Assembly (NCBI GenBank): GCA_019638575.1
Contig: JAHBTN010000007.1
Location: 89,064 to 153,063, forward strand
DNA length: 64,000 nucleotides
Direction of reading: 5' to 3'
Source of the DNA: Ferruginibacter sp.
GTDB taxonomy: Bacteria; Bacteroidota; Bacteroidia; Chitinophagales; Chitinophagaceae
The translations under genes and the position numbers were made by a program. The number at the start of each line of letters is the position of its first letter. Within the stretch, counting starts at the first letter, position 1. The notes beneath the pieces were generated by a model. The model searched no databases. It saw only the letters and a program-made list of their open reading frames with translations, and was not told the origin of the DNA. Of this stretch, positions 1 through 64,000 are shown piece by piece.

Positions 1-2828
1 CCATTTAAAACCGCTACTCCGAACAATGCGATAAAACCAACACCTGCTGAAATACTGAACGGCATACCACGAAGCCATAAAGCAAATACACCTCCAATGG
101 CACTCATTGGAATAGCAGTAAAAATGAGCAGTGAATATTTTATAGATCCAAAAGTGAAAAAAAGTAAAAGCAGGATTAAAGCTAAAGCTACCGGTACTGC
201 TACGGATAACCTTTTGTTTGCTTCTTCCAGATTTTTAAACTGGCCGCCATAAGTAATAAAATAACCAGGGGGCATTTTTACCTGTTGGTCAATTTTTTCC
301 TGCATTTCTTTTACCACAGAAGATATATCCCTACCACGGGTATTAAAACCAACAATAATCCTACGCTTTGCATCTTCTCTTTGTATTTGGTTGGGTCCCA
401 ATTGAAAATCAACTTCAGCTACCTGTTCCAATGGAACCTGATTTCCATCAGAAGCAACAACAAACAAACCTCTGACATTATCAATACTCTGCCGCCCTGT
501 TTTTTCCAACCTTACCACCATATCAAATCTCTTTTCACCTTCGTAGACAATCCCAGCTGATTCTCCTGCGAATGCAGCGCTTATTGTTCGGTTTATATCT
601 TCCACATTCAAACCAAACTGAGCAATCTTATCTCTGTTAAGTTTAATTACTATTTGTGGCAACCCTGTAATCTGCTCAACATATAAATCCTCTGCACCCT
701 TAACTGTTGGAACAATTGAACCAATTTTTTTTGCCAGATCGGCCAGTACATCCAAATCTTCACCAAAAATTTTAATCCCTACATCCTGACGCACACCAGA
801 GATTAATTCATTGAATCGTAACTGAATGGGTTGTGAGAGTCCATAAGTTATACCCGGTATTTTTTCCAGTTCTTTCTGCATCATTTCTGATAGCTCTTCA
901 CGGCTATGAGCACTTGTCCATTCTTTTTTATCTTTTAAAAGTATGGTAATGTCGCAGGCCTCAATTGGCATGGGATCTGTTGGTATTTCTGATGCACCAA
1001 TTTTGCCAATAACTTCTTTTACTTCGGGGAATTTTTTCATTAACATATCAGATGCTTGGGTTATTTTTTCAATTGTCTGGCTTAATGAACTGCCTACCAT
1101 AAGTCTTGTTTCTACTGCGAAATCTCCTTCTTCCAAAGTGGGGATAAACTCACCACCTAAGGTTTTAAAAACTAATAAACTGATAATGAACAAGCCCACC
1201 GCTATACTTACTACCAACAGCTTCATTTTTAATGCTCCTTTGATTAAAGGAGCGTAAAGTCTTTGGAGAAACTTCATCATTTTATCCGAAAGATTTTCTT
1301 TATGACTTACTTTTTTATTAAGCACCAAAGCGCTCATCATGGGAACATAAGTGAGAGAGAGTAAAAAAGCACCAAGGATGGCGAAGGAAACCGTTTGTGC
1401 CATTGGGCCAAACATTTTCCCCTCAATACCAACGAGTGCCAAAATAGGGAGATACACAATTAAAATGATAATTTGGCCGAAAGCGGCAGAGTTCATCATT
1501 TTACCTGCCGACTTATTTACTTCATCATCCAATTGATCCTGGGTCATACGCCCGGGTTTTCGAAGTCCCAATTGATGCATGGTTGCTTCGACGATAATAA
1601 CAGCGCCGTCGACAATAAGCCCAAAATCAATTGCACCTAAACTCATCAGGTTACCAGTTACTCCAAACAAATTCATCAGTGAAATAGCAAACAACATCGC
1701 TAGTGGAATCACTGAAGCAACAATCAAACCTGAACGGATATTGCCAAGAAAAACCACCAATACAAAAATTACAATTAAAGCGCCTTCAATAAGATTGGTT
1801 TTCACTGTGCCGATTGCTCTTCCTACCAAAGCACTTCTGTCAAGAAATGGCTCGATTACAACACCTTCCGGAAGGCTCTTTTGAATTTGAGCAATTTTGT
1901 TCTTTACGCTTTTTATAACTTCACTTGCGTTAGCACCTTTCAACATTAATACAATACCGCCTACCACTTCGCCCTCGGCATTACGGGTTAGTGCACCATA
2001 TTGAGTTGCGTGTCCTAATTGCACAGAGGCTATATCTCTCACTAATACAGGGGTACCATTTGTTGTTCTTGTTACCACTATTTTTTCAATGTCAGTGATT
2101 GTTTTAATAAATCCTTCACTGCGTATAAAATAAGCATTGGGTTTTTTGTCGATATAGGCTCCACCAGTATTTTGGTTATTTTTTTCCAGTGCATTAAAAA
2201 TGTCTTTAATAGAGAGGTTATAGCTTTTTAATTTATCAGTATTCAAGGCAATTTCATATTGCTTTAATAATCCACCAAAGCTGCTTACGTCAGCAATACC
2301 GGGTGTACCTAAAAGCTGCCTTCGAACAATCCAGTCCTGCAGGGTACGCAACGACATGGCATCATATTCATCTTCATAGCCTTTTTTTGAATGCAATACA
2401 TATTGATAAATTTCTCCTAACCCTGTTGAAATAGGAGCCATCTCAGGATTACCAATATTATCAGGTATCTGATTCCTGGCCTCAACCAGTCTTTCACCTA
2501 CCTGTTGCCTGGCCCAGTAGATATTTGCGTCATCATGAAATACCACAGTTACAACGGACAAACCAAATCTTGAGATAGAACGGATTTCTTTGATTTCCGG
2601 AATAGTAGCCATTGTCTGTTCTACCGGAAAGGAGATCAGTTGTTCTACTTCCTGAGCAGCCAAGGACGGGCTAAGCGTTATAACCTGTACCTGGTTATTG
2701 GTAATATCAGGTACAGCATCTATTGGTAATTTATTTGCTGAGTAAACACCCCATATAATTAATGCAAGTGTAAACAATCCTATTACCAATTTATTTTTAA
2801 TTGAGAATTGTATGATTTTATTGAGCAT
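1..2828 (-). CDS. czcA: CzcA-like heavy-metal RND efflux pump, 3' end cut by window edge
   Basis: Reading leftward from the ATG at 2828 the frame is open for about 942 codons to the window edge, roughly 100 short of the usual 1040. It is an inner-membrane RND permease that exports metal ions through a periplasmic adaptor and a TolC channel, driven by protons. The N-terminal helix and the motif LPIDAVPDITNNQVQV are typical of the family. In the fourth membrane helix (about residue 400) it reads DFGLIVDGAVIIVE, the two-Asp-plus-Glu relay of the CzcA (divalent cation) branch, unlike the pump at 15.7-19.0 kb. The periplasmic cleft reads RFNELISGV, again CzcA-like. It follows a small membrane gene and a DUF6660 gene on the same strand, so these three probably form an operon. 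Zn/Co/Cd/Ni specificity is inferred from the motif only. Confidence 0.93.
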   Translation of the reverse strand, partial: MLNKIIQFSIKNKLVIGLFTLALIIWGVYSANKLPIDAVPDITNNQVQVITLSPSLAAQEVEQLISFPVEQTMATIPEIKEIRSISRFGLSVVTVVFHDDANIYWARQQVGERLVEARNQIPDNIGNPEMAPISTGLGEIYQYVLHSKKGYEDEYDAMSLRTLQDWIVRRQLLGTPGIADVSSFGGLLKQYEIALNTDKLKSYNLSIKDIFNALEKNNQNTGGAYIDKKPNAYFIRSEGFIKTITDIEKIVVTRTTNGTPVLVRDIASVQLGHATQYGALTRNAEGEVVGGIVLMLKGANASEVIKSVKNKIAQIQKSLPEGVVIEPFLDRSALVGRAIGTVKTNLIEGALIVIFVLVVFLGNIRSGLIVASVIPLAMLFAISLMNLFGVTGNLMSLGAIDFGLIVDGAVIIVEATMHQLGLRKPGRMTQDQLDDEVNKSAGKMMNSAAFGQIIILIVYLPILALVGIEGKMFGPMAQTVSFAILGAFLLSLTYVPMMSALVLNKKVSHKENLSDKMMKFLQRLYAPLIKGALKMKLLVVSIAVGLFIISLLVFKTLGGEFIPTLEEGDFAVETRLMVGSSLSQTIEKITQASDMLMKKFPEVKEVIGKIGASEIPTDPMPIEACDITILLKDKKEWTSAHSREELSEMMQKELEKIPGITYGLSQPIQLRFNELISGVRQDVGIKIFGEDLDVLADLAKKIGSIVPTVKGAEDLYVEQITGLPQIVIKLNRDKIAQFGLNVEDINRTISAAFAGESAGIVYEGEKRFDMVVRLEKTGRQSIDNVRGLFVVASDGNQVPLEQVAEVDFQLGPNQIQREDAKRRIIVGFNTRGRDISSVVKEMQEKIDQQVKMPPGYFITYGGQFKNLEEANKRLSVAVPVALALILLLLFFTFGSIKYSLLIFTAIPMSAIGGVFALWLRGMPFSISAGVGFIALFGVAVLN

Positions 2829-2833
2829 AGTTT

Positions 2834-3022
2834 TTATTTGGTTAAATGCCAGTAGTAGTGCCTTATCCTATTAGCAATAGCTGCCAATAGAATAGCACAA
2901 CACAGTGCAATAACAATGATTTTAATTACCCGGATTGCTATAGGCTGCTTAGCCTTTTTAGCATTTTTTCTGATTGCCATTTTTAAAATGGATAAGAGAA
3001 TGATAATTGCGACATAGGCCAA
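2834..3022 (-). CDS. small membrane protein upstream of czcA
   Basis: I do not recognise this 62-residue product. It has two hydrophobic stretches (about residues 2-13 and 34-48) separated by a basic segment with six Lys/Arg, as in a small two-helix membrane protein. The longest form starts at TTG; an ATG at internal residue 15 would give 48 residues and only one clear membrane helix. It ends 5 bp before the czcA start and follows the DUF6660 gene on the same strand, which argues for a real operon member. The alternative is a chance frame in a short gap. Confidence 0.4.
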   Translation of the reverse strand: MAYVAIIILLSILKMAIRKNAKKAKQPIAIRVIKIIVIALCCAILLAAIANRIRHYYWHLTK

Positions 3023-3059
3023 TACATTGGCTATGCAGCAAATTCAATAAGAGGAGTAA

Positions 3060-3374
3060 CTATGCTATTTTGGGAGGTTGCCAGATATTATCACACAGCT
3101 GAGTGTGAATGGCGATATTGTAAAGAGGATATTTCTCAGTTGGGAAATATTTTACAAATTGAACTTTTGAGCTAGCAGAATAAAAAGCCGATGCCGGACA
3201 GCACGTACAGGTGCAAAAGGGAGTACAAGCTTCTTTATTATGCTGGTGATCCTGATGAGAAGTAGAAGCTGAAATTTTCGTTTGTGCTTTTGAATTACAC
3301 TCCACGCTGTCGCCGCAAGGCAGGCAGGAAAGGTATAATAAAAAGCCCCCGATTATGGTAAAGAATAATTTCAT
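3060..3374 (-). CDS. DUF6660-like Cys-rich secreted protein
   Basis: A 104-residue protein with a hydrophobic signal segment at residues 1-16, followed by CLPCGD and the Cys cluster CTPFCTCTCC (about residues 50-59), plus a His-rich patch before it. From memory this layout (signal, PCGD, CxPFCxCxCC) matches the DUF6660 family, which sits next to RND metal-efflux genes in Bacteroidetes. The Cys and His residues suggest periplasmic metal binding, but the function is not established. It is the first gene of the group leading into the czcA-like pump. Confidence 0.75.
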   Translation of the reverse strand: MKLFFTIIGGFLLYLSCLPCGDSVECNSKAQTKISASTSHQDHQHNKEACTPFCTCTCCPASAFYSASSKVQFVKYFPTEKYPLYNIAIHTQLCDNIWQPPKIA

Positions 3375-3513
3375 TGATACAAATATAAGAGGATTTGTTA
3401 CATTTTTTTAATTTTTAGGCAATCATTAAATCAACATTGTTGCATTTCTTTTATAATTCCTTATTTCGGAAATTTCCGGGTGCACTAAAACTGCACACAA
3501 TTATTATAGACTA

Positions 3514-3630
3514 TTAGAACAATTGTACAACAGTAATTTTATTATTCCTGAAATACGGAGACATTTCAACCACCATTTCAGGGTAGGCCAATGTGACGGG
3601 CAGGTTGACTTTGTGTCGGATTTGAGTGCC
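3514..3630 (-). pseudogene. degenerate coding remnant, left flank of mer operon
   Basis: Just downstream of merA the minus strand encodes, without start or context, KVNLPVTLAYPEMVVEMSPY and then a stop at 3514. A related fragment lies on the same strand at 7216-7341, on the other side of the mer operon; the two share the pattern VT-YPEMV-E-x-x-PYF. I do not recognise the parent protein. The rest of the 290 bp between the DUF6660 gene and merA shows nothing I can name. Confidence 0.35.
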
Positions 3631-3664
3631 TTGCAAATGTGCTTATACCTGTGTGTCGGCTATT

Positions 3665-5362
3665 TTAGCTTGCACAACAACTCAGTTTTGATACGTCTTT
3701 ACCAAATGTAATAGCGGCTAATTTTATTCCTTCGCCCAATGTGAGATAAGGATAAAAACTTTCAGCTAATTCTTTAACGGTTATTCCGTATTTAATGGCC
3801 ATACTTAATTGTTGTATCAGTTCTCCGCCTTCAGGTGCAACTATTCTTGCTCCAATTAATTTATCAGTTTCAGTATTGCGAATGAGTTTAATGAAGCCTC
3901 TTGTATCATAAGCCGCCTGTGAACGGGGAACATTATCCAGTGAAAGTTTGGAAACTTCGAAAGGAATATTTTGTGCCGCTGCCTGTGCTTCATCCAAACC
4001 TGCACCGGCTATTTGCGGGTCAGTAAACACTACCCAGGGTAAAGAAGAATAATCAGATTTTAGTTCCGAGCCTGTGAAAGCATTTTCCACTGCTATCTTT
4101 CCTTCAAAAGCTGCAGTGTAAACAAATGCTGGCGTATTGGCAACATCTCCAACTGCATACATATTTTGCAGATTGGTTTCCATTAATTCATTCACCTGTA
4201 TATGTCCGCTCTTGGTGAGTTGCAAACCAATTTTATCCAATCCGAGTTTTTTGGTGTTGGGTTTTGTGCCGGAAGCAACAACCACTTTATCCGGTTCAAT
4301 TATTTTTGTAAAAGAACCATCAGGACATTTGCAATGAATAATGGTATCATTGCCCAGCTTTTCAAATTTAACTGCACGGAAGTTAGGAAGAATTTCAATG
4401 CCTTCATTCTTCATATGCATTTCTATTTCTTCGCTGATATCAGGTGTTTGGGTTCGCAGCACACGGTCGGTAAATTCTATAATGCGGACTTTTGTGCCAA
4501 GGCGGTTATAAGCCATCGCAATTTCCAAACCAATATATCCTGCACCCATGATGGTGATGCTTTGGGGCTGTTCTTCCAAATCAAATAAAGATGTATTGGT
4601 GAGGTAACCAATATCTTTCAGCCCTTCAATATCAGGTACATTGGTAGTTGCGCCAGTAGCGATAATAAATTTTATGGCTGAGTATTTATCTTTACCATTG
4701 ACAAAAATAGTTTTGTCATCCACAAATTCTGCCCAGCCTTCGAGCAATTGCAGATTTGTAAAATCACTCACCACATCCATGTATTTTTTTTGCTGTAGGG
4801 TTTTTACCAATTGTATTTTATCTTTTATCACTTGTGCAAAATCAATATCAGCTCCTTTTGGTTTTATCCCTGCAAAGTTGGAATGTGAAGCATGATAAAC
4901 CGTTTCCGCAGCACGGATAAGCGTCTTGGAAGGCAAACATCCAACATTCACACATGTGCCTCCAAAATCTAAACCGGCATTTACCATCAGGGTGGTTAAT
5001 CCCAGTTCATTGGCTTTAATGGCTGCTGAAAATGCAGCAGACCCCCCACCGATAATTATTAAATCAAATTGTGTTGTTTTGCTTTTCACCAGTCCGTTTT
5101 TGTTCACTTCTTTTGACCGGTAAGTGGGTGTTTGATTGATGGATTGTATAATTTCTTCTTTGGAAATATGGTCAGGATTAAAGGCAATTTCACCTTTGCT
5201 GTTTTCAAAGCTTACTTTTTTGGTAAGGATGCCATTCTTTTTTTCCAACAAACGTTCTATACTTACTGCACAATGGTCGCAGGTCATTCCTTCAATTTCT
5301 AAAAAGATAGTTTCTGTATTTTGAGGGATTTCCTCTTTCTTTCCTAACATATTTTGTAACAT
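3665..5362 (-). CDS. merA: mercuric reductase with N-terminal HMA domain
   Basis: Cytoplasmic flavoenzyme reducing Hg(II) to volatile Hg(0) with NADPH. The N-terminus holds one heavy-metal-associated domain with GMTCDHC (C28, C31). The FAD-binding motif GGGSAA lies at 105-110, the redox disulfide GGTCVNVGC gives C137 and C142, and the C-terminal SCCAS gives the vicinal pair C562/C563 that hands Hg(II) to the active site. All catalytic cysteines are present, and 565 residues is normal for a one-HMA MerA. It is the last gene of a five-gene mer operon, 12 bp after the Cys-rich gene. A second ATG at 5350 would drop four residues. No organomercurial lyase (merB) is seen. Confidence 0.96.
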   Translation of the reverse strand: MLQNMLGKKEEIPQNTETIFLEIEGMTCDHCAVSIERLLEKKNGILTKKVSFENSKGEIAFNPDHISKEEIIQSINQTPTYRSKEVNKNGLVKSKTTQFDLIIIGGGSAAFSAAIKANELGLTTLMVNAGLDFGGTCVNVGCLPSKTLIRAAETVYHASHSNFAGIKPKGADIDFAQVIKDKIQLVKTLQQKKYMDVVSDFTNLQLLEGWAEFVDDKTIFVNGKDKYSAIKFIIATGATTNVPDIEGLKDIGYLTNTSLFDLEEQPQSITIMGAGYIGLEIAMAYNRLGTKVRIIEFTDRVLRTQTPDISEEIEMHMKNEGIEILPNFRAVKFEKLGNDTIIHCKCPDGSFTKIIEPDKVVVASGTKPNTKKLGLDKIGLQLTKSGHIQVNELMETNLQNMYAVGDVANTPAFVYTAAFEGKIAVENAFTGSELKSDYSSLPWVVFTDPQIAGAGLDEAQAAAQNIPFEVSKLSLDNVPRSQAAYDTRGFIKLIRNTETDKLIGARIVAPEGGELIQQLSMAIKYGITVKELAESFYPYLTLGEGIKLAAITFGKDVSKLSCCAS

Positions 5363-5374
5363 TTTTATAAATTT

Positions 5375-5740
5375 CTAACAACATAAATCTTTGAATAACC
5401 CTCCGTATTTTATTTTACCTGATAATCTATCTAAATAATATTGGGGTTTTTCTTTAAATGTAGTAATACAATGTGGGCATCTGCAAAAAGGAATTACTAG
5501 ATTGTTGTAAGGCACTTTAAAGGTTTGTTCCATTTGTTTTTCGGCTAAACATACCGGGCAAACAACTACACTTTCTATTTCCTTGATGTACTTTTCAGCA
5601 TCATTTTCAAATAAATTAGCACAGCCCGAACAACAAAAAAAGTAATCTTGATTTTTATAATTTAAAGCAGTTGCCGATTTTTCTGATATCCCTAATCGGA
5701 CTAGTGAGCAACCACAGGTAGGACAAATTTTGGTTTTCAT
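5375..5740 (-). CDS. Cys-rich TRASH/YHS-like protein of the mer operon
   Basis: A 121-residue protein with 13 cysteines and no signal peptide. The cysteines form pairs: CPTCGC (6-11), FFCCSGCANLF (35-44, the typical YHS/TRASH core), CPVC (61-64), FCRCPHC (85-91) and a C-terminal CC (120-121). This suggests a cytoplasmic metal-binding carrier or scavenger with two TRASH-like modules, and the terminal CC resembles that of MerA. It overlaps the upstream merP-like gene by 4 bp (ATGA type) and precedes merA, so it is co-translated with them. A role in passing Hg(II) from MerTP to MerA is my inference. Confidence 0.7.
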   Translation of the reverse strand: MKTKICPTCGCSLVRLGISEKSATALNYKNQDYFFCCSGCANLFENDAEKYIKEIESVVVCPVCLAEKQMEQTFKVPYNNLVIPFCRCPHCITTFKEKPQYYLDRLSGKIKYGGLFKDLCC

Positions 5741-6108
5741 AGCGTTTTCTTTTTTGTGGTTTCTTTAATGATTTCCGCTTTATATCCAGCTTTTTCAATT
5801 GCCGCAATAATTTCTTTTTCCGAAATTTTCGAAGCATCATACTTAATGATTGCCACGTCGCCGGGATATTTAACTTCATCGTTTATTACACCTTCTGTTT
5901 TAGAAAGTGCCGTATGAATGTGGCTGGCACATCCTGCACAGGTCATGCCTGTAATTTTAAGTGTAATAGTTTTTGGATCCTCTTTCATGTGGAATTGTGA
6001 TTGATTAACTGTTTTATCTGCTGCGTTAGCTTTGTAAACACCTAAGCCGTATACATTGGCTGTTGCATTAAATGCAATTGAGGCTAAAAGGATTAATATA
6101 CTTTTCAT
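5737..6108 (-). CDS. merP: MerP-like periplasmic mercury-binding protein
   Basis: A 123-residue protein with an N-terminal hydrophobic segment (residues 1-15) and one HMA domain with ITGMTCAGCASHI at about 53-65, whose two Cys bind Hg(II) or another soft metal. The fold extends to about residue 113 (AIEKAGYKAEI), followed by a Lys/Thr-rich tail. MerP is a periplasmic scavenger that feeds MerT. It lies 20 bp after merTP and overlaps the next gene. Since merTP already carries an HMA domain, this operon has two periplasmic-type HMA modules plus the one in MerA. Confidence 0.85.
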   Translation of the reverse strand: MKSILILLASIAFNATANVYGLGVYKANAADKTVNQSQFHMKEDPKTITLKITGMTCAGCASHIHTALSKTEGVINDEVKYPGDVAIIKYDASKISEKEIIAAIEKAGYKAEIIKETTKKKTL

Positions 6109-6128
6109 ATCGTTTTATTTTTAAATGA

Positions 6129-6746
6129 TTATTGAACAGGTTTTGTATCGGTTACTTTATATCCTGTTTCATTTACAGCTTTAGTAATTTCCTGTTCGTT
6201 GGTTTTTGAATTATCAAATTTTACTGTACTGCTCCCATCTTTAAATTCAGTCTTATACTCTAAAACACCGGGAACTTTTGATAGAGCCAGGTTGATGGTT
6301 TCTGAACAGGCTTCACAGGTCATACCCCGGATATTCAATTTCATCTGTTGAATGGCAGTTTTATCAACTATTACAATCTCTTTTTGAGTTTGTTTGGGAA
6401 AAAATATATGAGAATATTTAGGGAAAGCCAACATTGCAATAGCAAATACTGTTACAATTCCCAGAAAGACTTTTGATTGCCAGAAAGATGGTTTGGCATC
6501 TTCCTCACATTCGCAATCAATATCAGCTTTCTTAGGCTTTAATTTCTGATACCAAGCAAATGCAAGTACCGCAACAGTTAAACCAATAAGGTATGGACGA
6601 TAGGGTTCAAGCCATGAAAATGTAGATGCTATTCCTGTTGCACCGCTGAACAAAGCCAAAACGGGAGTTATGCAGCATAAAGAAGCTACAGTGGCAGTAA
6701 GCAAACCCGCTATCCATGTTTTACTGCCAGATTTTGTTATACTCAT
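6129..6746 (-). CDS. merTP: MerTP fusion, mercuric ion transporter
   Basis: A 205-residue inner-membrane protein that brings Hg(II) into the cytoplasm for MerA. Membrane helix 1 carries the vicinal pair SLCCITP (C24, C25), as in MerT. A second helix lies at about 52-66, a cytoplasmic loop follows with CEC (C78, C80), and a third helix is at 92-108. The C-terminal part (134-200) is an HMA domain with RGMTCEACSE (C144, C147), i.e. a fused MerP. From memory, MerT-P fusions are common in Bacteroidetes mer operons. It overlaps the ArsR gene by 4 bp (ATGA). Confidence 0.92.
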   Translation of the reverse strand: MSITKSGSKTWIAGLLTATVASLCCITPVLALFSGATGIASTFSWLEPYRPYLIGLTVAVLAFAWYQKLKPKKADIDCECEEDAKPSFWQSKVFLGIVTVFAIAMLAFPKYSHIFFPKQTQKEIVIVDKTAIQQMKLNIRGMTCEACSETINLALSKVPGVLEYKTEFKDGSSTVKFDNSKTNEQEITKAVNETGYKVTDTKPVQ

Positions 6747-7114
6747 ACTAATTCTAATTTTGCGTTTAACTCATTAACGTATTTAAATAAAGAGCGGAGC
6801 ATTTTCAGATGTTCCGGTTTTAAAGAATAAAAAATGGTTTGACCGTCTTTACGGGCCTGAATGATGCCGCCGTCTTTCATTTTACGTAGATGCTGCGAAA
6901 TGGCAGGGATGCTCATGCCGAGTATATCGCTCATATCACAGGGGCAAAGCTCCCTTTCTTCTTCAAGCAGATACAGGATTTTGAGTCTTACATCATTGGC
7001 TGCTAAGGACAGTACAGCCGACATCTGAGAAAAAGCATTTTCTGTATTTTCTATTTTTTCTTTACAGGCTTTTATCTGAACCGGGTCGGCATATAAACGT
7101 ATACAAGTAGTCAT
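6743..7114 (-). CDS. ArsR/SmtB-family repressor of the mer operon
   Basis: A 123-residue winged-helix regulator, first gene of the mer operon and overlapping merTP by 4 bp. The helix-turn-helix lies at about 60-82 (DILGMSIPAISQHLRKM), the wing at about 84-97. A CPC motif (C57, C59) in ELCPCDM occupies the place of the CVC metal site of ArsR/CadC-type sensors; C4 and C17 may add ligands. The expected behaviour is release from DNA on binding Hg(II). It takes the place of the MerR activator used by Proteobacteria. A perfect inverted repeat 41 bp upstream (7155-7176) is the likely operator. Confidence 0.9.
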   Translation of the reverse strand: MTTCIRLYADPVQIKACKEKIENTENAFSQMSAVLSLAANDVRLKILYLLEEERELCPCDMSDILGMSIPAISQHLRKMKDGGIIQARKDGQTIFYSLKPEHLKMLRSLFKYVNELNAKLELV

Positions 7115-7154
7115 ATTTCTTTAGTTTGAGTTACGAAGTTAAGCATAAAATAAT

Positions 7155-7176
7155 TATTTAAGCAAATACTTAAATA
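7155..7176 (-). promoter_or_regulatory. probable ArsR operator of the mer operon
   Basis: Perfect inverted repeat TATTTAAG - 6 nt - CTTAAATA, starting 41 bp upstream of the arsR-type start. The spacing and 8-bp arms fit an ArsR-family dimer site. A further half-site-like TATTTAAG lies near 7203-7210. Confidence 0.65.
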
Positions 7177-7215
7177 TAAATTAGATTTATTTTAACATTG
7201 CTTATTTAAGTGGGC

Positions 7216-7341
7216 TTATAGAAACCAAAGGTTCTCCTTCCCAAAGTCAGGCAGCTTGTCGTGCTGAAAATAAGGGTAAAACTCAGCCACCATTTCGGGG
7301 TATTTGAAGGTAACCGTAAACTTTGCTGATTGTTGCTTTTC
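7216..7341 (-). pseudogene. degenerate coding remnant, right flank of mer operon
   Basis: The minus strand encodes AKFTVTFKYPEMVAEFYPYF and a short tail ending at a stop at 7216, with no start or recognisable N-terminus. It resembles the remnant at 3514-3630 on the other side of the mer operon. The whole 350 bp between the mer repressor and copB (7115-7466) contains only this fragment and the operator. Origin unknown. Confidence 0.35.
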
Positions 7342-7466
7342 CAATACATGCGGCTGAACTGATATACCTCGTAAATCAATAAATCAAAAATTCTGCATTC
7401 ATTATTTATTTTCCTTAATCCACAATAAACCTGACTTAAAGACAATACCAATATCTCTTAAAAAAC

Positions 7467-9566
7467 TTAATAAGCGCTGATCTTCTTTTTTAACAACTGC
7501 GCATTAATAGCAACAATGATAGTACTCAAACTCATCAATACAGCACCAACTGCCGGACCTAAAACAAATCCTGCTTTATATAATACACCGGCGGCCAAAG
7601 GAATGGCGAAGCTGTTATAGGCTGTAGCCCAAACCAGGTTCTGTACCATTTTTTTGTACGTTGCTTTGCCAAATAAAATAAGATTTGCAATATCTTTTGG
7701 ATTACTGTTTACTAAAATTATATCGGCTGTTTCTGCTGCCACATCCGTGCCGGAGCCTACTGCAATACCAACATCCGATTGTGCTAAAGCCGGTGCGTCA
7801 TTCACACCGTCGCCTGTCATGGCAACAAACTCACCCTTACTTTGCAATTCTTTTACAATCTCTACTTTCTGGTGCGGCAACACTTCTGAATAGTATCCAT
7901 CCAATTTCAATTCATCAGACACGGCTTTGGCTACCGTTTCATTATCCCCGGTTGCCATCAATACTTTAATTCCATTCTTTTTAAACACCTGGATTGCTTC
8001 TGCACTTTCGGGCCTTATCGCATCTGCCAAGGCAATGTATCCTACCAACTTATCATCAACTAAAACAAAAACAACAGTTTCTGCTTTGCTTGAATAAGCT
8101 CCTTCAGGAATGGTCAGATTTTTATCTTTCAGATATCCTGGGCTTACCACTTTTACTGATTTACCCTCTACCGTTGCTTCAACACCTTTGCCTGTAATGG
8201 CATTAAATTTTTCAGCTTTGGGAATGGTAACGTCGTGTTCTTTTACTTCATTGATTATACCGACAGCAATAGGATGCTCTGATGTTTGTTCCAAAGCACT
8301 CGCCAACCTCAATATTTCATCTTTTGAAAATTCAGTATTAACTGACTCAAATCTGGTAACACCAAAAACGCCGGTTGTTAATGTTCCCGTCTTGTCAAAC
8401 AGGAGTACTGTAATTTTTCTTGATTCTTCAAAAGCCGTTCTGTTACGAATTAATAAACCGTTTTGTGCTGATACTGCAGTAGAAATGGCTACAACCAGGG
8501 GAATAGCCAAACCCAATGCATGGGGACAGGCAATTACCATTACCGTTACCATACGCTCCAACGCAAATACAAAAGGATATCCTGCTATCAGCCAAACAGC
8601 CAATGTTCCAAAACCTACCGATAAAGCAATATAGGTAAGCCATTTGGCAGCCCTGTCGCTGAAGTTCTGCATTTTGGATTTTGCTTTCTGTGCTTCTTCT
8701 ACCAGCTTAATCACTTTGTTCAGGTAACTGTCTTTCCCTGTATGTTCCACTTTTATCTTCAAAGAACCGTTACCATTTATAGAGCCTCCAATCACTTTAT
8801 TATCTTTCTCTTTCTTTACTGGTTTTGATTCTCCTGTGAGCATGGATTCGTTTAAGTAACTACTACCTTCTACAATAATTCCATCAGCAGGTACTTTTTC
8901 TCCGGGCTTGATCAGAATAATATCTTCCTTCTTTAATGCTTCCAGTTTTATATCTTCCACCTGACCATCCGATTTTACCCGGTGTGCTTCGGCAGGCATC
9001 ATGCTAACTAATAATTGCAGGGCTTTGGATGCCCCTAATACGGATTTCATTTCAAGCCAATGGCCTAAGAGCATAATCACAATCAATGTAGCCAGTTCCC
9101 AGAAAAAATCCATTCCTTTTAATCCGAAAACAGTTGCTGTGCTGTAAAAATAGGCGACAGAAATAGCCATTGCAATCAGGGTCATCATACCCGGACCTTT
9201 CTGTTTAATTTCGGTAATGAAACCTTTCAGGAAAGGCCAGCCGCCCCAGAAATAGATTACAGATGGCATAGGTAATACATAGGAATTTCCAGGCACTGCT
9301 AAGCTATATCCAAAAAAACCTTGTATCATCGGTGATAATATCAATACAGGTATAGTAAGAATAAGGCTTACCCAAAACCGCTTTTCAAAATCCTTTATCA
9401 TCATTTTGTGATGGTCGTGGCCTGCCATACCCATCGGTATGCTGCCGTGGTCATGTTTCATTTTACTATGATCCATTCCTGCCTTGCCGGCAGGCAGGTT
9501 GGAATGATCCATATTACCGTGATCCAATCCCTGCTGTTGATGATGTTCGTGTTTGTTATGATCCAT
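7467..9566 (-). CDS. copB: copper-exporting P1B-type ATPase, CPH (CopB) type
   Basis: A 699-residue inner-membrane ATPase exporting copper or silver ions. The N-terminus (1-55) is a His/Met-rich tail with repeats of MDHS(N/K), in place of HMA domains. Motifs in order: actuator loop TGES (244-247), membrane motif CPH (347-349) that defines the CopB/P1B-3 group, phosphorylation site DKTGTLT (D391), and GDGVNDAPALAQSD of the hinge. Length is normal. It is the last gene of the ten-gene cus-type operon, 11 bp after the AAA-ATPase gene. Seven residues (LPAGKAG, 24-30) in the metal-binding tail come from a palindromic DNA insertion. P1B-3 pumps are reported to prefer Cu(II) or Cu(I); the exact ion cannot be read here. 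Confidence 0.94.
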   Translation of the reverse strand: MDHNKHEHHQQQGLDHGNMDHSNLPAGKAGMDHSKMKHDHGSIPMGMAGHDHHKMMIKDFEKRFWVSLILTIPVLILSPMIQGFFGYSLAVPGNSYVLPMPSVIYFWGGWPFLKGFITEIKQKGPGMMTLIAMAISVAYFYSTATVFGLKGMDFFWELATLIVIMLLGHWLEMKSVLGASKALQLLVSMMPAEAHRVKSDGQVEDIKLEALKKEDIILIKPGEKVPADGIIVEGSSYLNESMLTGESKPVKKEKDNKVIGGSINGNGSLKIKVEHTGKDSYLNKVIKLVEEAQKAKSKMQNFSDRAAKWLTYIALSVGFGTLAVWLIAGYPFVFALERMVTVMVIACPHALGLAIPLVVAISTAVSAQNGLLIRNRTAFEESRKITVLLFDKTGTLTTGVFGVTRFESVNTEFSKDEILRLASALEQTSEHPIAVGIINEVKEHDVTIPKAEKFNAITGKGVEATVEGKSVKVVSPGYLKDKNLTIPEGAYSSKAETVVFVLVDDKLVGYIALADAIRPESAEAIQVFKKNGIKVLMATGDNETVAKAVSDELKLDGYYSEVLPHQKVEIVKELQSKGEFVAMTGDGVNDAPALAQSDVGIAVGSGTDVAAETADIILVNSNPKDIANLILFGKATYKKMVQNLVWATAYNSFAIPLAAGVLYKAGFVLGPAVGAVLMSLSTIIVAINAQLLKKKISAY
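9478..9498. repeat. 21-bp palindromic repeat inserted in copB
   Basis: The plus strand reads CCTGCC - 5 nt - GGCAGG followed by CAGG, a GC-rich hairpin in AT-rich surroundings. It is exactly 21 bp, keeps the copB frame, and adds LPAGKAG between two MDHS repeats of the His/Met-rich tail. Confidence 0.6.
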
Positions 9567-9577
9567 GATAATTTATT

Positions 9578-10117
9578 TTACAGGTTCTTTAATATAAATT
9601 CCACTCTTTCATCGGGGCTGATTACCGGTACAAATACAACTGGAAATCCTAAAGACTGATATACTTCTATAATTAACTGGTGAATTAGTTTTTGTGCCTG
9701 TTCATCTTCTGTTCTTGCATAATCATTTACAAAAGGCAGCCTGTCAAGAATAAATATTTTTTTATAGGAGACATTCTTAATTGCATCAAGTAATATTTTA
9801 TCATATTCGAGATTCAAAAAACGGTAATAAGCCATTGCATCGGGGATAGCCCGGTCAAGAAAAACAGTATCTGACGGCGACAATTCAGCCTCCTGTTCAA
9901 TCTGCATATCTAATACCCCTAACTGAAATATTCTTTTATTTGCCCTGACCTCTTCAACAGTTTTTCCTTCCTCTTTCATTGTGTCAATATAATGCCTTGC
10001 ATGTTCAATAGTAGTTTTATAACCTCTTTCCGTTAGCAGGTTTATTACTGTTGTTTTCCCTGTGCTGGGCCCACCGGTAATGACAAACCAATTTGTCGTT
10101 TTATTTTGTTTCTCCAT
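9578..10117 (-). CDS. AAA_28-type ATPase/kinase
   Basis: A 179-residue cytoplasmic P-loop protein. Walker A is GGPSTGKTT (about 15-23), and a Walker-B-like FLDRAIPD lies near 85-92, as in the AAA_28/NadR-kinase-like group of small nucleotide kinases. A conserved LDRLPFVNDYART follows near 122-135. The substrate is unknown. It lies in the cus operon 11 bp from its neighbours on both sides. The link to metal resistance is by position only. Confidence 0.75.
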   Translation of the reverse strand: MEKQNKTTNWFVITGGPSTGKTTVINLLTERGYKTTIEHARHYIDTMKEEGKTVEEVRANKRIFQLGVLDMQIEQEAELSPSDTVFLDRAIPDAMAYYRFLNLEYDKILLDAIKNVSYKKIFILDRLPFVNDYARTEDEQAQKLIHQLIIEVYQSLGFPVVFVPVISPDERVEFILKNL

Positions 10118-10128
10118 GACGTTTCAAT

Positions 10129-10605
10129 TCAATTTTTACTGGTATCATATTTTTCCAAGAACCATTTTGTTATCATACTGCGTTCTTTGCCAGACAGCCT
10201 TGCCTTTTTATGCAGCAGTTTATAAGAAGTCAAAGGCATATCTCCGTCTTTCACCTGGCTGGCAATAGATTTGAGCTTACTTTGCTGCCTTCTTTTTGAA
10301 TAAGTTTCAAACTCATCAAAATTCAATTCTTCCTTACCTTCCAGTATATGCCTGTTCAGAAACCATGAAACCGGTTGTATGTTACTATACCAGGGGTAGT
10401 TTGTATTGTTGCTGTGGCAATCATAACATGCTGCTTTTAAAATCTGCATTATGGAATCCGGCATAGGATAAAGTTGCTCCATACCTTTATGTGCAGTTGC
10501 CGATGAAATATTCCTTTCGGGTCCTGGAATAAACTGAATCAACCCAAATATCAGCAGCAATACCAATCCTGCTTTTTTCCATCTTGATTTTGGCAGGTAA
10601 CGCAT
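10129..10605 (-). CDS. haem-binding-domain protein (cytochrome-like)
   Basis: A 158-residue protein with one N-terminal membrane anchor (about residues 12-25) and a single haem-attachment motif CYDCHS (CxxCH), followed by NNTNYPWYSNIQP, characteristic of the Haem_bd family. It should be exported and anchored facing the periplasm. The family's biochemical role is not known to me; an electron-transfer role in copper handling is possible. It is a middle gene of the cus operon. Confidence 0.8.
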   Translation of the reverse strand: MRYLPKSRWKKAGLVLLLIFGLIQFIPGPERNISSATAHKGMEQLYPMPDSIMQILKAACYDCHSNNTNYPWYSNIQPVSWFLNRHILEGKEELNFDEFETYSKRRQQSKLKSIASQVKDGDMPLTSYKLLHKKARLSGKERSMITKWFLEKYDTSKN

Positions 10606-10617
10606 ATCTGAATGTTT

Positions 10618-11193
10618 TTACTTTACCTGAAATTCAAAACCAACCAACAGTTTTTCCCATGCAACTGAAATCCGTACTTTGTTACTCTTTAATTCTTCTA
10701 TAAAATATTGCAACCGTTCAGTCGGTGCATTTTTCTTTGGTTTCACTTTTACTCTTATTACATCCTCCGTTTCACCATATTCTGTGGCCAGGTGTTGTTT
10801 CCAGTTTTTATTGATGATCAATGTCCATTCCTTTTTTCCGGGTATGGTAAAAAATGCATACTTGCCGGACGGGATTTCTTTTCCTTCAACAACAATCGTT
10901 TTATTAAATTCGATTGTTGTAGCATCGTGGGCACCTGTTACCCAAACTTCATTATATGGAACCAGGCCTCCCCAGATTATCCGGTTACGGACACCGGGAG
11001 AATGATAGTTGATTTTTATACTGTCGTTGTTTACAATTGCAAAGGCCATTGATTTGATACTCTTTTTGCTGGTATCTTTTACGAGGTTTGGATTATAACA
11101 AACTTCTTCTGTTTTTTTCTGTTGACTGAAGACCATAGAAGGTGATGAAAACAGAATAATCAGGACTGAATAAAGCAATTTATTGATTTTCAT
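10618..11193 (-). CDS. DUF2911 secreted protein
   Basis: A 191-residue protein with a signal peptide (residues 1-23, ending near VFSQQ) and a DUF2911 domain over most of its length. Visible landmarks are SPGVRNRIIWGGLVPYNEVW and WTLIINKN. In this family the domain is predicted to be a periplasmic beta-rich fold of unknown role. It sits in the cus operon 11-12 bp from each neighbour. Confidence 0.8.
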   Translation of the reverse strand: MKINKLLYSVLIILFSSPSMVFSQQKKTEEVCYNPNLVKDTSKKSIKSMAFAIVNNDSIKINYHSPGVRNRIIWGGLVPYNEVWVTGAHDATTIEFNKTIVVEGKEIPSGKYAFFTIPGKKEWTLIINKNWKQHLATEYGETEDVIRVKVKPKKNAPTERLQYFIEELKSNKVRISVAWEKLLVGFEFQVK

Positions 11194-11204
11194 ATTTTGT
11201 TGTT

Positions 11205-11870
11205 TTAATTTTTAGTTGTACTTATAATCTGTACTTCGCCAAACATTGTTTTGAAACGCTTTTTAATTTCTACATTTTTAAACCCTGCATTTGAAATCAA
11301 CTCGGGTAATAATCCTTTAGCATTTGCATCAGTTGGTTTAAACCCATCAAATCCTCTGATAATATTGAAAAGGATTCTTTGAACCCTGGATTCAGAACGT
11401 CCGAAATCTGCAATATGTAATTGCCCGTTATTGCTTAAAACCCTACAAATCTCAGTCAAAGCTATTTTCTTTGACTCTGTATCAAGGTGGTGAAAAACAA
11501 GAGAAGAAATTACACGGTCGAATGAGCCGCTTTTAAATGGCAGCTTTTCACCTGTATAGTCTAAAAGAAAAATATCAGATTTCTGCTCTTTAATTTTATT
11601 TAATGCCCTATTCAATATTTTCCTGTCAACATCAATACCAGTAACTCTTGCGTTCGGATGCATTTGTTTCGTCATTATTGAAAGTGTGGCTGTACCACAT
11701 CCGAAGTCCAATACAGTATGCCCGGTAGCGATGTCAGCTTGCCTGATAAGTTCCATTTTGATTTTTTTTTCTGGCATTGTGATATTAACCAAAGTGTCAT
11801 AAAAAGGTGTGAGCCATCTAAATCTTAATGCCGGGATATATTTTTTTTCTTTCATTGTTACTATTTTCAA
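11205..11870 (-). CDS. class I SAM-dependent methyltransferase
   Basis: A 221-residue cytoplasmic methyltransferase. Motif I is VLDFGCGTATLS (about 53-64), followed by the acidic end of strand 2 (VTGIDVD). The N-terminal part resembles UbiE/COQ5-like enzymes. The start at 11870 abuts the adaptor stop; an ATG five codons in (11855) is equally likely. The substrate is unknown; the enzyme lies inside the cus operon between the adaptor and DUF2911 genes. Confidence 0.8.
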   Translation of the reverse strand: MKIVTMKEKKYIPALRFRWLTPFYDTLVNITMPEKKIKMELIRQADIATGHTVLDFGCGTATLSIMTKQMHPNARVTGIDVDRKILNRALNKIKEQKSDIFLLDYTGEKLPFKSGSFDRVISSLVFHHLDTESKKIALTEICRVLSNNGQLHIADFGRSESRVQRILFNIIRGFDGFKPTDANAKGLLPELISNAGFKNVEIKKRFKTMFGEVQIISTTKN

Positions 11871-13064
11871 TTAATGCTGATGACCACTCATGCCATCACT
11901 TCCCTTTTTAAATACAAACTCACTTTGTAACAGATAAGCGCCGCTCATGACCACCACATCGCCATTTTGTAACCCTGATTTTATTTCCAGCCTGTCGCCG
12001 CTTTCCAAACCAGTTTGTACCATTTTCATCTTATAACTGTTTTTGCCCGACTGTACCCATACAATATTCATTTTACCGTCACGTAGTACTGCATCTGATG
12101 GAAGTGTAAGTGTATTCAGTTCTTTACTTTTAATGATGACATATACAGGCATACCGGGTTTTAGCAAGCCCCCGGGATTAGGTATGGAAACACGGACCAG
12201 GTTCAGTCTGCTGTCTGAAACAATTTCCGGATTGGCAAATTCTATTTTCCCTTTCCATTCTTTGCCGGGTATATCCGGAAACTGAACAATGGCAGTTCCT
12301 TTCAGGTCTATGGCTGACAGCTGTGATGTATATACCTGTGCTTCTGCCCACAATGAAGAAAGGTCGGCCAACTTCACAATGGTACTTCCTTCCGATACAT
12401 ACTGCCCTTCCATCACCGGCAGTTCAGTAATATAGCCTGATTCGATACTGTAGAAAGATGTGAGTGGAGACGACTTTTTTGATTTTGTTAATTCACTTAC
12501 CTGTGCTTCACTCATACCCCACAACAGCAATTTTGTTTTTGCACTTTGAACCAGCCTGTTAAAATCTATGATGGAATTATCAAGCGATTGTTGTTTTTCA
12601 ACGGCAGCAATATATTCCTGTTTTGCGTTATTCAATTCTTCACTGTACAAATCATACAAGTGTGCCCCTTTTGAAACATAATCACCCATGTTTTTAAAAT
12701 ACAACCTGTCTATGCGCCCCATGATACGGGCATTGATGCTGTTTACTTTTGTTTCGTCTGTATTCAGTGTTGCTGTAAGAATCATTTTATCTCCAATCAT
12801 CCCATTACGGATCGTGTCTGTTTGAATATTGCCCAAACGGATTTGTTCATCATTGAGCAATATTTCATCTGCAGCGGTATTCGTTTTTTTCACTACAATC
12901 AGATCCATGTGGCAGATGGGGCATGTTCCTGGTTTATCCTGCATAATCTGCGGGTGCATACTACAGGTGTAATATTCATCCTTATTGACTGTTGTTGTTT
13001 TCTTGCTTTTACATGAAGCCAAGACAAATAAAACTGAAGCGATAATTATCAAATATTTTTTCAT
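11871..13064 (-). CDS. cusB: RND periplasmic adaptor with one HMBD repeat (CusB-like)
   Basis: A 397-residue lipoprotein (lipobox ending at C18). An N-terminal heavy-metal-binding repeat reads YTCSMHPQI (C34, H37) and CPICHM (C48, C51). The rest is a membrane-fusion protein with hairpin, lipoyl-like and beta-barrel parts, and a Met/His tail GMSGHQH. It links the inner-membrane pump to TolC and passes metal to it. It lies 6 bp after a second adaptor gene, so the operon encodes two different adaptors. Confidence 0.9.
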   Translation of the reverse strand: MKKYLIIIASVLFVLASCKSKKTTTVNKDEYYTCSMHPQIMQDKPGTCPICHMDLIVVKKTNTAADEILLNDEQIRLGNIQTDTIRNGMIGDKMILTATLNTDETKVNSINARIMGRIDRLYFKNMGDYVSKGAHLYDLYSEELNNAKQEYIAAVEKQQSLDNSIIDFNRLVQSAKTKLLLWGMSEAQVSELTKSKKSSPLTSFYSIESGYITELPVMEGQYVSEGSTIVKLADLSSLWAEAQVYTSQLSAIDLKGTAIVQFPDIPGKEWKGKIEFANPEIVSDSRLNLVRVSIPNPGGLLKPGMPVYVIIKSKELNTLTLPSDAVLRDGKMNIVWVQSGKNSYKMKMVQTGLESGDRLEIKSGLQNGDVVVMSGAYLLQSEFVFKKGSDGMSGHQH

Positions 13065-13070
13065 AGTGAT

Positions 13071-14444
13071 TTAATTTGTTTTAATGAAACTTTCACTGTC
13101 TACCAGGTATTGTGCATTGGCGGCAACTGCTTCTGTTTTTTCCAAACCGGCTAACACCTGTACCAGATGTTTATTGGTAATGCCTGTTTCTATTTTTCTT
13201 GCTACAAATGCTTCTCCTGTTCTTACAAAAACCACTTTCTCCAAACCCAATGATAATACCGCTTCTTCCGGCAGCCAGTTGGCGGATCGGTCACCGGCAA
13301 AAATGGTCGCTTTCACCTGGCTGCCTATGGGAATTCTGTAGGTTGAATTATCGAAATAAACTCTCGCAGTAACCGTTTTACTACCGGCTCTGTAAACAGG
13401 TTCTATGTAGCTGATTGAGGCCCTGAAATCGTCAGCCGGATTTGTTTCGGGAGTGATACGTACCTTATTACCAACTTTAACCATTGCTGCCTGCCCGGTA
13501 AAAATGTTCAGCAATGCCCATGCCCTGTTGGGATTATACACGGCAAAAATGTTTTGCCCTTTCTGTATATACATGCCCTCTTTAACTGATAACTCTTCGG
13601 TAGTAACCGCCACCTGCTGCATGGCTTCGGGTTGGTTGTTGCCCATGCCAGCACTGTTGCTTTCGTGAATATGACCGCTGTAATTGCTGAATACAGAAAC
13701 TTTGTAAGATGGTTTACCGGTTTTTATCACATTGCTTACTTGCAGGTTGCCCATGCCCAGCAAATACAATTTTTGTTTGGATGCATTGATGAGCACCATA
13801 TTCTCCGGGTCATTTTTCAAAAGAAACAGGAGGTTTTCCTGTGCAGTCAATAATTCAGGACTATAGATGTCCATGATGCGTTGCCCTTTGCTGATCTTCT
13901 GATACCGGTATTTCACATACAGTTTTTCTATCCTGCCTGAAAAATTGGAAGAGATAACTCCTGTCTGCCTGGTGTCGTATGTGATAAAGCCGTATGATTC
14001 CATTTCTATATCTTCTTCCCTTGCCATCATGTGTACCATTGGCACATTGGCAATCACCTGCTGGTTGGAAGGCTTTAGTAAAGTATTCAGCGAAACTGCT
14101 TTGGGTTCATTGGGTGATTTTACTTTTTCCAGTTGCATTCCACAAATGGGGCAGGTTCCGGCTGTATCGCTTTGCACCTGTGGGTGCATAGGGCAAGTAT
14201 ATCCTTTGGTTATTACCATACTGCTGTCGGACATGTCATGGCCGGAATGCATCGAATGATTTTCCATCAGCACCAGATCCATACCGCATTTGGGACATTT
14301 ACCGGGCTTGTCGCTGAAAACAGAATCCTGCGGCATGGGACAGGTGTACATCACTGTTGCTTTTTCATTGCCACCATTACAGGCAATAAAGAAAACAGCC
14401 AATGCAAAAACTGCAACCCATTTTATTTTATAAATACATTTCAT
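13071..14444 (-). CDS. RND periplasmic adaptor with two HMBD repeats
   Basis: A 457-residue lipoprotein (lipobox FFIAC, C22). Two heavy-metal-binding repeats lie at about 33-60 (YTCPMPQDS, CPKCGM) and 82-107 (YTCPMHPQV, CPICGM), separated by a Met/His stretch MHSGHDMSDSSM. The remainder is a CusB-type membrane-fusion protein. It shares only general similarity with the next adaptor, so it is not a recent duplicate. It is preceded by the TolC gene (10 bp) and followed by the second adaptor (6 bp). Confidence 0.88.
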   Translation of the reverse strand: MKCIYKIKWVAVFALAVFFIACNGGNEKATVMYTCPMPQDSVFSDKPGKCPKCGMDLVLMENHSMHSGHDMSDSSMVITKGYTCPMHPQVQSDTAGTCPICGMQLEKVKSPNEPKAVSLNTLLKPSNQQVIANVPMVHMMAREEDIEMESYGFITYDTRQTGVISSNFSGRIEKLYVKYRYQKISKGQRIMDIYSPELLTAQENLLFLLKNDPENMVLINASKQKLYLLGMGNLQVSNVIKTGKPSYKVSVFSNYSGHIHESNSAGMGNNQPEAMQQVAVTTEELSVKEGMYIQKGQNIFAVYNPNRAWALLNIFTGQAAMVKVGNKVRITPETNPADDFRASISYIEPVYRAGSKTVTARVYFDNSTYRIPIGSQVKATIFAGDRSANWLPEEAVLSLGLEKVVFVRTGEAFVARKIETGITNKHLVQVLAGLEKTEAVAANAQYLVDSESFIKTN

Positions 14445-14454
14445 TCGATTCGTT

Positions 14455-15705
14455 TTATTTTATTTCCAAAATTTTCATCAGTTCTGCCTGCATCTGCAAA
14501 CCCTTTTGCAACTGGTCAAAGTATTCCATCTGCGTCATGTTCAATGCTTCCCAGGCATCGAACAACTCAAATAACTCTTCGGTATTTTGCTCGTAGCCTA
14601 ATTGCATGGTTTGAAAATTCCGTCGCAATGCCGGGATGATCTGTTCTTCATACAATTTCATCTGCTTCTTTTTCAGTTCCAGTTCGGTGAAACTGTTATC
14701 AGCCATGCCGCCTGCTTCATTAATAATCATCTGTTGCTGGTTCCGCAATGCTTCATTTTGCCAAACAAGACTTTCAGCTTTTGCCTTATTCATTTTGGAG
14801 GACCATTTTGCAAGGGGGATTTTCACCATCCCCATTACCGTAAACATCAGGGGCTGCCTGGCCCAGCCCGTCATGTGATTGTACTGGATTCCAAACTCCG
14901 GTTTCAGTTTTGCCAACTCTGCTGTGCGTTCCAGTTTATTCACTTCAATACTTCTGTCAATTACTTTAATATCGCTACGCTGTTTCATCAGGGATACAGA
15001 ATCAAACATGGCCCTGTTAAAGTTGTTCCATACATAATTCGTATCAACTGCAAAGGCTGTTTCCGTACTCCTGTTCATTACTGTGTTAATGGCAATACGT
15101 TTCTGGTTAATTTCATTACGCAACATCAACTGCATATTTTCTACGTTGGCCAAAGCCGCTTTCGCTTTATAATAGGCACTGATTTTGCCCAGTCCGTTTT
15201 TATACCGGATTTCTGCACTCTGCATCATAAATTTTAGCAGCTTATCATTTTCGTCCAGCACTTTCAGTTTCTTTTCCAGAACAATCCAGTCATAGTAGTT
15301 TTTTCTTGCTGTAAACAACAGTTCATTTACTATCACATCTTTTTTTTGTAATTCTACTGATGACTGTGCATTCATGTAAGCAAACTCAGCATTCTGCCTT
15401 TTTTTATTGGGAAACATCTGCTGGGCAGAAATCATAAAAGCACCCATGCCCGGCTGGCCGTTCATTGATTTCCACCTGCCGGGATCATAAGGAGTCTGAA
15501 AAAAACCAGCGCCTACTTCCGGCGGCATCCAGCTATAAGCACCTTTGGCTTCTTCGTTCATAGAACGGGCTTCGGCATCCAGCATTTTTAAAGCAGGATG
15601 GTTGGTTTGAATGGCCGATTGAATTTCCTGCATGGACAACACCTGTTGCGACATGGCAACTGATGTTATCAGCGTTAAACCAATCAATATTTGAAAACGT
15701 TTCAT
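14455..15705 (-). CDS. TolC-family outer-membrane channel (CusC-like)
   Basis: A 416-residue outer-membrane efflux protein with a signal peptide (1-19, ending near AMSQQ) and the two long coiled-coil halves expected of the family, e.g. about 125-200 and 330-410. It supplies the outer-membrane exit for the RND pump encoded immediately upstream (20 bp gap) and the adaptors immediately downstream. The last residues, MQAELMKILEIK, form an amphipathic helix. Confidence 0.9.
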   Translation of the reverse strand: MKRFQILIGLTLITSVAMSQQVLSMQEIQSAIQTNHPALKMLDAEARSMNEEAKGAYSWMPPEVGAGFFQTPYDPGRWKSMNGQPGMGAFMISAQQMFPNKKRQNAEFAYMNAQSSVELQKKDVIVNELLFTARKNYYDWIVLEKKLKVLDENDKLLKFMMQSAEIRYKNGLGKISAYYKAKAALANVENMQLMLRNEINQKRIAINTVMNRSTETAFAVDTNYVWNNFNRAMFDSVSLMKQRSDIKVIDRSIEVNKLERTAELAKLKPEFGIQYNHMTGWARQPLMFTVMGMVKIPLAKWSSKMNKAKAESLVWQNEALRNQQQMIINEAGGMADNSFTELELKKKQMKLYEEQIIPALRRNFQTMQLGYEQNTEELFELFDAWEALNMTQMEYFDQLQKGLQMQAELMKILEIK

Positions 15706-15725
15706 ATTCTTTACTTTTTGTATGC

Positions 15726-17666
15726 TTAGTGTTTTGTTTCCAGCACTTCAATTTTTCCATGTTTTCTTAATTCATATTCTTTTGCCATTAAGAATATCAA
15801 TGGGGTCACCAATAAAATATGTGTTGCAGATGTTAATACCCCGCCCACCATGGGCAATACAATAGGTTTCATCACATCACTACCTACACCGTGGCTCCAA
15901 AGAATGGGAATCAATGCAAAGAGAGAGACACTTACCGTCATTAATTTTGGCCGCAATCTTTTTGCTGCACCTGCAATTACATATTCCCGTAAATCTGCTT
16001 TTGTAATGGTATCTTTTGAATTACCTTTTTTATCAACCAATTGCTGCATGGCATCGTTGAGGTAAATCACCATAACAATACCAGTTTCTACCGCCAATCC
16101 AAACAAGGCAATGAAACCAACTGCTACTGCCACAGATAAATTCACACCCCAGAAATAGATCATTACTGCGCCACCAATTAAAGCAAATGGTATGGAAATC
16201 AAACTCAGGAATGCTTCTCTTGCATTGCGGAAGGCGAAATACATTGACAGGAAAATAATGAGCAGCACCACCGGTAAAATCATTTTCAATGTTTTTTCAC
16301 TGCGTATCAGGTTTTCATACTGGCCGCTCCACTCCAAAAAATACCCCTTGGGTAATTTGGTAATCATTTTATCCAGTTTTTCTTTAGCCTCATTAACAGT
16401 ACCGCCCAAATCCCTTTCCCGTACATTAAATAAAACCGTTCCCCTAAGCATCGCATTTTCAGAATTAATCATCGGGGGGCCTTCTGTGATTTTTACATCG
16501 GCAACAGCTTCTAATGGCACAGGACCAAATTTCATAGTTTGTACCTGTAAACGTTTTAAAGATTCAAGATTGCTTCTAAAATCCTGGCCAAATCTTGCAT
16601 TTACAGAAAAGCGCTGTCGCCCTTCTACGGTTGTAGTAAGCCGCATTCCGCCTAATGCTATTTCCACCACACTGTTTACATCATCCACAGTTAAACCGTA
16701 CCGTCCTATTTCATCCCGCTTTACAATAATGTCAATGTATTTGCCGCCAGTTATGGGTTCCACATACAAATCTTTTACACCTTCAATGCCTTCCAGTTCT
16801 TTTTTTACTTTTTCTGCAAAGGCATAAATCGTATCAAGGTTTTGTCCATATACTTTTACACCAACATCAGTTCGGATACCTGTTGAAAGCATATTGATAC
16901 GGTTGATAATAGGTTGTGTCCATCCGTTGGTAACACCGGGTATCTGCAACTTGGCATTGAGTTCATTGATAATATCATTTTTACTCAATCCCTTTCTCCA
17001 TTCCGATTGAGGTTTTAAAAGGATAATGGTTTCAATCATGCTGATGGGGGAATTGTCGGTTGCCGTGTTGGCTCGTCCTGCTTTGCCCAAAACATTCTTC
17101 ACTTCCGGTACAGATTTGATTAGTTTATCCTGTACTTGCAAAATCCGCTTGGCTTCACTGTTGGAAACATCCGGGAGTGTAACGGGCATGAATAAAATAG
17201 AGCCTTCATCCAGTGGCGGCATAAATTCTTTACCCAAACTAAGCAGCATAGGAATACTGATTGCCAAAGCAATGATGTTAACAGCCAGTGTTGTTTTTCG
17301 CCATTTGATACAGGTACGGATAACCGGCTCGTATATTTTTTCCAGTATTCGGTTTACCGGGTTTTTGGTTTCGGGCCTGAAACGCCCTTTCATAAAAAAG
17401 GAAATTAAAACGGGGGCTAAGGTTAGCACCAGCAACGCATCCACAATCATGATGAATGTTTTTGTGAATGCCAGCGGGTGGAAGAGTTTCCCTTCCTGGC
17501 CGGTTAGTAAAAACACCGGCAAAAAAGAAGTGATGATTATAATGGTAGAAAAGAATACACCCCTTGACACCTGTATGCTGGCTTTTTCAATCAACCGCAT
17601 CCTTTCCAACTCCGGAATACGGTAGTAGGTTTGTTTACGTTTTAGTTTATTGAACAATTTTTTCAT
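15726..17666 (-). CDS. cusA: CusA-like RND pump, C-terminal part (after in-frame stop)
   Basis: This 646-residue frame continues the gene at 17670-18971 in the same reading frame after TAA ACA. It starts at an ATG in a Lys-rich cytoplasmic loop (MKKLFNKLKRKQ) and then runs through IQVSRGVFFSTIIIITSFLP, the region following the fourth membrane helix in CusA. It carries the second periplasmic half, with NMLSTGIRTDVGVKV (the cleft Met region), and the last membrane helices. The two parts give about 1081 residues, the length of one CusA. The part either restarts translation at this ATG, as a second polypeptide, or is the dead 3' half of a broken gene. The TolC gene follows 20 bp later. Confidence 0.85.
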   Translation of the reverse strand: MKKLFNKLKRKQTYYRIPELERMRLIEKASIQVSRGVFFSTIIIITSFLPVFLLTGQEGKLFHPLAFTKTFIMIVDALLVLTLAPVLISFFMKGRFRPETKNPVNRILEKIYEPVIRTCIKWRKTTLAVNIIALAISIPMLLSLGKEFMPPLDEGSILFMPVTLPDVSNSEAKRILQVQDKLIKSVPEVKNVLGKAGRANTATDNSPISMIETIILLKPQSEWRKGLSKNDIINELNAKLQIPGVTNGWTQPIINRINMLSTGIRTDVGVKVYGQNLDTIYAFAEKVKKELEGIEGVKDLYVEPITGGKYIDIIVKRDEIGRYGLTVDDVNSVVEIALGGMRLTTTVEGRQRFSVNARFGQDFRSNLESLKRLQVQTMKFGPVPLEAVADVKITEGPPMINSENAMLRGTVLFNVRERDLGGTVNEAKEKLDKMITKLPKGYFLEWSGQYENLIRSEKTLKMILPVVLLIIFLSMYFAFRNAREAFLSLISIPFALIGGAVMIYFWGVNLSVAVAVGFIALFGLAVETGIVMVIYLNDAMQQLVDKKGNSKDTITKADLREYVIAGAAKRLRPKLMTVSVSLFALIPILWSHGVGSDVMKPIVLPMVGGVLTSATHILLVTPLIFLMAKEYELRKHGKIEVLETKH

Positions 17667-17669
17667 TGT

Positions 17670-18971
17670 TTAGGATTTAGGGGTGTGTTGATTTTGATAG
17701 TCTGATAAATGCCGGTAGGCATTCTCACTCATAATAATTCCATTGTCTACAATTACACCGATAGCCAGAGCAATACCTGTTAGTGACATGATATTGGAGG
17801 ATATACCAAACATATTCAGCAGGATGAAACTGATAGCAATGGTTATCGGAATCTGAATAATGATGCTTAATGCACTGCGCCAGTGAAAAAGAAAGATGAT
17901 AACGATCAGCGCCACTACAGCCATTTCTTCAATCAGTTTTATTTTAATGTTGCCGATGGCTGCTTCAATCAGTTCACTTCGGTCGTAGGCGGTTTTAAAG
18001 GTTACACCTTCGGGCAATCCTTTTTGCACATCTTTCATTTTCTCTTTTACGGCATTGATTACCTTATCTGCATTTTCGCCATAACGCATCACTACAATAC
18101 CACCCACTACCTCCCCTTCACCGTTTTCATCAAAAATGCCCAATCGTAAATCGCCACCCATCTGTACCGTGCCAATATCCTTCACCCTTACCGGAATACC
18201 ATTGTTGTTGCCCACTGCAATAGCTTCGATGTCGTCTTTATTTTTAATGTAGCCTAATCCCCGGATGATATAAGCCATATCACTCATTTCAAATTTGCGG
18301 CCGCCCACATCATTGTTACTGGCTTTTACTTTGTTCATTACATCCATCAGGCTTATGTTATAGAACTGTAATTTTACCGGATCAACCACTAACTGGTATT
18401 GTTTTTCAAAACCGCCAAAGGATGCCACTTCGGCAACACCGGGCACCGTTTGCAATGCCAGTTTTACATACCAGTCCTGCAAGGCTCTTTGTTCCCCGAG
18501 GTCAAGGTTTTTTGTGTCCAGTGTGTACCAGAAAACATGACCAACCCCTGTACCATCGGGGCCAAGTGTGGGTGTTACACCTGTAGGCAATAAGCGTTGT
18601 GCATAATTCAGCCGTTCCAGTACTCTTGTTCTTGCCCAATACACATCTACATCATCTTCAAAAATCACATACACAAAACTCATCCCGAACATAGAAGTGC
18701 CCCTGATGTTTTTCACTTTTGGAATGCCTTGCAAATTGCTTACCAGCGGATAGGTAACCTGGTCTTCCATGATCTGAGGGCCACGGCCCATCCATTCGGT
18801 AAAGACGATCACCTGGTTTTCGCTGAGATCAGGGATTGCATCAATGGGGTTTTTCTTGATGTTTATTATACCCCAGGTAAACAATCCTGCTGCAATCAGC
18901 AAAACGATGTACCGGTTTTTTAATGACCAGGAAATTAATTTAGGAATCATAATGATTTTTTTTGGCCTCAC
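17670..18971 (-). CDS. cusA: CusA-like RND pump, N-terminal part (ends at in-frame stop)
   Basis: A 433-residue N-terminal part of an HME-type RND permease: first membrane helix, the first periplasmic half (IPDLSENQVIVFTEW), then membrane helices 2 to 4. Helix 4 reads IALAIGVIVDNGIIMSENA: one Asp and the Glu, without the DFG of CzcA, as in CusA (monovalent Cu/Ag). The frame ends at TAA right after the cytoplasmic end of helix 4, in YQNQHTPKS, and resumes in the same frame two codons later. The first ATG of the longest form (MRPKK) is used; an ATG eight codons in (MIPKLISW) is a good alternative. First gene of the ten-gene cus/cop operon. Confidence 0.88.
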   Translation of the reverse strand: MRPKKIIMIPKLISWSLKNRYIVLLIAAGLFTWGIINIKKNPIDAIPDLSENQVIVFTEWMGRGPQIMEDQVTYPLVSNLQGIPKVKNIRGTSMFGMSFVYVIFEDDVDVYWARTRVLERLNYAQRLLPTGVTPTLGPDGTGVGHVFWYTLDTKNLDLGEQRALQDWYVKLALQTVPGVAEVASFGGFEKQYQLVVDPVKLQFYNISLMDVMNKVKASNNDVGGRKFEMSDMAYIIRGLGYIKNKDDIEAIAVGNNNGIPVRVKDIGTVQMGGDLRLGIFDENGEGEVVGGIVVMRYGENADKVINAVKEKMKDVQKGLPEGVTFKTAYDRSELIEAAIGNIKIKLIEEMAVVALIVIIFLFHWRSALSIIIQIPITIAISFILLNMFGISSNIMSLTGIALAIGVIVDNGIIMSENAYRHLSDYQNQHTPKS

Positions 18972-18977
18972 CCTCGT

Positions 18978-18998
18978 TCTCCCGATAAAATCGGGAGA
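18978..18998. repeat. perfect hairpin upstream of cusA
   Basis: TCTCCCGAT - AAA - ATCGGGAGA, a perfect 9-bp stem with a 3-nt loop; GGCCT (18964-18968) and AGGCC (18998-19002) extend it imperfectly. It lies in the 93-bp gap between the DUF3347 gene and cusA. No T-run follows on the minus strand, so an RNA-processing or repeat element is more likely than a terminator. Confidence 0.5.
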
Positions 18999-19064
18999 GG
19001 CCGGACAGGCGTTTATAATCTTTCAATCATACTAACGTATCAACATGGAAGCATGACTCAACAT

Positions 19065-19688
19065 TTATTTCATCATTTCTTCTACACTACCGCAGGTCAT
19101 CATCTTATCTCCAAAATAGGGATTGCGAATTTCCTTTGTTTCACTCAGCCACATGGCTCCTTTGTTATCCTGTGCCATTGGGCAATGATCATGATACAAA
19201 GCCATACCTGCACCAAATGCTTTTACCATATCGTACATATCTTTACTCATCATGACAAAATGCTCCCGCTGATGTTCAATTTTATTTTTCGAAATGTGTT
19301 CTGCATGTTCTTTCAGGTCGGCTTCAATATCATCATATACTTTTTTCTGGTCGGCACTCAATAGTGATTTATCAAACCCCTTCATAACATCAACCATTTT
19401 TCCTGAGGCTGCAGCCGCTTCAGTTTCATTTTCGTTAGCCAGCGCATTTTTAACCGCCAGGTAATCTGCCACCATTGATTTCATAAAGGTTGAAACAGCG
19501 GGATCAACAGTAGCGAATGTGGTTGCTACCATTTTCACATTGTCATCTGCCGTCGTATTGTCTTTCATGGGCATGGGCATACTGTCATGGTTCATACCCG
19601 TGCTGTTGTCTTTTGCAGAATTGTTGCTGTTGCAGGAAACCACGGCTACAGCTGCGATTACCATTAAAGCAAGGATTATCTTTTTCAT
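19065..19688 (-). CDS. DUF3347 lipoprotein, metal-locus associated
   Basis: A 207-residue lipoprotein (lipobox VAVVSC, C19) with a Met/His linker (MNHDSMPMPMKD) and a DUF3347 domain at about 60-205. Diagnostic signatures are HDHCPMAQDNKGAMWLSE and NPYFGDKMMTCG, which carry conserved Cys, His and Met. In family members these are thought to bind copper in the periplasm; related domains occur fused to CusB-type adaptors. It lies 19 bp after the three-HMBD gene and upstream of cusA. Confidence 0.88.
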   Translation of the reverse strand: MKKIILALMVIAAVAVVSCNSNNSAKDNSTGMNHDSMPMPMKDNTTADDNVKMVATTFATVDPAVSTFMKSMVADYLAVKNALANENETEAAAASGKMVDVMKGFDKSLLSADQKKVYDDIEADLKEHAEHISKNKIEHQREHFVMMSKDMYDMVKAFGAGMALYHDHCPMAQDNKGAMWLSETKEIRNPYFGDKMMTCGSVEEMMK

Positions 19689-19707
19689 TTGTATAATTTT
19701 TAGTTGA

Positions 19708-20166
19708 TTAATGTTTGTGATTGGAATGATCGTCTTTTTGCTCTTTTAACGCCATGCCACATTTAGGGCAGTTACCGGGCTTATCATAAGTTTTATCCCC
19801 TTCGCATTTCATGGGGCAGCTATAAGCTACAACAGCCGTTTCTTTTTCTTTCAAAGCCATACCGCATTTTGAACATTTACCGGGTTTGTCGCTCGTTACA
19901 TCCGGATGCATGGGACAGGTATAGGTTTTCATTACTTCCATTTTCATTTGTTCTTTGTTGGATTTGGTTAAATCCATCCCGCATTTGGGGCATTTGCCTG
20001 GTTTATCATAGGTTTTATCTCCCTCGCATTTCATGGGGCAACTGTATTTCATCTGCTCCATTTTTTGTTTAGGTGCTTTTGATTTTTGTTTTGTACTGTC
20101 CTGTGCAAACAGGGAAACAGATACGATGGTTAACGCCGCCATCATCAGCATCTTAATTGCTTTCAT
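19708..20166 (-). CDS. secreted protein with three HMBD repeats
   Basis: The start at 20166 (MKAIKMLMMA) gives a clean signal peptide cut near LFAQ and a 152-residue product; an upstream ATG at 20238 would add 24 residues that spoil it. Three heavy-metal-binding repeats follow: YSCPMKCEGD with CPKCGM (41-63), YTCPMHPDV with CSKCGM (82-103), and YSCPMKCEGD with CPKCGM (115-138). Repeats 1 and 3 are nearly identical, which points to internal duplication. The tail is HSNHKH. The protein probably buffers copper or silver in the periplasm; no enzymatic part is visible. Confidence 0.85.
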   Translation of the reverse strand: MKAIKMLMMAALTIVSVSLFAQDSTKQKSKAPKQKMEQMKYSCPMKCEGDKTYDKPGKCPKCGMDLTKSNKEQMKMEVMKTYTCPMHPDVTSDKPGKCSKCGMALKEKETAVVAYSCPMKCEGDKTYDKPGNCPKCGMALKEQKDDHSNHKH

Positions 20167-20266
20167 TTTAATTTGATTTAATTGTAAAAAATTGCAAAAT
20201 ACATAGCATAGGTAAATGCCAATAGCCCGGCAAATCAATTGCCTGGCTCAACAAGTGGGAACTGTA

Positions 20267-20665
20267 TTAAATACGGAAAACGCAGTTGCGAATGTAAACG
20301 GGAACGCCTTGCGTTCGGGGAGGAGCATTGCTGTTAGGGCTTTCTTCAGTTAAAGAAGGAAATGCTATTTCGGGTAATTGAATATAGGCAGACGGTAAAG
20401 CTGTTGCCATTAACTGCATCAATTGCAGGTTACTCTCGGTTACCTTTTGTGCTGAATCATCTTTTAAAAATTTGTGTTCATCCTTGCAGCAGCCGTTATC
20501 TTTTGACTCGGTTTTCTCCATGCCGCAGTTACCGCAGGTTTTGGAATTTTGATGTCCCAAACCCCAATCGGCCAGCTTGCCCATGCAATAATGCATGTGT
20601 ATCGTGGCTCCTGAAGAAGTACCCAGATACAAAACGGCTAATATGGCGGTGATGAACTTTTTCAT
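20267..20665 (-). CDS. HYC_CC_PP family secreted protein
   Basis: A 132-residue protein with a signal peptide (1-20) and the three marks from which the family takes its name: HYC at 25-27 (HMHYCMGK), CC at 59-60 (NGCCKDE) and PP at 115-116 (NAPPRT). A further pair CGNC lies at 44-47. Cys and His content suggests metal binding, but the role is unknown. It is the nearest gene upstream of the HMBD protein, separated by a 100-bp gap that may hold a promoter. Confidence 0.8.
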   Translation of the reverse strand: MKKFITAILAVLYLGTSSGATIHMHYCMGKLADWGLGHQNSKTCGNCGMEKTESKDNGCCKDEHKFLKDDSAQKVTESNLQLMQLMATALPSAYIQLPEIAFPSLTEESPNSNAPPRTQGVPVYIRNCVFRI

Positions 20666-20831
20666 GTTTTAAACTGCTACAAAAGTATAACAATTTTTTT
20701 GAGGATTCTTACATAATTCTGCTAACTATTTATACTTAAATGACTTAAACCCTATTTACAACAGTCTTTTTTGCGTACAAAAAGGAATTTAAAAGCTTTC
20801 CAGAAAAACTGCCCTATTGATCTAAATAGTA

Positions 20832-21605
20832 TCATAATAACATCGTTAACAGCATGGCCGCACTCATTCCAATCATCAGTGCATCTTCAATAATTGTAAT
20901 GGTGCTCATGGGTAAATTAAATACATCGCCCAGGCAGGCACATTTTATTTTACGCTTATTGAAAACACTTTGCAGCACACCAATTATACTTACTGACATT
21001 ACAATAAAGGTAATACTATTGGTTAGTATGGGATTGAAACCGGTAAGGAATGCAATTCCCAGGGCCAGCTCAATGAAGGCATAAACATACCCCCAACTGT
21101 TCCATTTTTTTGCAATCACATCATACATCGAGTAACTCTCCGCAAAGCCTTTCAGGTTAAGCAATTTGAAAAATGAAAAAACCAAAAAGAACCCGGCCAT
21201 AAAATTACTCATCCAGCGCATCCATACAAAATCACCAACTACCCATTCGTTCAGCATGGTTATACCGGTAATAAATGCAAATATTAACAGAATGGGTTTG
21301 TAAGTTGCTAACCAGGTACTGGTTTCTTCAACTTCTTCTGTATTAACTGGCAGGTGCTGTTGATTGTTATCTGTTAATTGATATTTCGGATAGTCTTTCA
21401 ATGCTTCCTGTAAAATGGCTGTTGCGATGTGCTTATCCATTTTGATAGTTGCTTCACCTTTGGCAAGATCAATATTTACATCACTTACTGCATCTACTTT
21501 TGATAAAAGGTTTTGCACTTTTGCCTGGCAACCGGTGCAGGTCATTCCGGAAACTTTATAGGTATGTGTCATGTCTGTTAATTTCATGACACAAAGTTCC
21601 TTCAA
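20832..21605 (-). CDS. HMA domain fused to MauE/DoxX-type membrane protein
   Basis: A 257-residue fusion. Residues about 12-80 form a heavy-metal-associated domain with VSGMTCTGCQAKV. After a linker, residues about 105-255 form a four-helix MauE/DoxX-like membrane domain with the motif KCACLGDVFNLP near 223-234. The CxC in the membrane part suggests thiol or metal chemistry at the membrane. The first ATG (MKELCVMK) is used; MKLTDMTHTY, six codons in, is a good alternative. The gap 20666-20831 shows nothing I can name. Confidence 0.82.
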   Translation of the reverse strand: MKELCVMKLTDMTHTYKVSGMTCTGCQAKVQNLLSKVDAVSDVNIDLAKGEATIKMDKHIATAILQEALKDYPKYQLTDNNQQHLPVNTEEVEETSTWLATYKPILLIFAFITGITMLNEWVVGDFVWMRWMSNFMAGFFLVFSFFKLLNLKGFAESYSMYDVIAKKWNSWGYVYAFIELALGIAFLTGFNPILTNSITFIVMSVSIIGVLQSVFNKRKIKCACLGDVFNLPMSTITIIEDALMIGMSAAMLLTMLL

Positions 21606-21648
21606 ACGGGAAGTAGTATTGTTACAGAATTATGGATATGATTTATAC

Positions 21649-22266
21649 CTAAACGGCTTTTTTTTGAAAGCTGCAAAAAGTAAATGACTGCGAAGTATTA
21701 AAAGGCGTTTGATGTATTTCCTCAATACATTTTATTTTTTTGAAATTTTTGGAAAGCGCATTGGTGAGTTGCTGCTGCGAATAGCGGTGAACCGGCAGGC
21801 CGCTGCATTTTTCGGGGCCTTTTTCTGAGAATGTACCTACAATCAATTTGCCTTCATCTTTAACGGAACCGGCAATCTGTTTTTTATATGCCGTTATATC
21901 TTTTTTATCAGTCACAAAGTGAAACACAGCCCTGTCGTGCCAGCAATCATATTTTTTTACGGGATGAAAATTCAATACATCCGATTCAACCCACTTAATT
22001 CTATTTGCTTTTTTGCCTAAACGCTTCCGGGCATTTTGCAGGGCTTTGGCAGAAATATCGAGTACGGTAATATCTTTATAGCCTTCCTGCAATAAAACAT
22101 CGGCCAGGTAACTGTCGCCACCACCTACATCAATTATGGCAGCATCTTTAGGAATATTTAAGTCTTTAATGAATTGTACCGACGTTTCGGGGAAGGGCTG
22201 AAACCAGCTTTTTTCTGAATCGGCTTTTGTTTCAAATACTTTTTCCCAGTGTTGTTTTAGCGGCAT
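21649..22266 (-). CDS. class I SAM-dependent methyltransferase
   Basis: A 205-residue cytoplasmic enzyme with motif I AIIDVGGGDSYLAD (about 43-56) and the strand-2 motif VLDIS. WHDRAVFHFVTD near 108-119 is typical of the thiopurine- or tellurite-type small-molecule methyltransferase group. The substrate is unknown. It is 43 bp from its neighbours on both sides and co-directional with them. It is not closely similar to the methyltransferase at 11205-11870. Confidence 0.75.
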   Translation of the reverse strand: MPLKQHWEKVFETKADSEKSWFQPFPETSVQFIKDLNIPKDAAIIDVGGGDSYLADVLLQEGYKDITVLDISAKALQNARKRLGKKANRIKWVESDVLNFHPVKKYDCWHDRAVFHFVTDKKDITAYKKQIAGSVKDEGKLIVGTFSEKGPEKCSGLPVHRYSQQQLTNALSKNFKKIKCIEEIHQTPFNTSQSFTFCSFQKKAV

Positions 22267-22309
22267 GTTACAAAATTAAAATGTTTGTTATTGAATTGCG
22301 TAACATAAG

Positions 22310-22870
22310 TTACAATTCATCCAGTGATTTTCGTTGCGGATTACCCAATTTTTTAAAATGACTTGGGGTAAGCCCCGTAATTTTCTTAAACTGTGCTGAA
22401 ATATGGGCCACACTGCTGTATCCTAACCGGAAAGAAATTTCGCTGAGATTGAGTTCACCATATACCAGCCATTCTTTTACTTTTTCAATTTTTTGGAGGA
22501 TAAAAAATTGTTCAACCGTAATTCCTTCCACTTCGGAAAACAAACGGGAGATATAGCTGTAGTCTTTATGGAGGGCATTACTCAAATATACACTGATGCT
22601 GAAATGTTCTTCTACATAGCCTGACTGTACTTTTTTGATAAGCAGGCTTTTTATTTTTTCAATCTGTTTTTGCTTTTTATCGTCCAATATTTCAAAGCCC
22701 AATTGCAATAAGCGGCTGTTAAGCTGCTGCATTTGCTTTACAGATGGTTGTTTGCTTAGTTCTGCCTCTCCCATTGAAACTTTAAGGGGTTTCAGTTTCA
22801 GGTTTTCCAGTTCCTGCTTAACCACCATGATGCAGCGGTTGCAAACCATGTTTTTTATGTAGAGATTCAT
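22310..22870 (-). CDS. AraC-family regulator with HMA-like N-terminus
   Basis: Starting at the ATG at 22870 (MNLYIKNMVCNRC) gives a 186-residue protein; an earlier ATG at 22960 adds 30 residues of no recognised type. The N-terminus resembles an HMA domain with the metal-site pair C10/C13. The C-terminal half (about 85-180) is an AraC DNA-binding domain ending GLTPSHFKK. It may sense a soft metal directly and regulate the genes downstream on the same strand. It is divergent from another AraC gene at 23114. Confidence 0.8.
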   Translation of the reverse strand: MNLYIKNMVCNRCIMVVKQELENLKLKPLKVSMGEAELSKQPSVKQMQQLNSRLLQLGFEILDDKKQKQIEKIKSLLIKKVQSGYVEEHFSISVYLSNALHKDYSYISRLFSEVEGITVEQFFILQKIEKVKEWLVYGELNLSEISFRLGYSSVAHISAQFKKITGLTPSHFKKLGNPQRKSLDEL

Positions 22871-23113
22871 TCGATAAGTCTTATGTTCATCACTTTCAAA
22901 CATCAAAAATAAGCTGAAAAAACAATAGAGTATAGTTTGGTTTTTTAATCCATCTTTCATTTTCTAATTATCCAAGTCTATGTTATTCTCTCTTTTTTTC
23001 CTTTTATAGGTAAAATTATATGAGTTAAAAAGAAGTAATTCACTTGAAAAAATTAACTTTATAACCGATTAATCCCTAGTCATTCCTTTTTATCCGGCTG
23101 TAAGAGTGAAAAT

Positions 23114-24091
23114 ATGATTCGTATGAATTTAGAACTTACTTTACCCAATGATTCAATTCTTGAGTTCCAGCCTGGGCTACCTCCTGATTATGATGGCCCC
23201 CTTCTTAGAGGTTCAACTGCTGTGTCAGCAAAGGCTAATCTTGCAGAAGTAGTAATGCAACAATTAACAGGTGTTGACTATTTTATAAGATTAAGTTCAG
23301 GCAGGCTACTAAAGAAGATTTTTGCAAAAGGGAAGATTTCTCAATATGGCCTGTACACTAATTTTGTACTTAAAAATGATGCCAGAAAGGAGTTAAGCAC
23401 TATTGGTAAATTTCATTTAAGGAAAGATCAATACATTTCATATTTAACCAAAGAAACAAACTGTAGCATATTATTTGGAAAAGATGAAGACTTCAGTACA
23501 ATTGATTTTTTTTATTCCCCAAAATTGCTGCAGGAGTTGATTCCATTCTTTCCGGAACTATATCAGTTACTTGAGAAATCACCTCAAACGATATTAAATG
23601 GGAAAGGCGGTTGGTCTGTTCCTTCAATGAAAGAAATTACCAATCAAATTCTTAATTGTCCATATGACGAAACAACAAGGCAATTTTATTATGATATAAA
23701 AGTTCGGGAATTATTATTTCAAATATTAGAGATATCGTTCAAAAGAAACAACAAATCATATCACTTTACGCCATTCGAAACGGCAAGAATTCATGAAGCC
23801 CGTTCTATACTTGAGAAATATATAGACAAAAAACCTCCTTCAATAAGGTCACTTTCACGTCAGGTAGCATTAAATGAGTTTAAACTAAAATCCGGATTTA
23901 GGAAATATTTTCACAGTGGAATATCTGAATGGTTGATGGAACAAAAAATGCAACAGGCAAGGCAACTTATTCTAAATACCAATAAGCCAGTAAAAGAAAT
24001 AGCAGGTTTAGTAGGCTATCCCCGCACCACTAATTTCATTACAGCTTTTCGTAGACAGTTTGGGATAACGCCGGGAGCTTTAAGACGGTAA
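23114..24091 (+). CDS. AraC-family transcriptional regulator
   Basis: A 325-residue regulator with an unassigned N-terminal sensing part and a C-terminal AraC DNA-binding domain (about 230-324): RSLSRQVALNEFKLKSGFRK as first helix-turn-helix, and KEIAGLVGYPRTTNFITAFR with FGITPGALRR as the second. This layout resembles PchR/YbtA-type regulators, which respond to a small ligand such as a siderophore; that is a guess from layout. It is divergent from the metal AraC gene, and the 153 bp between them must hold both promoters. Confidence 0.85.
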   Translation: MIRMNLELTLPNDSILEFQPGLPPDYDGPLLRGSTAVSAKANLAEVVMQQLTGVDYFIRLSSGRLLKKIFAKGKISQYGLYTNFVLKNDARKELSTIGKFHLRKDQYISYLTKETNCSILFGKDEDFSTIDFFYSPKLLQELIPFFPELYQLLEKSPQTILNGKGGWSVPSMKEITNQILNCPYDETTRQFYYDIKVRELLFQILEISFKRNNKSYHFTPFETARIHEARSILEKYIDKKPPSIRSLSRQVALNEFKLKSGFRKYFHSGISEWLMEQKMQQARQLILNTNKPVKEIAGLVGYPRTTNFITAFRRQFGITPGALRR

Positions 24092-24179
24092 GAATACTGC
24101 TTGCAAAACTTTATTATCCACTTACAAACAGGTTTGATAAAATCGAATGAAAATAATATAAGAACTTTGTTTTTCATAG

Positions 24180-24647
24180 ATGCTGTTTATGAAAAACAAA
24201 GAAGTTTTAAATCGATTAAATCTTATAACCTGCTATCTCCTTGTCTTTTTGTTTACGTATACAGGGATAAGTAAATTAATAGATCATAGTGCTTTCCTTT
24301 CATCGCTCCTGCAATCTACTGTCATCAGAAACCAGGCGTCATTCATTTCATGGTTCATTCCAATATTTGAGCTTCTAACAGTTGTTCTACTACTATCTAA
24401 CAAATACAGTAAAATTGGACTTCTATTTTCTTTATTGCTATTGATAATATTTACTCTTTACATTGCTTATATGATTTTATTCGTTCCACATCTACCCTGT
24501 TCTTGTGGGGGCGTATTAAAAGAGCTTTCCTGGAGTAATCACATTCTTTTTAACAGCTTTTTTATACTACTGATTGTTATTTCTTTATTTTCTACCAAGC
24601 ATAAACTTTTTATTGCAATAAACAGGACAAGCCGAAAACCTGTATAA
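24180..24647 (+). CDS. MauE/DoxX-type membrane protein
   Basis: A 155-residue protein with four hydrophobic helices (about 15-32, 60-75, 83-103, 118-138) and the motif HLPCSCGGVLKELSW near 104-118. That CxC before a re-entrant helix is typical of MauE-like redox-associated membrane proteins. An ATG three codons in (MKNKE) may be the real start. Its neighbour, a DUF6520 gene, and the nearby TlpA gene suggest a thiol-redox function. Confidence 0.75.
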   Translation: MLFMKNKEVLNRLNLITCYLLVFLFTYTGISKLIDHSAFLSSLLQSTVIRNQASFISWFIPIFELLTVVLLLSNKYSKIGLLFSLLLLIIFTLYIAYMILFVPHLPCSCGGVLKELSWSNHILFNSFFILLIVISLFSTKHKLFIAINRTSRKPV

Positions 24648-24684
24648 AATAGTAGGCAATATCTATTCATTTAAATATTATTGT

Positions 24685-24978
24685 ATGAAAAAGTATTTCG
24701 GATTTTTTGTTGTTCTACTGGCTGTAGCAACATCTGCCTTCACTGTTACCCATAAAAAAGCAAAACTTGTGGGAAACAGCTATTCCTATGATATGTATGG
24801 CCTTCCTGGACAGGATGACGCTGCAAATATCAACAATCCGGCAAATTATACCCTTGTAGGTACCGGATCCCTGGGCTGCATAGGATCTGCACATCGTTGT
24901 GGTGTAGAAGATGCAACTGATGATGGGTTTAATCACCCTGATTTTACTAAAACTTATACACCCAAAGACAGGAATTAG
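24685..24978 (+). CDS. DUF6520-like small secreted protein
   Basis: A 97-residue protein with a signal peptide (1-19, ending near SAFT) and a short mature part containing CIGSAHRCGV (two Cys near 72 and 79). From memory this matches the DUF6520 family, which commonly follows MauE-type genes in Sphingobacteria. Function unknown. A bidirectional terminator follows. Confidence 0.7.
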   Translation: MKKYFGFFVVLLAVATSAFTVTHKKAKLVGNSYSYDMYGLPGQDDAANINNPANYTLVGTGSLGCIGSAHRCGVEDATDDGFNHPDFTKTYTPKDRN

Positions 24979-24987
24979 TAAAAACTG

Positions 24988-25019
24988 AGAAGCCAGCATA
25001 TGTTTTACAGCTGGCTTCT
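24988..25019. terminator. bidirectional terminator between convergent genes
   Basis: AGAAGCCAGC - 12 nt - GCTGGCTTCT, a perfect 10-bp stem flanked by T-rich sequence on the right and A-rich on the left. It serves the DUF6520 gene (plus) and the TlpA-like gene (minus). Confidence 0.85.
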
Positions 25020-25023
25020 TGTT

Positions 25024-26316
25024 TTATTTAGGTCCAATTACAAGCATCTTTATTCGTCTTCTCCCTTCCTCCAATGCTAATCCTCTGGCTAACAACTGTT
25101 TTTTAAGTTCTACAATATCTTTAAATGCATTTAACAGATATATATCAATATTTGCAGTGTAGTTAGTTTCATCAACCACAGGTAATTTCCTAAAGAGTGC
25201 TAGGTTATTTAAACTTTTTACCAATACCAAAGGAGGCATGTTTTTCAAGGAGTAGGATGAATCAGTATATTTAATAGAGTTTTCTTTATTTTTAAATTTG
25301 GTGTCACTCAGATGATTTAGTTTTTTTAGTACGTAACAGTGTACTTCTGTTGCTTCAACCTTAACCGAAAAAGGGAAGAATTTATTTGCATCATTTTGCA
25401 AATACTGATAAGCAAGACTATCATTACCTACCCTCCATTTTGCTTCGTAGCAAACAAGGTTTCTTTCTTCCCACCCAGGAATACTATCTGTGTCATCCGG
25501 GTATTTGAAAAACTTGTCACCTTCTGGAAATTTGAATTGAATCCTATTATTGTATGTAAATTCACTGCTTGTAAATACAATATTTCCACCAAATGCAATT
25601 TTATAAAAATTCAGTATGGGTATATTAACAAATTTGAAATAGCATGTATTATTCACTGTATCCTTAATATACTTGCAATAAGTGGCATCAATAATTTCAT
25701 TAAGTTTGGTCATGGCAAAAGAATAACTGTGAATGAATTTCTGCAACCTGCCATTTCCTTCCTTCCATAATTCTGAGTTCTTATCAACATCAGTTGCTTC
25801 TTTTTTTACATTGAGTTTGACATCTTTTCCATCTAATATTTTTGAAACATTTTGAGATGTTGCGTTATATCCATCCGTAATAAATTGTATGCGCCCATCT
25901 GGATTAATCCATACATGATGTGGAACAGTAGCATGCGGAAACATTCTGCATAGAATACTATCATCTGATAATATTGGCAACGCAGGCTGCTTTATTTTTT
26001 TAAATAATTTTATCAAGTCTTTATTGGTATCGTTAGTAATAAGAAGGATTTTTATTCGATCTCCAAATTCTTCCTGAAGCTTTTCCATCTTCGGAAATGC
26101 CTCAATACAACTGGGGCACCATTTGTTCCAAAAGTCGAATATAATTAACTTGCCCTTGTAATCACTTAGTGAAATTGAAGTGCCTGACTTATTAAAGATT
26201 TCCTTAAAAGTAATCAGTGGCATTGAATCACCAATGCTTAAAGTTTGGTCATTTTGAGAATGCCCTCCGAGTGGGATCAGGCATAAAAATATCAAGCGCA
26301 TCATTTTATGAGCCAT
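25024..26316 (-). CDS. TlpA-family thioredoxin-like protein with long C-terminal region
   Basis: A 430-residue exported protein (signal peptide 1-20). Residues about 25-165 form a TlpA/AhpC-type thioredoxin fold with the redox motif WCPSC (C67, C70). The C-terminal 250 residues have no domain I can name. It is the last gene of the ECF sigma-FecR-SusC-SusD-TlpA cluster, 55 bp after susD; thioredoxin-like proteins often follow SusCD pairs in this group. Confidence 0.82.
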   Translation of the reverse strand: MAHKMMRLIFLCLIPLGGHSQNDQTLSIGDSMPLITFKEIFNKSGTSISLSDYKGKLIIFDFWNKWCPSCIEAFPKMEKLQEEFGDRIKILLITNDTNKDLIKLFKKIKQPALPILSDDSILCRMFPHATVPHHVWINPDGRIQFITDGYNATSQNVSKILDGKDVKLNVKKEATDVDKNSELWKEGNGRLQKFIHSYSFAMTKLNEIIDATYCKYIKDTVNNTCYFKFVNIPILNFYKIAFGGNIVFTSSEFTYNNRIQFKFPEGDKFFKYPDDTDSIPGWEERNLVCYEAKWRVGNDSLAYQYLQNDANKFFPFSVKVEATEVHCYVLKKLNHLSDTKFKNKENSIKYTDSSYSLKNMPPLVLVKSLNNLALFRKLPVVDETNYTANIDIYLLNAFKDIVELKKQLLARGLALEEGRRRIKMLVIGPK

Positions 26317-26371
26317 TTTGATAAATTTAAAAAGTGAATTTTTAGGCTTTTACTACAAAGCCATAATTATT

Positions 26372-27760
26372 TTAATACCCGGGATTTTGGGTTAACGATG
26401 GGTTAAGATTAATCTCCTGTTGTGGTATTGGCCAAAGAACATCAGTTGATTGCCATGTTGCTCCTTTTATAGGAGCCAGTATATCTGTGGCTCTTCCCGT
26501 TCTTTTTAAATCATACCAACGATGTGCCCATTCACAGAAAAGTTCGGCCTGCCTTTCCTGTTCGATCGCTAATTTTAATGATTGAGTATTATTGGCCAAA
26601 GTATTTGGGAGTCCTGCACGATTTCTTATAATATTAATATCAGTTATAGCATTCTGAAGTTTATTCTGATTCAATTCCGCTTCTGCCCGGATAAGGTATT
26701 GTTCTGCCAATCTGAACACCATGTAGTATTCTGTTAGGGATGCACCATTGGGAAGCTTATATTTAAAAGGATAATATAAAGTATCACTATTAAAAATTCG
26801 TGATTTTATCCAAGCATTTTTACGGCTGTCAATATTTTCAAACGAATTATATAATTGAGGTGTAATCAAATAAGTTGGAGATGAAAAAGCACTTGCCGGC
26901 AAGATCTCTAATCCTTCATAAGTATTAAATCCTGGCCTGACTGGTTTAAGCTGCCAGATCGCTTCTATACTGTTCTTTAAAAAAATATTATTTAAGTTAG
27001 ATTCAAGGGAATATTGTCCCGAGTTAATGATGGCGGCAGACTCTGACTCTGCTTCTTGCCATCGATTATTGTATAAATAACAACGTGAAAGCATTGCCGC
27101 CGCAGTCCATTTGTTAGGCCGAACTTTTTCTGATGTAACATATTGTTCTTTTAGTAGTGTTTTTCCATCATTCAGGTCATTTATAATAAGAGCGTAAACC
27201 TCTGCCATGGACGCCCTTGGGGCTATGGCTGCATCCTGGTATTTAGAAGATGTTATAAGTGGCACATTCCCAAATAAATTAACCAAATGAAAATAACAAA
27301 AAGCCCTTATAAACTTTGCTTCTCCCATTAATTGATTTTTTAAAGAACTTGATAGCTGATGTGAAGCCAATAGCTTTTCTAATACCAGATTGGCTGAGTA
27401 AATATATTTAAACGCCGGCTGCCAAAACGAATTATCAATATTGATATGATTTGCCTGAGTGATTTGGTTCTTCACAAATTCATCTTTTAAACCTGGTGTA
27501 AAAGAATACAGCTCATCAGCCGACATTCCTCCATAAAGTGTTACAGCAGAATTAGAGAAAAGATTTCGGTTAGTCAGCATATCACTGTAAATACCAACTA
27601 TCGCAGCAACAGCACTTGAGCTGTCGGAAAAGACTTTATCACTGTTGAGTTGGTCATTAGGGTCCTTTACTTCAATAAATTTCTTGCAAGAGGTATATAT
27701 GATTCCTTGCATAATTATCAACAGAGAACAAAGAATTATTGTAAAATATTTTGTTTTCAT
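26372..27760 (-). CDS. SusD/RagB-family outer-membrane lipoprotein
   Basis: The ATG at 27760 (MKTKYFTIILC) gives a proper lipoprotein signal (YTSCKK); an ATG at 27793 would add 11 charged residues and overlap susC. The 462-residue product has the SusD helical scaffold: FIEVKDPNDQLNSDKVFSD, an alpha-helical TPR-like middle, and the C-terminal RQAELFCEWAHRWYDLKRTG signature. It forms the lid over the SusC barrel and captures substrate at the cell surface. The ligand cannot be told. Confidence 0.93.
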   Translation of the reverse strand: MKTKYFTIILCSLLIIMQGIIYTSCKKFIEVKDPNDQLNSDKVFSDSSSAVAAIVGIYSDMLTNRNLFSNSAVTLYGGMSADELYSFTPGLKDEFVKNQITQANHINIDNSFWQPAFKYIYSANLVLEKLLASHQLSSSLKNQLMGEAKFIRAFCYFHLVNLFGNVPLITSSKYQDAAIAPRASMAEVYALIINDLNDGKTLLKEQYVTSEKVRPNKWTAAAMLSRCYLYNNRWQEAESESAAIINSGQYSLESNLNNIFLKNSIEAIWQLKPVRPGFNTYEGLEILPASAFSSPTYLITPQLYNSFENIDSRKNAWIKSRIFNSDTLYYPFKYKLPNGASLTEYYMVFRLAEQYLIRAEAELNQNKLQNAITDINIIRNRAGLPNTLANNTQSLKLAIEQERQAELFCEWAHRWYDLKRTGRATDILAPIKGATWQSTDVLWPIPQQEINLNPSLTQNPGY

Positions 27761-27770
27761 TTTTCTATTT

Positions 27771-30700
27771 TTAAAAATTAATCTGAGTTCCAACTGAAAT
27801 CATTCTCAATGGAGGTAATGAACCTAAAGACTGGTTTTCAGGATCATGACCTTTATATTTAGTAATTGTAAAAAGGTTTTGCGTTTGAAAGAAAATTCGC
27901 CAGCTTAACGCATTTAACTTTTTAATCCAGCTTGAAGGAAAGTCGTATGAAAATGCAATGTTTTTAAGTCGTAAATATGAAGCATCAGTAAGTCTGGCGT
28001 CCGAAGAACTTACGTTGGAAGCGGCCGAAAAGGCCGAATTGGTAAAACTCTGAGTATATCGTTGGTAAGGAACAATATCTCCTGCATTGCGCCACCGGTT
28101 TAGTGTATAAGTAGGTTGATTTGTAATATAACCTAGCCTTGAACCTGAAGAATAGACAGGATCAACGCCAACCTGCTTTCTGAATTCAAGCAAGATACTT
28201 AACTGAAAATTTTTATAGTGGAAAAAATTGGAAAAACCACCAAAGTATTTTGGATCAGTCGTGCCTGCATAAGTATTATCTGCATTACTAATTATCCCAT
28301 CCTTATTTAAATCCTCAAACTGGTAAATCCCTGTTTGGGGATTTACACCCATGAAATGCAAGCCGCTGAAGGCATTTAACGGTTTGCCTATGACATAGGT
28401 TGATGCATAGCTGCTATTCGCTAATCCCGGGAAAGAAATCAGTTTATTCTCATTGTGTGAAATATTAAATGAAGTATTCCATTGAAAGTTCTTAGTCTTA
28501 ATAATCTCCGCATTTAAAGAAATCTCATATCCTTTATTTTGAACCACACCCGGGAAATTCAGTAATACATCGGTAAAGCCCGTTTGTGTTGGAAGGCTAT
28601 ATCTTATTATTTGATTATCGCTTTTATTTTTATAGTAAGTCAGGTTAACCGTTAACTTATCCTGAAAAAAACCAAGCTCTGCAGCTAATTCTATTTTCTT
28701 ATTTTCTTCCCAACTATAATCAGAATTAAATAATCTTGACGGTGTGAGCCCCGGCTGACCATCGTAAGCAAAGATTGTTCCCCTGTAGGTATCAAGATAT
28801 TGATAATTTCCAATTTGGTCATTACCAGTTAGGCCATAGCTACCCCTTAATTTACCAAAGCTTAAAAAAGGTATTGCTTTCCTAATGGATGACACATTAG
28901 AAAAAATCCAGCCGACTCCTGCGGCCCCGAAATTTGCAAACCGCTTATCAGGGCCAAATCTTGATGAACCATCCCTACGCCCGGTAATATTGAAAATATA
29001 TTTATTGTCCCAATTAATTCCTATTCTTCCGAAAATGGCGGCATAATTATACTGCGCATTTGAATTTGTAGCAGTTTGAACCGGTGCTGCTGCAATTGAT
29101 CCCAATAATTCATCGTTGGTATATCCACTTCCGGTAATCAGTTTTCTTTCTGCTTCAGTTTTTTGCCAGGTAGTACCGGCAAGCATTTCCATTTTAAATT
29201 TATTGTTCAAATTAAACATGTAAGAAACCTGCGGTTCAATTATCCAGGTCTTTATAAAATTATCACCCAATACAGATGTTCCTTTTGGCGCAAAAGCTGG
29301 ATCTTGCGACGCTATAGGGGATTGAATCTTCTCATTCACTCCTACTTTATTATATCCAAAGTTTACTTTTATTTCAAGCCCGTTAAGCGGCTTATATGTG
29401 ATAATGCCATTAGCTGTAGAACGGTCAGTAGATACCTCTGTTCTTTGCAGAAGTGATGCCAGAGGATTGCCAACTGAGTATCCTGCTTCTCTCCAAATAT
29501 AGTTACCTGATGCATCTTTTAAGGGATAGCTGTTAGGTGGCAGTGTAATAAAACCTGTAAGGTCGCGGGCTGGCAATAAATTTTTATCATATCCATAGCT
29601 CGCAATAAAATTAAGGTTAAGTTTATTATTTGTGCTTTTATGATTAATGTTGATATCTACAGTAGTTTTCTTATCTCCGAAGTCTCCGGGAAAGGCCGTT
29701 GTTTCTTTATAATATCCGGTACCAAAAGAAAATTTAGTGAATTGATTACCGCCGGAATATCGCAATTGTGCATTGTATGTTTGTGCAGTACCCCCAATAA
29801 ACTCCTTTTTCCAATCGGTGTACCTGTTTTGATCCCATGAAACCAAATCAGGCGCACTATTATTTGTCGGGGTAATGCCATCATTTAAAAAAGCTTCCTT
29901 TCGCATTTCAAGATACTGCTGTGTATTCATCATCTGCATCGTTCTCGCCACTTTACCCCAACCATGAGAAATATTTAAAGAAAGGGAATTTCTGTCTGCT
30001 TTGTTTTTCTTAGTGGTAACAAGTATAACTCCGTTTGCACCTCTTGAACCGTAAATGGCTGTAGCATCGGCATCCTTTAAAATTTCTATACTCTCAATAT
30101 CGTTGGGATCAAGAGAATTAAATGGGCTATTAGCAAGCATCCCGTTTAACTGTGTTAAGGCATCATTATCTGATAAGAATGGCACTCCATCAATGATAAA
30201 TAAAGGGCTATTACCATTTTGAATAGAGTTCTGACCTCGTATTAAAGCCTTAAATCTTGATCCAGGCAAACCATTGTTTTGGGTTATCAGCAATCCGGGT
30301 ACCAGCCCTTCAAGCCCAAGAATTGGATTGGAGACTGGTTGATTTGTTATTTGTGAGCCGTTAATCTTAACAACATTTCCTGTGTTCAATTTCCTCGAAG
30401 TTGAATAATATCCTTTTACCACAGTTTCTTCAAGACTGTTGACTGCAAAACGCAAGCTTATCACAAAGAATCGCTGCTTGTTTATAGCAATTTCCTCCCC
30501 ATAAAAACCCACACTTGAAATGGAGAGTATATCTTCATCATTAACACCCTGAAGAACAAAATCACCTCTGCTATTAGTTGAAACGCCCCTGTTTGAATGT
30601 TTTGCGATAACAGTAGCGCCGGGTATAGGGTCGCCATTTTCGTTGATTACATGTCCCTTTATATCAATTAAGGAATCCGGCTGTAGTATGGTTGGCAGCG

Positions 30701-31043
30701 TTGTATGTTTTGTTTGAACAACAACATAATTTCCTTCAATAGTAAACGAGAGTGGTTGATTGCTGAAGCAAATAGAAAGAACTTCCTTTAATTGGGCCCG
30801 TACAATATGTATGGTAACGGGCAGGCTGTTTTTCAGTTGATCCCTTGTATAAACAAAGGAGAATCCGGTTTGTTTTTTTACTTCCTTAAATACCTTTTCA
30901 AGCGGTATATTCTTTACCGAGAGGGTAACTGTTTGCCCATACCCGTTTGCTGAAACCTGCAGGCTGGCAACAATAGTAAAAAGGATAAGGAGCTTCATAG
31001 TTAATAGGTACTTTAATCTTGGCAAGACAATATATAATTGCAT
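27771..31043 (-). CDS. SusC/RagA-family TonB-dependent transporter with STN domain
   Basis: A 1090-residue outer-membrane transporter. A signal (about 16-37) is followed by an STN domain (about 40-110, VFKEVKKQTGFSFVYT), a carboxypeptidase-regulatory-like beta domain (about 125-205), a plug with NPILGLEGLVPGL and YGSRGANGVILVTTK, and a 22-strand barrel ending in SVGTQINF. The STN domain lets the transporter signal occupancy to the FecR protein encoded just upstream. It imports a ligand with energy from TonB, together with the SusD product. Confidence 0.95.
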   Translation of the reverse strand: MQLYIVLPRLKYLLTMKLLILFTIVASLQVSANGYGQTVTLSVKNIPLEKVFKEVKKQTGFSFVYTRDQLKNSLPVTIHIVRAQLKEVLSICFSNQPLSFTIEGNYVVVQTKHTTLPTILQPDSLIDIKGHVINENGDPIPGATVIAKHSNRGVSTNSRGDFVLQGVNDEDILSISSVGFYGEEIAINKQRFFVISLRFAVNSLEETVVKGYYSTSRKLNTGNVVKINGSQITNQPVSNPILGLEGLVPGLLITQNNGLPGSRFKALIRGQNSIQNGNSPLFIIDGVPFLSDNDALTQLNGMLANSPFNSLDPNDIESIEILKDADATAIYGSRGANGVILVTTKKNKADRNSLSLNISHGWGKVARTMQMMNTQQYLEMRKEAFLNDGITPTNNSAPDLVSWDQNRYTDWKKEFIGGTAQTYNAQLRYSGGNQFTKFSFGTGYYKETTAFPGDFGDKKTTVDININHKSTNNKLNLNFIASYGYDKNLLPARDLTGFITLPPNSYPLKDASGNYIWREAGYSVGNPLASLLQRTEVSTDRSTANGIITYKPLNGLEIKVNFGYNKVGVNEKIQSPIASQDPAFAPKGTSVLGDNFIKTWIIEPQVSYMFNLNNKFKMEMLAGTTWQKTEAERKLITGSGYTNDELLGSIAAAPVQTATNSNAQYNYAAIFGRIGINWDNKYIFNITGRRDGSSRFGPDKRFANFGAAGVGWIFSNVSSIRKAIPFLSFGKLRGSYGLTGNDQIGNYQYLDTYRGTIFAYDGQPGLTPSRLFNSDYSWEENKKIELAAELGFFQDKLTVNLTYYKNKSDNQIIRYSLPTQTGFTDVLLNFPGVVQNKGYEISLNAEIIKTKNFQWNTSFNISHNENKLISFPGLANSSYASTYVIGKPLNAFSGLHFMGVNPQTGIYQFEDLNKDGIISNADNTYAGTTDPKYFGGFSNFFHYKNFQLSILLEFRKQVGVDPVYSSGSRLGYITNQPTYTLNRWRNAGDIVPYQRYTQSFTNSAFSAASNVSSSDARLTDASYLRLKNIAFSYDFPSSWIKKLNALSWRIFFQTQNLFTITKYKGHDPENQSLGSLPPLRMISVGTQINF

Positions 31044-31112
31044 AGATTTGTATTGTTTGGGTTTCTAAATTCAGTTGATAGCTCAGTTGATAATAGGGTT
31101 AACCCAAACGCC

Positions 31113-31139
31113 GCCGGCAGTGCTAGTAACACTTCCGGC
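31113..31139. repeat. hairpin between fecR and susC
   Basis: GCCGGCAGTG - 7 nt - CACTTCCGGC, one mismatch in a 10-bp stem, in the 128-bp gap between the FecR gene and susC. No T-run follows on the minus strand. It may be a leader structure or processing site. Confidence 0.45.
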
Positions 31140-31171
31140 TTTTGTTTGCGTAACCTGCTTCCTTTTAATCG

Positions 31172-32374
31172 TCAGGGTAGTACATAAATAATATTGTTTT
31201 CAGTTTTAAAATGAACATAACCGTTTAATTCAAGTAGCTTCAAAACCTTCGCCAAAGGTTCTTTTCTTAAAATGCTGGCGTTAAATAATTGTTTTGTGGT
31301 TGCTTTATAAATAATTTTTGCATCGTACCATCTTTCAATCTGCATCATTATTGATTCAATAGGTGCATCATGAAAAACAAATAATCCATCCTTCCACCCT
31401 GTAACCTCTTCCACGTCCAAAACTTTGCTCTTTATAATCTCTTTGTTTTTTATCGAAGCTTGTGTGCCGGGCTCAAGTTTGGTAACATGTATTGTATTTC
31501 CTACGGTCACACTGCCTTCTAATAATGTTACCTGTTGCTCCTTTTCGTTTTGATATGCATTAATATTAAAATGAGTACCTGTTACAACTACCGAAGTACT
31601 ATCCGCCAACAATACGCTGAAAGGTTTTCTATCATTTCTAGCAACTTCAAAGTACGCCTCGCCGGTTATTGACACTTTACGTTCGCTGCCAGAAAAGGCC
31701 GGAGGGTATTTTATAGTGCTGGCAGCATTCAACCACACTTTGGTGCCGTCAGATAATGTAAGTTGATACTGACCGCCTACCGGTGTGGAGAGTGTATGAA
31801 AAGCAGCAATATTAGTAAGATTGCTATCCTTTACATACAGCAATTCTCCATCAGCGGTTTTGGTCATGTGAACACCTGAAGTATTTTCTATAACCCCGGT
31901 TTTTGCATAGGTTAAATCAATTACTTTTCCATTTGCAAGCGTTAGGGTGGCCCGGTTGCCGCCCGGTTTAAGTAAGCTGGTATCAGTGGTAACGATATTT
32001 TCAACAGAACCCGGTTTACTGGTCGTAGTATATCTATAAACAAAAAGCACCCCAAGCAGAACGATTACCGAGGCTGCCGCAAGCCAAACCTTCCTGTTAT
32101 AAAATCTTTTTACCGGCGTTTTAAATGCTCCTTTTTCCTGCATGGCTTGGTATGACTTTTCTGTCTGCACTTTGTCCATCCATTCAAGGTTTGCAGCAAT
32201 ATTTTTTTCGTCGGTCAGGTCTTCAAAAAGCTGCATGTTGTGGTCGCTTTCATTTACCCAGTTATCCAGTTCATCATGCTCTTCTTCTGACAGCGTATCT
32301 CTTATAAAACCCGCTATCAGGTAAGCAGTTCGGTAAGCTGCTTTATCCATGTCATTATAGGGATGCTCTTTCAT
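31172..32374 (-). CDS. FecR-family anti-sigma factor
   Basis: A 400-residue protein with a cytoplasmic N-terminus (1-90) that should hold the sigma factor, one membrane helix at about 94-111, and a periplasmic FecR domain at about 120-300 (LADGTKVWLNAAS-like SDGTKVWLNAASTIKYP; GEAYFEVARNDRKPF). The C-terminus (about 325-400) is the DUF4974 domain. It releases or activates the ECF sigma factor when the STN domain of SusC reports ligand. It lies 56 bp after the sigma gene. Confidence 0.93.
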   Translation of the reverse strand: MKEHPYNDMDKAAYRTAYLIAGFIRDTLSEEEHDELDNWVNESDHNMQLFEDLTDEKNIAANLEWMDKVQTEKSYQAMQEKGAFKTPVKRFYNRKVWLAAASVIVLLGVLFVYRYTTTSKPGSVENIVTTDTSLLKPGGNRATLTLANGKVIDLTYAKTGVIENTSGVHMTKTADGELLYVKDSNLTNIAAFHTLSTPVGGQYQLTLSDGTKVWLNAASTIKYPPAFSGSERKVSITGEAYFEVARNDRKPFSVLLADSTSVVVTGTHFNINAYQNEKEQQVTLLEGSVTVGNTIHVTKLEPGTQASIKNKEIIKSKVLDVEEVTGWKDGLFVFHDAPIESIMMQIERWYDAKIIYKATTKQLFNASILRKEPLAKVLKLLELNGYVHFKTENNIIYVLP

Positions 32375-32430
32375 ACCATTAAGTTAGGCTAAGTATCAAT
32401 AAATAAGAAGGGAAAAAATTACAAAAAGGA

Positions 32431-33024
32431 TTACAAAAAAGGTAAGAATATTTTAATAAAAAAATAAAATACCCATAACATGGGCCTTGAAATAATCTTT
32501 TTCAAGGCCTGAAGCCCTCTTGTTTTTTGGGTTTTTACTGTACTTGGGTGCAGGTTGAGTTCTCTTGATATCTGGCCAGTGGTTTTACCTTCCAGGTAAT
32601 GCATTATAAGAACCTTGCGGTTTGCCGGAGACAGGTCTTTAAGTGCAGCATGAATGAGCCGGTACACTTCGCTGCGTACCAAATTATCAAAAGGAGAATC
32701 GGAATTAACTTGTGGGGGCAGTTTCCTGTAAGTGCTGGTTCTTCTCTGCTCATTTAAAATAGCTTCAATACTTGCTCTATGTACAATCTTATAAAGATAA
32801 GCTTTAATACCTGCATAGCTATTCAACTTGTAATGCATCCGCCAAATCTTTACAAAGGCTTCTGAAGCAATTTCTTCGGCGATTGGGCGGCTTTGAATTA
32901 ATTGAAAGGAGTAGTGAGCAAGAGCTGGGTAAAGTTCATGGTAAAAGAAGGATAAAGCTCTTTCATTGCCCTCCTGAAAAAAAAGAGCCATTTCTAATTT
33001 GATATAGGCATTGTCTTGTTCCAA
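32431..33024 (-). CDS. ECF sigma-70 factor
   Basis: A 197-residue sigma factor with region 2 at about 20-90 (EEIASEAFVKIWR) and region 4 at about 125-180 (LSPANRKVLIMHYLEG, TGQISRELNLHPSTVKTQ), followed by a hydrophobic C-terminal tail (WVFYFFIKIFLPF) that may touch the membrane. It pairs with the FecR protein encoded next and should direct transcription of susC/susD. Confidence 0.92.
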   Translation of the reverse strand: MEQDNAYIKLEMALFFQEGNERALSFFYHELYPALAHYSFQLIQSRPIAEEIASEAFVKIWRMHYKLNSYAGIKAYLYKIVHRASIEAILNEQRRTSTYRKLPPQVNSDSPFDNLVRSEVYRLIHAALKDLSPANRKVLIMHYLEGKTTGQISRELNLHPSTVKTQKTRGLQALKKIISRPMLWVFYFFIKIFLPFL

Positions 33025-33055
33025 AAGCTTAATCTGTTATGTTATCAAATACTTT

Positions 33056-33069
33056 CCTATAGGTGATTG
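33056..33069 (+). promoter_or_regulatory. XRE operator half-site, copy 1
   Basis: CCTATAGGTGATTG lies 48 bp upstream of the first XRE gene. It carries the half-site AGGTGATT found again at 33399-33416 and 33454-33465. Confidence 0.55.
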
Positions 33070-33116
33070 TCGATAAAATAGTATAGCCCCAATTTTACCT
33101 ATTCTCAAAACACTTA

Positions 33117-33344
33117 GTGAAAAGTAAAATCGACCAATACGTTATTAATCAAGTAAAGGAGAAAAGGATTGAAAGAAACCTTTCACAAGCAGACTTAGCA
33201 TTCGAGTTGGGGATGTCCGTTGGCTTTATAGGAAAAGTGGAAAGCACCAGATACCCCTCACATTATAACCTTAAACATTTAAACATTCTATCAAAGATTC
33301 TAAAATGTAGCCCGCAAGATTTTCTTCCCAAAAAAACTTTGTAA
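33117..33344 (+). CDS. small XRE-family regulator
   Basis: A 75-residue single-domain Cro/C1-type protein starting at GTG (MKSKIDQYV). The helix-turn-helix is at about 20-45: NLSQADLAFELGMSVGFIGK. Size and layout resemble controller proteins of restriction systems. It is similar to the product at 33466-33702 along its whole length (shared ID-YVI, LAF-LG, LKCSPQDF/ LKCSPKDF). Both genes have AGGTGATT half-sites upstream, so cross-regulation is likely. Confidence 0.8.
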   Translation: MKSKIDQYVINQVKEKRIERNLSQADLAFELGMSVGFIGKVESTRYPSHYNLKHLNILSKILKCSPQDFLPKKTL

Positions 33345-33398
33345 TAAGTATCAATTATCCATTCTCCCTTTCTATAAAGGTATAATTTTTTTACAAAT

Positions 33399-33416
33399 AA
33401 TCACCTATAGGTGATT
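33399..33416. promoter_or_regulatory. palindromic XRE operator
   Basis: AATCACCTATAGGTGATT, a perfect 18-bp palindrome in the gap between the two XRE genes, with the same half-site as copies at 33056 and 33454. Confidence 0.65.
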
Positions 33417-33453
33417 GCATAGGTTTATAACAAATGGGAGATTTACAATTACC

Positions 33454-33465
33454 AATAGGTGATTG
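33454..33465 (+). promoter_or_regulatory. XRE operator half-site abutting the start codon
   Basis: AATAGGTGATTG runs up to the ATG at 33466. A protein bound here would also block translation initiation or early elongation, as expected for autoregulation. Confidence 0.5.
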
Positions 33466-33702
33466 ATGAGAACCCAGATAGAACAATATATTATTGACCG
33501 AATTAGAGAAAGGCGGGAAATACTTGGGATATCTCAAGAAAATCTTGCATTTTCATTAGGATTCGAATCTCAAGGATATATAAGTAAGATTGAAAGCATA
33601 AATCCAAAATATGATGACAGCTACAACATCAATCATTTGAATGAAATAGCTAAAATTTTAAAATGTTCTCCCAAAGACTTTTGGCCCGAAATGCCGCTTT
33701 AA
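33466..33702 (+). CDS. small XRE-family regulator, second copy
   Basis: A 78-residue paralogue of the preceding protein, starting at ATG 33466 (MRTQIEQYII); a TTG three bases earlier is in frame but less likely. The helix-turn-helix is at about 21-46: GISQENLAFSLGFESQGYIS. The C-terminus KILKCSPKDFWPE mirrors that of its neighbour. It directly precedes the 659-residue HEPN gene (77 bp), which it probably controls. Confidence 0.8.
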   Translation: MRTQIEQYIIDRIRERREILGISQENLAFSLGFESQGYISKIESINPKYDDSYNINHLNEIAKILKCSPKDFWPEMPL

Positions 33703-33779
33703 TTAAACAGTCTTAAGAAGTCTTTCTTCCAAAGCCAGCTATCACAACCTCTAGACAATATAATTGTCGTTCATTTTCA

Positions 33780-35759
33780 ATGTATTCGATATATTTGAAA
33801 GTGAATAAATATTATTTTATAAATAATAAAAAGGAGTGGCAGGGGCCTTATTGGCTCCCACAAATTTTGTTTTACACTTTAAAAGGTAGCATAAAACCTC
33901 ATACCTATCTTTGGCACAATAAGCTTGTTAACGATAGCAGTGAACACCCATCCCAGTGCATTTATGCCAGAAAAAAAGCCTTCGAATTTTTGCCATTCTG
34001 GGTATTCAGTTCCAATTTAAAAATAATAGGTATCAATTTAATTAACCGTATAAAGAAAGGCATAAGGAAAAAGGATAGCTGGGAAAAAATGATACGAACT
34101 CCCATCGAAACACCATCTATACTTAAAGATGCTTCTCCAATCTATTTAGTTCCTTCAATAACGGCAATACATGATTTTGCCGGAACCGGAGAGTACAAGG
34201 TAAAATTGATCTATAAAGACACCCAAACTGATGACATAAAATCAACAGAGTTTCCTATAGAATTGTTCAGAGATAAGAGGCCGGGCATTTCTTTTGAAGT
34301 AACAATGAAAGAACCTCCGCAAATTGGCGGTGTGCTTCATAAAGAATCTTACGGATTACATCACCCATTATTTCTGAAAAGTAAAATTGAAAATATAGCC
34401 GTAGAAAAAAACTGTGTCTTCGATTTTTCAACACGTTTCCCTTATAAACCTCAGATTTTAAAAGGCAGGTTCAGCCAGGCTAATTTAATTGTGCCTTCGG
34501 AATATAAGAACAGCTACAACAGACTTATGTTAAAAACAGAAGATGATAAATTATTAGGTCCGCTGGATTTGATTGAACGTTCCGGTTCACATCTTTTTGA
34601 TTATGAAGAATTCAATGTTCATCCTTCGCTTATGGGTATGTCATTTAGAACTGGTGGCGGCCACGTGGAAATTGAGTTAGATAAAAAACGTTACCGTTTT
34701 TTTGAAGTGGCAGACTCCTTATATTTAATTGATGGACTTGACCTGGAAGACCTGGAAATATTTAAACAAAAAGCTGAAACAATAAGGATAGCACTGGCTA
34801 TTATATCCGGAAAGTTTTACGGAGGAGAGTGCAATTATATTACTTCACCCACATCGAATTTTACAGACATTGAGGGCGTTTGGTATGAGATTGAACGGGG
34901 GGCTGTGTTATCAAATCGCCGTGTTATTGATTTACAGTTTTTTCGCACCACCTTTAAGGAAAAAGATAAAGATTATGAGACCAGGTATAGGCCAATTGAC
35001 AAACCAGTAGATCCTGCGTTGTTTTCTAATTTATGTAATGCTCTTTGGAGCAATGAAAATCTACTTCATGCTGCGGAGCTAGTAATAAGTGGCATGGGCC
35101 ATAGTGATCCTGTGCAACAGGGTGCTTTATATTCTGTTGCTTTAGAAACACTTACTTCAACGCTTGGAGATACTAGTGCAACCGATTTAAAACCTGTGAA
35201 TGATGAAGTTGTATTCAAAAGTTTAAAGGATGACTTTATAAATGTTTTGAAAAATTATGAGGCGGGTATCTCAAAAGAAGCCCACACAATTTTGCAAAGA
35301 AAAATCGAATCGCTAAATACAGTTCCAAACCAAGAAAAGTTGGTGAACACATTTGGACTATTTGGCATCAGCGTGACCGATGAAGATAAAGAGGCGATAA
35401 AAAACAGGAATAAATATTTACATGGCCGCAGCCCGTTAAAGCGTAGTCTTAAGTTTGAACTTACGCAAATTTCCCAAAGACTACACACCTTAATTGTAGC
35501 CTTATTATTAAAATCTGTTGGTTATTCAGGCCATATCATCAATTTGGATGTATATGCGTACCTAAATAACGAAGATAAACTCTTTGAAATAATCTCCGAG
35601 CAAGGAAATATTTTGAATAAACTAATTGGAGAAATGCAAAAAGCCGGAAAAGATCAAGATGAAGTAAACTTTAATAAAGCTAAGGAGAAGATAACAAATT
35701 ATCTGGACAAACATAAATTATCAGATGTGATACGAATTATTGGTAATGTCTCAGGTTGA
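33780..35759 (+). CDS. GYF-like plus HEPN-type protein, candidate defence effector
   Basis: I do not recognise the full 659-residue protein. Residues 11-49 look like a GYF_2-type module (KKEWQGPYWLPQILFYTLKG, then a Leu-Trp). The middle is unassigned. The C-terminal part is helical and contains RNKYLHGR at 543-550, giving R543-x4-H548, the catalytic signature of HEPN ribonucleases. The same arrangement (N-terminal non-enzymatic part, C-terminal HEPN) recalls ApeA-like phage-defence proteins, but I see no clear homology to them. Two XRE regulators precede it, and an Abi-type HEPN gene converges on its 3' end 11 bp away. An RNase acting in abortive infection is an inference. Confidence 0.6.
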   Translation: MYSIYLKVNKYYFINNKKEWQGPYWLPQILFYTLKGSIKPHTYLWHNKLVNDSSEHPSQCIYARKKAFEFLPFWVFSSNLKIIGINLINRIKKGIRKKDSWEKMIRTPIETPSILKDASPIYLVPSITAIHDFAGTGEYKVKLIYKDTQTDDIKSTEFPIELFRDKRPGISFEVTMKEPPQIGGVLHKESYGLHHPLFLKSKIENIAVEKNCVFDFSTRFPYKPQILKGRFSQANLIVPSEYKNSYNRLMLKTEDDKLLGPLDLIERSGSHLFDYEEFNVHPSLMGMSFRTGGGHVEIELDKKRYRFFEVADSLYLIDGLDLEDLEIFKQKAETIRIALAIISGKFYGGECNYITSPTSNFTDIEGVWYEIERGAVLSNRRVIDLQFFRTTFKEKDKDYETRYRPIDKPVDPALFSNLCNALWSNENLLHAAELVISGMGHSDPVQQGALYSVALETLTSTLGDTSATDLKPVNDEVVFKSLKDDFINVLKNYEAGISKEAHTILQRKIESLNTVPNQEKLVNTFGLFGISVTDEDKEAIKNRNKYLHGRSPLKRSLKFELTQISQRLHTLIVALLLKSVGYSGHIINLDVYAYLNNEDKLFEIISEQGNILNKLIGEMQKAGKDQDEVNFNKAKEKITNYLDKHKLSDVIRIIGNVSG

Positions 35760-35770
35760 AATTTGTTCAA

Positions 35771-36433
35771 TTAAATGCCATTTATTACTGCTATAGCTTT
35801 AGGCACGCTGCCTATACCGTACAGAATTTTTATTGCATCACACCCCATCCATCCTAATAATTCCAAAATTGTATCGTACCGTCTTTGAGTTCTTGCTGAA
35901 GATATTGCATTCACATCAAAGCAAATTGGTTCATGATGGGCAATTCTATTTCTTATATCATTAATTCTTATTAGTTTTTTCAAAACATCTTTTTGCTTTG
36001 TGCCAAATGGACGGTTAATAAAAATATCCAATAGTGTACTTCCTGAAGCAGCAAATTCTTTGGCAGCAAATTGATACCTCCAAAAACCTAACGTCAATTT
36101 TGCGATAAGCCTGTCATGTGTGTATTGTGCTGCGAGACTTTGAATGGCTTCTTGAACGGAATGAAACGAGTCCTCGCAACCAGGGCTTATATCTAAATAC
36201 CCACCTACATCGACCGCTTCTTCTAACCAAAATGCCCCTTTTTTTGAGATCATATGTCTATCGATGGTATTTCTCAAAATCACCTCAAAGACGCCTATTA
36301 TAGCGTACATCTGTTTAGATAAGGCAATATTTGCCCTGTAGAGTTTTAATGCTCTACGTCTATTTCCGCAAGCAGCTAAGTAGCGATTAAAGCGGGGATC
36401 AGATATTGCTGTATGGAATTGTGAATTAGGCAC
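35771..36433 (-). CDS. Abi-like HEPN protein
   Basis: A 220-residue protein resembling the Abi_2 family (abortive infection AbiD/F type). The motif DIRNRIAHHEPI at 159-170 gives R161-x4-H166 (also R163/H167), the HEPN RNase signature. The N-terminal part RFNRYLAACGNRRRALKLY and EVILRNTIDRHM (50-61) are typical of the family. It converges on the GYF-HEPN gene with 11 bp between stops. An 18-bp perfect palindrome lies 25 bp upstream of its start. Confidence 0.75.
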   Translation of the reverse strand: MPNSQFHTAISDPRFNRYLAACGNRRRALKLYRANIALSKQMYAIIGVFEVILRNTIDRHMISKKGAFWLEEAVDVGGYLDISPGCEDSFHSVQEAIQSLAAQYTHDRLIAKLTLGFWRYQFAAKEFAASGSTLLDIFINRPFGTKQKDVLKKLIRINDIRNRIAHHEPICFDVNAISSARTQRRYDTILELLGWMGCDAIKILYGIGSVPKAIAVINGI

Positions 36434-36457
36434 TTATATATAAATCAGCGTAAATTT

Positions 36458-36475
36458 ATTGAATAATTATTCAAT
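36458..36475. promoter_or_regulatory. palindrome upstream of the Abi-like gene
   Basis: ATTGAATAATTATTCAAT, a perfect 18-bp palindrome 25 bp from the Abi-like start. It is AT-rich, so chance is not excluded; a repressor site is plausible. Confidence 0.4.
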
Positions 36476-36574
36476 AATTATTGTTTAAAATCATTAAATA
36501 GGCTACATTTGTGTTGTATCCCTGCAATGCCGCTGTTTAGCTTTAGGCTAATTAAGTTTGCAGGTAAAGATTTT

Positions 36575-36607
36575 AAAGGGTCATATTCTTATGACCCTTT
36601 ATTTTTT
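36575..36607. terminator. terminator hairpin
   Basis: AAAGGGTCAT - 6 nt - ATGACCCTTT, a perfect 10-bp stem followed on the plus strand by ATTTTTT. It overlaps the end of the transposase remnant. Confidence 0.7.
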
Positions 36608-36843
36608 GCATAAATTTTCCCTTTCTTTTTGTATGCTCCCCTTTTCTGTGGAGCCTGAATATCCGTTAGCATTGCAATATCCTCAACACTCATTACTCTT
36701 TTAGTTAAGCCAGCTTGCATAGCCGGTGTAACACTTAAAGACTTATGAATCTTTGCAAAGTTATAATAAACAAAATGCAGTGCAATAGCGTAACAATGGT
36801 TTTCAATTTTTTTACTGAAAGTGCTTAAGGCCAACCAATGCAA
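36589..36843 (-). pseudogene. truncated transposase, C-terminal remnant
   Basis: The minus strand encodes 84 residues that look like the C-terminus of a DDE transposase of the type usually labelled IS1-like: STFSKKIENHCYAIALHFVY, YNFAKIHKSLSVTPAMQAG, MSVEDIAML. The frame extends about 12 codons further upstream without a start. The catalytic N-terminal part is missing, so it is a dead remnant marking past insertion next to the Abi-like gene. Confidence 0.65.
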
Positions 36844-36960
36844 ATTATGAGACTTTACCTTCTCTAATTGACAGATTATAATATACGGAGGCTTTTATTT
36901 CCTCCTGCAGTGAATTTCGGTTAAATTTGATTAAATCATTTTCACTTTTATTTCAAAATT

Positions 36961-37701
36961 TTGCAGGCAAAAAAACATTCATTTACCAAAGCTGATACGA
37001 TAAAGGTAATAGACCTTGGTTATACCATAAAGAAGTCATCGACCCTTTCCTTTGAGAAGTTTCTAAAAACAGAATTCCCCAATTTTAACCTTGTAAAATT
37101 ACTTGAAAAAGTAGAAGCTGTATTTACACCTACCACAAAACTTGCGATTGAAAGAACTATTTATTACCAGGACACCCCTCCCAAACTGAGGATGCTTTAT
37201 GAAAACAAACGTACGAAAGTTAATGACGCATTGGTATTTGACAGGGAATTTTTTAAAACCGCAAAAGGAATTGAAATCAATCATTCCTATTGTGTAATAC
37301 CATTAATACATCAAAATAAAGGGCTGGTTAAAATAATATTCCAGGCAAGCCTGCAGGAATATGTAAATATGGGCGCAAAAAAAATTAACGTACACGCCGG
37401 CCTCACTGTTGGAGGCCACACATGGGCAAGGCATGGTTTCGTGGCTATAAATCCCGAAGACGTAAAAGAAATTCTTGATGACGCTCAAAGCCGGCTTAAA
37501 CCGACCGAATTTGGCGTTGTTAAACATATCTTTGATAAATATTATGCAGATAATCCCGGAGGCAAGGCCTTCCCTATGGTATTGTGGGCTAAACTTGATT
37601 TTATGAAAGATATTTTGAAAGGCTCAGACTGGATGGGGGAAGTTGATTTGACAAATAAGGAACAATTTAGTAATTTTAAGGACTATGTATTTAGAAAGTA
37701 A
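36961..37701 (+). CDS. unrecognised protein with GGHTWARHGF motif
   Basis: A 246-residue product from a TTG start; no ATG is available before residue 67, and a stop precedes at 36928. I cannot assign it to a family. The middle reads INVHAGLTVGGHTWARHGFV (about 141-160). From memory, similar GGxxWARxGF segments occur in phage MuF-type and toxin-like C-terminal domains, but I cannot verify that here. The next gene starts 17 bp before its stop, as in toxin-partner pairs. It lies directly downstream of the transposase remnant, so a lost N-terminus is possible. Confidence 0.55.
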   Translation: MQAKKHSFTKADTIKVIDLGYTIKKSSTLSFEKFLKTEFPNFNLVKLLEKVEAVFTPTTKLAIERTIYYQDTPPKLRMLYENKRTKVNDALVFDREFFKTAKGIEINHSYCVIPLIHQNKGLVKIIFQASLQEYVNMGAKKINVHAGLTVGGHTWARHGFVAINPEDVKEILDDAQSRLKPTEFGVVKHIFDKYYADNPGGKAFPMVLWAKLDFMKDILKGSDWMGEVDLTNKEQFSNFKDYVFRK

Positions 37702-38056
37702 ATATAAGGCCGATGATGATTCAGTAGGAGAAGAACTATTGATGGGCGTTTCCGAAATAGAGGAAAGGGCCAGGGTGGTGGAAAAAGCTGTAAAAGAAGG
37801 TTATTTTACACTTGACCAGGCCTTATCTCTATATAAAGTAAGTAAAATAGAATATTTTGTATATTCCCTGATAAAGAACAAAAAAAAACTTGAAGCCACT
37901 TCAAAGCAGTCGCAGGTCATCAGCGCTGCGTCAATATTTGTTAGCGTGTTTAATGAAGCCAGTATTAAATTTGACCCTAAAGTCAAAAAAATGATGCACC
38001 AGCTTGAAACAATTACAAAAGACCCTTCTTTTAAAAAAGTTAAAATCAACGGCTAA
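37685..38056 (+). CDS. small helical partner of unknown function
   Basis: A 123-residue, Lys-rich and mostly helical protein, overlapping the previous gene by 17 bp in another frame. No signal or membrane segment. GYFTLDQALSLYKVSKIEYF (about 39-58) could be a helix-turn-helix-like segment. The overlap implies translational coupling; an antitoxin or immunity role is only a guess from layout. Confidence 0.55.
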   Translation: MYLESKYKADDDSVGEELLMGVSEIEERARVVEKAVKEGYFTLDQALSLYKVSKIEYFVYSLIKNKKKLEATSKQSQVISAASIFVSVFNEASIKFDPKVKKMMHQLETITKDPSFKKVKING

Positions 38057-38355
38057 ACTGATTCCGTATTCCGATCTATATTGTAGTAATCAATTAGATT
38101 TTTTCTGTACCCCCTGCACCAGATTAATTTCTTCATCATTATTCACTTTTGCATTTTGGAAAAATTACCTTCATTTTATTAGAGCTCCCCAAAATCTTAT
38201 TATTTGAAAATATGGTGCTAATGTTGTCCTGTCACCTAAACAGGGATAAATAATTCTGATTGCAAAACTTTTCAGTCAATGCTCAAAACATTTTTGAAAC
38301 AATGGAATGAGTTTTGAGATTAAATAAGGAGGATATTAACTACTAAACAGGCACT
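38057..38355. other. 300-bp gap without a gene
   Basis: I see no coding frame or RNA gene here. The only notable point is AAGGAGGA near 38326, a good ribosome-binding site about 23 bp before the acetyltransferase ATG, which is rare in this AT-rich window. Confidence 0.5.
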
Positions 38356-38925
38356 ATGATACGGGCAACTGTTGAAGATAAGAATCGAATTGTCGATATT
38401 CTTTCCAACGCTTTTGATGATAATAAAAGCGTTAACTATATTATTCCGCAGAATGCAAAAAGAAAGGAGCGGATAAGAAAACTGATGGCCTATTCTTTTG
38501 ATGTTTGTTACCTAATGGGAGATGTATTTCTTTCCGATGATAAAAAGGCATGTGCATTGATTCTTTTGCCCGACAAGAAAACAATTTCTTTGCGGTCAAT
38601 TTTATTGGATGTAAAACTGGCTTTTTTGGTAATTGGATTTAGAAACGTGAAGAAGGCTATGAAACGTGAAGCTTCCATCAATAAAATTCACCCGCAAGGG
38701 CCGGTTTATTACCTGTGGTTTATCGGGGTTGATTGTTATGAACAAGGAAAAGGAATTGGAAGCAAGCTGCTTACAGCCGTTATTGAAAAAGGGCTTCAAC
38801 AAAAAAGAACCATCTGTCTGGAAACATCTTCAATAAGAAATCTCCCATGGTATGAAAAACATGGATTTACTATTTATAAAGAGCTTGATTTTGGTTATAG
38901 GCTGTCCTGTTTAAAAAGAGATTAA
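38356..38925 (+). CDS. GNAT-family N-acetyltransferase
   Basis: A 189-residue acetyltransferase. The acetyl-CoA site is seen as YEQGKGIGSKLL (about 129-141), preceded by the strand GPVYYLWFIGVD and followed by CLETSSIRNLPWYEKHGF, typical of GNAT motif B. The substrate is unknown. It is 15 bp before a LuxR-type regulator on the same strand. Confidence 0.85.
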   Translation: MIRATVEDKNRIVDILSNAFDDNKSVNYIIPQNAKRKERIRKLMAYSFDVCYLMGDVFLSDDKKACALILLPDKKTISLRSILLDVKLAFLVIGFRNVKKAMKREASINKIHPQGPVYYLWFIGVDCYEQGKGIGSKLLTAVIEKGLQQKRTICLETSSIRNLPWYEKHGFTIYKELDFGYRLSCLKRD

Positions 38926-38940
38926 TTAAACTGCAACGAT

Positions 38941-39930
38941 ATGCTGATAGCAGGTACCCAGATGCATATTATCACATTTCTTTTCGTGTGCATTGAGATG
39001 GTGATTCTTTCTTACCTGGTGATATACAGGTTAGCCCGGCCCGATGATAAAAAAGCCTATCAGAATATTATATTGATTTTTCTTTTGATCGTTTACAATA
39101 TTACCGGTGGCCTATTACCTGATGAAAATCTGCCGGGTTCATTTGAAGTACAAGAATCAATTGCTTATGCAACAGGATTTATCACACCTTGTTATTTCCC
39201 TTATTATGTATATCATGCCTTTAATTTGGAGAAAATGAAGTTTCATGCTTATAAGGGTGTCTTTATTTTCCTTGTCACACCTTATATAGTCTTTGTCGTT
39301 CTATTTGTGTCTTCGGGAGATCTTGAATCTGCCAAAAACCTTTTAATTATACCCACTTTATATGCGCTGGCAGTAATTATTACACTGTTTAAAGCAGTTC
39401 GTCATAAGTATAAAAGCAGTTTTAGTACCAGAGCTGCAAAGGAGGAAATGACTGTTTCTTTTTTAAGTCTTACTCCCTGGGTTTGCCTGCCTCTAATAGA
39501 TTATTTCAACATCGGGCAGGCCGTTGAAGCTACCACTACAAATACAGGTTTCCTACTGTTGTTTGCTTTACAATTAAAACAACATATAGCAAAAGTGAGG
39601 GCCGAACATCACAGGTTGATTGAATCAGAAGAAAAACTTCTTGGCTGGAATGAAAAACTCCGGGCCGAAGTGGAAAAAAGAACAAGAGAAATAGAGCGCC
39701 TTACCGCCGAGGAAAGGATATTGGAAGGCAGCAGGCAATTTCAACTTACAAATAGAGAAAGGGAAATAGCCAGTCTGATTTGTCAGGGAAATTCGTATAA
39801 GCAAATTGCCGAAAGCCTGTTTATTGCCGAAAGAACAGTAACCAAGCATGTGCAAAACATATTCGATAAGGTTAAAGTCTCCAATAAATTGGAACTGCTT
39901 AATAAGTTGTGTATTGTACCTGTAGATTAA
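38941..39930 (+). CDS. membrane-bound LuxR-type regulator
   Basis: A 329-residue protein with seven hydrophobic segments in residues about 5-215, a coiled coil at about 225-265 (EEKLLGWNEKLRAEVEKRTR), and a LuxR/GerE DNA-binding domain at about 268-325 (LTNREREIASLICQGNSYKQ, AERTVTKHVQNIF). The membrane part probably senses an external or lipid signal. It may regulate the acetyltransferase or the conjugation genes; nothing in the sequence decides this. Confidence 0.8.
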   Translation: MLIAGTQMHIITFLFVCIEMVILSYLVIYRLARPDDKKAYQNIILIFLLIVYNITGGLLPDENLPGSFEVQESIAYATGFITPCYFPYYVYHAFNLEKMKFHAYKGVFIFLVTPYIVFVVLFVSSGDLESAKNLLIIPTLYALAVIITLFKAVRHKYKSSFSTRAAKEEMTVSFLSLTPWVCLPLIDYFNIGQAVEATTTNTGFLLLFALQLKQHIAKVRAEHHRLIESEEKLLGWNEKLRAEVEKRTREIERLTAEERILEGSRQFQLTNREREIASLICQGNSYKQIAESLFIAERTVTKHVQNIFDKVKVSNKLELLNKLCIVPVD

Positions 39931-40002
39931 TGGGGAATGTCTTTTTTTTAACAAAAAATACGTTGAATTACTTACTAAAATACGCCATTTAACGTAATGT
40001 AG

Positions 40003-40017
40003 TTGGTTAAACATTTG
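40003..40017 (+). promoter_or_regulatory. promoter-like TTGG-N7-TTTG before the RteC-like gene
   Basis: TTGG, seven bases, TTTG, ending 25 bp before the ATG at 40043. This core recurs in the four composite elements at 41275, 50267, 55208 and 57806, but here the upstream TTACCCC box is absent. TACGTT (39959-39964) and AACGTA form a small inverted repeat just upstream. Confidence 0.45.
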
Positions 40018-40042
40018 TACTCCTTTCTGTAAAAAGTCTGTT

Positions 40043-41251
40043 ATGGAAAGTTTAGTAAAGACAAATGGTCCCGCCAAAAAAGTAGCGTTCAATAAGCCAC
40101 TGTTGAATCCTGATAACGAGCTTCACGCCGGCTCAGGAATAACTGTTCAGCAAGCCCTTTATAAATGGTATAGCTTATTTAATCAGGGAATGAATAATAA
40201 GAATCCCGGTGAATGGATTTTTCCTGAATTGGCACAGGAAGAGTTACTTAACAGCTTCCAAACTGATATTGAATTGATTCCATCGGTCTTAATGAATCAA
40301 TTTATTTCTACTTCAGTTATTCAAGATAAGAAACAATATATCCGTTTACTTCAGGCATTGTTAATTAACCTCAGCGATTGCTTGTTTATAAAGCAAGGTG
40401 ATTTCCGTAAAGTTTGCAATCCGATCGAAAACACATTACAGTTCCTGCAAAATTTCTTTTCCCAGTATTTTGATTTGGATAGCCGAATGACAAAATTTTG
40501 TTTCCATCAGTTTTGCGGATGCTTTAAATTAAAATTGGAATATTGGCAAATAAAATTAAATCATTCATCACTACTTGATGCATTGAATGAATCCCTGGAA
40601 GATAAATTTACCTCGCCCGAAAACAACATTACTTACCGGAAGATTGGTTATATAAAGTACTTGCTGCAGAAGATAGAATCAGCGGCAACTGTCGTATCTG
40701 AAAAATATGTGAGAGAAGTATTCATTTACAATAATTTTAATTCACTATGTTTTATTAATTACGAAATAGGATTAATTAAAGTAGGGCTTGTTAAATTTCA
40801 ATTTAACGAGCATGCTATTTCATTCCTGCAGTCCGAGCAGGAAAGGGTTGACAAACTAAAAATAAAATCTGGTATTTCTTTTGATCCACGGCAACCTTCT
40901 TTAAAAAAACAATTGGCAGACTGGCTCAACGAAGAAATAAAACAAATAGAATTAAAAAACAGAAAGGCTAATGACAAGTGCTTGCAACTTGACCCAGATT
41001 CAAAAATTCAAACTTCGCTATCAGTGGCAAAGCTGGCAGTTTTAATAAGATTGCTGGTGGTTGACAAAATAATAATCAATAAAAGTGTGGCTCCAATGCT
41101 ACGAACACTTGCCAAGATGTTTACCACTTTGCAAAAAGATGAAATTTCCTTTGGCAGTCTGGAAACGAAGTATCATGCACCGGATAAAGCAACCTTGAAT
41201 AATATGAAAGAATTGCTTGGAAAGTGGATTAATATTTTGGGGAAGTTATAA
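40043..41251 (+). CDS. RteC-like regulator of the conjugative element
   Basis: A 402-residue cytoplasmic protein. The C-terminal third resembles RteC of Bacteroides conjugative transposons: LSVAKLAVLIRLLVVDKIII, then a final helix-turn-helix-like part with YHAPDKATLNNMKELLGKW. RteC activates excision and transfer genes. It opens the tra block and faces the same way. Similarity is weak along the N-terminal half, so I call it RteC-like. Confidence 0.6.
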   Translation: MESLVKTNGPAKKVAFNKPLLNPDNELHAGSGITVQQALYKWYSLFNQGMNNKNPGEWIFPELAQEELLNSFQTDIELIPSVLMNQFISTSVIQDKKQYIRLLQALLINLSDCLFIKQGDFRKVCNPIENTLQFLQNFFSQYFDLDSRMTKFCFHQFCGCFKLKLEYWQIKLNHSSLLDALNESLEDKFTSPENNITYRKIGYIKYLLQKIESAATVVSEKYVREVFIYNNFNSLCFINYEIGLIKVGLVKFQFNEHAISFLQSEQERVDKLKIKSGISFDPRQPSLKKQLADWLNEEIKQIELKNRKANDKCLQLDPDSKIQTSLSVAKLAVLIRLLVVDKIIINKSVAPMLRTLAKMFTTLQKDEISFGSLETKYHAPDKATLNNMKELLGKWINILGKL

Positions 41252-41274
41252 AGATTTAGCAAATATATTGTAAA

Positions 41275-41326
41275 GGGTAGCGCAACCTGGCTTACCCCAA
41301 CTTAAACCATTTTGGAAAAATATTTG
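41275..41326 (+). promoter_or_regulatory. composite tra promoter element, copy A
   Basis: GGGTAG...ACC dyad, then CTTACCCC (41291-41298), 13 nt, TTGG (41312), 7 nt, TTTG (41323-41326). It ends 31 bp before the ATG at 41358. See copies B, C and D. Confidence 0.6.
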
Positions 41327-41357
41327 TAAGCTTAATAATAACATTAAATCATTTTGT

Positions 41358-41825
41358 ATGCTACAATCAATTTCATGGAGCCAGTACATAACAACAATAA
41401 CAACTTTACTGATGCTTTATTATTGCTATGTTGGATTTAAATATTTCCGATGGGAAATTCTTAATATCATAGGCATTAAAAAAGTAGAAGATGATATAAT
41501 AGCTATTCCAGCTTTCAGTAATACTAATCAATCCTTCAAAAAAGAAAACCCTGAGGACTATCTACCCAAACCTGGTTTAGAAATTGATATTTCACCTGTC
41601 GTACAATCATTTACTGATGAAGTACAAGCTTATTTATCTGAATCCGGAAGTAAAAACATGCAAAAAGATGAACTATTGGGTTCACTCCGGTTTATTCTTT
41701 CAAAATATCCGGCATTGAAAAGTTCTGATTGCAAAGAAGAATTGCTTCAGTTTATTATAGAACAAACGAATTTTCAGTACCCCGACATGCTTCAACTAGA
41801 TGAAGTTAGCAGGTTGTGGCACTGA
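41358..41825 (+). CDS. single-pass membrane protein of the tra block
   Basis: I do not recognise this 155-residue product. One membrane helix at about 9-28 is followed by a cytoplasmic-type soluble region of 125 residues with QYPDMLQL near the end. It is the first gene after element A and precedes the TraE-like gene, so a role in the transfer apparatus is likely. Confidence 0.6.
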   Translation: MLQSISWSQYITTITTLLMLYYCYVGFKYFRWEILNIIGIKKVEDDIIAIPAFSNTNQSFKKENPEDYLPKPGLEIDISPVVQSFTDEVQAYLSESGSKNMQKDELLGSLRFILSKYPALKSSDCKEELLQFIIEQTNFQYPDMLQLDEVSRLWH

Positions 41826-41926
41826 TGAAAAACTAATGCTTCATTGTGCCGGTGCAGGAGAAACAAGTGCGAGTGGATGACACAATGGAGCATTCTTTTA
41901 TTTTTTATCAAAAAACAAAACAGATT

Positions 41927-42259
41927 ATGAAAAATGTGAGAGAAAAACGCAGTATTAAAAAACATTTGTTTTCTGCTTGTGCAACTTTTTTAACCATGCT
42001 GCTTGCTTTCGTTGCTAATGCACAGGACGGCAATGCTGGTATCAATGAGGCAAATACCAAGGTACGAAGCTATTTTTCGGCAGGCACAAACCTGATGTAT
42101 GCCGTTGGAGCAATTGTGGGTTTAATTGGTGCCATCAAAGTGTATCAAAAATGGAACAGCGGCGATCATGATACGGGGAAAGTTGCGGCTGCATGGTTTG
42201 GCAGTTGTGTCTTTCTTGTTATTGTTGCTACTGTAATTCGTTCTTTCTTTGGGGTATAA
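41927..42259 (+). CDS. traE: TraE-like conjugation protein (DUF4134)
   Basis: The ATG at 41927 gives a 110-residue protein with a signal sequence (about 13-32, ending near VANAQ) and two membrane helices: LMYAVGAIVGLIGAIKVYQKWNSGDHD and FLVIVATVIRSFFGV. This is the DUF4134 (TraE) pattern of Bacteroidetes conjugative elements, comparable to VirB2/VirB3-type components. An upstream ATG at 41846 would add 27 residues before the signal and is unlikely. Confidence 0.85.
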   Translation: MKNVREKRSIKKHLFSACATFLTMLLAFVANAQDGNAGINEANTKVRSYFSAGTNLMYAVGAIVGLIGAIKVYQKWNSGDHDTGKVAAAWFGSCVFLVIVATVIRSFFGV

Positions 42260-42300
42260 AAATTCCCAAAATTATCTGATGAAACAAAAATACATTTTTT

Positions 42301-42789
42301 ATGAAGGAACTGCTCATTCAAAAACTCCAGCAATACATTATTGCAAACAATCCTGATTTATTAGTCGAGTTACAGGGTGAAAGAAAAGTTACCAGTTATC
42401 TCCAAAGCAAGGTAGCAGGTATTAACGAAACTTTGGAACAGTTACTGAAGAATAAAACACCTGAATACATTATTGAGGAGGTTTGTATGGAAGAACTTAC
42501 TGAGGATTTAAGGCCTTCAAGATACAATTACCTTAAACAAATACTGGAAGAAGAATTTAAACAACAATATGAACAGTTCAGGGATGTTGGTATTCTGACC
42601 ACTGAAATTGTCAACCTTATACAGGTTTGTAAACCTGTATTTGAGGATTTAAATTTTTCTGAGGAAAATGAGGACAATCAATTTACCCGGTATGTAATAA
42701 TAGGTTCAATCAGTGGGTACCTGGAAAGTAATAGCGAGAAAGAAAAAGTGAGCAATGGGTTACAGCAGTCAACAGAAACTGAAAGATAA
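42301..42789 (+). CDS. unrecognised acidic helical protein
   Basis: A 162-residue protein without signal or membrane segment, rich in Glu and Gln. Its end overlaps the start of the methyltransferase-helicase by 35 bp in another frame, so the two are probably co-translated. It may be a partner or regulator of that enzyme. Confidence 0.6.
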
Positions 42790-45700
42790 TATTGAAGCTA
42801 TAAGAATCGCACTTGAGTTTGATCAGCAACAAAAGCTTTCTGATGCTCAGGTGCATTCTTTACAAAAGTATTCAGGTTTTGGTGGATTAAAAGCAATATT
42901 ATTCCCTGATGCTCCTAAAGAAGAATGGGTAAAACTAAAAGCATCCAAAGAAGATTTAAAACTTAATCCGCAGATAATTGAGCTACATGAATTATTAAAG
43001 CAACATTTTAGCGAAGCCGAATATAAAAAAGTGGTAGATTCTATTAAGAACAGTATTCTCACAGCATTCTATACTCCCGATGTCGTTCCACAAACATTAT
43101 TCAGAGCCCTAAAAGAACAAGAGATTGAGCCTACAAATATTTATGAGCCAAGCAGCGGTGCAGGCGTATTTGTTACAGAAGCTGCAAAAACATTTTCATC
43201 AATTCAACATTTAACAGCCGTTGAGAAAGATATTTTATCGGGACGGGTATTGACTGCGCTCAGCAGTTCGATACCCGTCCCTGTTTCTGTACAAATAAAG
43301 GGTTTTGAAGAATCATCCAATGAAGAGAATGGAAATTATGATTTGGTTGTAAGCAATATTCCTTTTGGAAATTTCAGGGTGCATGATGAATCTATAAACA
43401 ATGAAGCCCTGACTGGTAAAATCCATAATTACTTTTTCGCCAAAGGGCTTGATAAATTAAAGGAAGGCGGGTTGCTGGCTTATATCACTACTGATACTTT
43501 TCTTAACAGCCCCTCCAATAAGGAAGCCAGGGAATATATTTTTCATAATGCAAACTTCGTCAGCCTGAATGTGATGCCAGACAACCTGATGAAAGATACG
43601 GGGAATACGGAAGCTCCATCTCACTTATTGATACTTCAAAAAAATTCAGAAAAAAAAGATTTAAGCACTCATGAGCAATACCTGATTGAGACAACAGAAA
43701 AAGAAAATGAATTTGGAAAATATACTATAAATAAATGGCTTTCCAATCATCCAGAAGTGATATTGGGAGATGAAATAAAACCAGGAAAGAATCAATACGG
43801 CAAAGCAAATGAAACGGTTTGGCAACATGGCGACATAAATCAGATTGCAGCAAGACTTGCTGATACGATTAACCAGGGAATCAAACAGCGATTCAATAAT
43901 AAATCTTTTTTTCAGCCGGTTGTTCAGGAAATAAAATTATCCGGTAAGCTGTTGACTTACCTGCCCATGCCAGAAACCAAACCCGATAACAGTTCTGTTC
44001 AGTTGGGTTTGTTTGATATAGCCCCCGCCGTCAATATCAACCGGGCAATGGCCTACATAAATCATTTGGATGATACGGCCGTGCAAAAGCAATCCGCAAG
44101 GGTATTAAATATTATCAGGACAAAAGATAAACCTGAGCATGAAGCGATCGTGTTGTTGACCGCAAAATCAATCGCCTTTAAACAGTATGTTTATAAACTT
44201 TATTCCAATGTTGAAGAGATACAGTTTGGAGCAAACTGGATGAGTGCTTCTGCATTGCATAATGAATTAAAAGCATTGCCCGAACGATTAAATGAATACG
44301 GGCATCACTTTTATAATGAAGGTGATGCCGTTTTTCATGTCGGCTTTGGTAAGACAAATGAACTAAATGTTATTGAGAGCCCAAATCTGTATCACAGAGA
44401 AGGCACTTTAATTGTTCATGACAACCGGGTTGGTTTTATTTCCTACTTAGCACCGGAAGATAACAAACCAGTGTTTCTTCCAAGTCTATATGATAAAAAG
44501 GATTTGGGGTTTTACAAGCAATACACAGTCATCAGGGATATGTATTTGCAGCTTGCAGATAAGGAAAACACAGAGAATATTGAATTGCCAGATTTAAGAA
44601 ACCAATTGAACGAATCTTACGATGCATTAATAAAAGGCTATGGTCTGCTCAATTCATCAGTAAACAGACAAAGGATATTGAAAGATGAAGCTTTTGGTTT
44701 AATCATGCTGGCTTCATTGGAAAGAAAGGAAGGAGAACAATATGTAAAGGCCGATATTCTTACACAATCACTAATTCAAAAGCAGGAAGCCTTTTATACA
44801 GATAATCCTTTGGAAGCGCTGGCAAAAAGCCTGAATGATAAAGGAAGAGTTGATATAGAATTTATTGCAGCAGCCACAGAAACTTCGGAATTGGAAGCTA
44901 TTGAATCATTGGGCAATCACATTTATAAAAACCCTTCCAGCCTTGAATGGGAAACAGCCGACCAGTTTTTAAGCGGCAATGTAGTAATGAAGTTCAGGGC
45001 AGCAGCGGAAGTGGCAAATAAAAATCCAACCGATATTCAGTTGCTGAGAAGTTGGCAGGCATTGGAAAAAATACAGCCTGAAAAAATTCCTTTCGAACTT
45101 TTGGATTTTAATTTGGGAGAAAGATGGATACCCCAGGACTATTACAACAATTTTGCATCGCATCTTTTTGAACTGGATACAGAAGTAAATTATTTTCCTT
45201 CGCTTGATACCTTCAAAGTAAAAACAAGCAGTACAAATGCAAAAACCAACCAGGAATATGCAGTAACCACCAAAGCCGGCAAAACATATTATGGCCATAC
45301 TATCCTTGAACATGCTCTTGAAAACACAACACCATTTTATACCTATGAAGTTGATTTGGGTGATAAAACCATCCGGGTGCCCGATAATGATGCTATTCAG
45401 TTAGCAAATCAAAAGATTGAAAGTATAAGAAATTATTTTACAGAATGGTTGAATGAATTACCATCAGATGATAAAAGCCATCTTGAAAAATTGTACAACG
45501 ATACCTTTAATTGCTATGTGTTGAGGGAATATGATGGCAGTCATTTACAATTCCCCGGTTTGGATAGAAAAAGATTAGACATTGAAGATTTATACAGTTC
45601 ACAGAAAAATTCAGTTTGGCGTATTGTACAAAACCGGGGTGCATTGATAGATCATGAAGTGGGTTTAGGTAAAACGCTTACAATGGTCGTGGCATCACAT

Positions 45701-48250
45701 GAAATGAAACGCCTGGGCATTGCCAATAAGCCGATGATTCTGGCATTAAAAGCCAATGTTAACCAGATTGCAGAAACTTATCGCAAAGCCTATCCACATG
45801 CAAGAATTTTAGCGCCGGGTGAAAATGATTTTACTCCTGCAAAGCGATTAAGGCTTTTTCATGAAATCAAAAACAATAATTGGGATTGCATCATTCTAAC
45901 TCATGACCAGTTTGGCAAAATTCCTCAAAGCCCCGATATACAACGTCAAATCTTCCAGGCAGAACTGGATAACGTAGAAAAAGACCTTTATACATTAAAG
46001 GATATGGGTGGTGAAATATCACGTCGCATGTTAAAAGGATTGGAGATACGTAAAACCAACCTGCAGGTAAAACTTTTCGGAATACTAAGAGATATTGAAG
46101 AAAAGAAAGATGCCGGAATCAACTTTAAAGATTTGGGAATTGATCATTTGTTTGTTGATGAATCGCACAAATACAAGAACCTCACATTTACTACCAGGCA
46201 CGACAGGGTTGCCGGATTGGGAAATATGCAAGGTAGTCAGAAAGCACTGAATATGTTATTTGCCGTAAGGACTTTACAGGATAAATTTAAAAGTGATTTA
46301 TGTGTAACCTTTTTGTCCGGCACACCCATCAGCAACAGCCTAACCGAAATGTATTTGCTGTTTAAATACCTGCGGCCAAATGAAATGGAGCGGCAGCAAA
46401 TAGAAAATTTTGACGCATGGGCGGCCGTATTTGCCAGGAAAACAGTTGACTTTGAATTTTCGGTTACCAATGAAATCATTGCTAAAGAGCGTTTCCGGCA
46501 TTTTATTAAAGTACCCGAACTGGCTTTGTTCTATAATGAAATAACTGATTATAAAACTGCCAAACACATCAATCTGGATAAACCTGAAATTGATGAACAG
46601 TTGATAAATATTCCACCTACCCCGGACCAGCAGGAGTTCATTAAAAAGCTGATGGCATTTGCTAAAACAGGTGACGCTTCTTTACTAGGAAGAGCGCCGC
46701 TAACCGATGAAGAAGATAAAGGAAGGATGCTGATTGCCACCAACTATGCCAAAAAGATGGCGGCTGATATGCGGTTGATTGATTCCGTACAATATGAAGA
46801 CCACCCCAACCACAAAGTAAATGTGTGTGCCCGGAAAGTAGCTGAGTTATACCAGGAAAGCGAGAATAAAAGGGGGACCCAGATTGTATTCTGCGATATT
46901 GGCACACCAAAGAAAAACGAATTCAACATCTATGATGCTTTAAAAGAAAAACTGCTCAGCGATTTTAATATACCGGCCAATCGTATCACTTTCATTCATG
47001 ACTGGACCGACAGGCAAAAGCCAGAACTGTTTCGTAAAATGAATAATGGGGAGATAAGAATTTTATTGGGTAGCACAGAAAAAGCCGGAACCGGTTTGAA
47101 TGTACAGGCAAAAGTAATTGCCATGCACCATCTGGATATCCCTTGGAAGCCCTCTGAACTGGAACAAAGAAATGGAAGGGGAGCCAGGCAGGGAAATATA
47201 CTTGCCAAAGAAAATTATGACAATAAGGTGCGGAATTATATTTACGCAGTAGAGCAATCATTGGATAATTATAAATTCAACCTGCTGAAGAACAAGCAAA
47301 CTTTCATCAGCCAGATGAAAAACTGTGAGCTGAATGTAAGAACCATTGACGAAGGAGCCATTGATGAAAAAAGTGGAATGAATTTTTCGGAATACATAGC
47401 CATACTTTCCGGCGATACAACGCTACTGGAAAAATCGAAAATGGAAAAGAAGATAGCAGTTTTGGAAAGTTTGAGAAATGCTCATCATAAAGAAGTGATT
47501 CGTTCAAGGTTTCAATTGGAGAATTTGCAGGAAGATAAAACAAAGACAATTCAAACATTAGAGAAACTAGCATTGGATGAAAAGAGCTACAAAAAGCAGT
47601 TGCAATTTGACAAAGACGCAACAAAGCAAAATCCGATACAATTAGAAGGAATAAATTCTGCAGATGCGGAAACCATAGGAGCCTTCCTTATGAAACTCGC
47701 TGCCAACTGGAAGCCAAAAGATGGTGAAGGAAGTGAAAATAAAATTGGCTCTCTTTACGGGTTTGATTTATTTATCCGAAGGCAAAAGGAAACTTTTGAA
47801 AACAAGGGCATGTTTGAATACCGTTATCAGAATACTTTCTATGCCGAAGGTAAAGAAACAGGCATCAAATATACCTGGAACCAGGGCCACCTGAATGCAG
47901 ATAACCCTAGAATAGCCGCCCGGTATTTTCTAAATGCTATTGACCGGGTGGAAACGCTTAAAGAAAAATATCAAAAGAATTTGAAAGAACTGGAACAAAA
48001 CATTCCTATGCTGGAGCACCTTGTTGTGAAACCTTTTGAAAAAGAGGTTGAATTGACCCAGCTAAAAAAAGAGGTTTCAAAACTGGAAATGGAAATTTCC
48101 ATAAAAATCCAAGAGAACCAGATGAAGCAGCATAATGTGACAGAAGAGAATAATCTTGAGGCAAAAGAAGCTCCCGTAGTAAAAATGGAGAAATCGTTGT
48201 TACCGAAAAAGCAGGTGACGGAAGGGAAAGTGAAGGGAATTAGGATTTAA
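42755..48250 (+). CDS. giant N6-adenine methyltransferase-helicase fusion
   Basis: An 1831-residue cytoplasmic protein. Residues about 100-310 form a class I DNA methyltransferase: [11 protein letters not shown] (motif I, 130-140), and [10 protein letters not shown] (198-207) with NIPF in place of NPPF/NPPY. Residues about 950-1550 form an SF2/SNF2-type helicase: GLGKT (about 969), FVDESHKY (DESH, about 1131-1138), SGTPISNS (motif III) and QRNGRGARQ (arginine finger, about 1470). A long coiled coil and a basic tail (KSLLPKKQV) end it. Related proteins occur on plasmids and integrative elements of many bacteria and are thought to protect incoming DNA from restriction (DarB-like); that role is inferred. 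Confidence 0.85.
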
Positions 48251-48422
48251 AGTAGTAGTTATACTTTTTACTGATTACTGACTTTCTATTGATTTTTTGG
48301 TCTACTTGTTTGAGAACGAGACCTTTTATAATGAAGACCTAGATTGATTAACAGCAATAGGGCTCTATGTAGAAGAACTGCCTTAAATTACAGGTCATAA
48401 TAGAAATCAAAAAGGCATTTTT

Positions 48423-50054
48423 ATGAAAATTAATGTTTCTGCTACGGAGATATTTATACATTATGAACAGCAGTCAGTAGATAAATATCACCCGCAGTTG
48501 TCTGCACATGTCCGTTCACTTTTTCCTGCAGGTATTTACAAAGATGAACCCACAGTGAGAAAAATTATTGAAACTTATTATAATTGGTGCGCTGATACTT
48601 TCCAGAAGATAATGCTTGAAAATGATGATATGCTATTTGTTAATTATCTATTTGCGTATCACGAATCTTCTATTTTACTTTGGATAAGAACACTACAAAA
48701 AGAAAATTTACAATTTGAATTTGGTATAAGCGAGGAGGACTTAAGCCTCAATAGGAGGATATTTAAATTGGCTCTTGAGCAAACCTGCGATATAAACTAC
48801 ACAAATTCAAGTAGTGCAGCTACGGAGTTACTCCAGCAATATGATAAGGTTATCGAGGATTTGTTGTATATAGGTGAAGAGCTGTATCATGCTGTGTATT
48901 TTATAGCTGAACTGAGAATAGTATCCAAATCGTTACAAGCAGTGATTGAAGCAGATGGATTATTGCATATTACAAGAAAGGGAGAGTTAGAGCCAGTATT
49001 TAATGCGTTATTCGCCAAGATGAAAGAAGATTTTGAAAAAGGAATTATGGATACTGAGGGTGTGAAACAGCTTAAAGATGAAATACAGAAATGTTTCGCT
49101 ATTGACTACGATTTCGCTGCCCATCAAATTGTGCATATCAAGAAACATCATGATCCCAAAAATTGGGAGTTTCAAACCATTGAACCGGGTATTCTTGCAC
49201 AGAACCTTGTTCACAATGGAGTATCAAAACAAAATGCCGAGAATTTTTATGGAGGATTAACGCTAAACAAGGAAAATAAACTTGTTCTAAAAGATTCTGT
49301 TTACAAAGTTAATAGCATGGAACGCCATTTTTTCAGACCAATTCTTGAAATCTCTCAGAACGGAAAAAGGCGGCAATTGATTGGAATACAGAAATGGGGC
49401 GAAAGTATTATAGTCCTAGCAACCAATAATTTTCAGTGGAACAAGGCGCCTGATGAATGGAAACAAAACGATTCCTTTCAGCAATATCTTGAAAGAAAAT
49501 CAGACGAACATGACTCCCTGCTTGAAGACGAAGTGGACAAGGTTTTAAAAGAAACCCAAATCCCCTTTTTTAGGAATATTACTTCATTCAGTGACGGCAA
49601 AACATCGCTTAGTATAAACATTGCAGGTGTTGGCGAAATAGATTTTATATGGTTAGATATAAAACGAAACAGGATAGTTGTTGCAGATTGTAAATATAAT
49701 AGAGCACGGTATGATATGATAGCCTTTTCTGCAGATTATTCAAATTTCAAGGATAGTTACGAGAAAAAGATTACCAACAAAGCAAAATGGATTAATGGAA
49801 ATCGGGGTATTGTATATAAGCATTTCGAACGGCAGTTTCCCGGATTGAATATCGACATACACCAATTTGAGATTGAGGAATTATTTATTATCAACACGCC
49901 TACTTTTTATATGTATTTGAATCGAGTAAATACTGTATGTTTTTTCAATCTCCAAGAATTCATGTTAAACGATTATATACATTCCGATCTAATTCTCCAT
50001 ATTAAGAATGGATATAAAACAAAAATTAAAATCATACCATACCCTTATTTTTAG
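48423..50054 (+). CDS. PD-(D/E)XK-type nuclease domain protein, unassigned
   Basis: I do not recognise this 543-residue protein as a whole. In the C-terminal third, GVGEIDFIWLDIKRNRIVVA followed by DCKYNRARYD (about 400-430) shows the layout of a PD-(D/E)XK nuclease core: an Asp in the first strand and D-C-K in the second, with a Glu upstream (LLEDEVDKVL). The N-terminal 350 residues are helical and unassigned. It lies alone, with 170 and 316 bp of non-coding DNA on its two sides, between the methyltransferase-helicase and TraF, which suggests a separately acquired cargo gene, possibly defensive. It is not similar to known Tra proteins. Confidence 0.6.
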   Translation: MKINVSATEIFIHYEQQSVDKYHPQLSAHVRSLFPAGIYKDEPTVRKIIETYYNWCADTFQKIMLENDDMLFVNYLFAYHESSILLWIRTLQKENLQFEFGISEEDLSLNRRIFKLALEQTCDINYTNSSSAATELLQQYDKVIEDLLYIGEELYHAVYFIAELRIVSKSLQAVIEADGLLHITRKGELEPVFNALFAKMKEDFEKGIMDTEGVKQLKDEIQKCFAIDYDFAAHQIVHIKKHHDPKNWEFQTIEPGILAQNLVHNGVSKQNAENFYGGLTLNKENKLVLKDSVYKVNSMERHFFRPILEISQNGKRRQLIGIQKWGESIIVLATNNFQWNKAPDEWKQNDSFQQYLERKSDEHDSLLEDEVDKVLKETQIPFFRNITSFSDGKTSLSINIAGVGEIDFIWLDIKRNRIVVADCKYNRARYDMIAFSADYSNFKDSYEKKITNKAKWINGNRGIVYKHFERQFPGLNIDIHQFEIEELFIINTPTFYMYLNRVNTVCFFNLQEFMLNDYIHSDLILHIKNGYKTKIKIIPYPYF

Positions 50055-50266
50055 AATAAAAAGAAGCGGGAGCACTTGGAAACAGGGTACATTAAAGTGG
50101 TGATTTATTTCTTATCTATCACCTACAAGAATTCCTAACAAGAGCAAACATTATCTAGTTCCCTCATCCAACATTTCTATCCGATAGAGATTACTCGATT
50201 CCAATCGTTTTCCACTCGAACTGCATCTTGATTTTATCACCTTATCTTTCTCATCTTCAATACATT
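50055..50266. other. non-coding stretch before tra element B
   Basis: No gene seen. GGTGAT (50098) and ATCACC (50119) form a weak 6-bp stem with a long loop; otherwise plain AT-rich sequence. Confidence 0.4.
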
Positions 50267-50324
50267 AAACAGGGTTGCCCTACCCTGTTTACCCCATCAC
50301 CACAATCTATTGGATAAATTTTTG
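50267..50324 (+). promoter_or_regulatory. composite tra promoter element, copy B
   Basis: AAACAGGGT - 6 nt - ACCCTGTTT, a perfect inverted repeat, whose right arm runs into TTTACCCC (50288-50295). Then 14 nt, TTGG (50310), 7 nt, TTTG (50321-50324), ending 46 bp before the ATG of traF. Confidence 0.65.
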
Positions 50325-50370
50325 TAGTTATTTTCTTTAACACTACTGGTTAAAATGTGAGGAAGGAAAT

Positions 50371-50706
50371 ATGAGCAACAGTGTATATCAAATCAATAAA
50401 GGCATTAATAAGCCAATCGAGTTTAAAGGGCTAAAAGCACAATACATCTGGTACCTGGGTGGGGGGTTGGTTGTACTATTAATATTCTTCGCAGTTATTT
50501 ATATAATTGGAGTAAATGTATTCATCTGTCTGATAATAATTATCACTCTGGCTACTGTCTTATTCATGTATGTATATAAACTCAGCCGTACTTATGGTGA
50601 ATTTGGTTTAATGAAAAAAGTGGCTAAGAAGGCGGTGCCGAAAGTAATTAAAAGTTATTCCATCACCCTTTTGAAAAAGCAATTGATGCATGAAAAACCT
50701 GTTTGA
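50371..50706 (+). CDS. traF: TraF-like conjugation protein (DUF4133)
   Basis: A 111-residue inner-membrane protein with two adjacent helices at about 28-65 (YIWYLGGGLVVLLIFFAVIY). N-terminal YQINKGINKPIEFKGLKAQY is characteristic of DUF4133 (TraF of CTnDOT-type elements), comparable to VirB3. It overlaps traG by 17 bp. Confidence 0.88.
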   Translation: MSNSVYQINKGINKPIEFKGLKAQYIWYLGGGLVVLLIFFAVIYIIGVNVFICLIIIITLATVLFMYVYKLSRTYGEFGLMKKVAKKAVPKVIKSYSITLLKKQLMHEKPV

Positions 50707-53110
50707 CATATTACCTGTTTATGGAGTAGAACATAATTCAATCCTGTCTAAGATGGGTGATATAACTGTAGCCTTTAAAGTTGAATTGCCGGAGTTATTT
50801 ACCATGAGCAATGATGAATACGAAGCTTTTCATCATGCCTGGATTAAAGCGATTAAAGTATTGCCCACACTTTCTATTTTGCACAAACAGGATTGGTTTA
50901 CCGAAACAAAATATAGACCATCATTTATAAACGAAGACAATAGCTTTTTAAGCAGGAGCAGTGAACGTTTTTTTAATGACCGGCCTTATTTAGACCATCA
51001 ATGTTATATCCTGCTTACAAAAAAACCGGCTAATCGTAAAGTTTCATCTTCCGTATTTTCAAGCCTGTTACGAAGAACCATCGTACCTGAAGAAACTCTG
51101 CAGCCAAAGCATTATCATGATTTTATGAACCATGTGGGGCAATTTGAAAAGATATTGACGGACAGCGGGTTTATTTCATTGCAACGATTAGCAGATGCGG
51201 AATTAGTTGGTTTGATTGTTCAGTATTTAAACTTACAAACCGGCGAACCGGTTATCCGGGATATTGAATTTAAGCCAGACTGGAAAATTGGTGAAAACTA
51301 TTGCCAGCTTTATACTATGGCCGATGCAGAATTTGTTCCGGCTTTGTGTGGGTCAAGGATTAACTATGATAAATATTCCACCGACAAAACAAAATTCAGT
51401 GTAGGTTTTGCATCACCCATCGGGCAACTGCTTTCCTGCAATCATATTTACAACCAGTTTGTTTTTATTGAAGAAGTGCAAAAAACAATGCAGAAACTGG
51501 AAAGCAAAAGATTGAGGCTGCAATCTCTTTCTGCTTATAGCCGGGAGAACGCCATTGCCAAAGAAGCAACGGATAATTTTTTGAATGAAGCCATTAGCGA
51601 GCAAAGATTACCTGTTAAGGCGCATTTTAATTTATTGGCATGGACAGATAATAAAGATGAATTGAAAAACATTAGAAATCTGTGTTCTTCTGCACTTACT
51701 CAAATGGACGCTACGCCAAAATTAGAAACAGAGGGCTCAGCACAAATATTCTGGGCTGGTATTCCGGGCAATGCTGCTGATTTCCCAATGAACGACACGT
51801 TTGATACCTTTTCGCCACAGGCATGTTGTTTTTTCAATCTGGAAACTAACTATCGCTCCTCAGTTAGTCCAATAGGTATTCGTCTTGGCGACAGGTTGAA
51901 TGGCAGGCCCGTTCATGTTGATATTTCTGATGAGCCAATGGACAAGGGCATCTGCACCAATCGTAATAAATTTATATTGGGGCCATCTGGCAGCGGAAAA
52001 TCATTCTTTACCAACCACATGGTACGCTCTTACTACGAAAAAGGCACACATATTGTACTGGTTGATGTTGGTCATTCTTACAAAGGTCTGTGCGATATGG
52101 TGAATGGTTATTATTTCACTTATTCAGAAACAAAACCAATCAAATTCAATCCCTTTTATATTGGCGAAGGCGACACATTAGACACTGAAAAAAAGGAGAG
52201 CATTAAAACCCTTTTACTGGCTCTTTGGAAAAAAGATAACGAAGTTTATAACCGTAGTGAATATGTAGCCTTATCAAATGCCTTACAATTATATTTTGAT
52301 AAGTTGGGTAATAACAAAAACATCTTTCCTTGCTTTGACAGCTTTTATGAATTTCTGAAAGATGATTTTGTAGCGGTATTAAAAACGGACCAGGTTAAAG
52401 ATAAGGATTTTGATGTGTCTAATTTTCTGTATGTGCTGAGGCCCTACTATAAAGGTGGCGAATTTGATTACCTGCTGAATGCAAAAGAGAACCTGGATTT
52501 ATTGCAACAGCGTTTTATCGTATTTGAACTGGATAATATAAAAGACCATCCGATACTCTTTCCGGTTGTAACAATCATCATCATGGAAGTATTCATTTCC
52601 AAAATGAGGAAACTGAAGGGCATACGAAAAATGATTTTGATTGAAGAAGCCTGGAAAGCTATTGCAAAAGAAGGAATGGCAGAATACATCAAGTACTTGT
52701 TTAAAACAGTAAGAAAGTTCTTTGGCGAAGCCATTGTGGTAACACAGGAGGTGGAAGATATTATTTCTTCGCCGGTAGTAAAACAAGCCATCATTAACAA
52801 CAGCGATTGTAAAATATTATTAGACCAGAGCAAGTATCAGAATAAATTCGACCAGATACAGGAATTGCTGGGATTAACAGAAAAGGAAAAAGCATTGGTA
52901 CTCTCTATCAACAAGGCAAACGACCCTACTAAAAAATATAAGGAAGTATTTATTTCATTGGGCGGGGTTTTAAGCAAAGTGTATCGTACAGAAGTATCGC
53001 CGCAAGAATACCTGGCATACACCACAGAAGAAAAAGAAAAAGTGAAGGTGCAGGCAGCAGCCCAAAAATTTGGAAATATAGAAAAAGGAATTGCATCATT
53101 AACAACTTAA
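50690..53110 (+). CDS. traG: TraG-family conjugation ATPase (VirB4-like)
   Basis: An 806-residue cytoplasmic ATPase that powers assembly of the mating apparatus. The N-terminus (FDILPVYGVEHNSILSKMGD) is typical of the family. Walker A is GPSGSGKSFFTNHM (about 431-444); Walker B is RKMILIEEAWKAI (about 645-657). Length is normal. The start overlaps traF by 17 bp, giving coupled translation. Confidence 0.94.
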   Translation: MKNLFDILPVYGVEHNSILSKMGDITVAFKVELPELFTMSNDEYEAFHHAWIKAIKVLPTLSILHKQDWFTETKYRPSFINEDNSFLSRSSERFFNDRPYLDHQCYILLTKKPANRKVSSSVFSSLLRRTIVPEETLQPKHYHDFMNHVGQFEKILTDSGFISLQRLADAELVGLIVQYLNLQTGEPVIRDIEFKPDWKIGENYCQLYTMADAEFVPALCGSRINYDKYSTDKTKFSVGFASPIGQLLSCNHIYNQFVFIEEVQKTMQKLESKRLRLQSLSAYSRENAIAKEATDNFLNEAISEQRLPVKAHFNLLAWTDNKDELKNIRNLCSSALTQMDATPKLETEGSAQIFWAGIPGNAADFPMNDTFDTFSPQACCFFNLETNYRSSVSPIGIRLGDRLNGRPVHVDISDEPMDKGICTNRNKFILGPSGSGKSFFTNHMVRSYYEKGTHIVLVDVGHSYKGLCDMVNGYYFTYSETKPIKFNPFYIGEGDTLDTEKKESIKTLLLALWKKDNEVYNRSEYVALSNALQLYFDKLGNNKNIFPCFDSFYEFLKDDFVAVLKTDQVKDKDFDVSNFLYVLRPYYKGGEFDYLLNAKENLDLLQQRFIVFELDNIKDHPILFPVVTIIIMEVFISKMRKLKGIRKMILIEEAWKAIAKEGMAEYIKYLFKTVRKFFGEAIVVTQEVEDIISSPVVKQAIINNSDCKILLDQSKYQNKFDQIQELLGLTEKEKALVLSINKANDPTKKYKEVFISLGGVLSKVYRTEVSPQEYLAYTTEEKEKVKVQAAAQKFGNIEKGIASLTT

Positions 53111-53120
53111 AATAATAACT

Positions 53121-53492
53121 ATGAAGTACATGAGCATTTTCAGCCTATTCCTGTTTACTGCCTGCAACAGTTTTACCAAAGACGAAGTAAAAGGATTTAT
53201 CCCCGGTACTTATATCCGTTCATCTCAGAATGAATTTGGGAAAGAATATGATACCCTTGTGGTATCGCTGCAAAGCAGAACGGCCAACGAGTATAAGATA
53301 ATCAGAAAATGGAGATACGACAGGGTATTGGATGGCAAGCCGGCTGAGCCTGAATATAAAGTGACTGAAAGCTCCGGCATTTATGATACCGAAAAGAAGC
53401 AATTACAGGAAACTGAAACACTTGATTTTTTCACTTTTGATGTAGAAAAGAAATTAATGTTCAATGGAGCAAATAAATTCAATAAAATATAA
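53121..53492 (+). CDS. DUF3876-like lipoprotein of the tra block
   Basis: A 123-residue lipoprotein (FLFTAC, C15) with GTYIRSSQNEFGKEYDTLVV and YDRVLDGKPAEPEYK, which match my memory of DUF3876 proteins found next to traG in Bacteroidetes elements. It may be surface-exposed or part of the outer-membrane transfer complex. It lies 10 bp after traG and 4 bp before traI. Confidence 0.75.
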   Translation: MKYMSIFSLFLFTACNSFTKDEVKGFIPGTYIRSSQNEFGKEYDTLVVSLQSRTANEYKIIRKWRYDRVLDGKPAEPEYKVTESSGIYDTEKKQLQETETLDFFTFDVEKKLMFNGANKFNKI

Positions 53493-53496
53493 TAAT

Positions 53497-54177
53497 ATGA
53501 AAAAGTTATTGGCAATGGTGAGTCTGGCTTTGTGCTGTATGTTTTTGCCAATTCAGAAAACGGAGGCACAAATTCCTATTTACGACATTATTAAGGCGGC
53601 TGTTAAAAAAGTAATTCAGGCGGTAGATCTGCAGGTGCAACGGTTACAGAATAAAACCATCTGGCTGCAGAATGCACAAAAGACATTGGAAAATAAAATG
53701 AGCCAGTTAAAGCTGGATGAAATAAAAAAATGGGTTGAGAAGCAGCGAAAACTCTATGACGACTACTACCAGGAACTCCGCAAAGTAAAAGATGCGTTGG
53801 CTTATTATCAGCGGGTAAGAGATATTATTCAGCGGCAGGTACAGATGGTGAATGAATATAAAGGGGCCTGGGCCTTGTTCAGGCAGGACAAGAATTTTAC
53901 GCAGGACGAACTGGACTATATGTATAATATCTATTCCGGCATGTTGGATGAAAGCCTTAAGAGCCTTGACCAGTTATTCCTTGTGGTAAATGCGTTTAAA
54001 ACGCAAATGACCGATGCAAAGCGGCTTGAAATTATCAATACCGTATCTGATAACCTGGAACAACAGTTTGTGGACATGAAGGAGTTTAATAACCAGAACA
54101 AAATGATTAGCCTGCAACGGGCTGTTGAGAAAGGAGAGATTGAATATGTGAGGAGGTTGTATGGGATTAGTAAATGA
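53497..54177 (+). CDS. traI: TraI-like conjugation protein
   Basis: The ATG at 53497 (MKKLLAMVS) gives a 226-residue secreted protein with a signal peptide ending near TEAQ. The body is coiled-coil helical (about 40-110), ending in a conserved block FTQDELDYMYNIYSGMLDES, DQLFLVV and MISLQR. It matches TraI of CTn elements (DUF4141-type) in position and layout. Its C-terminal block recurs in the two products at 55301-56535, so these are paralogues. A VirB5-like role is possible. Confidence 0.78.
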   Translation: MKKLLAMVSLALCCMFLPIQKTEAQIPIYDIIKAAVKKVIQAVDLQVQRLQNKTIWLQNAQKTLENKMSQLKLDEIKKWVEKQRKLYDDYYQELRKVKDALAYYQRVRDIIQRQVQMVNEYKGAWALFRQDKNFTQDELDYMYNIYSGMLDESLKSLDQLFLVVNAFKTQMTDAKRLEIINTVSDNLEQQFVDMKEFNNQNKMISLQRAVEKGEIEYVRRLYGISK

Positions 54178-54322
54178 CTTTCTATCAGCTAAGTGGTCAG
54201 AATAATCCTATTTTAATTGATTTGTCGTTAACCTATCTCAGGACGAAACAATCTGCAGCTTATTGTTGATCCGTCAAGCCAGCATAGCAAACCGAATATT
54301 GTATGCAGCATTATTTTAACAA

Positions 54323-54487
54323 TTAAGGTCTGTAGCCATTACGTTTGGCATTGTCAAGACAGTCAGTACGATTTACGTATCCCTGAGTTGAAGCTCCAAC
54401 TATATCGCCATTAGGAGCAACTCTTCTCCAACGCCATTTTCCTGCATTGTCATGATAGAATTCCCATTTATCTTTTCTATTACTCAT
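54323..54487 (-). CDS. YegP/DUF1508-like small protein
   Basis: A 54-residue minus-strand product from the ATG at 54487: it begins MSNRKDKWEFYHDNAGKWRW and continues with RVAPNGDIVGASTQGY. This is the short beta-rich DUF1508 (YegP) repeat: F-x(5-7)-G-W-R-W-R, A-NG-I-ASSEGY. One such repeat is present. Function unknown. It and the next gene run against the tra genes. Confidence 0.7.
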   Translation of the reverse strand: MSNRKDKWEFYHDNAGKWRWRRVAPNGDIVGASTQGYVNRTDCLDNAKRNGYRP

Positions 54488-54511
54488 AAAAAATTATTTT
54501 AGCTTATAAGT

Positions 54512-55081
54512 TTATAAATCATCAGTCATTTTCATGTTAGTCCTATAAATGGCAACACTTCCCAAACCGTCCGAAAAATTTGAAGTCAAATAAACAGTTA
54601 TATTTTCACCATACCAAACCAAATTTTTACCTACGGTGTTGTCAAACGGCTGGCCAAACATTGTTATTAGATAAGATTTTATTTTTTCCATTTTTTCAAT
54701 GTTCACCTTAATGTCAGTCGGTCCGCCTGGGCCGATAGTTTGAACTGTTAAAAGCAACTGTACTCCGTCTAATTTGTCATTAGCTGAAAAGTCAAACATA
54801 CATTTGTCAAAACTAACGCCGCCCCAAAATTTTAGTTTGTCATCAGTAGTTTCAAAATGATAGGGATTCGAAATGTCTTTTTTGAGGTCACATTTTTTTG
54901 ATACAAACTCAAAATTGCTTTCAAGAGGAATAGTCTTAAAAGCATATTTTTTGTCATAATCGCAAAATGTTTGAGTATATCCTTTTGCAATTAGCTTTTT
55001 GCAATTAGGTTCTTTTGTCGTCTGTGCTGAAAGTGTCAGACTACTAAGTAAAATAAGTGCTACTAAAATTTTCTTTGTCAT
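54512..55081 (-). CDS. unrecognised secreted protein
   Basis: The ATG at 55081 (MTKKILVALILLSSL) gives a 189-residue protein with a signal peptide ending near LSAQ; an upstream ATG would put 16 residues before it. The mature part has four Cys in the first 90 residues and a beta-rich layout with FGGVSFDKCMFDF-like WGGVSFDKCMFDF. I do not recognise the family. It is 24 bp upstream of the DUF1508 gene and on the same strand. Confidence 0.6.
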   Translation of the reverse strand: MTKKILVALILLSSLTLSAQTTKEPNCKKLIAKGYTQTFCDYDKKYAFKTIPLESNFEFVSKKCDLKKDISNPYHFETTDDKLKFWGGVSFDKCMFDFSANDKLDGVQLLLTVQTIGPGGPTDIKVNIEKMEKIKSYLITMFGQPFDNTVGKNLVWYGENITVYLTSNFSDGLGSVAIYRTNMKMTDDL

Positions 55082-55207
55082 AAGCTCTTTGTTTGAAAAG
55101 AGGATCGTGTCGGAAAATGTTGCATACAACTAATATATTGCCGAATGCTTAAATCAAAACATCCACCAATTTACTAAATTATACTTTATTCACGAAAATT
55201 GGGCAAC

Positions 55208-55260
55208 TAGGTAGCCCTACCCTGTTTACCCCTAAATTGTCAAAGTTGGAAAACTTTTTG
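55208..55260 (+). promoter_or_regulatory. composite tra promoter element, copy C
   Basis: GGTAG - CC - CTACC (55210-55221), then CCTGTTTACCCC ending at 55232, 13 nt, TTGG (55246), 7 nt, TTTG (55257-55260). It ends 40 bp before the ATG at 55301. Confidence 0.65.
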
Positions 55261-55300
55261 CTTTAAATGGAATTATCAGTGAAGAAAGAAAATAGTGTAT

Positions 55301-55915
55301 ATGAAAAAAATATTTCTGAATATATCAGCATTGTTATTTATTTCGATTTCATCTTATTCCCAATCAAAACAGAAACAAATGCTGAAACAGATAGCAGCCT
55401 TGCAAATCTATATCGGCTATGCAAAAAAGGGCTATGATATTGCCAGTAAAGGAATAAACACAGTTCGCAATATCAAGAAAGGTGAATTCACTCTGCATCA
55501 GGATTTTTTCAACTCATTAAAAAATGTAAATCCAGAAATCAGCAAATATGTAAAGATTGCTGATATAATTTCAATACAGGTCCATATCATCAAACAAGCA
55601 AAACAAACCCTTCAGGGCATTAAAGAAGCGAAACAGTTTACTGCGGAGGAGCTTGACTATTGCAAAACTGTATTTGATAACCTGCTGGACGAATGTGTTA
55701 AAACCATTGATGAATTGTTCCTCGTCATAACTTCCGGTAAGCTGGAAATGAAGGATGATGAAAGAATAAAACGGATTAACAAGATATTTACAGATATGCA
55801 GGATAAATATTCTTTCTGCTCCGCTTTTAGTGAAGAAACGGGTTTGCTGAGTATGCAGAGGATGAGTGAAGAGGTACAGCTTAATTACTCAAAACTTATA
55901 AACGGACTAAAATGA
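55301..55915 (+). CDS. TraI-like paralogue 2
   Basis: A 204-residue secreted protein (signal peptide 1-20, ending near SYSQ) from the ATG at 55301; a GTG two codons earlier is less likely. Mostly helical. The C-terminal block FTAEELDYCKTVFDNLLDEC, DELFLVI and LLSMQR aligns with the TraI-like protein at 53497 and with the next gene. Databases often label such proteins TerB-like; I see no tellurite evidence. Overlaps the next gene by 4 bp. Confidence 0.75.
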   Translation: MKKIFLNISALLFISISSYSQSKQKQMLKQIAALQIYIGYAKKGYDIASKGINTVRNIKKGEFTLHQDFFNSLKNVNPEISKYVKIADIISIQVHIIKQAKQTLQGIKEAKQFTAEELDYCKTVFDNLLDECVKTIDELFLVITSGKLEMKDDERIKRINKIFTDMQDKYSFCSAFSEETGLLSMQRMSEEVQLNYSKLINGLK

Positions 55916-56535
55916 AAAAGATAATGGTGATTTTGCTGATGTGCGGCATGGCTTATCAAAGCAAAGCTCAAAGTGCCGAAGTGCAACAATTGATTTTAAA
56001 CTATGAAAAGCTGTCGCAGTTCAGAAAAATTTTAAAGAATATGTATGAGGGCTATAAAATACTTTACAAAGGATACACAGCCGTAAAAGATATTTCTGAA
56101 GGCAATTTCAACCTGCATAAGAATTTTTTAGATGGCTTGCTGCAGGTTAGTCCGGCTGTTAAAAAATATAAACGGATTGCGGATATTATCAATTATCAGG
56201 TTCGTATTGTGAAGGAATATAAAGCTGCTTTTAATGAATTTAAAAATGGCAAACAATTTACGGCTGAAGAGATTGATTATATCAGCAAGATATACTCAAC
56301 CCTGTTTGATCAAAGCCTTAAGAACCTGGATGAACTGGCCATGGTGATTACAGCAGGTAAGCTGAGGATGAGCGACGATGAAAGGTTGCAGGCTATTGAC
56401 AGGATTTATGCCTCAATTGAAGACCAGTATTCATTTCTGAAAGATTTTAATGGCAATACTGCCATGCTGTCTTTACAACGGAAATCTGAACAAACAGAAA
56501 TAGCCATGTCCCGGAAAATATATGGCTTGCGTTAA
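55912..56535 (+). CDS. TraI-like paralogue 3
   Basis: A 207-residue secreted protein with a signal peptide (1-19, ending near SKAQ). It shares with the previous protein the central part (FNLHKNFLDGL versus FTLHQDFFNSL), the block FTAEEIDYISKIYSTLFDQS and the ending LSLQRKSE. The two are about equally long and clearly paralogous. Translation is coupled through the ATGA overlap. Confidence 0.75.
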   Translation: MKKIMVILLMCGMAYQSKAQSAEVQQLILNYEKLSQFRKILKNMYEGYKILYKGYTAVKDISEGNFNLHKNFLDGLLQVSPAVKKYKRIADIINYQVRIVKEYKAAFNEFKNGKQFTAEEIDYISKIYSTLFDQSLKNLDELAMVITAGKLRMSDDERLQAIDRIYASIEDQYSFLKDFNGNTAMLSLQRKSEQTEIAMSRKIYGLR

Positions 56536-56565
56536 CCGGATTGCTAAGTAAGTAAAATTGTGATT

Positions 56566-57765
56566 ATGAAATTGTGTGTAAGAATAACCTGTTTGGCAAT
56601 CATTGTATTGTTGATTCCTCACCTCGCCGAAGCACAGGGGGGCATGGCCGGAAAAATAAGGAGCCTTCAGGATGTGCTTGAAGAATTATATGATGATATG
56701 ATGCCTCTTTGCAGCAGGCTCATTGGTGTAGGCCGGGGTATAGCAGGTTTTGCAGCCACCTGGTATATCGCCTCAAGGGTGTGGGGGCATATTGCAAGGG
56801 CTGAGCCGGTAGATTTTTATCCACTGTTCCGGCCTTTTGTATTGGGATTTGCTGTATTGATATTTCCATCAGTAATTGCCATGATAAATGGGGTAATGAA
56901 GCCAACTGTTACAGCAACAGCGGCAATGGTGAAAGACTCAGATAAAGCGGTTGCCCAACTGCTGCTTATGAAAGAAGAAGCGATAAAGAAAACAGCTTAT
57001 TGGCAAATGTATGTTGGGCCTTCGGGTTCCGGTGACAGGGAGAAGTGGTATAAATATAATTATGGTGATAAAAATGAAGGCTTTTTCAAAAGCATCGGCA
57101 ACGACATCAAATTTGCATTTTCAAAATTCTCTTACAATTTCCGTAACTCCATTAAGCAATGGATGAGTGAAGTGCTGAAGGTTTTGTTTGAAGCAGCAGC
57201 ACTCTGCATCAATACTATCCGCACTTTCTACCTTATTGTACTTGCAATATTGGGCCCATTGGTATTCGGTATTGCTGTCTTTGACGGGTTTCAACATACC
57301 TTAACTGTCTGGATAGCCCGTTATCTGAATATTTTTTTGTGGTTGCCAGTTGCAAATATTTTTGGGGGCATCATTGGTAAAATTCAGGAGAATATGCTCA
57401 AAGAAGATTTGCACCAGATAGCATCCAATGGCGATACATTTTTTAGTACTACAGACACGGCATATTTAATTTTTATGATTATCGGCATCATTGGTTATTT
57501 CACCGTGCCTTCCGTTGCCAATTATATTATTCATGCCGGTGGTGGAAATACCTTGCTGTATAAAGTTACCAATATGATGAGTACATCAAGCCGTACTGTG
57601 GTTACCGGCGGTGCTTCAATGGCTAAAGATGCATTGGGCGGCGGGTATAATAAAGTAAGCAACAGCATGGCCGATGCCGGTTTGTCAAATGGATACTTTA
57701 AGGAAGGCAATAAGAATTCTGGTGGAGGAGGATATATGAAGGATAAGCTGAGTGGGAAGACATAG
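56566..57765 (+). CDS. traJ: TraJ-like conjugation membrane protein (VirB6-like)
   Basis: A 399-residue multi-pass membrane protein with an N-terminal signal (about 1-22, HLAEAQ). Hydrophobic segments are near 58-75, 90-108, 215-245, 262-285 and 300-330, followed by a Gly/Ser/Asn-rich tail. IYASRVWGHIA-like YIASRVWGHIARAEPVDFYP and LIVLAILGPLVFGIAVFDGF are typical of TraJ. The ATG at 56566 is preferred; 56560 adds two residues. Confidence 0.88.
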   Translation: MKLCVRITCLAIIVLLIPHLAEAQGGMAGKIRSLQDVLEELYDDMMPLCSRLIGVGRGIAGFAATWYIASRVWGHIARAEPVDFYPLFRPFVLGFAVLIFPSVIAMINGVMKPTVTATAAMVKDSDKAVAQLLLMKEEAIKKTAYWQMYVGPSGSGDREKWYKYNYGDKNEGFFKSIGNDIKFAFSKFSYNFRNSIKQWMSEVLKVLFEAAALCINTIRTFYLIVLAILGPLVFGIAVFDGFQHTLTVWIARYLNIFLWLPVANIFGGIIGKIQENMLKEDLHQIASNGDTFFSTTDTAYLIFMIIGIIGYFTVPSVANYIIHAGGGNTLLYKVTNMMSTSSRTVVTGGASMAKDALGGGYNKVSNSMADAGLSNGYFKEGNKNSGGGGYMKDKLSGKT

Positions 57766-57805
57766 AAATATATAAACCTGATATCATTGAAAACCAGTTG
57801 TATTA

Positions 57806-57860
57806 GGGAGGTTGTCCAACTGTGTTTACCCCAGAACTTACGGTTTTGGAAATGTTTTTG
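57806..57860 (+). promoter_or_regulatory. composite tra promoter element, copy D
   Basis: GGTTG - TC - CAAC dyad (57810-57820), TTTACCCC (57825-57832), 13 nt, TTGG (57846), 7 nt, TTTG (57857-57860). It ends 38 bp before the ATG at 57899. Confidence 0.65.
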
Positions 57861-57898
57861 CAATATTTAATTATTCTGAATTTGAAAATGTGTGCGTG

Positions 57899-58516
57899 AT
57901 GTTTAAGAAAATGAAAAATATTGATTCAGCCTTTCGATACATACGGTTATTCTCTATAGCCTTCATTGCAGGCTGTATCGTCATTTCATTATTTATTGCT
58001 TACAAAAGTTACCAGTTGGCTTCACAATCCCAGCAAAAAGTTTTCATTCTTGCCAATGGCAAAGCCCTGGAAGCTTATGCTGCCGATAGGAAAGATAATA
58101 TACCCGTTGAGGCTAAGGATCATGTAAAAATGTTTCACCACTATTTCTTTACACTCGACCCCGATGATAAAGTAATACAGGCAAACATCAGCAAAGCCTT
58201 ATACCTGGCAGATGCTTCTGCAAAGCAGCAATACGATAACCTGAAAGAAAACGGATATTATTCTAATCTTATCTCTGGCAATATCAGTCAGGAAATTCAA
58301 ATGGACAGCATAACAATCAACACTGATATTTATCCTTTTTATTTCCGATATCTGGGCCATGAAAGAATTATAAGACCCACAACAATTGTAACCCGTAACC
58401 TGGTTACGGAAGGATATTTAAGAAATGTGTCCCGTTCTGATAATAATTCACACGGATTCCTGATTGAAAAATGGCGGACAATGGAGAATAAGGACCTAAC
58501 AACTCAAAGCAGGTGA
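57899..58516 (+). CDS. traK: TraK-like conjugation protein (VirB8-like)
   Basis: From the ATG at 57899 (MFKKMKNIDSAF) the product is 205 residues with one membrane helix at about 18-38 and a periplasmic VirB8-like domain containing HVKMFHHYFFTLDPDDKVI and GHERIIRPTTIVTRNLVTEG. An earlier ATG at 57812 lies inside promoter element D and is rejected. It is the assembly hub between the ATPase and the core complex. Confidence 0.88.
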   Translation: MFKKMKNIDSAFRYIRLFSIAFIAGCIVISLFIAYKSYQLASQSQQKVFILANGKALEAYAADRKDNIPVEAKDHVKMFHHYFFTLDPDDKVIQANISKALYLADASAKQQYDNLKENGYYSNLISGNISQEIQMDSITINTDIYPFYFRYLGHERIIRPTTIVTRNLVTEGYLRNVSRSDNNSHGFLIEKWRTMENKDLTTQSR

Positions 58517-58517
58517 T

Positions 58518-59012
58518 ATGTGGTTATTTAAAAGAAGAAAAAAGAATGAAGAAGATACATCCGAGCCTTCTGTATCAGATAAAATGGCAGGTAAAATTGC
58601 CGTGGCAGGAATAAAATTACAGACAGCGTTTGCAAATAAAATGAATGAATTATTTAGAAATATGAATAGCAAGAAACTTAAAACCCTGTTGATAATATTT
58701 TGCCTGGTTGCTGGTGGTTACAGCATTTATCTTTTTGTCAATGCTTTTGTTAATACAGATAAGGAATCATCAGGTTTTAAAGTCGATCAGATTCATGTTC
58801 CTGAACATTTTAATAAATCGGGTGACGGTCAAATACCTGAAGCCAATGTAGAAGAAGAAACATACAATAAAATACAGGATTATAAGAGGTACATGGACAG
58901 CTTAAAACAAACAAAAAATTATTTGTATGACAGTATCATAACAGCAAGGCCATTTTTAATGGATACTGTGCTGATGCTGGAAGAAATATATCAATCACAA
59001 AAACAAAAATGA
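58518..59012 (+). CDS. small inner-membrane protein between TraK and TraM (TraL position)
   Basis: A 164-residue protein with a basic cytoplasmic N-terminus (WLFKRRKKNEE), one membrane helix at about 56-74 and a periplasmic part. It occupies the TraL position but shows no convincing similarity to TraL (DUF3989). Overlaps traM by 4 bp. Confidence 0.6.
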   Translation: MWLFKRRKKNEEDTSEPSVSDKMAGKIAVAGIKLQTAFANKMNELFRNMNSKKLKTLLIIFCLVAGGYSIYLFVNAFVNTDKESSGFKVDQIHVPEHFNKSGDGQIPEANVEEETYNKIQDYKRYMDSLKQTKNYLYDSIITARPFLMDTVLMLEEIYQSQKQK

Positions 59013-60286
59013 AGCGTATGAAACAAGTGCAGCAATCGCAGGCCTTTCTGCGTAAACGGAAAATGATGCTAGTATTACCACTATTGGTAATTCCCTTTTT
59101 GACTATGGCTTTTTGGGCATTGGGTGGTGGACAGGCAAAACAAAATACCACTACAGCAAAGCAGCCTGGTTTAAATCTTAATCTGCCCGATGCCGGGTTG
59201 AAGAATGATGATATGGCTGATAAACTCAGTTTTTATGATAAAGCGGATAAAGATTCAATCAAACTGGAAGAATTGATGCGTAACGATCCATATTACAAGG
59301 GAATTGGAGACACCGCTCAGTCGTTTACCAATGAGCTTGAACAGATCACACAGAATACCGCAACGAAATACAATCAACACCTCAATACCTCTCCTTATGA
59401 AACTTCAAATAATAATCCTGAACAGAAGTTACTGCTTAAACTGGCCCAGCTTAATAATGAAATGAATAAACAACCTGAAATAAATAGTAAAGATAGTTTT
59501 GAAAATGTTCAACCTCCAAAAAATAATGAATCCCCAGGTGATGTGGACAGGCTTGAAAACATGATGCAGATGATGAATAAAAACGGCAGCGACGATCCTG
59601 AAATGCAACAATTGAATGGCACACTGGAAAAAATACTGGATATACAACATCCTGACAGAGTTAAGGACAGGCTGAAGGAAAAATCATTGCAGCAGAAGCA
59701 GGTTGTTTTTGCAGTAAGTAAACAGCCGGTTTTAGATAATATCAGTTTGTTAGATACAACTAAGAAAAAATCAGCATCAGGATTCTTTGGTGTTGCACAC
59801 AATACAAAAAATGATGATGACAATAATGCCATTGAAGCTGTTGTTCATGCAAATCAAACGCTGGTAAATGGCGCTGTTATTAAACTTCGCCTGGCAACTG
59901 ACATTTATATCAATGGCATATTAATTCCAAAAGACAATTTTGTTTTTGGAGTGGCATCGCTGAATGATGAACGACTGGAGATTGAAATAAATTCAATCCG
60001 CTATGACAAGTTGTTGTTCCCTGTAAAATTAGCAGTATATGATATGGATGGCTTACCAGGCATTTATATTCCGGGTGCCATCACCCGTGATGTGGCAAAG
60101 CAATCTGCAGATAATGGCTTACAGTTGATGGAACTTACTTCTGTTGACCCGTCCCTGAAAGCACAGGCAGCAGCTGCGGGTATCAATACAGTAAAAAGCC
60201 TGTTAAGTAGAAAAGTAAAACAGGTAAAGGTTATGGTAAAGGCAGGTTACAAAGTGCTTTTAAAAGATAAAAATACTGAACAATAA
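59009..60286 (+). CDS. traM: TraM-like conjugation protein (VirB10-like)
   Basis: A 425-residue protein with one N-terminal membrane helix (about 24-40, MLVLPLLVIPFLTMAFWALG), a long periplasmic Asn/Gln/Lys-rich linker, and a C-terminal domain from about 270: AVVHANQTLVNGAVIKLRLA and VFGVASLNDERLEI, the beta-barrel part of VirB10/TraM. Spans both membranes and forms the channel with TraN. Confidence 0.9.
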   Translation: MKRMKQVQQSQAFLRKRKMMLVLPLLVIPFLTMAFWALGGGQAKQNTTTAKQPGLNLNLPDAGLKNDDMADKLSFYDKADKDSIKLEELMRNDPYYKGIGDTAQSFTNELEQITQNTATKYNQHLNTSPYETSNNNPEQKLLLKLAQLNNEMNKQPEINSKDSFENVQPPKNNESPGDVDRLENMMQMMNKNGSDDPEMQQLNGTLEKILDIQHPDRVKDRLKEKSLQQKQVVFAVSKQPVLDNISLLDTTKKKSASGFFGVAHNTKNDDDNNAIEAVVHANQTLVNGAVIKLRLATDIYINGILIPKDNFVFGVASLNDERLEIEINSIRYDKLLFPVKLAVYDMDGLPGIYIPGAITRDVAKQSADNGLQLMELTSVDPSLKAQAAAAGINTVKSLLSRKVKQVKVMVKAGYKVLLKDKNTEQ

Positions 60287-60310
60287 TTTTTAACAATAAC
60301 AATTTTTTTT

Positions 60311-61075
60311 ATGAAACGATTTGTGAGTTTGATTACATTAATTGGCATTTGCATTTCCGGAATATCGCAAACCTTGTTGGGCATAACGACTGACAAAACA
60401 ACCAGCCTGGTATTTCCATTCGCTATTAGTCATGTAGACAGGGGAACAGAATCCGTATTGGCAGAACCTGTAAAAGAAATGCCAACCATTCTACTGGTAA
60501 AGGCTGCTACTAAAGACTTTCCCGAAACCAACCTTAGTGTAGTAACTGAAGATGGCAGTGTGTATTCATTTGTAGTGAGCTATAATAACAAGCCATCTGA
60601 ATGGGTTTATTACTTACCGGTAAATAAAAAGAGGACTATTGCAAGTTATGCCAATGGGATCCTTGATAACCCTAAGACAATTAAAGGCATTAAAGACAGG
60701 AAGTGGAAAATGAAAGCTGATGTCATGGGAATATATATTAAACAGGAAGTAATCTACTATCAGCTTTCATTGGATAATTATAGCCCGATTGATTATAACA
60801 TTGATCTGTTAAAGTTTTTTATCAGGGACAAAAAGAAAAGTAAACGAACTGCCATACAGGAAAATGAATTAAAGCCATTGTATGTTGCCGGCAATATTTC
60901 ACAGGTAAAAGCAAATAGCAAATCAATTGTAGTTGTTGCATTGGATAAGTTCACTATCCCTGATGCAAAATTCCTGGCTCTACAGATAATGGAGAAAAAC
61001 GGAGGCCGGCATTTTTTTATGAAGATCGGGAATAAGAAAATTATGGAGGCAATCATTTTGCCAGATTTAAGATGA
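60311..61075 (+). CDS. traN: TraN-like conjugation protein (DUF4138, VirB9-like)
   Basis: A 254-residue secreted protein (signal peptide 1-20). TTDKTTSLVFPFAISHVDRG is the typical TraN start, and AGNISQVKANSKSIVVVALD with FTIPDAKFL the typical C-terminus of DUF4138. It forms the outer-membrane-side core with TraM. It overlaps the next gene by 4 bp. TraO and the later tra genes are not found after it. Confidence 0.9.
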   Translation: MKRFVSLITLIGICISGISQTLLGITTDKTTSLVFPFAISHVDRGTESVLAEPVKEMPTILLVKAATKDFPETNLSVVTEDGSVYSFVVSYNNKPSEWVYYLPVNKKRTIASYANGILDNPKTIKGIKDRKWKMKADVMGIYIKQEVIYYQLSLDNYSPIDYNIDLLKFFIRDKKKSKRTAIQENELKPLYVAGNISQVKANSKSIVVVALDKFTIPDAKFLALQIMEKNGGRHFFMKIGNKKIMEAIILPDLR

Positions 61076-62283
61076 ATGCTAAATATCCCATATCTGGCGA
61101 GATAATAGAGCTTGCAAACTTTGCTCTATCAAAGGGAGAGCATTGGATGGCTTATAACCAATCACTTTACGGTATTGATAAAAACGAAATTCACTTTTTC
61201 GCTACAAAAGAAGCTGCCAACAAGTTTGCAAGTGATAATATAAGTGACAGGGACAACTTTCATGTAATGTATTTTAAGTCTACCCAGGAAGCATTTGATA
61301 AAATCAACCAGACTCCATATTCCGATCCTGATACTAATGGGTTATACAATATAGAAGGTAATGCTTTTACAAATGCATTAATAGATCATATTGAACAACA
61401 ACAATCAATAATTACTTCACAATTAAAAACAAACGTTATGAACAACGAAAATCTTCAGTATTTGACAGACAATATCAAATACATGGGCTTTGGTGAAAGC
61501 CTGAAATCAGAATTGGAAAGAAACATGCAGGAAGGGAAGCCTGAATTTCAGTTGCATTTTAAGGCAGAGATCAATAAAAAGCCTTTTGAAGCAACCCTGA
61601 ATTTCCGTAAATCAGATTCTACCGACATGTATTTTTTCAACAATTACAATGCTTCGCTGGAAAAGAGCAATGGTGAAAAAATGGAACAGACCTTTTACCT
61701 TAACAAGGGAAAAGGTATTACGTCCAAAGAAGCTTACAACCTGCTGGATGGAAGGGCTGTGCATAAAGACCTGGTTACAAAAGAGGGCCAGCCATATAAA
61801 GCCTGGATGCAGCTTGACCACAGTAGTAAAGACAAGAACAACAATTTTGAAGTAAAACAGTTCCACGAAAATTATGGATTTGATTTAAAGGCAGCGGTGG
61901 CTAAATTCCCGATTGCGGATTTGAATGACACTGATAAAGAAAAGGCTTTGATGCAGTCCCTGCAAAAGGGAAATATTCAATCAGTTACTATTGAAAAAGA
62001 TGGCGAAAGCCATAAAATGTTTATTGAAGCCGACCCTCAGTATAAAAAAGTAACGTTGTATGATTCCAATATGAAGTTGGTGGCAAAAGAAGCAATAGAG
62101 AAGTATCAATCTGTTGGAAAAACTGAAGCCGGCAAAGCGGTTAAAGAAGAAATGGGAAATGATAAAAAAAAAGAGTTGAAGCAGGAGGTTAAGCCAGAGA
62201 AGGAGAAGTTGGAAAAGAAAAACGATAAATCGCTTTTGCCAAAGAAAAGGGAAAGTACAAAAAAAGGTTTAGGGGTATCTTGA
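61072..62283 (+). CDS. DUF3945-like cargo protein with basic tail
   Basis: A 403-residue soluble protein. The N-terminal 125 residues are unassigned; residues about 130-330 contain MYFFNNYNASLEKSNGEKME and FYLNKGKGITSKEAYNLLDG, which recall DUF3945/DUF4099 proteins of Bacteroidetes mobile elements. A long Lys/Glu-rich linker leads to the tail KSLLPKKRESTKKG. It overlaps traN by 4 bp, so it is translated with the transfer apparatus. A DNA-processing role or secreted cargo is possible. Confidence 0.65.
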   Translation: MNAKYPISGEIIELANFALSKGEHWMAYNQSLYGIDKNEIHFFATKEAANKFASDNISDRDNFHVMYFKSTQEAFDKINQTPYSDPDTNGLYNIEGNAFTNALIDHIEQQQSIITSQLKTNVMNNENLQYLTDNIKYMGFGESLKSELERNMQEGKPEFQLHFKAEINKKPFEATLNFRKSDSTDMYFFNNYNASLEKSNGEKMEQTFYLNKGKGITSKEAYNLLDGRAVHKDLVTKEGQPYKAWMQLDHSSKDKNNNFEVKQFHENYGFDLKAAVAKFPIADLNDTDKEKALMQSLQKGNIQSVTIEKDGESHKMFIEADPQYKKVTLYDSNMKLVAKEAIEKYQSVGKTEAGKAVKEEMGNDKKKELKQEVKPEKEKLEKKNDKSLLPKKRESTKKGLGVS

Positions 62284-62321
62284 TTCTCCTAAACTCATTT
62301 TTTCAATAAAAAAGAATGATC

Positions 62322-63080
62322 ATGAATATTCAGAATATTGTTGCGTTGGGATCGCAATTAAGGGGTTTGGGTTTTGATAAAATGGGCTACCTTCTTCTTA
62401 AACGTATTTGCTTTAAGCCAGAGAGTTTCTGTATTACATCAAGGATTACAAGAGAAAAAGATCAGGTAAGTTTTGAAATTTATTTTGAAAGAAGCAAAAA
62501 AGACGACAGCTACTTTCTGAATTTTTATGATGCTGTATTACAAAAAGAGGTTCCGTTAATTCAGGCGGAAATTGCCGGTATTGACATTGCAGGGTTAGAA
62601 CAAAGAATGAGTGATATAAACTGGAAAGTTGCTTTTGATATTAATGAACGAAAGCAATTTACTGCAGAAAATAAAGCGAGTTGGGAAAATGAAATTGCGA
62701 TTGAATCAATCATTGATGAACTTGAAAAGTTGGACAGTACAGAAGATGGTAAACCAATTTCGAATAATTTGAAGTTAAAATATTGGGCAAATATCCCTGA
62801 TGTGGAAACGATTGTACCCTTCAACGTTGGGAAAAACAGGCAGGAAATAAGCCAGCGATTTTATTTATTTGAGGGACAGGCAGGAATTTCAGTTGATGAA
62901 GCTTACCGTTTTCTTCAAAACAGGTGGTTGGAAAAACAAATGCAGATTAAGCGAAAGCAAACAGACAAAACCGAAACAGAAGAAAATGGTGACCAGGCAT
63001 CGTCGGGCAATGGGTTATTGAAAAAGAAGCGGATAAGCAAACCAAAAGGAGCTAAAAGGAACAAAGCAATACAAAATTAG
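62322..63080 (+). CDS. second DUF3945-like protein with basic tail
   Basis: A 252-residue soluble protein from the ATG at 62322 (an ATG at 62316 is also possible). It shares with the previous protein the segments YFLNFYDAVLQKE and FYLFEGQAGISVDEAYRFLQ, so both carry the same fold. The last 30 residues are strongly basic (GLLKKKRISKPKG). Confidence 0.6.
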   Translation: MNIQNIVALGSQLRGLGFDKMGYLLLKRICFKPESFCITSRITREKDQVSFEIYFERSKKDDSYFLNFYDAVLQKEVPLIQAEIAGIDIAGLEQRMSDINWKVAFDINERKQFTAENKASWENEIAIESIIDELEKLDSTEDGKPISNNLKLKYWANIPDVETIVPFNVGKNRQEISQRFYLFEGQAGISVDEAYRFLQNRWLEKQMQIKRKQTDKTETEENGDQASSGNGLLKKKRISKPKGAKRNKAIQN

Positions 63081-63084
63081 ATTT

Positions 63085-63372
63085 ATGGAACTATTCCCAC
63101 CATTGACAGGATTTTATGAGGCTATTGAAGATGATGTTAGAATCAGCACTACTCATATTAGTCTTTACATGGCTTTATTGCAGCAGTGGAACCTGGCTGG
63201 CGGAATAAATCCAGTAACAGTGGTAAGATCATCTATCATGAAGGCAGCCAAAATAAATGCCCGTTATACTTATAACAAGTGCATGAATAATCTTCAGGAA
63301 TTTGGATATATCAGCTACCAACCGTCAAATAGTTCATCTGTGGCCAGCCTGGTGTGTTTAAAAGGATTGTGA
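63085..63372 (+). CDS. small winged-helix-like protein
   Basis: A 95-residue protein, 4 bp after the previous stop. HISLYMALLQQWNLAGGINP and MKAAKINARYTYNKCMNNLQ, followed by FGYISYQPS, look like a winged helix as in small replication or transcription regulators on mobile elements. The specific role is unknown. Confidence 0.6.
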   Translation: MELFPPLTGFYEAIEDDVRISTTHISLYMALLQQWNLAGGINPVTVVRSSIMKAAKINARYTYNKCMNNLQEFGYISYQPSNSSSVASLVCLKGL

Positions 63373-63385
63373 AAATGAAATGTGT

Positions 63386-63694
63386 ATGGAAAAGAATGTA
63401 TCAGTACCAATTTTAATACCATTTGAGCCCGAGGAGTTTTGGGCTCAGATTCGGGTAATAATAAGGGAGGAAGTCACAAAGAGTCAAAAGGAGCAACCCC
63501 AATCTGTACCCATTATGGAAATTCCGGGTTTGACGGAAAAGCCATTATACAAAATACAGGAAATCTGTTCCCTATTTAAAGTTACCAAACCCACCATTTA
63601 CGATTGGATAAAGCATGGCAAGTTAAAACGGGTAAAAATAAGGTCGAGGGTGTACTTTTTGGGTAGTGATATCCGGCAGTTAATGCAGGCATAA
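63386..63694 (+). CDS. excisionase-like helix-turn-helix protein
   Basis: From the ATG at 63386 (MEKNVSVPILI) the product is 102 residues; an ATG at 63380 adds two. A MerR/HTH_17-type domain fills the C-terminal half: LYKIQEICSLFKVTKPTIYD and WIKHGKLKRVKIRSRVYFLG. This type includes excisionases (Xis) and element regulators. It is the last gene before the tRNA, where an Xis would be expected. Confidence 0.75.
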   Translation: MEKNVSVPILIPFEPEEFWAQIRVIIREEVTKSQKEQPQSVPIMEIPGLTEKPLYKIQEICSLFKVTKPTIYDWIKHGKLKRVKIRSRVYFLGSDIRQLMQA

Positions 63695-63704
63695 GCGTCA
63701 AATG

Positions 63705-63732
63705 AAAGCAGTGCAAAAGGCACTGCTTTTTT
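63705..63732 (+). terminator. rho-independent terminator of the right-end genes
   Basis: AAAGCAGTGC - AAAAG - GCACTGCTTT, a perfect 10-bp stem with six T at its end, 11 bp after the excisionase-like gene. Confidence 0.88.
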
Positions 63733-63793
63733 ACTGAATACTTTGCCTCCCTTATTATAATTCTTTGAAATTAGGAAAATCGTATCTTTATAA

Positions 63794-63822
63794 AGTCAAC
63801 GAGTCAAGTTGAATAAAGTCAA
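63794..63822 (+). repeat. AGTCAA direct repeats near the element end
   Basis: AGTCAA occurs three times (63794, 63802, 63817) within 29 bp, between the last gene and the tRNA. Such short direct repeats near an attachment site can be arm-type sites for a tyrosine recombinase or excisionase. Confidence 0.4.
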
Positions 63823-63888
63823 GTAAAATAAGGTAAGATTTAGGGCCGTTTTGCTTTTTTATAGAATAAAAAATAGAATAAAAAAAGC

Positions 63889-63913
63889 AAAACCCGCTAC
63901 CAGAGCGGGTTTT
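63889..63913. terminator. terminator downstream of tRNA-Asp
   Basis: AAAACCCGCT - 5 nt - AGCGGGTTTT, a perfect 10-bp stem 14 bp beyond the 3' end of the minus-strand tRNA. On the minus strand, a T-rich run follows soon after. Confidence 0.8.
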
Positions 63914-63926
63914 AACCAAAATTAAG

Positions 63927-64000
63927 CGGACCGGACGGGACTCGAACCCGCGACCTCTGCCGTGACAGGGCAGCATTCTAACCAACTGAACTACCGATCC
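63927..64000 (-). tRNA. tRNA-Asp (anticodon GTC)
   Basis: Read on the minus strand from 64000: acceptor stem GGATCGG pairs with CCGGTCC, the D stem is GTTC/GAAT, the anticodon stem CTGCC/GGCAG encloses loop CTGTCAC with anticodon GTC, the T arm is GCGGG TTCGAGT CCCGT, and the discriminator is G. The 74-nt gene is complete without encoded CCA. It closes the window and is a likely integration site for the conjugative element. Confidence 0.95.

Follow-up and report, generated by a model that had tools for sequence, protein, structure and literature searches.

Four composite sites, each a 23-bp operator followed at near-rigid spacing by a promoter-like core, precede tra units in a 64,000-nucleotide stretch of a Ferruginibacter genome (hereafter the window). 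Sites of the same anatomy hold the same positions in related elements, where they are conserved and co-distributed with genes for an RteC-like and a LuxR-type protein. It is probable, as judged from sequence, that the sites belong to one regulon, in which the RteC-like protein would switch on the tra units and the LuxR-type protein would in turn switch on the rteC-like gene. The features concerned, in window coordinates, are as follows.

38302..38316, + strand: ATGG-N7-TTTG, a core-like sequence before the GNAT and LuxR-type gene pair
38356..38925, + strand: GNAT-family gene, in a cassette with the LuxR-type gene
38941..39930, + strand: LuxR-type protein, candidate binder of the array at 39959-39996; GerE HTH at 268-319
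39959..40017, + strand: rteC-like promoter; dyads 39959-39974 and 39981-39996, 6 nt, core TTGG-N7-TTTG 40003-40017; 44.9 bits
40043..41251, + strand: RteC-like protein, 402 aa, candidate binder of the four tra sites
41276..41326, + strand: tra site 1; operator 41276-41298, 13-nt spacer, core 41312-41326; 52.1 bits (matrix scan); before the 155-aa gene at 41358, DUF4134, DUF1896 and a 1831-aa protein
50273..50324, + strand: tra site 2; operator 50273-50295, 14-nt spacer, core 50310-50324; 47.8 bits (matrix scan); before DUF4133 and TraG
55210..55260, + strand: tra site 3; operator 55210-55232, 13-nt spacer, core 55246-55260; 54.7 bits (matrix scan); before 55295/55301, 55912 and TraJ
57810..57860, + strand: tra site 4; operator 57810-57832, 13-nt spacer, core 57846-57860; 45.0 bits (matrix scan); before TraK
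41358..63694, + strand: tra region, proposed target of the four sites (its end is only the window edge), with DUF4134, DUF1896, DUF4133, TraG, TraJ, TraK, TraM, DUF4138 and others

Composite sites in the window and in related elements

A pattern search returns the four sites proposed in the earlier note, at 41292, 50289, 55226 and 57826 on the plus strand, with no fifth in the window. TTACCCC-N10-16-TTGG-N7-TTTG matches 4 times there and 0 times in 100 shuffles, and TTACCCC-N12-15-TTGG-N7-TTTG finds the same 4 places only across the whole 3.4-Mb genome, for which the control pattern, read backward, gives 1 match. The two parts are weak when taken alone (TTACCCC, 8 in the window against 6.8 expected; TTGG-N7-TTTG, 14 against 7.7). 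The spacing from TTACCCC to TTGG, put by the earlier note at 13-14 nt, measures 13, 14, 13 and 13 nt, and the ATG, put at a distance of 31-46 bp, lies 31, 46, about 40 and about 38 nt after sites 1-4. The sequence described as occurring in three copies, TTTACCCC, does so, and site 1 has CTTACCCC. The dyad itself is present as claimed, but the form GG(G/T)TxG...ACC is loosely written and is better given as GGTAG-NN-CTACC, at a fixed offset before TTACC.

With the related elements included, the operator consensus is GGTAG-NN-CTACC-N4-TTACC, with the core GG-N7-NTTG (usually TTGG) 12-14 nt downstream. Among 55 distinct sites, the spacer is 13 nt long in 44, 14 nt in 8 and 12 nt in 3, and its sequence is weakly conserved. 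A matrix scan of 1.06 Mb gave 60 sites of 33.7-56.4 bits, every one on the tra strand, against a maximum of 12.6 bits in the reversed-sequence control. Moreover, a matrix built from the window's 4 sites alone placed 52 of the 56 other sites above the reversed-control maximum, with 1 extra, in 33 related stretches. The earlier note had taken absence of the motif from the tra genes of relatives as grounds for abandoning it; instead, the composite precedes the same tra units there, and the pattern is wider than was first reported. Counted over the 25 elements whose RteC-like protein is a close one (the window included), and only where the gene is in view, a site lies upstream of the first tra gene in 23/23, of DUF4133-traG in 18/18, of traK in 14/15 (the exception, G373b, having no site before the gene) and of the traJ unit in only 5/16.

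Two stretches with a close RteC-like protein, L072_G417 and G373a, show no site, but neither has a tra gene in view. In the held-out G641 (RteC-like protein, 365 bits) no site exceeds 20 bits, and all that is left is the dyad GGTTGTCCTACC at its usual distance from TTTG, the third half-site and the GG being lost. Five genomes (G396, G399, G400, G411 and G412) carry the motif with no full RteC-like match; in G411, the start of the rteC-like gene runs off the contig end. A generic dyad-to-TTTG search returned nothing in the distant elements d_L111, d_L106, d_L108 and G416, one perfect dyad (equalled in 21 of 2000 shuffles) and one 4-of-5 dyad in G580, and one 4-of-5 dyad in G641, where 99 of 2000 shuffles do as well.

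Candidates from two other scans were rejected. The exact pattern matched in 13 of 298 genomes of the order, and the 14 matches outside the window's own genome, whose matrix scores run from -34.6 to 7.7 bits as against at least 33.7 for tra sites, were taken as chance; the backward-pattern control gave a comparable number (about 19, by eye). A block-only scan, with the core left out, gave 4 weak matches of 15.1-19.2 bits, within the reversed-control range (up to 19.9).

The core and the sigma factor that may read it

The core may be read by sigma-54, as its spacing suggests, or as an unusual primary-sigma promoter. In PMC9723704, the Bacteroidetes primary-sigma promoter is TAnnTTTG. The earlier note had read the TTTG as an ordinary -7 box. 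The element core is indeed AT-rich and ends in TTTG, but this assignment finds no support at the TA, which is misplaced in the cores (position 8 is T in 29% and position 9 is A in 24% of the 55 distinct sites), and at the invariant GG 7 nt before NTTG. In the host's own upstream regions TAnnTTTG is enriched and TTGG-N7-TTTG occurs in 5 of 614, which suggests that the tra promoters are unlike the host's usual ones. GG-N7-TTTG was also looked for in host upstream regions as a general promoter element and was not found.

Sigma-54 promoters share a GG-N10-G consensus spacing. It is a serious, if tentative, alternative that the core GG-N7-NTTG is a -24/-12 promoter, GG-N10-G(C), of sigma-54 (RpoN), a class represented in PMC9723704 by motif SM4 of Flavobacterium psychrophilum. 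On this view, the RteC-like and LuxR-type proteins would assist an activator ATPase of the host instead of bringing in the primary-sigma polymerase. Such a reading is compatible with the main explanation, and touches the core alone.

In its favour, GG and TTG stand at the exact spacing in 55/55 distinct tra sites, in a scan that fixes and favours that core; GG-N7-TTTG recurs in 23/24 rteC-like promoters (20, and 3 at a shifted place); RpoN is found in 31/31 genomes; and the missing TA and the rarity of the core in the host point the same way. Against it, the C expected after the G is present in only 27/55 and the CAC after GG is not seen, AAA being commonest, while the operators abut the core rather than lying far upstream. 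Moreover, there is no strong PF00158 activator among the matches listed within the fetched element stretches of 29 genomes, where one weak match (39 bits) falls in an 848-aa frame on G434 contig 3; PF00158 matches elsewhere in those genomes are many. TGG-N8-TTGC, too, shows no more than a mild peak upstream of host genes (12 regions, compared with 8 for the opposite strand). In the pooled loci it occurs in 35 regions, compared with 27 for the opposite strand, many of the 35 being, by eye, the element's own promoters.

The rteC-like gene would be driven from a promoter with the same core as the tra sites, and nnGG-N7-nTTG lies ahead of the GNAT and LuxR-type gene pair, at -45 to -57, in 19/25 elements with the GNAT gene, a post hoc count. 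It is conceivable, at a slightly lower confidence than the sigma-54 assignment itself, that the elements run their LuxR-type, rteC-like and tra genes from a core of their own, GG-N7-NTTG, which has sigma-54 spacing and is hardly used by the host primary sigma. The activators would be GerE and RteC-like proteins, not AAA+ ATPases, and the system would be either non-classical sigma-54 activation or an unrecognised promoter class.

The RteC-like and LuxR-type proteins as candidate regulators

In the proposed cascade, the four sites would be the operator-promoters of one element-wide regulon. The RteC-like protein would bind the GGTAG-NN-CTACC dyad and the third half-site TTACC nine bases on and, so placed just upstream of the core, would turn on the tra units together. 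The earlier note had named this protein as a possible binder of the TTACCCC/dyad part, and the distribution of the sites fits such a role: they occur in 23/23 elements with a close RteC-like protein, as counted above for the first tra gene, and 0/3 with a distant one (p 0.0004, a guide only, the sequences being related). Residues 321-402 have a mean identity of 78% between elements, as against 34% for residues 1-310 (300 pairs), which is as expected if this domain binds DNA at many sites. Common descent could account for some of the co-distribution, since a single lineage of elements carries both the motif and the RteC-like protein. A close RteC-like protein is found in 2/395 genomes of a class search, both of the window's genus, and in 18/394 of a family search at E 1e-50; viral contigs scanned with the alignment gave no relative.

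The name 'RteC-like', taken from the earlier note, finds no backing in Pfam. PF09357 (RteC) is matched by neither the window protein nor 10 relatives, each of these 11 being scanned separately to a limit of E 10. It is not one of the best 25 families for a set of 25 members at E 1 (the last of these families having E 0.28), and it has no match in the window's own genome. Aligned by hhalign with true RteC proteins, the C-terminal region is in register at E 0.0025, but with a probability of 12%, or 3% with a narrower set. The C-terminal helices of an AlphaFold2 model (287-313, 328-340, 349-359, 370-378 and 382-401) follow an order similar, by eye, to the corresponding ones of an RteC (159-181, 199-211, 222-233, 240-249 and 256-274). 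PDB sequence and fold searches gave no significant match.

The sign of regulation is not to be read from binding sites by themselves, and position is the one hint; repression of the tra units by the RteC-like protein at these sites is, nevertheless, unlikely. The operators lie upstream of the core and start, not over them, near-rigid phasing to the core and a core of non-standard type would both be typical of activation, and true RteC is a positive regulator in PMC1976400 and PMC10865816.

The LuxR-type protein has a PF00196 (GerE) match at E 2.6e-16 and, with an N-terminal part that is hydrophobic as judged from the sequence, is probably membrane-bound. It would bind two dyads, different in sequence from the tra operator, upstream of the rteC-like gene, such that the signal would pass from LuxR-type to RteC-like to tra. 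This array of two 16-bp TA(C/G)-type dyads, whose starts are separated by 22 bp, is present in 24/25 elements with LuxR and 0/9 without (p 2e-7, again a guide among related sequences), its distance to TTTG being 17 nt in 20/24 and, one helical turn more, 27 nt in the other 4. The core at 40003, which the earlier note had set beside the tra cores, is real, but belongs to this other promoter class, outside the tra set. NarL/LuxR-family regulators bind tandem dyads, and the GerE protein with its paired 16-bp TAC-type dyads is likened to them on these features.

It is somewhat less likely than repression that the LuxR-type protein itself binds and activates the tra sites, the RteC-like protein having another role. 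Its GerE domain is clear, and its gene shares the cassette in 22/25 close-RteC-like elements, but three motif-bearing elements have no cassette, three distant elements have LuxR but no motif, and LuxR tracks the other array. The tra site does not follow LuxR (20/23 with it, 3/3 without, p 1). The three elements without the cassette have LuxR homologues elsewhere in the genome, such that action in trans is possible. It is very improbable that the blocks are kept by descent or act in RNA as a leader hairpin: the elements are kin, their tra proteins having about 30-90% identity with those of the window, but the blocks are common to four unlike places of one element whose spacers and flanks are not, and the paired arm positions 4/9 are A-T in 37, T-T in 11, A-A in 4 and T-A in 1 of 55 sites, which argues against a stem.

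Relation to CTnDOT and significance

Beyond CTnDOT and its relatives, control of transfer in conjugative elements of Bacteroidota is not known to have been worked out in detail; RteC binding-site work reportedly exists. A literature search, with most subscription papers outside it, found no title or abstract start naming the motif. TraG, TraJ, TraK and TraM families (PF19044, PF07863, TIGR03781 and PF12508) are shared with elements of the CTnDOT type. In PMC1976400, RteA/RteB lie upstream and turn on RteC, which governs excision and transfer genes, and in that of PMC10865816, RteC activates genes of the excision operon. The likeness lies in the tra gene families and in a two-step cascade onto an RteC-type gene, here proposed. 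The differences are that a LuxR/GerE protein, not the RteA/RteB two-component pair, would head the cascade, that Pfam gives no RteC match for the RteC-like protein, and that the proposed sites stand at several tra units, where the RteC of PMC10865816 acts on the excision operon.

The sites would provide a base-level code for another lineage, made up of the operator, its spacing, a candidate binder and the regulator above it, in which natural swaps among elements separate the two regulatory tiers. Such a code would predict which regulator can switch on which elements, and its core sharpens the question of the sigma factor used.

The composite site in the window and its relatives

Each of the four tra sites consists of a proposed 23-bp operator, GGTAG-NN-CTACC-N4-TTACC, a spacer and the core GG-N7-NTTG. 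The earlier note had placed a shared promoter-like element before four tra units, and its positions prove exact: the full pattern matches four times in the window and never in 100 shuffles, and the organism's own 3.4-Mb genome holds no further match. Taken loosely, the separate parts occur in the window at a frequency near chance. The relevant features, all on the forward strand, are as follows.

38356-38925 (+), GNAT gene, forming a cassette with the next
38941-39930 (+), LuxR-type gene
40043-41251 (+), RteC-like gene (402 aa; at most a candidate member of RteC)
41276-41326 (+), site before the first tra gene (155 aa, at 41358)
50273-50324 (+), site
55210-55260 (+), site
57810-57860 (+), site

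TraG, TraJ, TraK and TraM were named from family searches made in this analysis; the DUF4134 and DUF4133 genes we take to be traE and traF.

Related conjugative elements, where the earlier note had proposed looking, carry the composite before orthologous tra genes. The closest traK loci belong to Sediminibacterium, Hydrotalea, Flavihumibacter and other Chitinophagaceae, which makes that family the probable source of the window. Contigs with a traK relative were limited to the best 80 of 143; 26 of these 80 contigs have at least one matrix site above 28 bits, directly before traK in 24, and the remaining 54, mostly with traK of ≤80% identity, have no matrix site above 20 bits. Stretches of up to 40 kb were fetched around 24 close and nine distant RteC-like genes, making 34 with the window (1.06 Mb), in which the scan returned 60 sites of 33.7-56.4 bits, against a top score of 12.6 bits on reversed sequence. 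All 60 lie on the tra strand, the next recognised gene being one of four orthologous genes. Because the matrix had been partly trained on these sites it was retrained on the window's four alone, whereupon 52 of the 56 others scored above the best reversed control (20.9), with one extra match. Matches to the exact pattern in other genomes of the order still looked like chance when examined a second time. In elements with a close RteC-like protein and the gene in question in view (window counted), a site stands ahead of the first tra gene in 23 of 23, of DUF4133-traG in 18 of 18 and of traK in 14 of 15, but of the traJ unit in only 5 of 16. Separately, a leader, AAAATGTG...ATG, recurs by eye upstream of traK (about 57885-57899 in the window, and in relatives), together with a mini-frame that stops at the traK start or close to it, perhaps for translational coupling.

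Anatomy of the proposed operator and promoter core

Over 55 distinct sites, the commonest base reaches 84, 69, 93, 75 and 96% along the first dyad arm (GGTAG) and 98, 89, 98, 96 and 84% along the second (CTACC); four nucleotides beyond, the TTACC block reaches 84, 95, 100, 82 and 71%, followed by two weaker C. The spacer to the core is 13 nt in 44 sites, 14 in eight and 12 in three, and both it and the 25 bases upstream of the site are weakly conserved. The core reads TTGG (82, 95, 100, 100%), 7 nt, TTTG (89, 100, 100, 100%), its spacing being fixed by the scan. Positions 4 and 9 of the arms vary without compensation, so that the arms behave as putative protein half-sites rather than as an RNA stem. 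In a sub-group picked after looking (L062b_G408, G373b, G375 and L063_G409; the related element L072_G417 belongs but contributed no site), T stands at position 4 in 5/7 distinct sites, against 8/48 elsewhere (p 0.006).

The earlier note's reading of TTTG as an ordinary Bacteroidetes -7 box is not supported. Among 614 upstream regions from 1.2 Mb of the host genome, TAnnTTTG shows enrichment, being present in 184 (other strand 115, reversed sequence 84), but TTGG-N7-TTTG occurs five times. The TA is missing from the element core. That the core is instead a sigma-54 promoter is a possibility to be taken seriously, although we lean slightly against it. GG-N10-G is the sigma-54 spacing, and RpoN is present in 31 of 31 genomes tested; measured against the full sigma-54 consensus, however, CAC after GG is not seen in the 55 sites and C follows the core G in only 27, and the matches listed for the genomes searched include no strong activator ATPase within the element stretches that were fetched. 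A published sigma-54 motif is SM4 of Flavobacterium psychrophilum (PMC9723704). As a separate observation, four related genomes (G401 contig 22, G409 contig 10, G641 contig 69, G580 contig 9) carry a second RpoN gene with a sigma-54 activator gene about 1 kb away.

The two adjoining regulators

Two regulators adjoin the tra region: the LuxR-type protein, with a hydrophobic N-terminal half and a GerE helix-turn-helix, and the RteC-like protein. Where the first tra gene of an element is in view, the motif accompanies a close RteC-like protein in 23/23 and a distant one in 0/3, and has no association with LuxR (20/23 with, 3/3 without). L062b_G408, G373b and G375 have motif and RteC-like gene without the GNAT-LuxR cassette; d_L111, d_L106 and d_L108 lack the motif and pair a LuxR relative with no more than a distant RteC-like protein. 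Residues 321-402 of the RteC-like protein average 78% identity among close members, against 34% for residues 1-310, and distant proteins share 28% with them there. An AlphaFold2 model gives the protein a helical C-terminal domain (mean pLDDT 83). Against the RteC-like protein as candidate binder were counted the LuxR homologues elsewhere in the genomes of cassette-less elements, five motif-bearing genomes without a full RteC-like match (a contig end explains one), and the held-out close member G641, which keeps only the dyad and its distance to TTTG. Held-out G580, whose RteC-like protein is more distant, carries a perfect dyad of different sequence, GGTCATATGACC, at a distance of exactly 47 bp upstream of TTTG (matched by 21/2000 shuffles). 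This fits co-evolution of site and protein, but it is one case, noticed post hoc. In d_L111_G437 (L240) and d_L106_G435 (L241) the dyad ahead of the first tra gene gives way to tandem GGGTACAA-type repeats and one TTGGACTTG, which may be the operator for a different RteC-like clade.

The RteC-like gene is itself preceded by two 16-bp dyads with starts 22 bp apart (TACGTTGAATTACTTA and TACGCCATTTAACGTA in the window; TA(C/G)-N10-(G/T)(T/C)A in most relatives). This array occurs in 24/25 elements with LuxR and 0/9 without, by a matrix trained on the same promoters whose reversed control gave nothing above 8 bits; in the one element that departs from this, d_L108, LuxR is the most diverged (36%) and the genes stand in another order. 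The fifth core that the earlier note saw at 40003 is present, but as the core of this LuxR-array promoter. The distance between the end of the second dyad and TTTG is 17 nt in 20/24 and 27 nt in four. The two values, which stood up to a second check, differ by one helical turn, and this speaks for a putative protein-polymerase contact. A further GG-N7-NTTG, noted post hoc, stands 45-57 nt upstream of the GNAT gene in 19/25 elements. In L274 (G416 contig 10) a diverged array apparently, by eye, precedes a ~120-aa gene sitting where the RteC-like gene would be. Longer LuxR variants share the N-terminal part (L223:1869-4064 (-); similar 733-742-aa frames in G375, G408, G417, G433, G435 and G437); in the one scanned, L223, a histidine-kinase ATPase domain and a receiver precede GerE, and thus the short LuxR-type protein may be a reduced sensor.

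Neighbouring genes and known systems

Adjoining the regulators, 33780-36433 gives weak, sub-cut-off matches to HEPN_Apea and Abi_2, and is perhaps a defence island. Metal-handling genes occupy 3665-22960 (an HMA and pyridine-nucleotide reductase gene, probably MerA-like, a P-type ATPase and an HMA-MauE protein); at 15726-18971 (-) one AcrB-family efflux gene is read as two successive frames (profile parts 2-417 and 419-1020).

None of 11 RteC-like members scanned singly matches Pfam RteC, a result that a second check upheld, profile comparison with RteC is borderline, and no account of this motif was found in the open-licence literature available. In CTnDOT, according to PMC1976400, RteB activates rteC, and RteC governs the excision and transfer genes. 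By analogy, the architecture described here would work like that RteB-to-RteC cascade.
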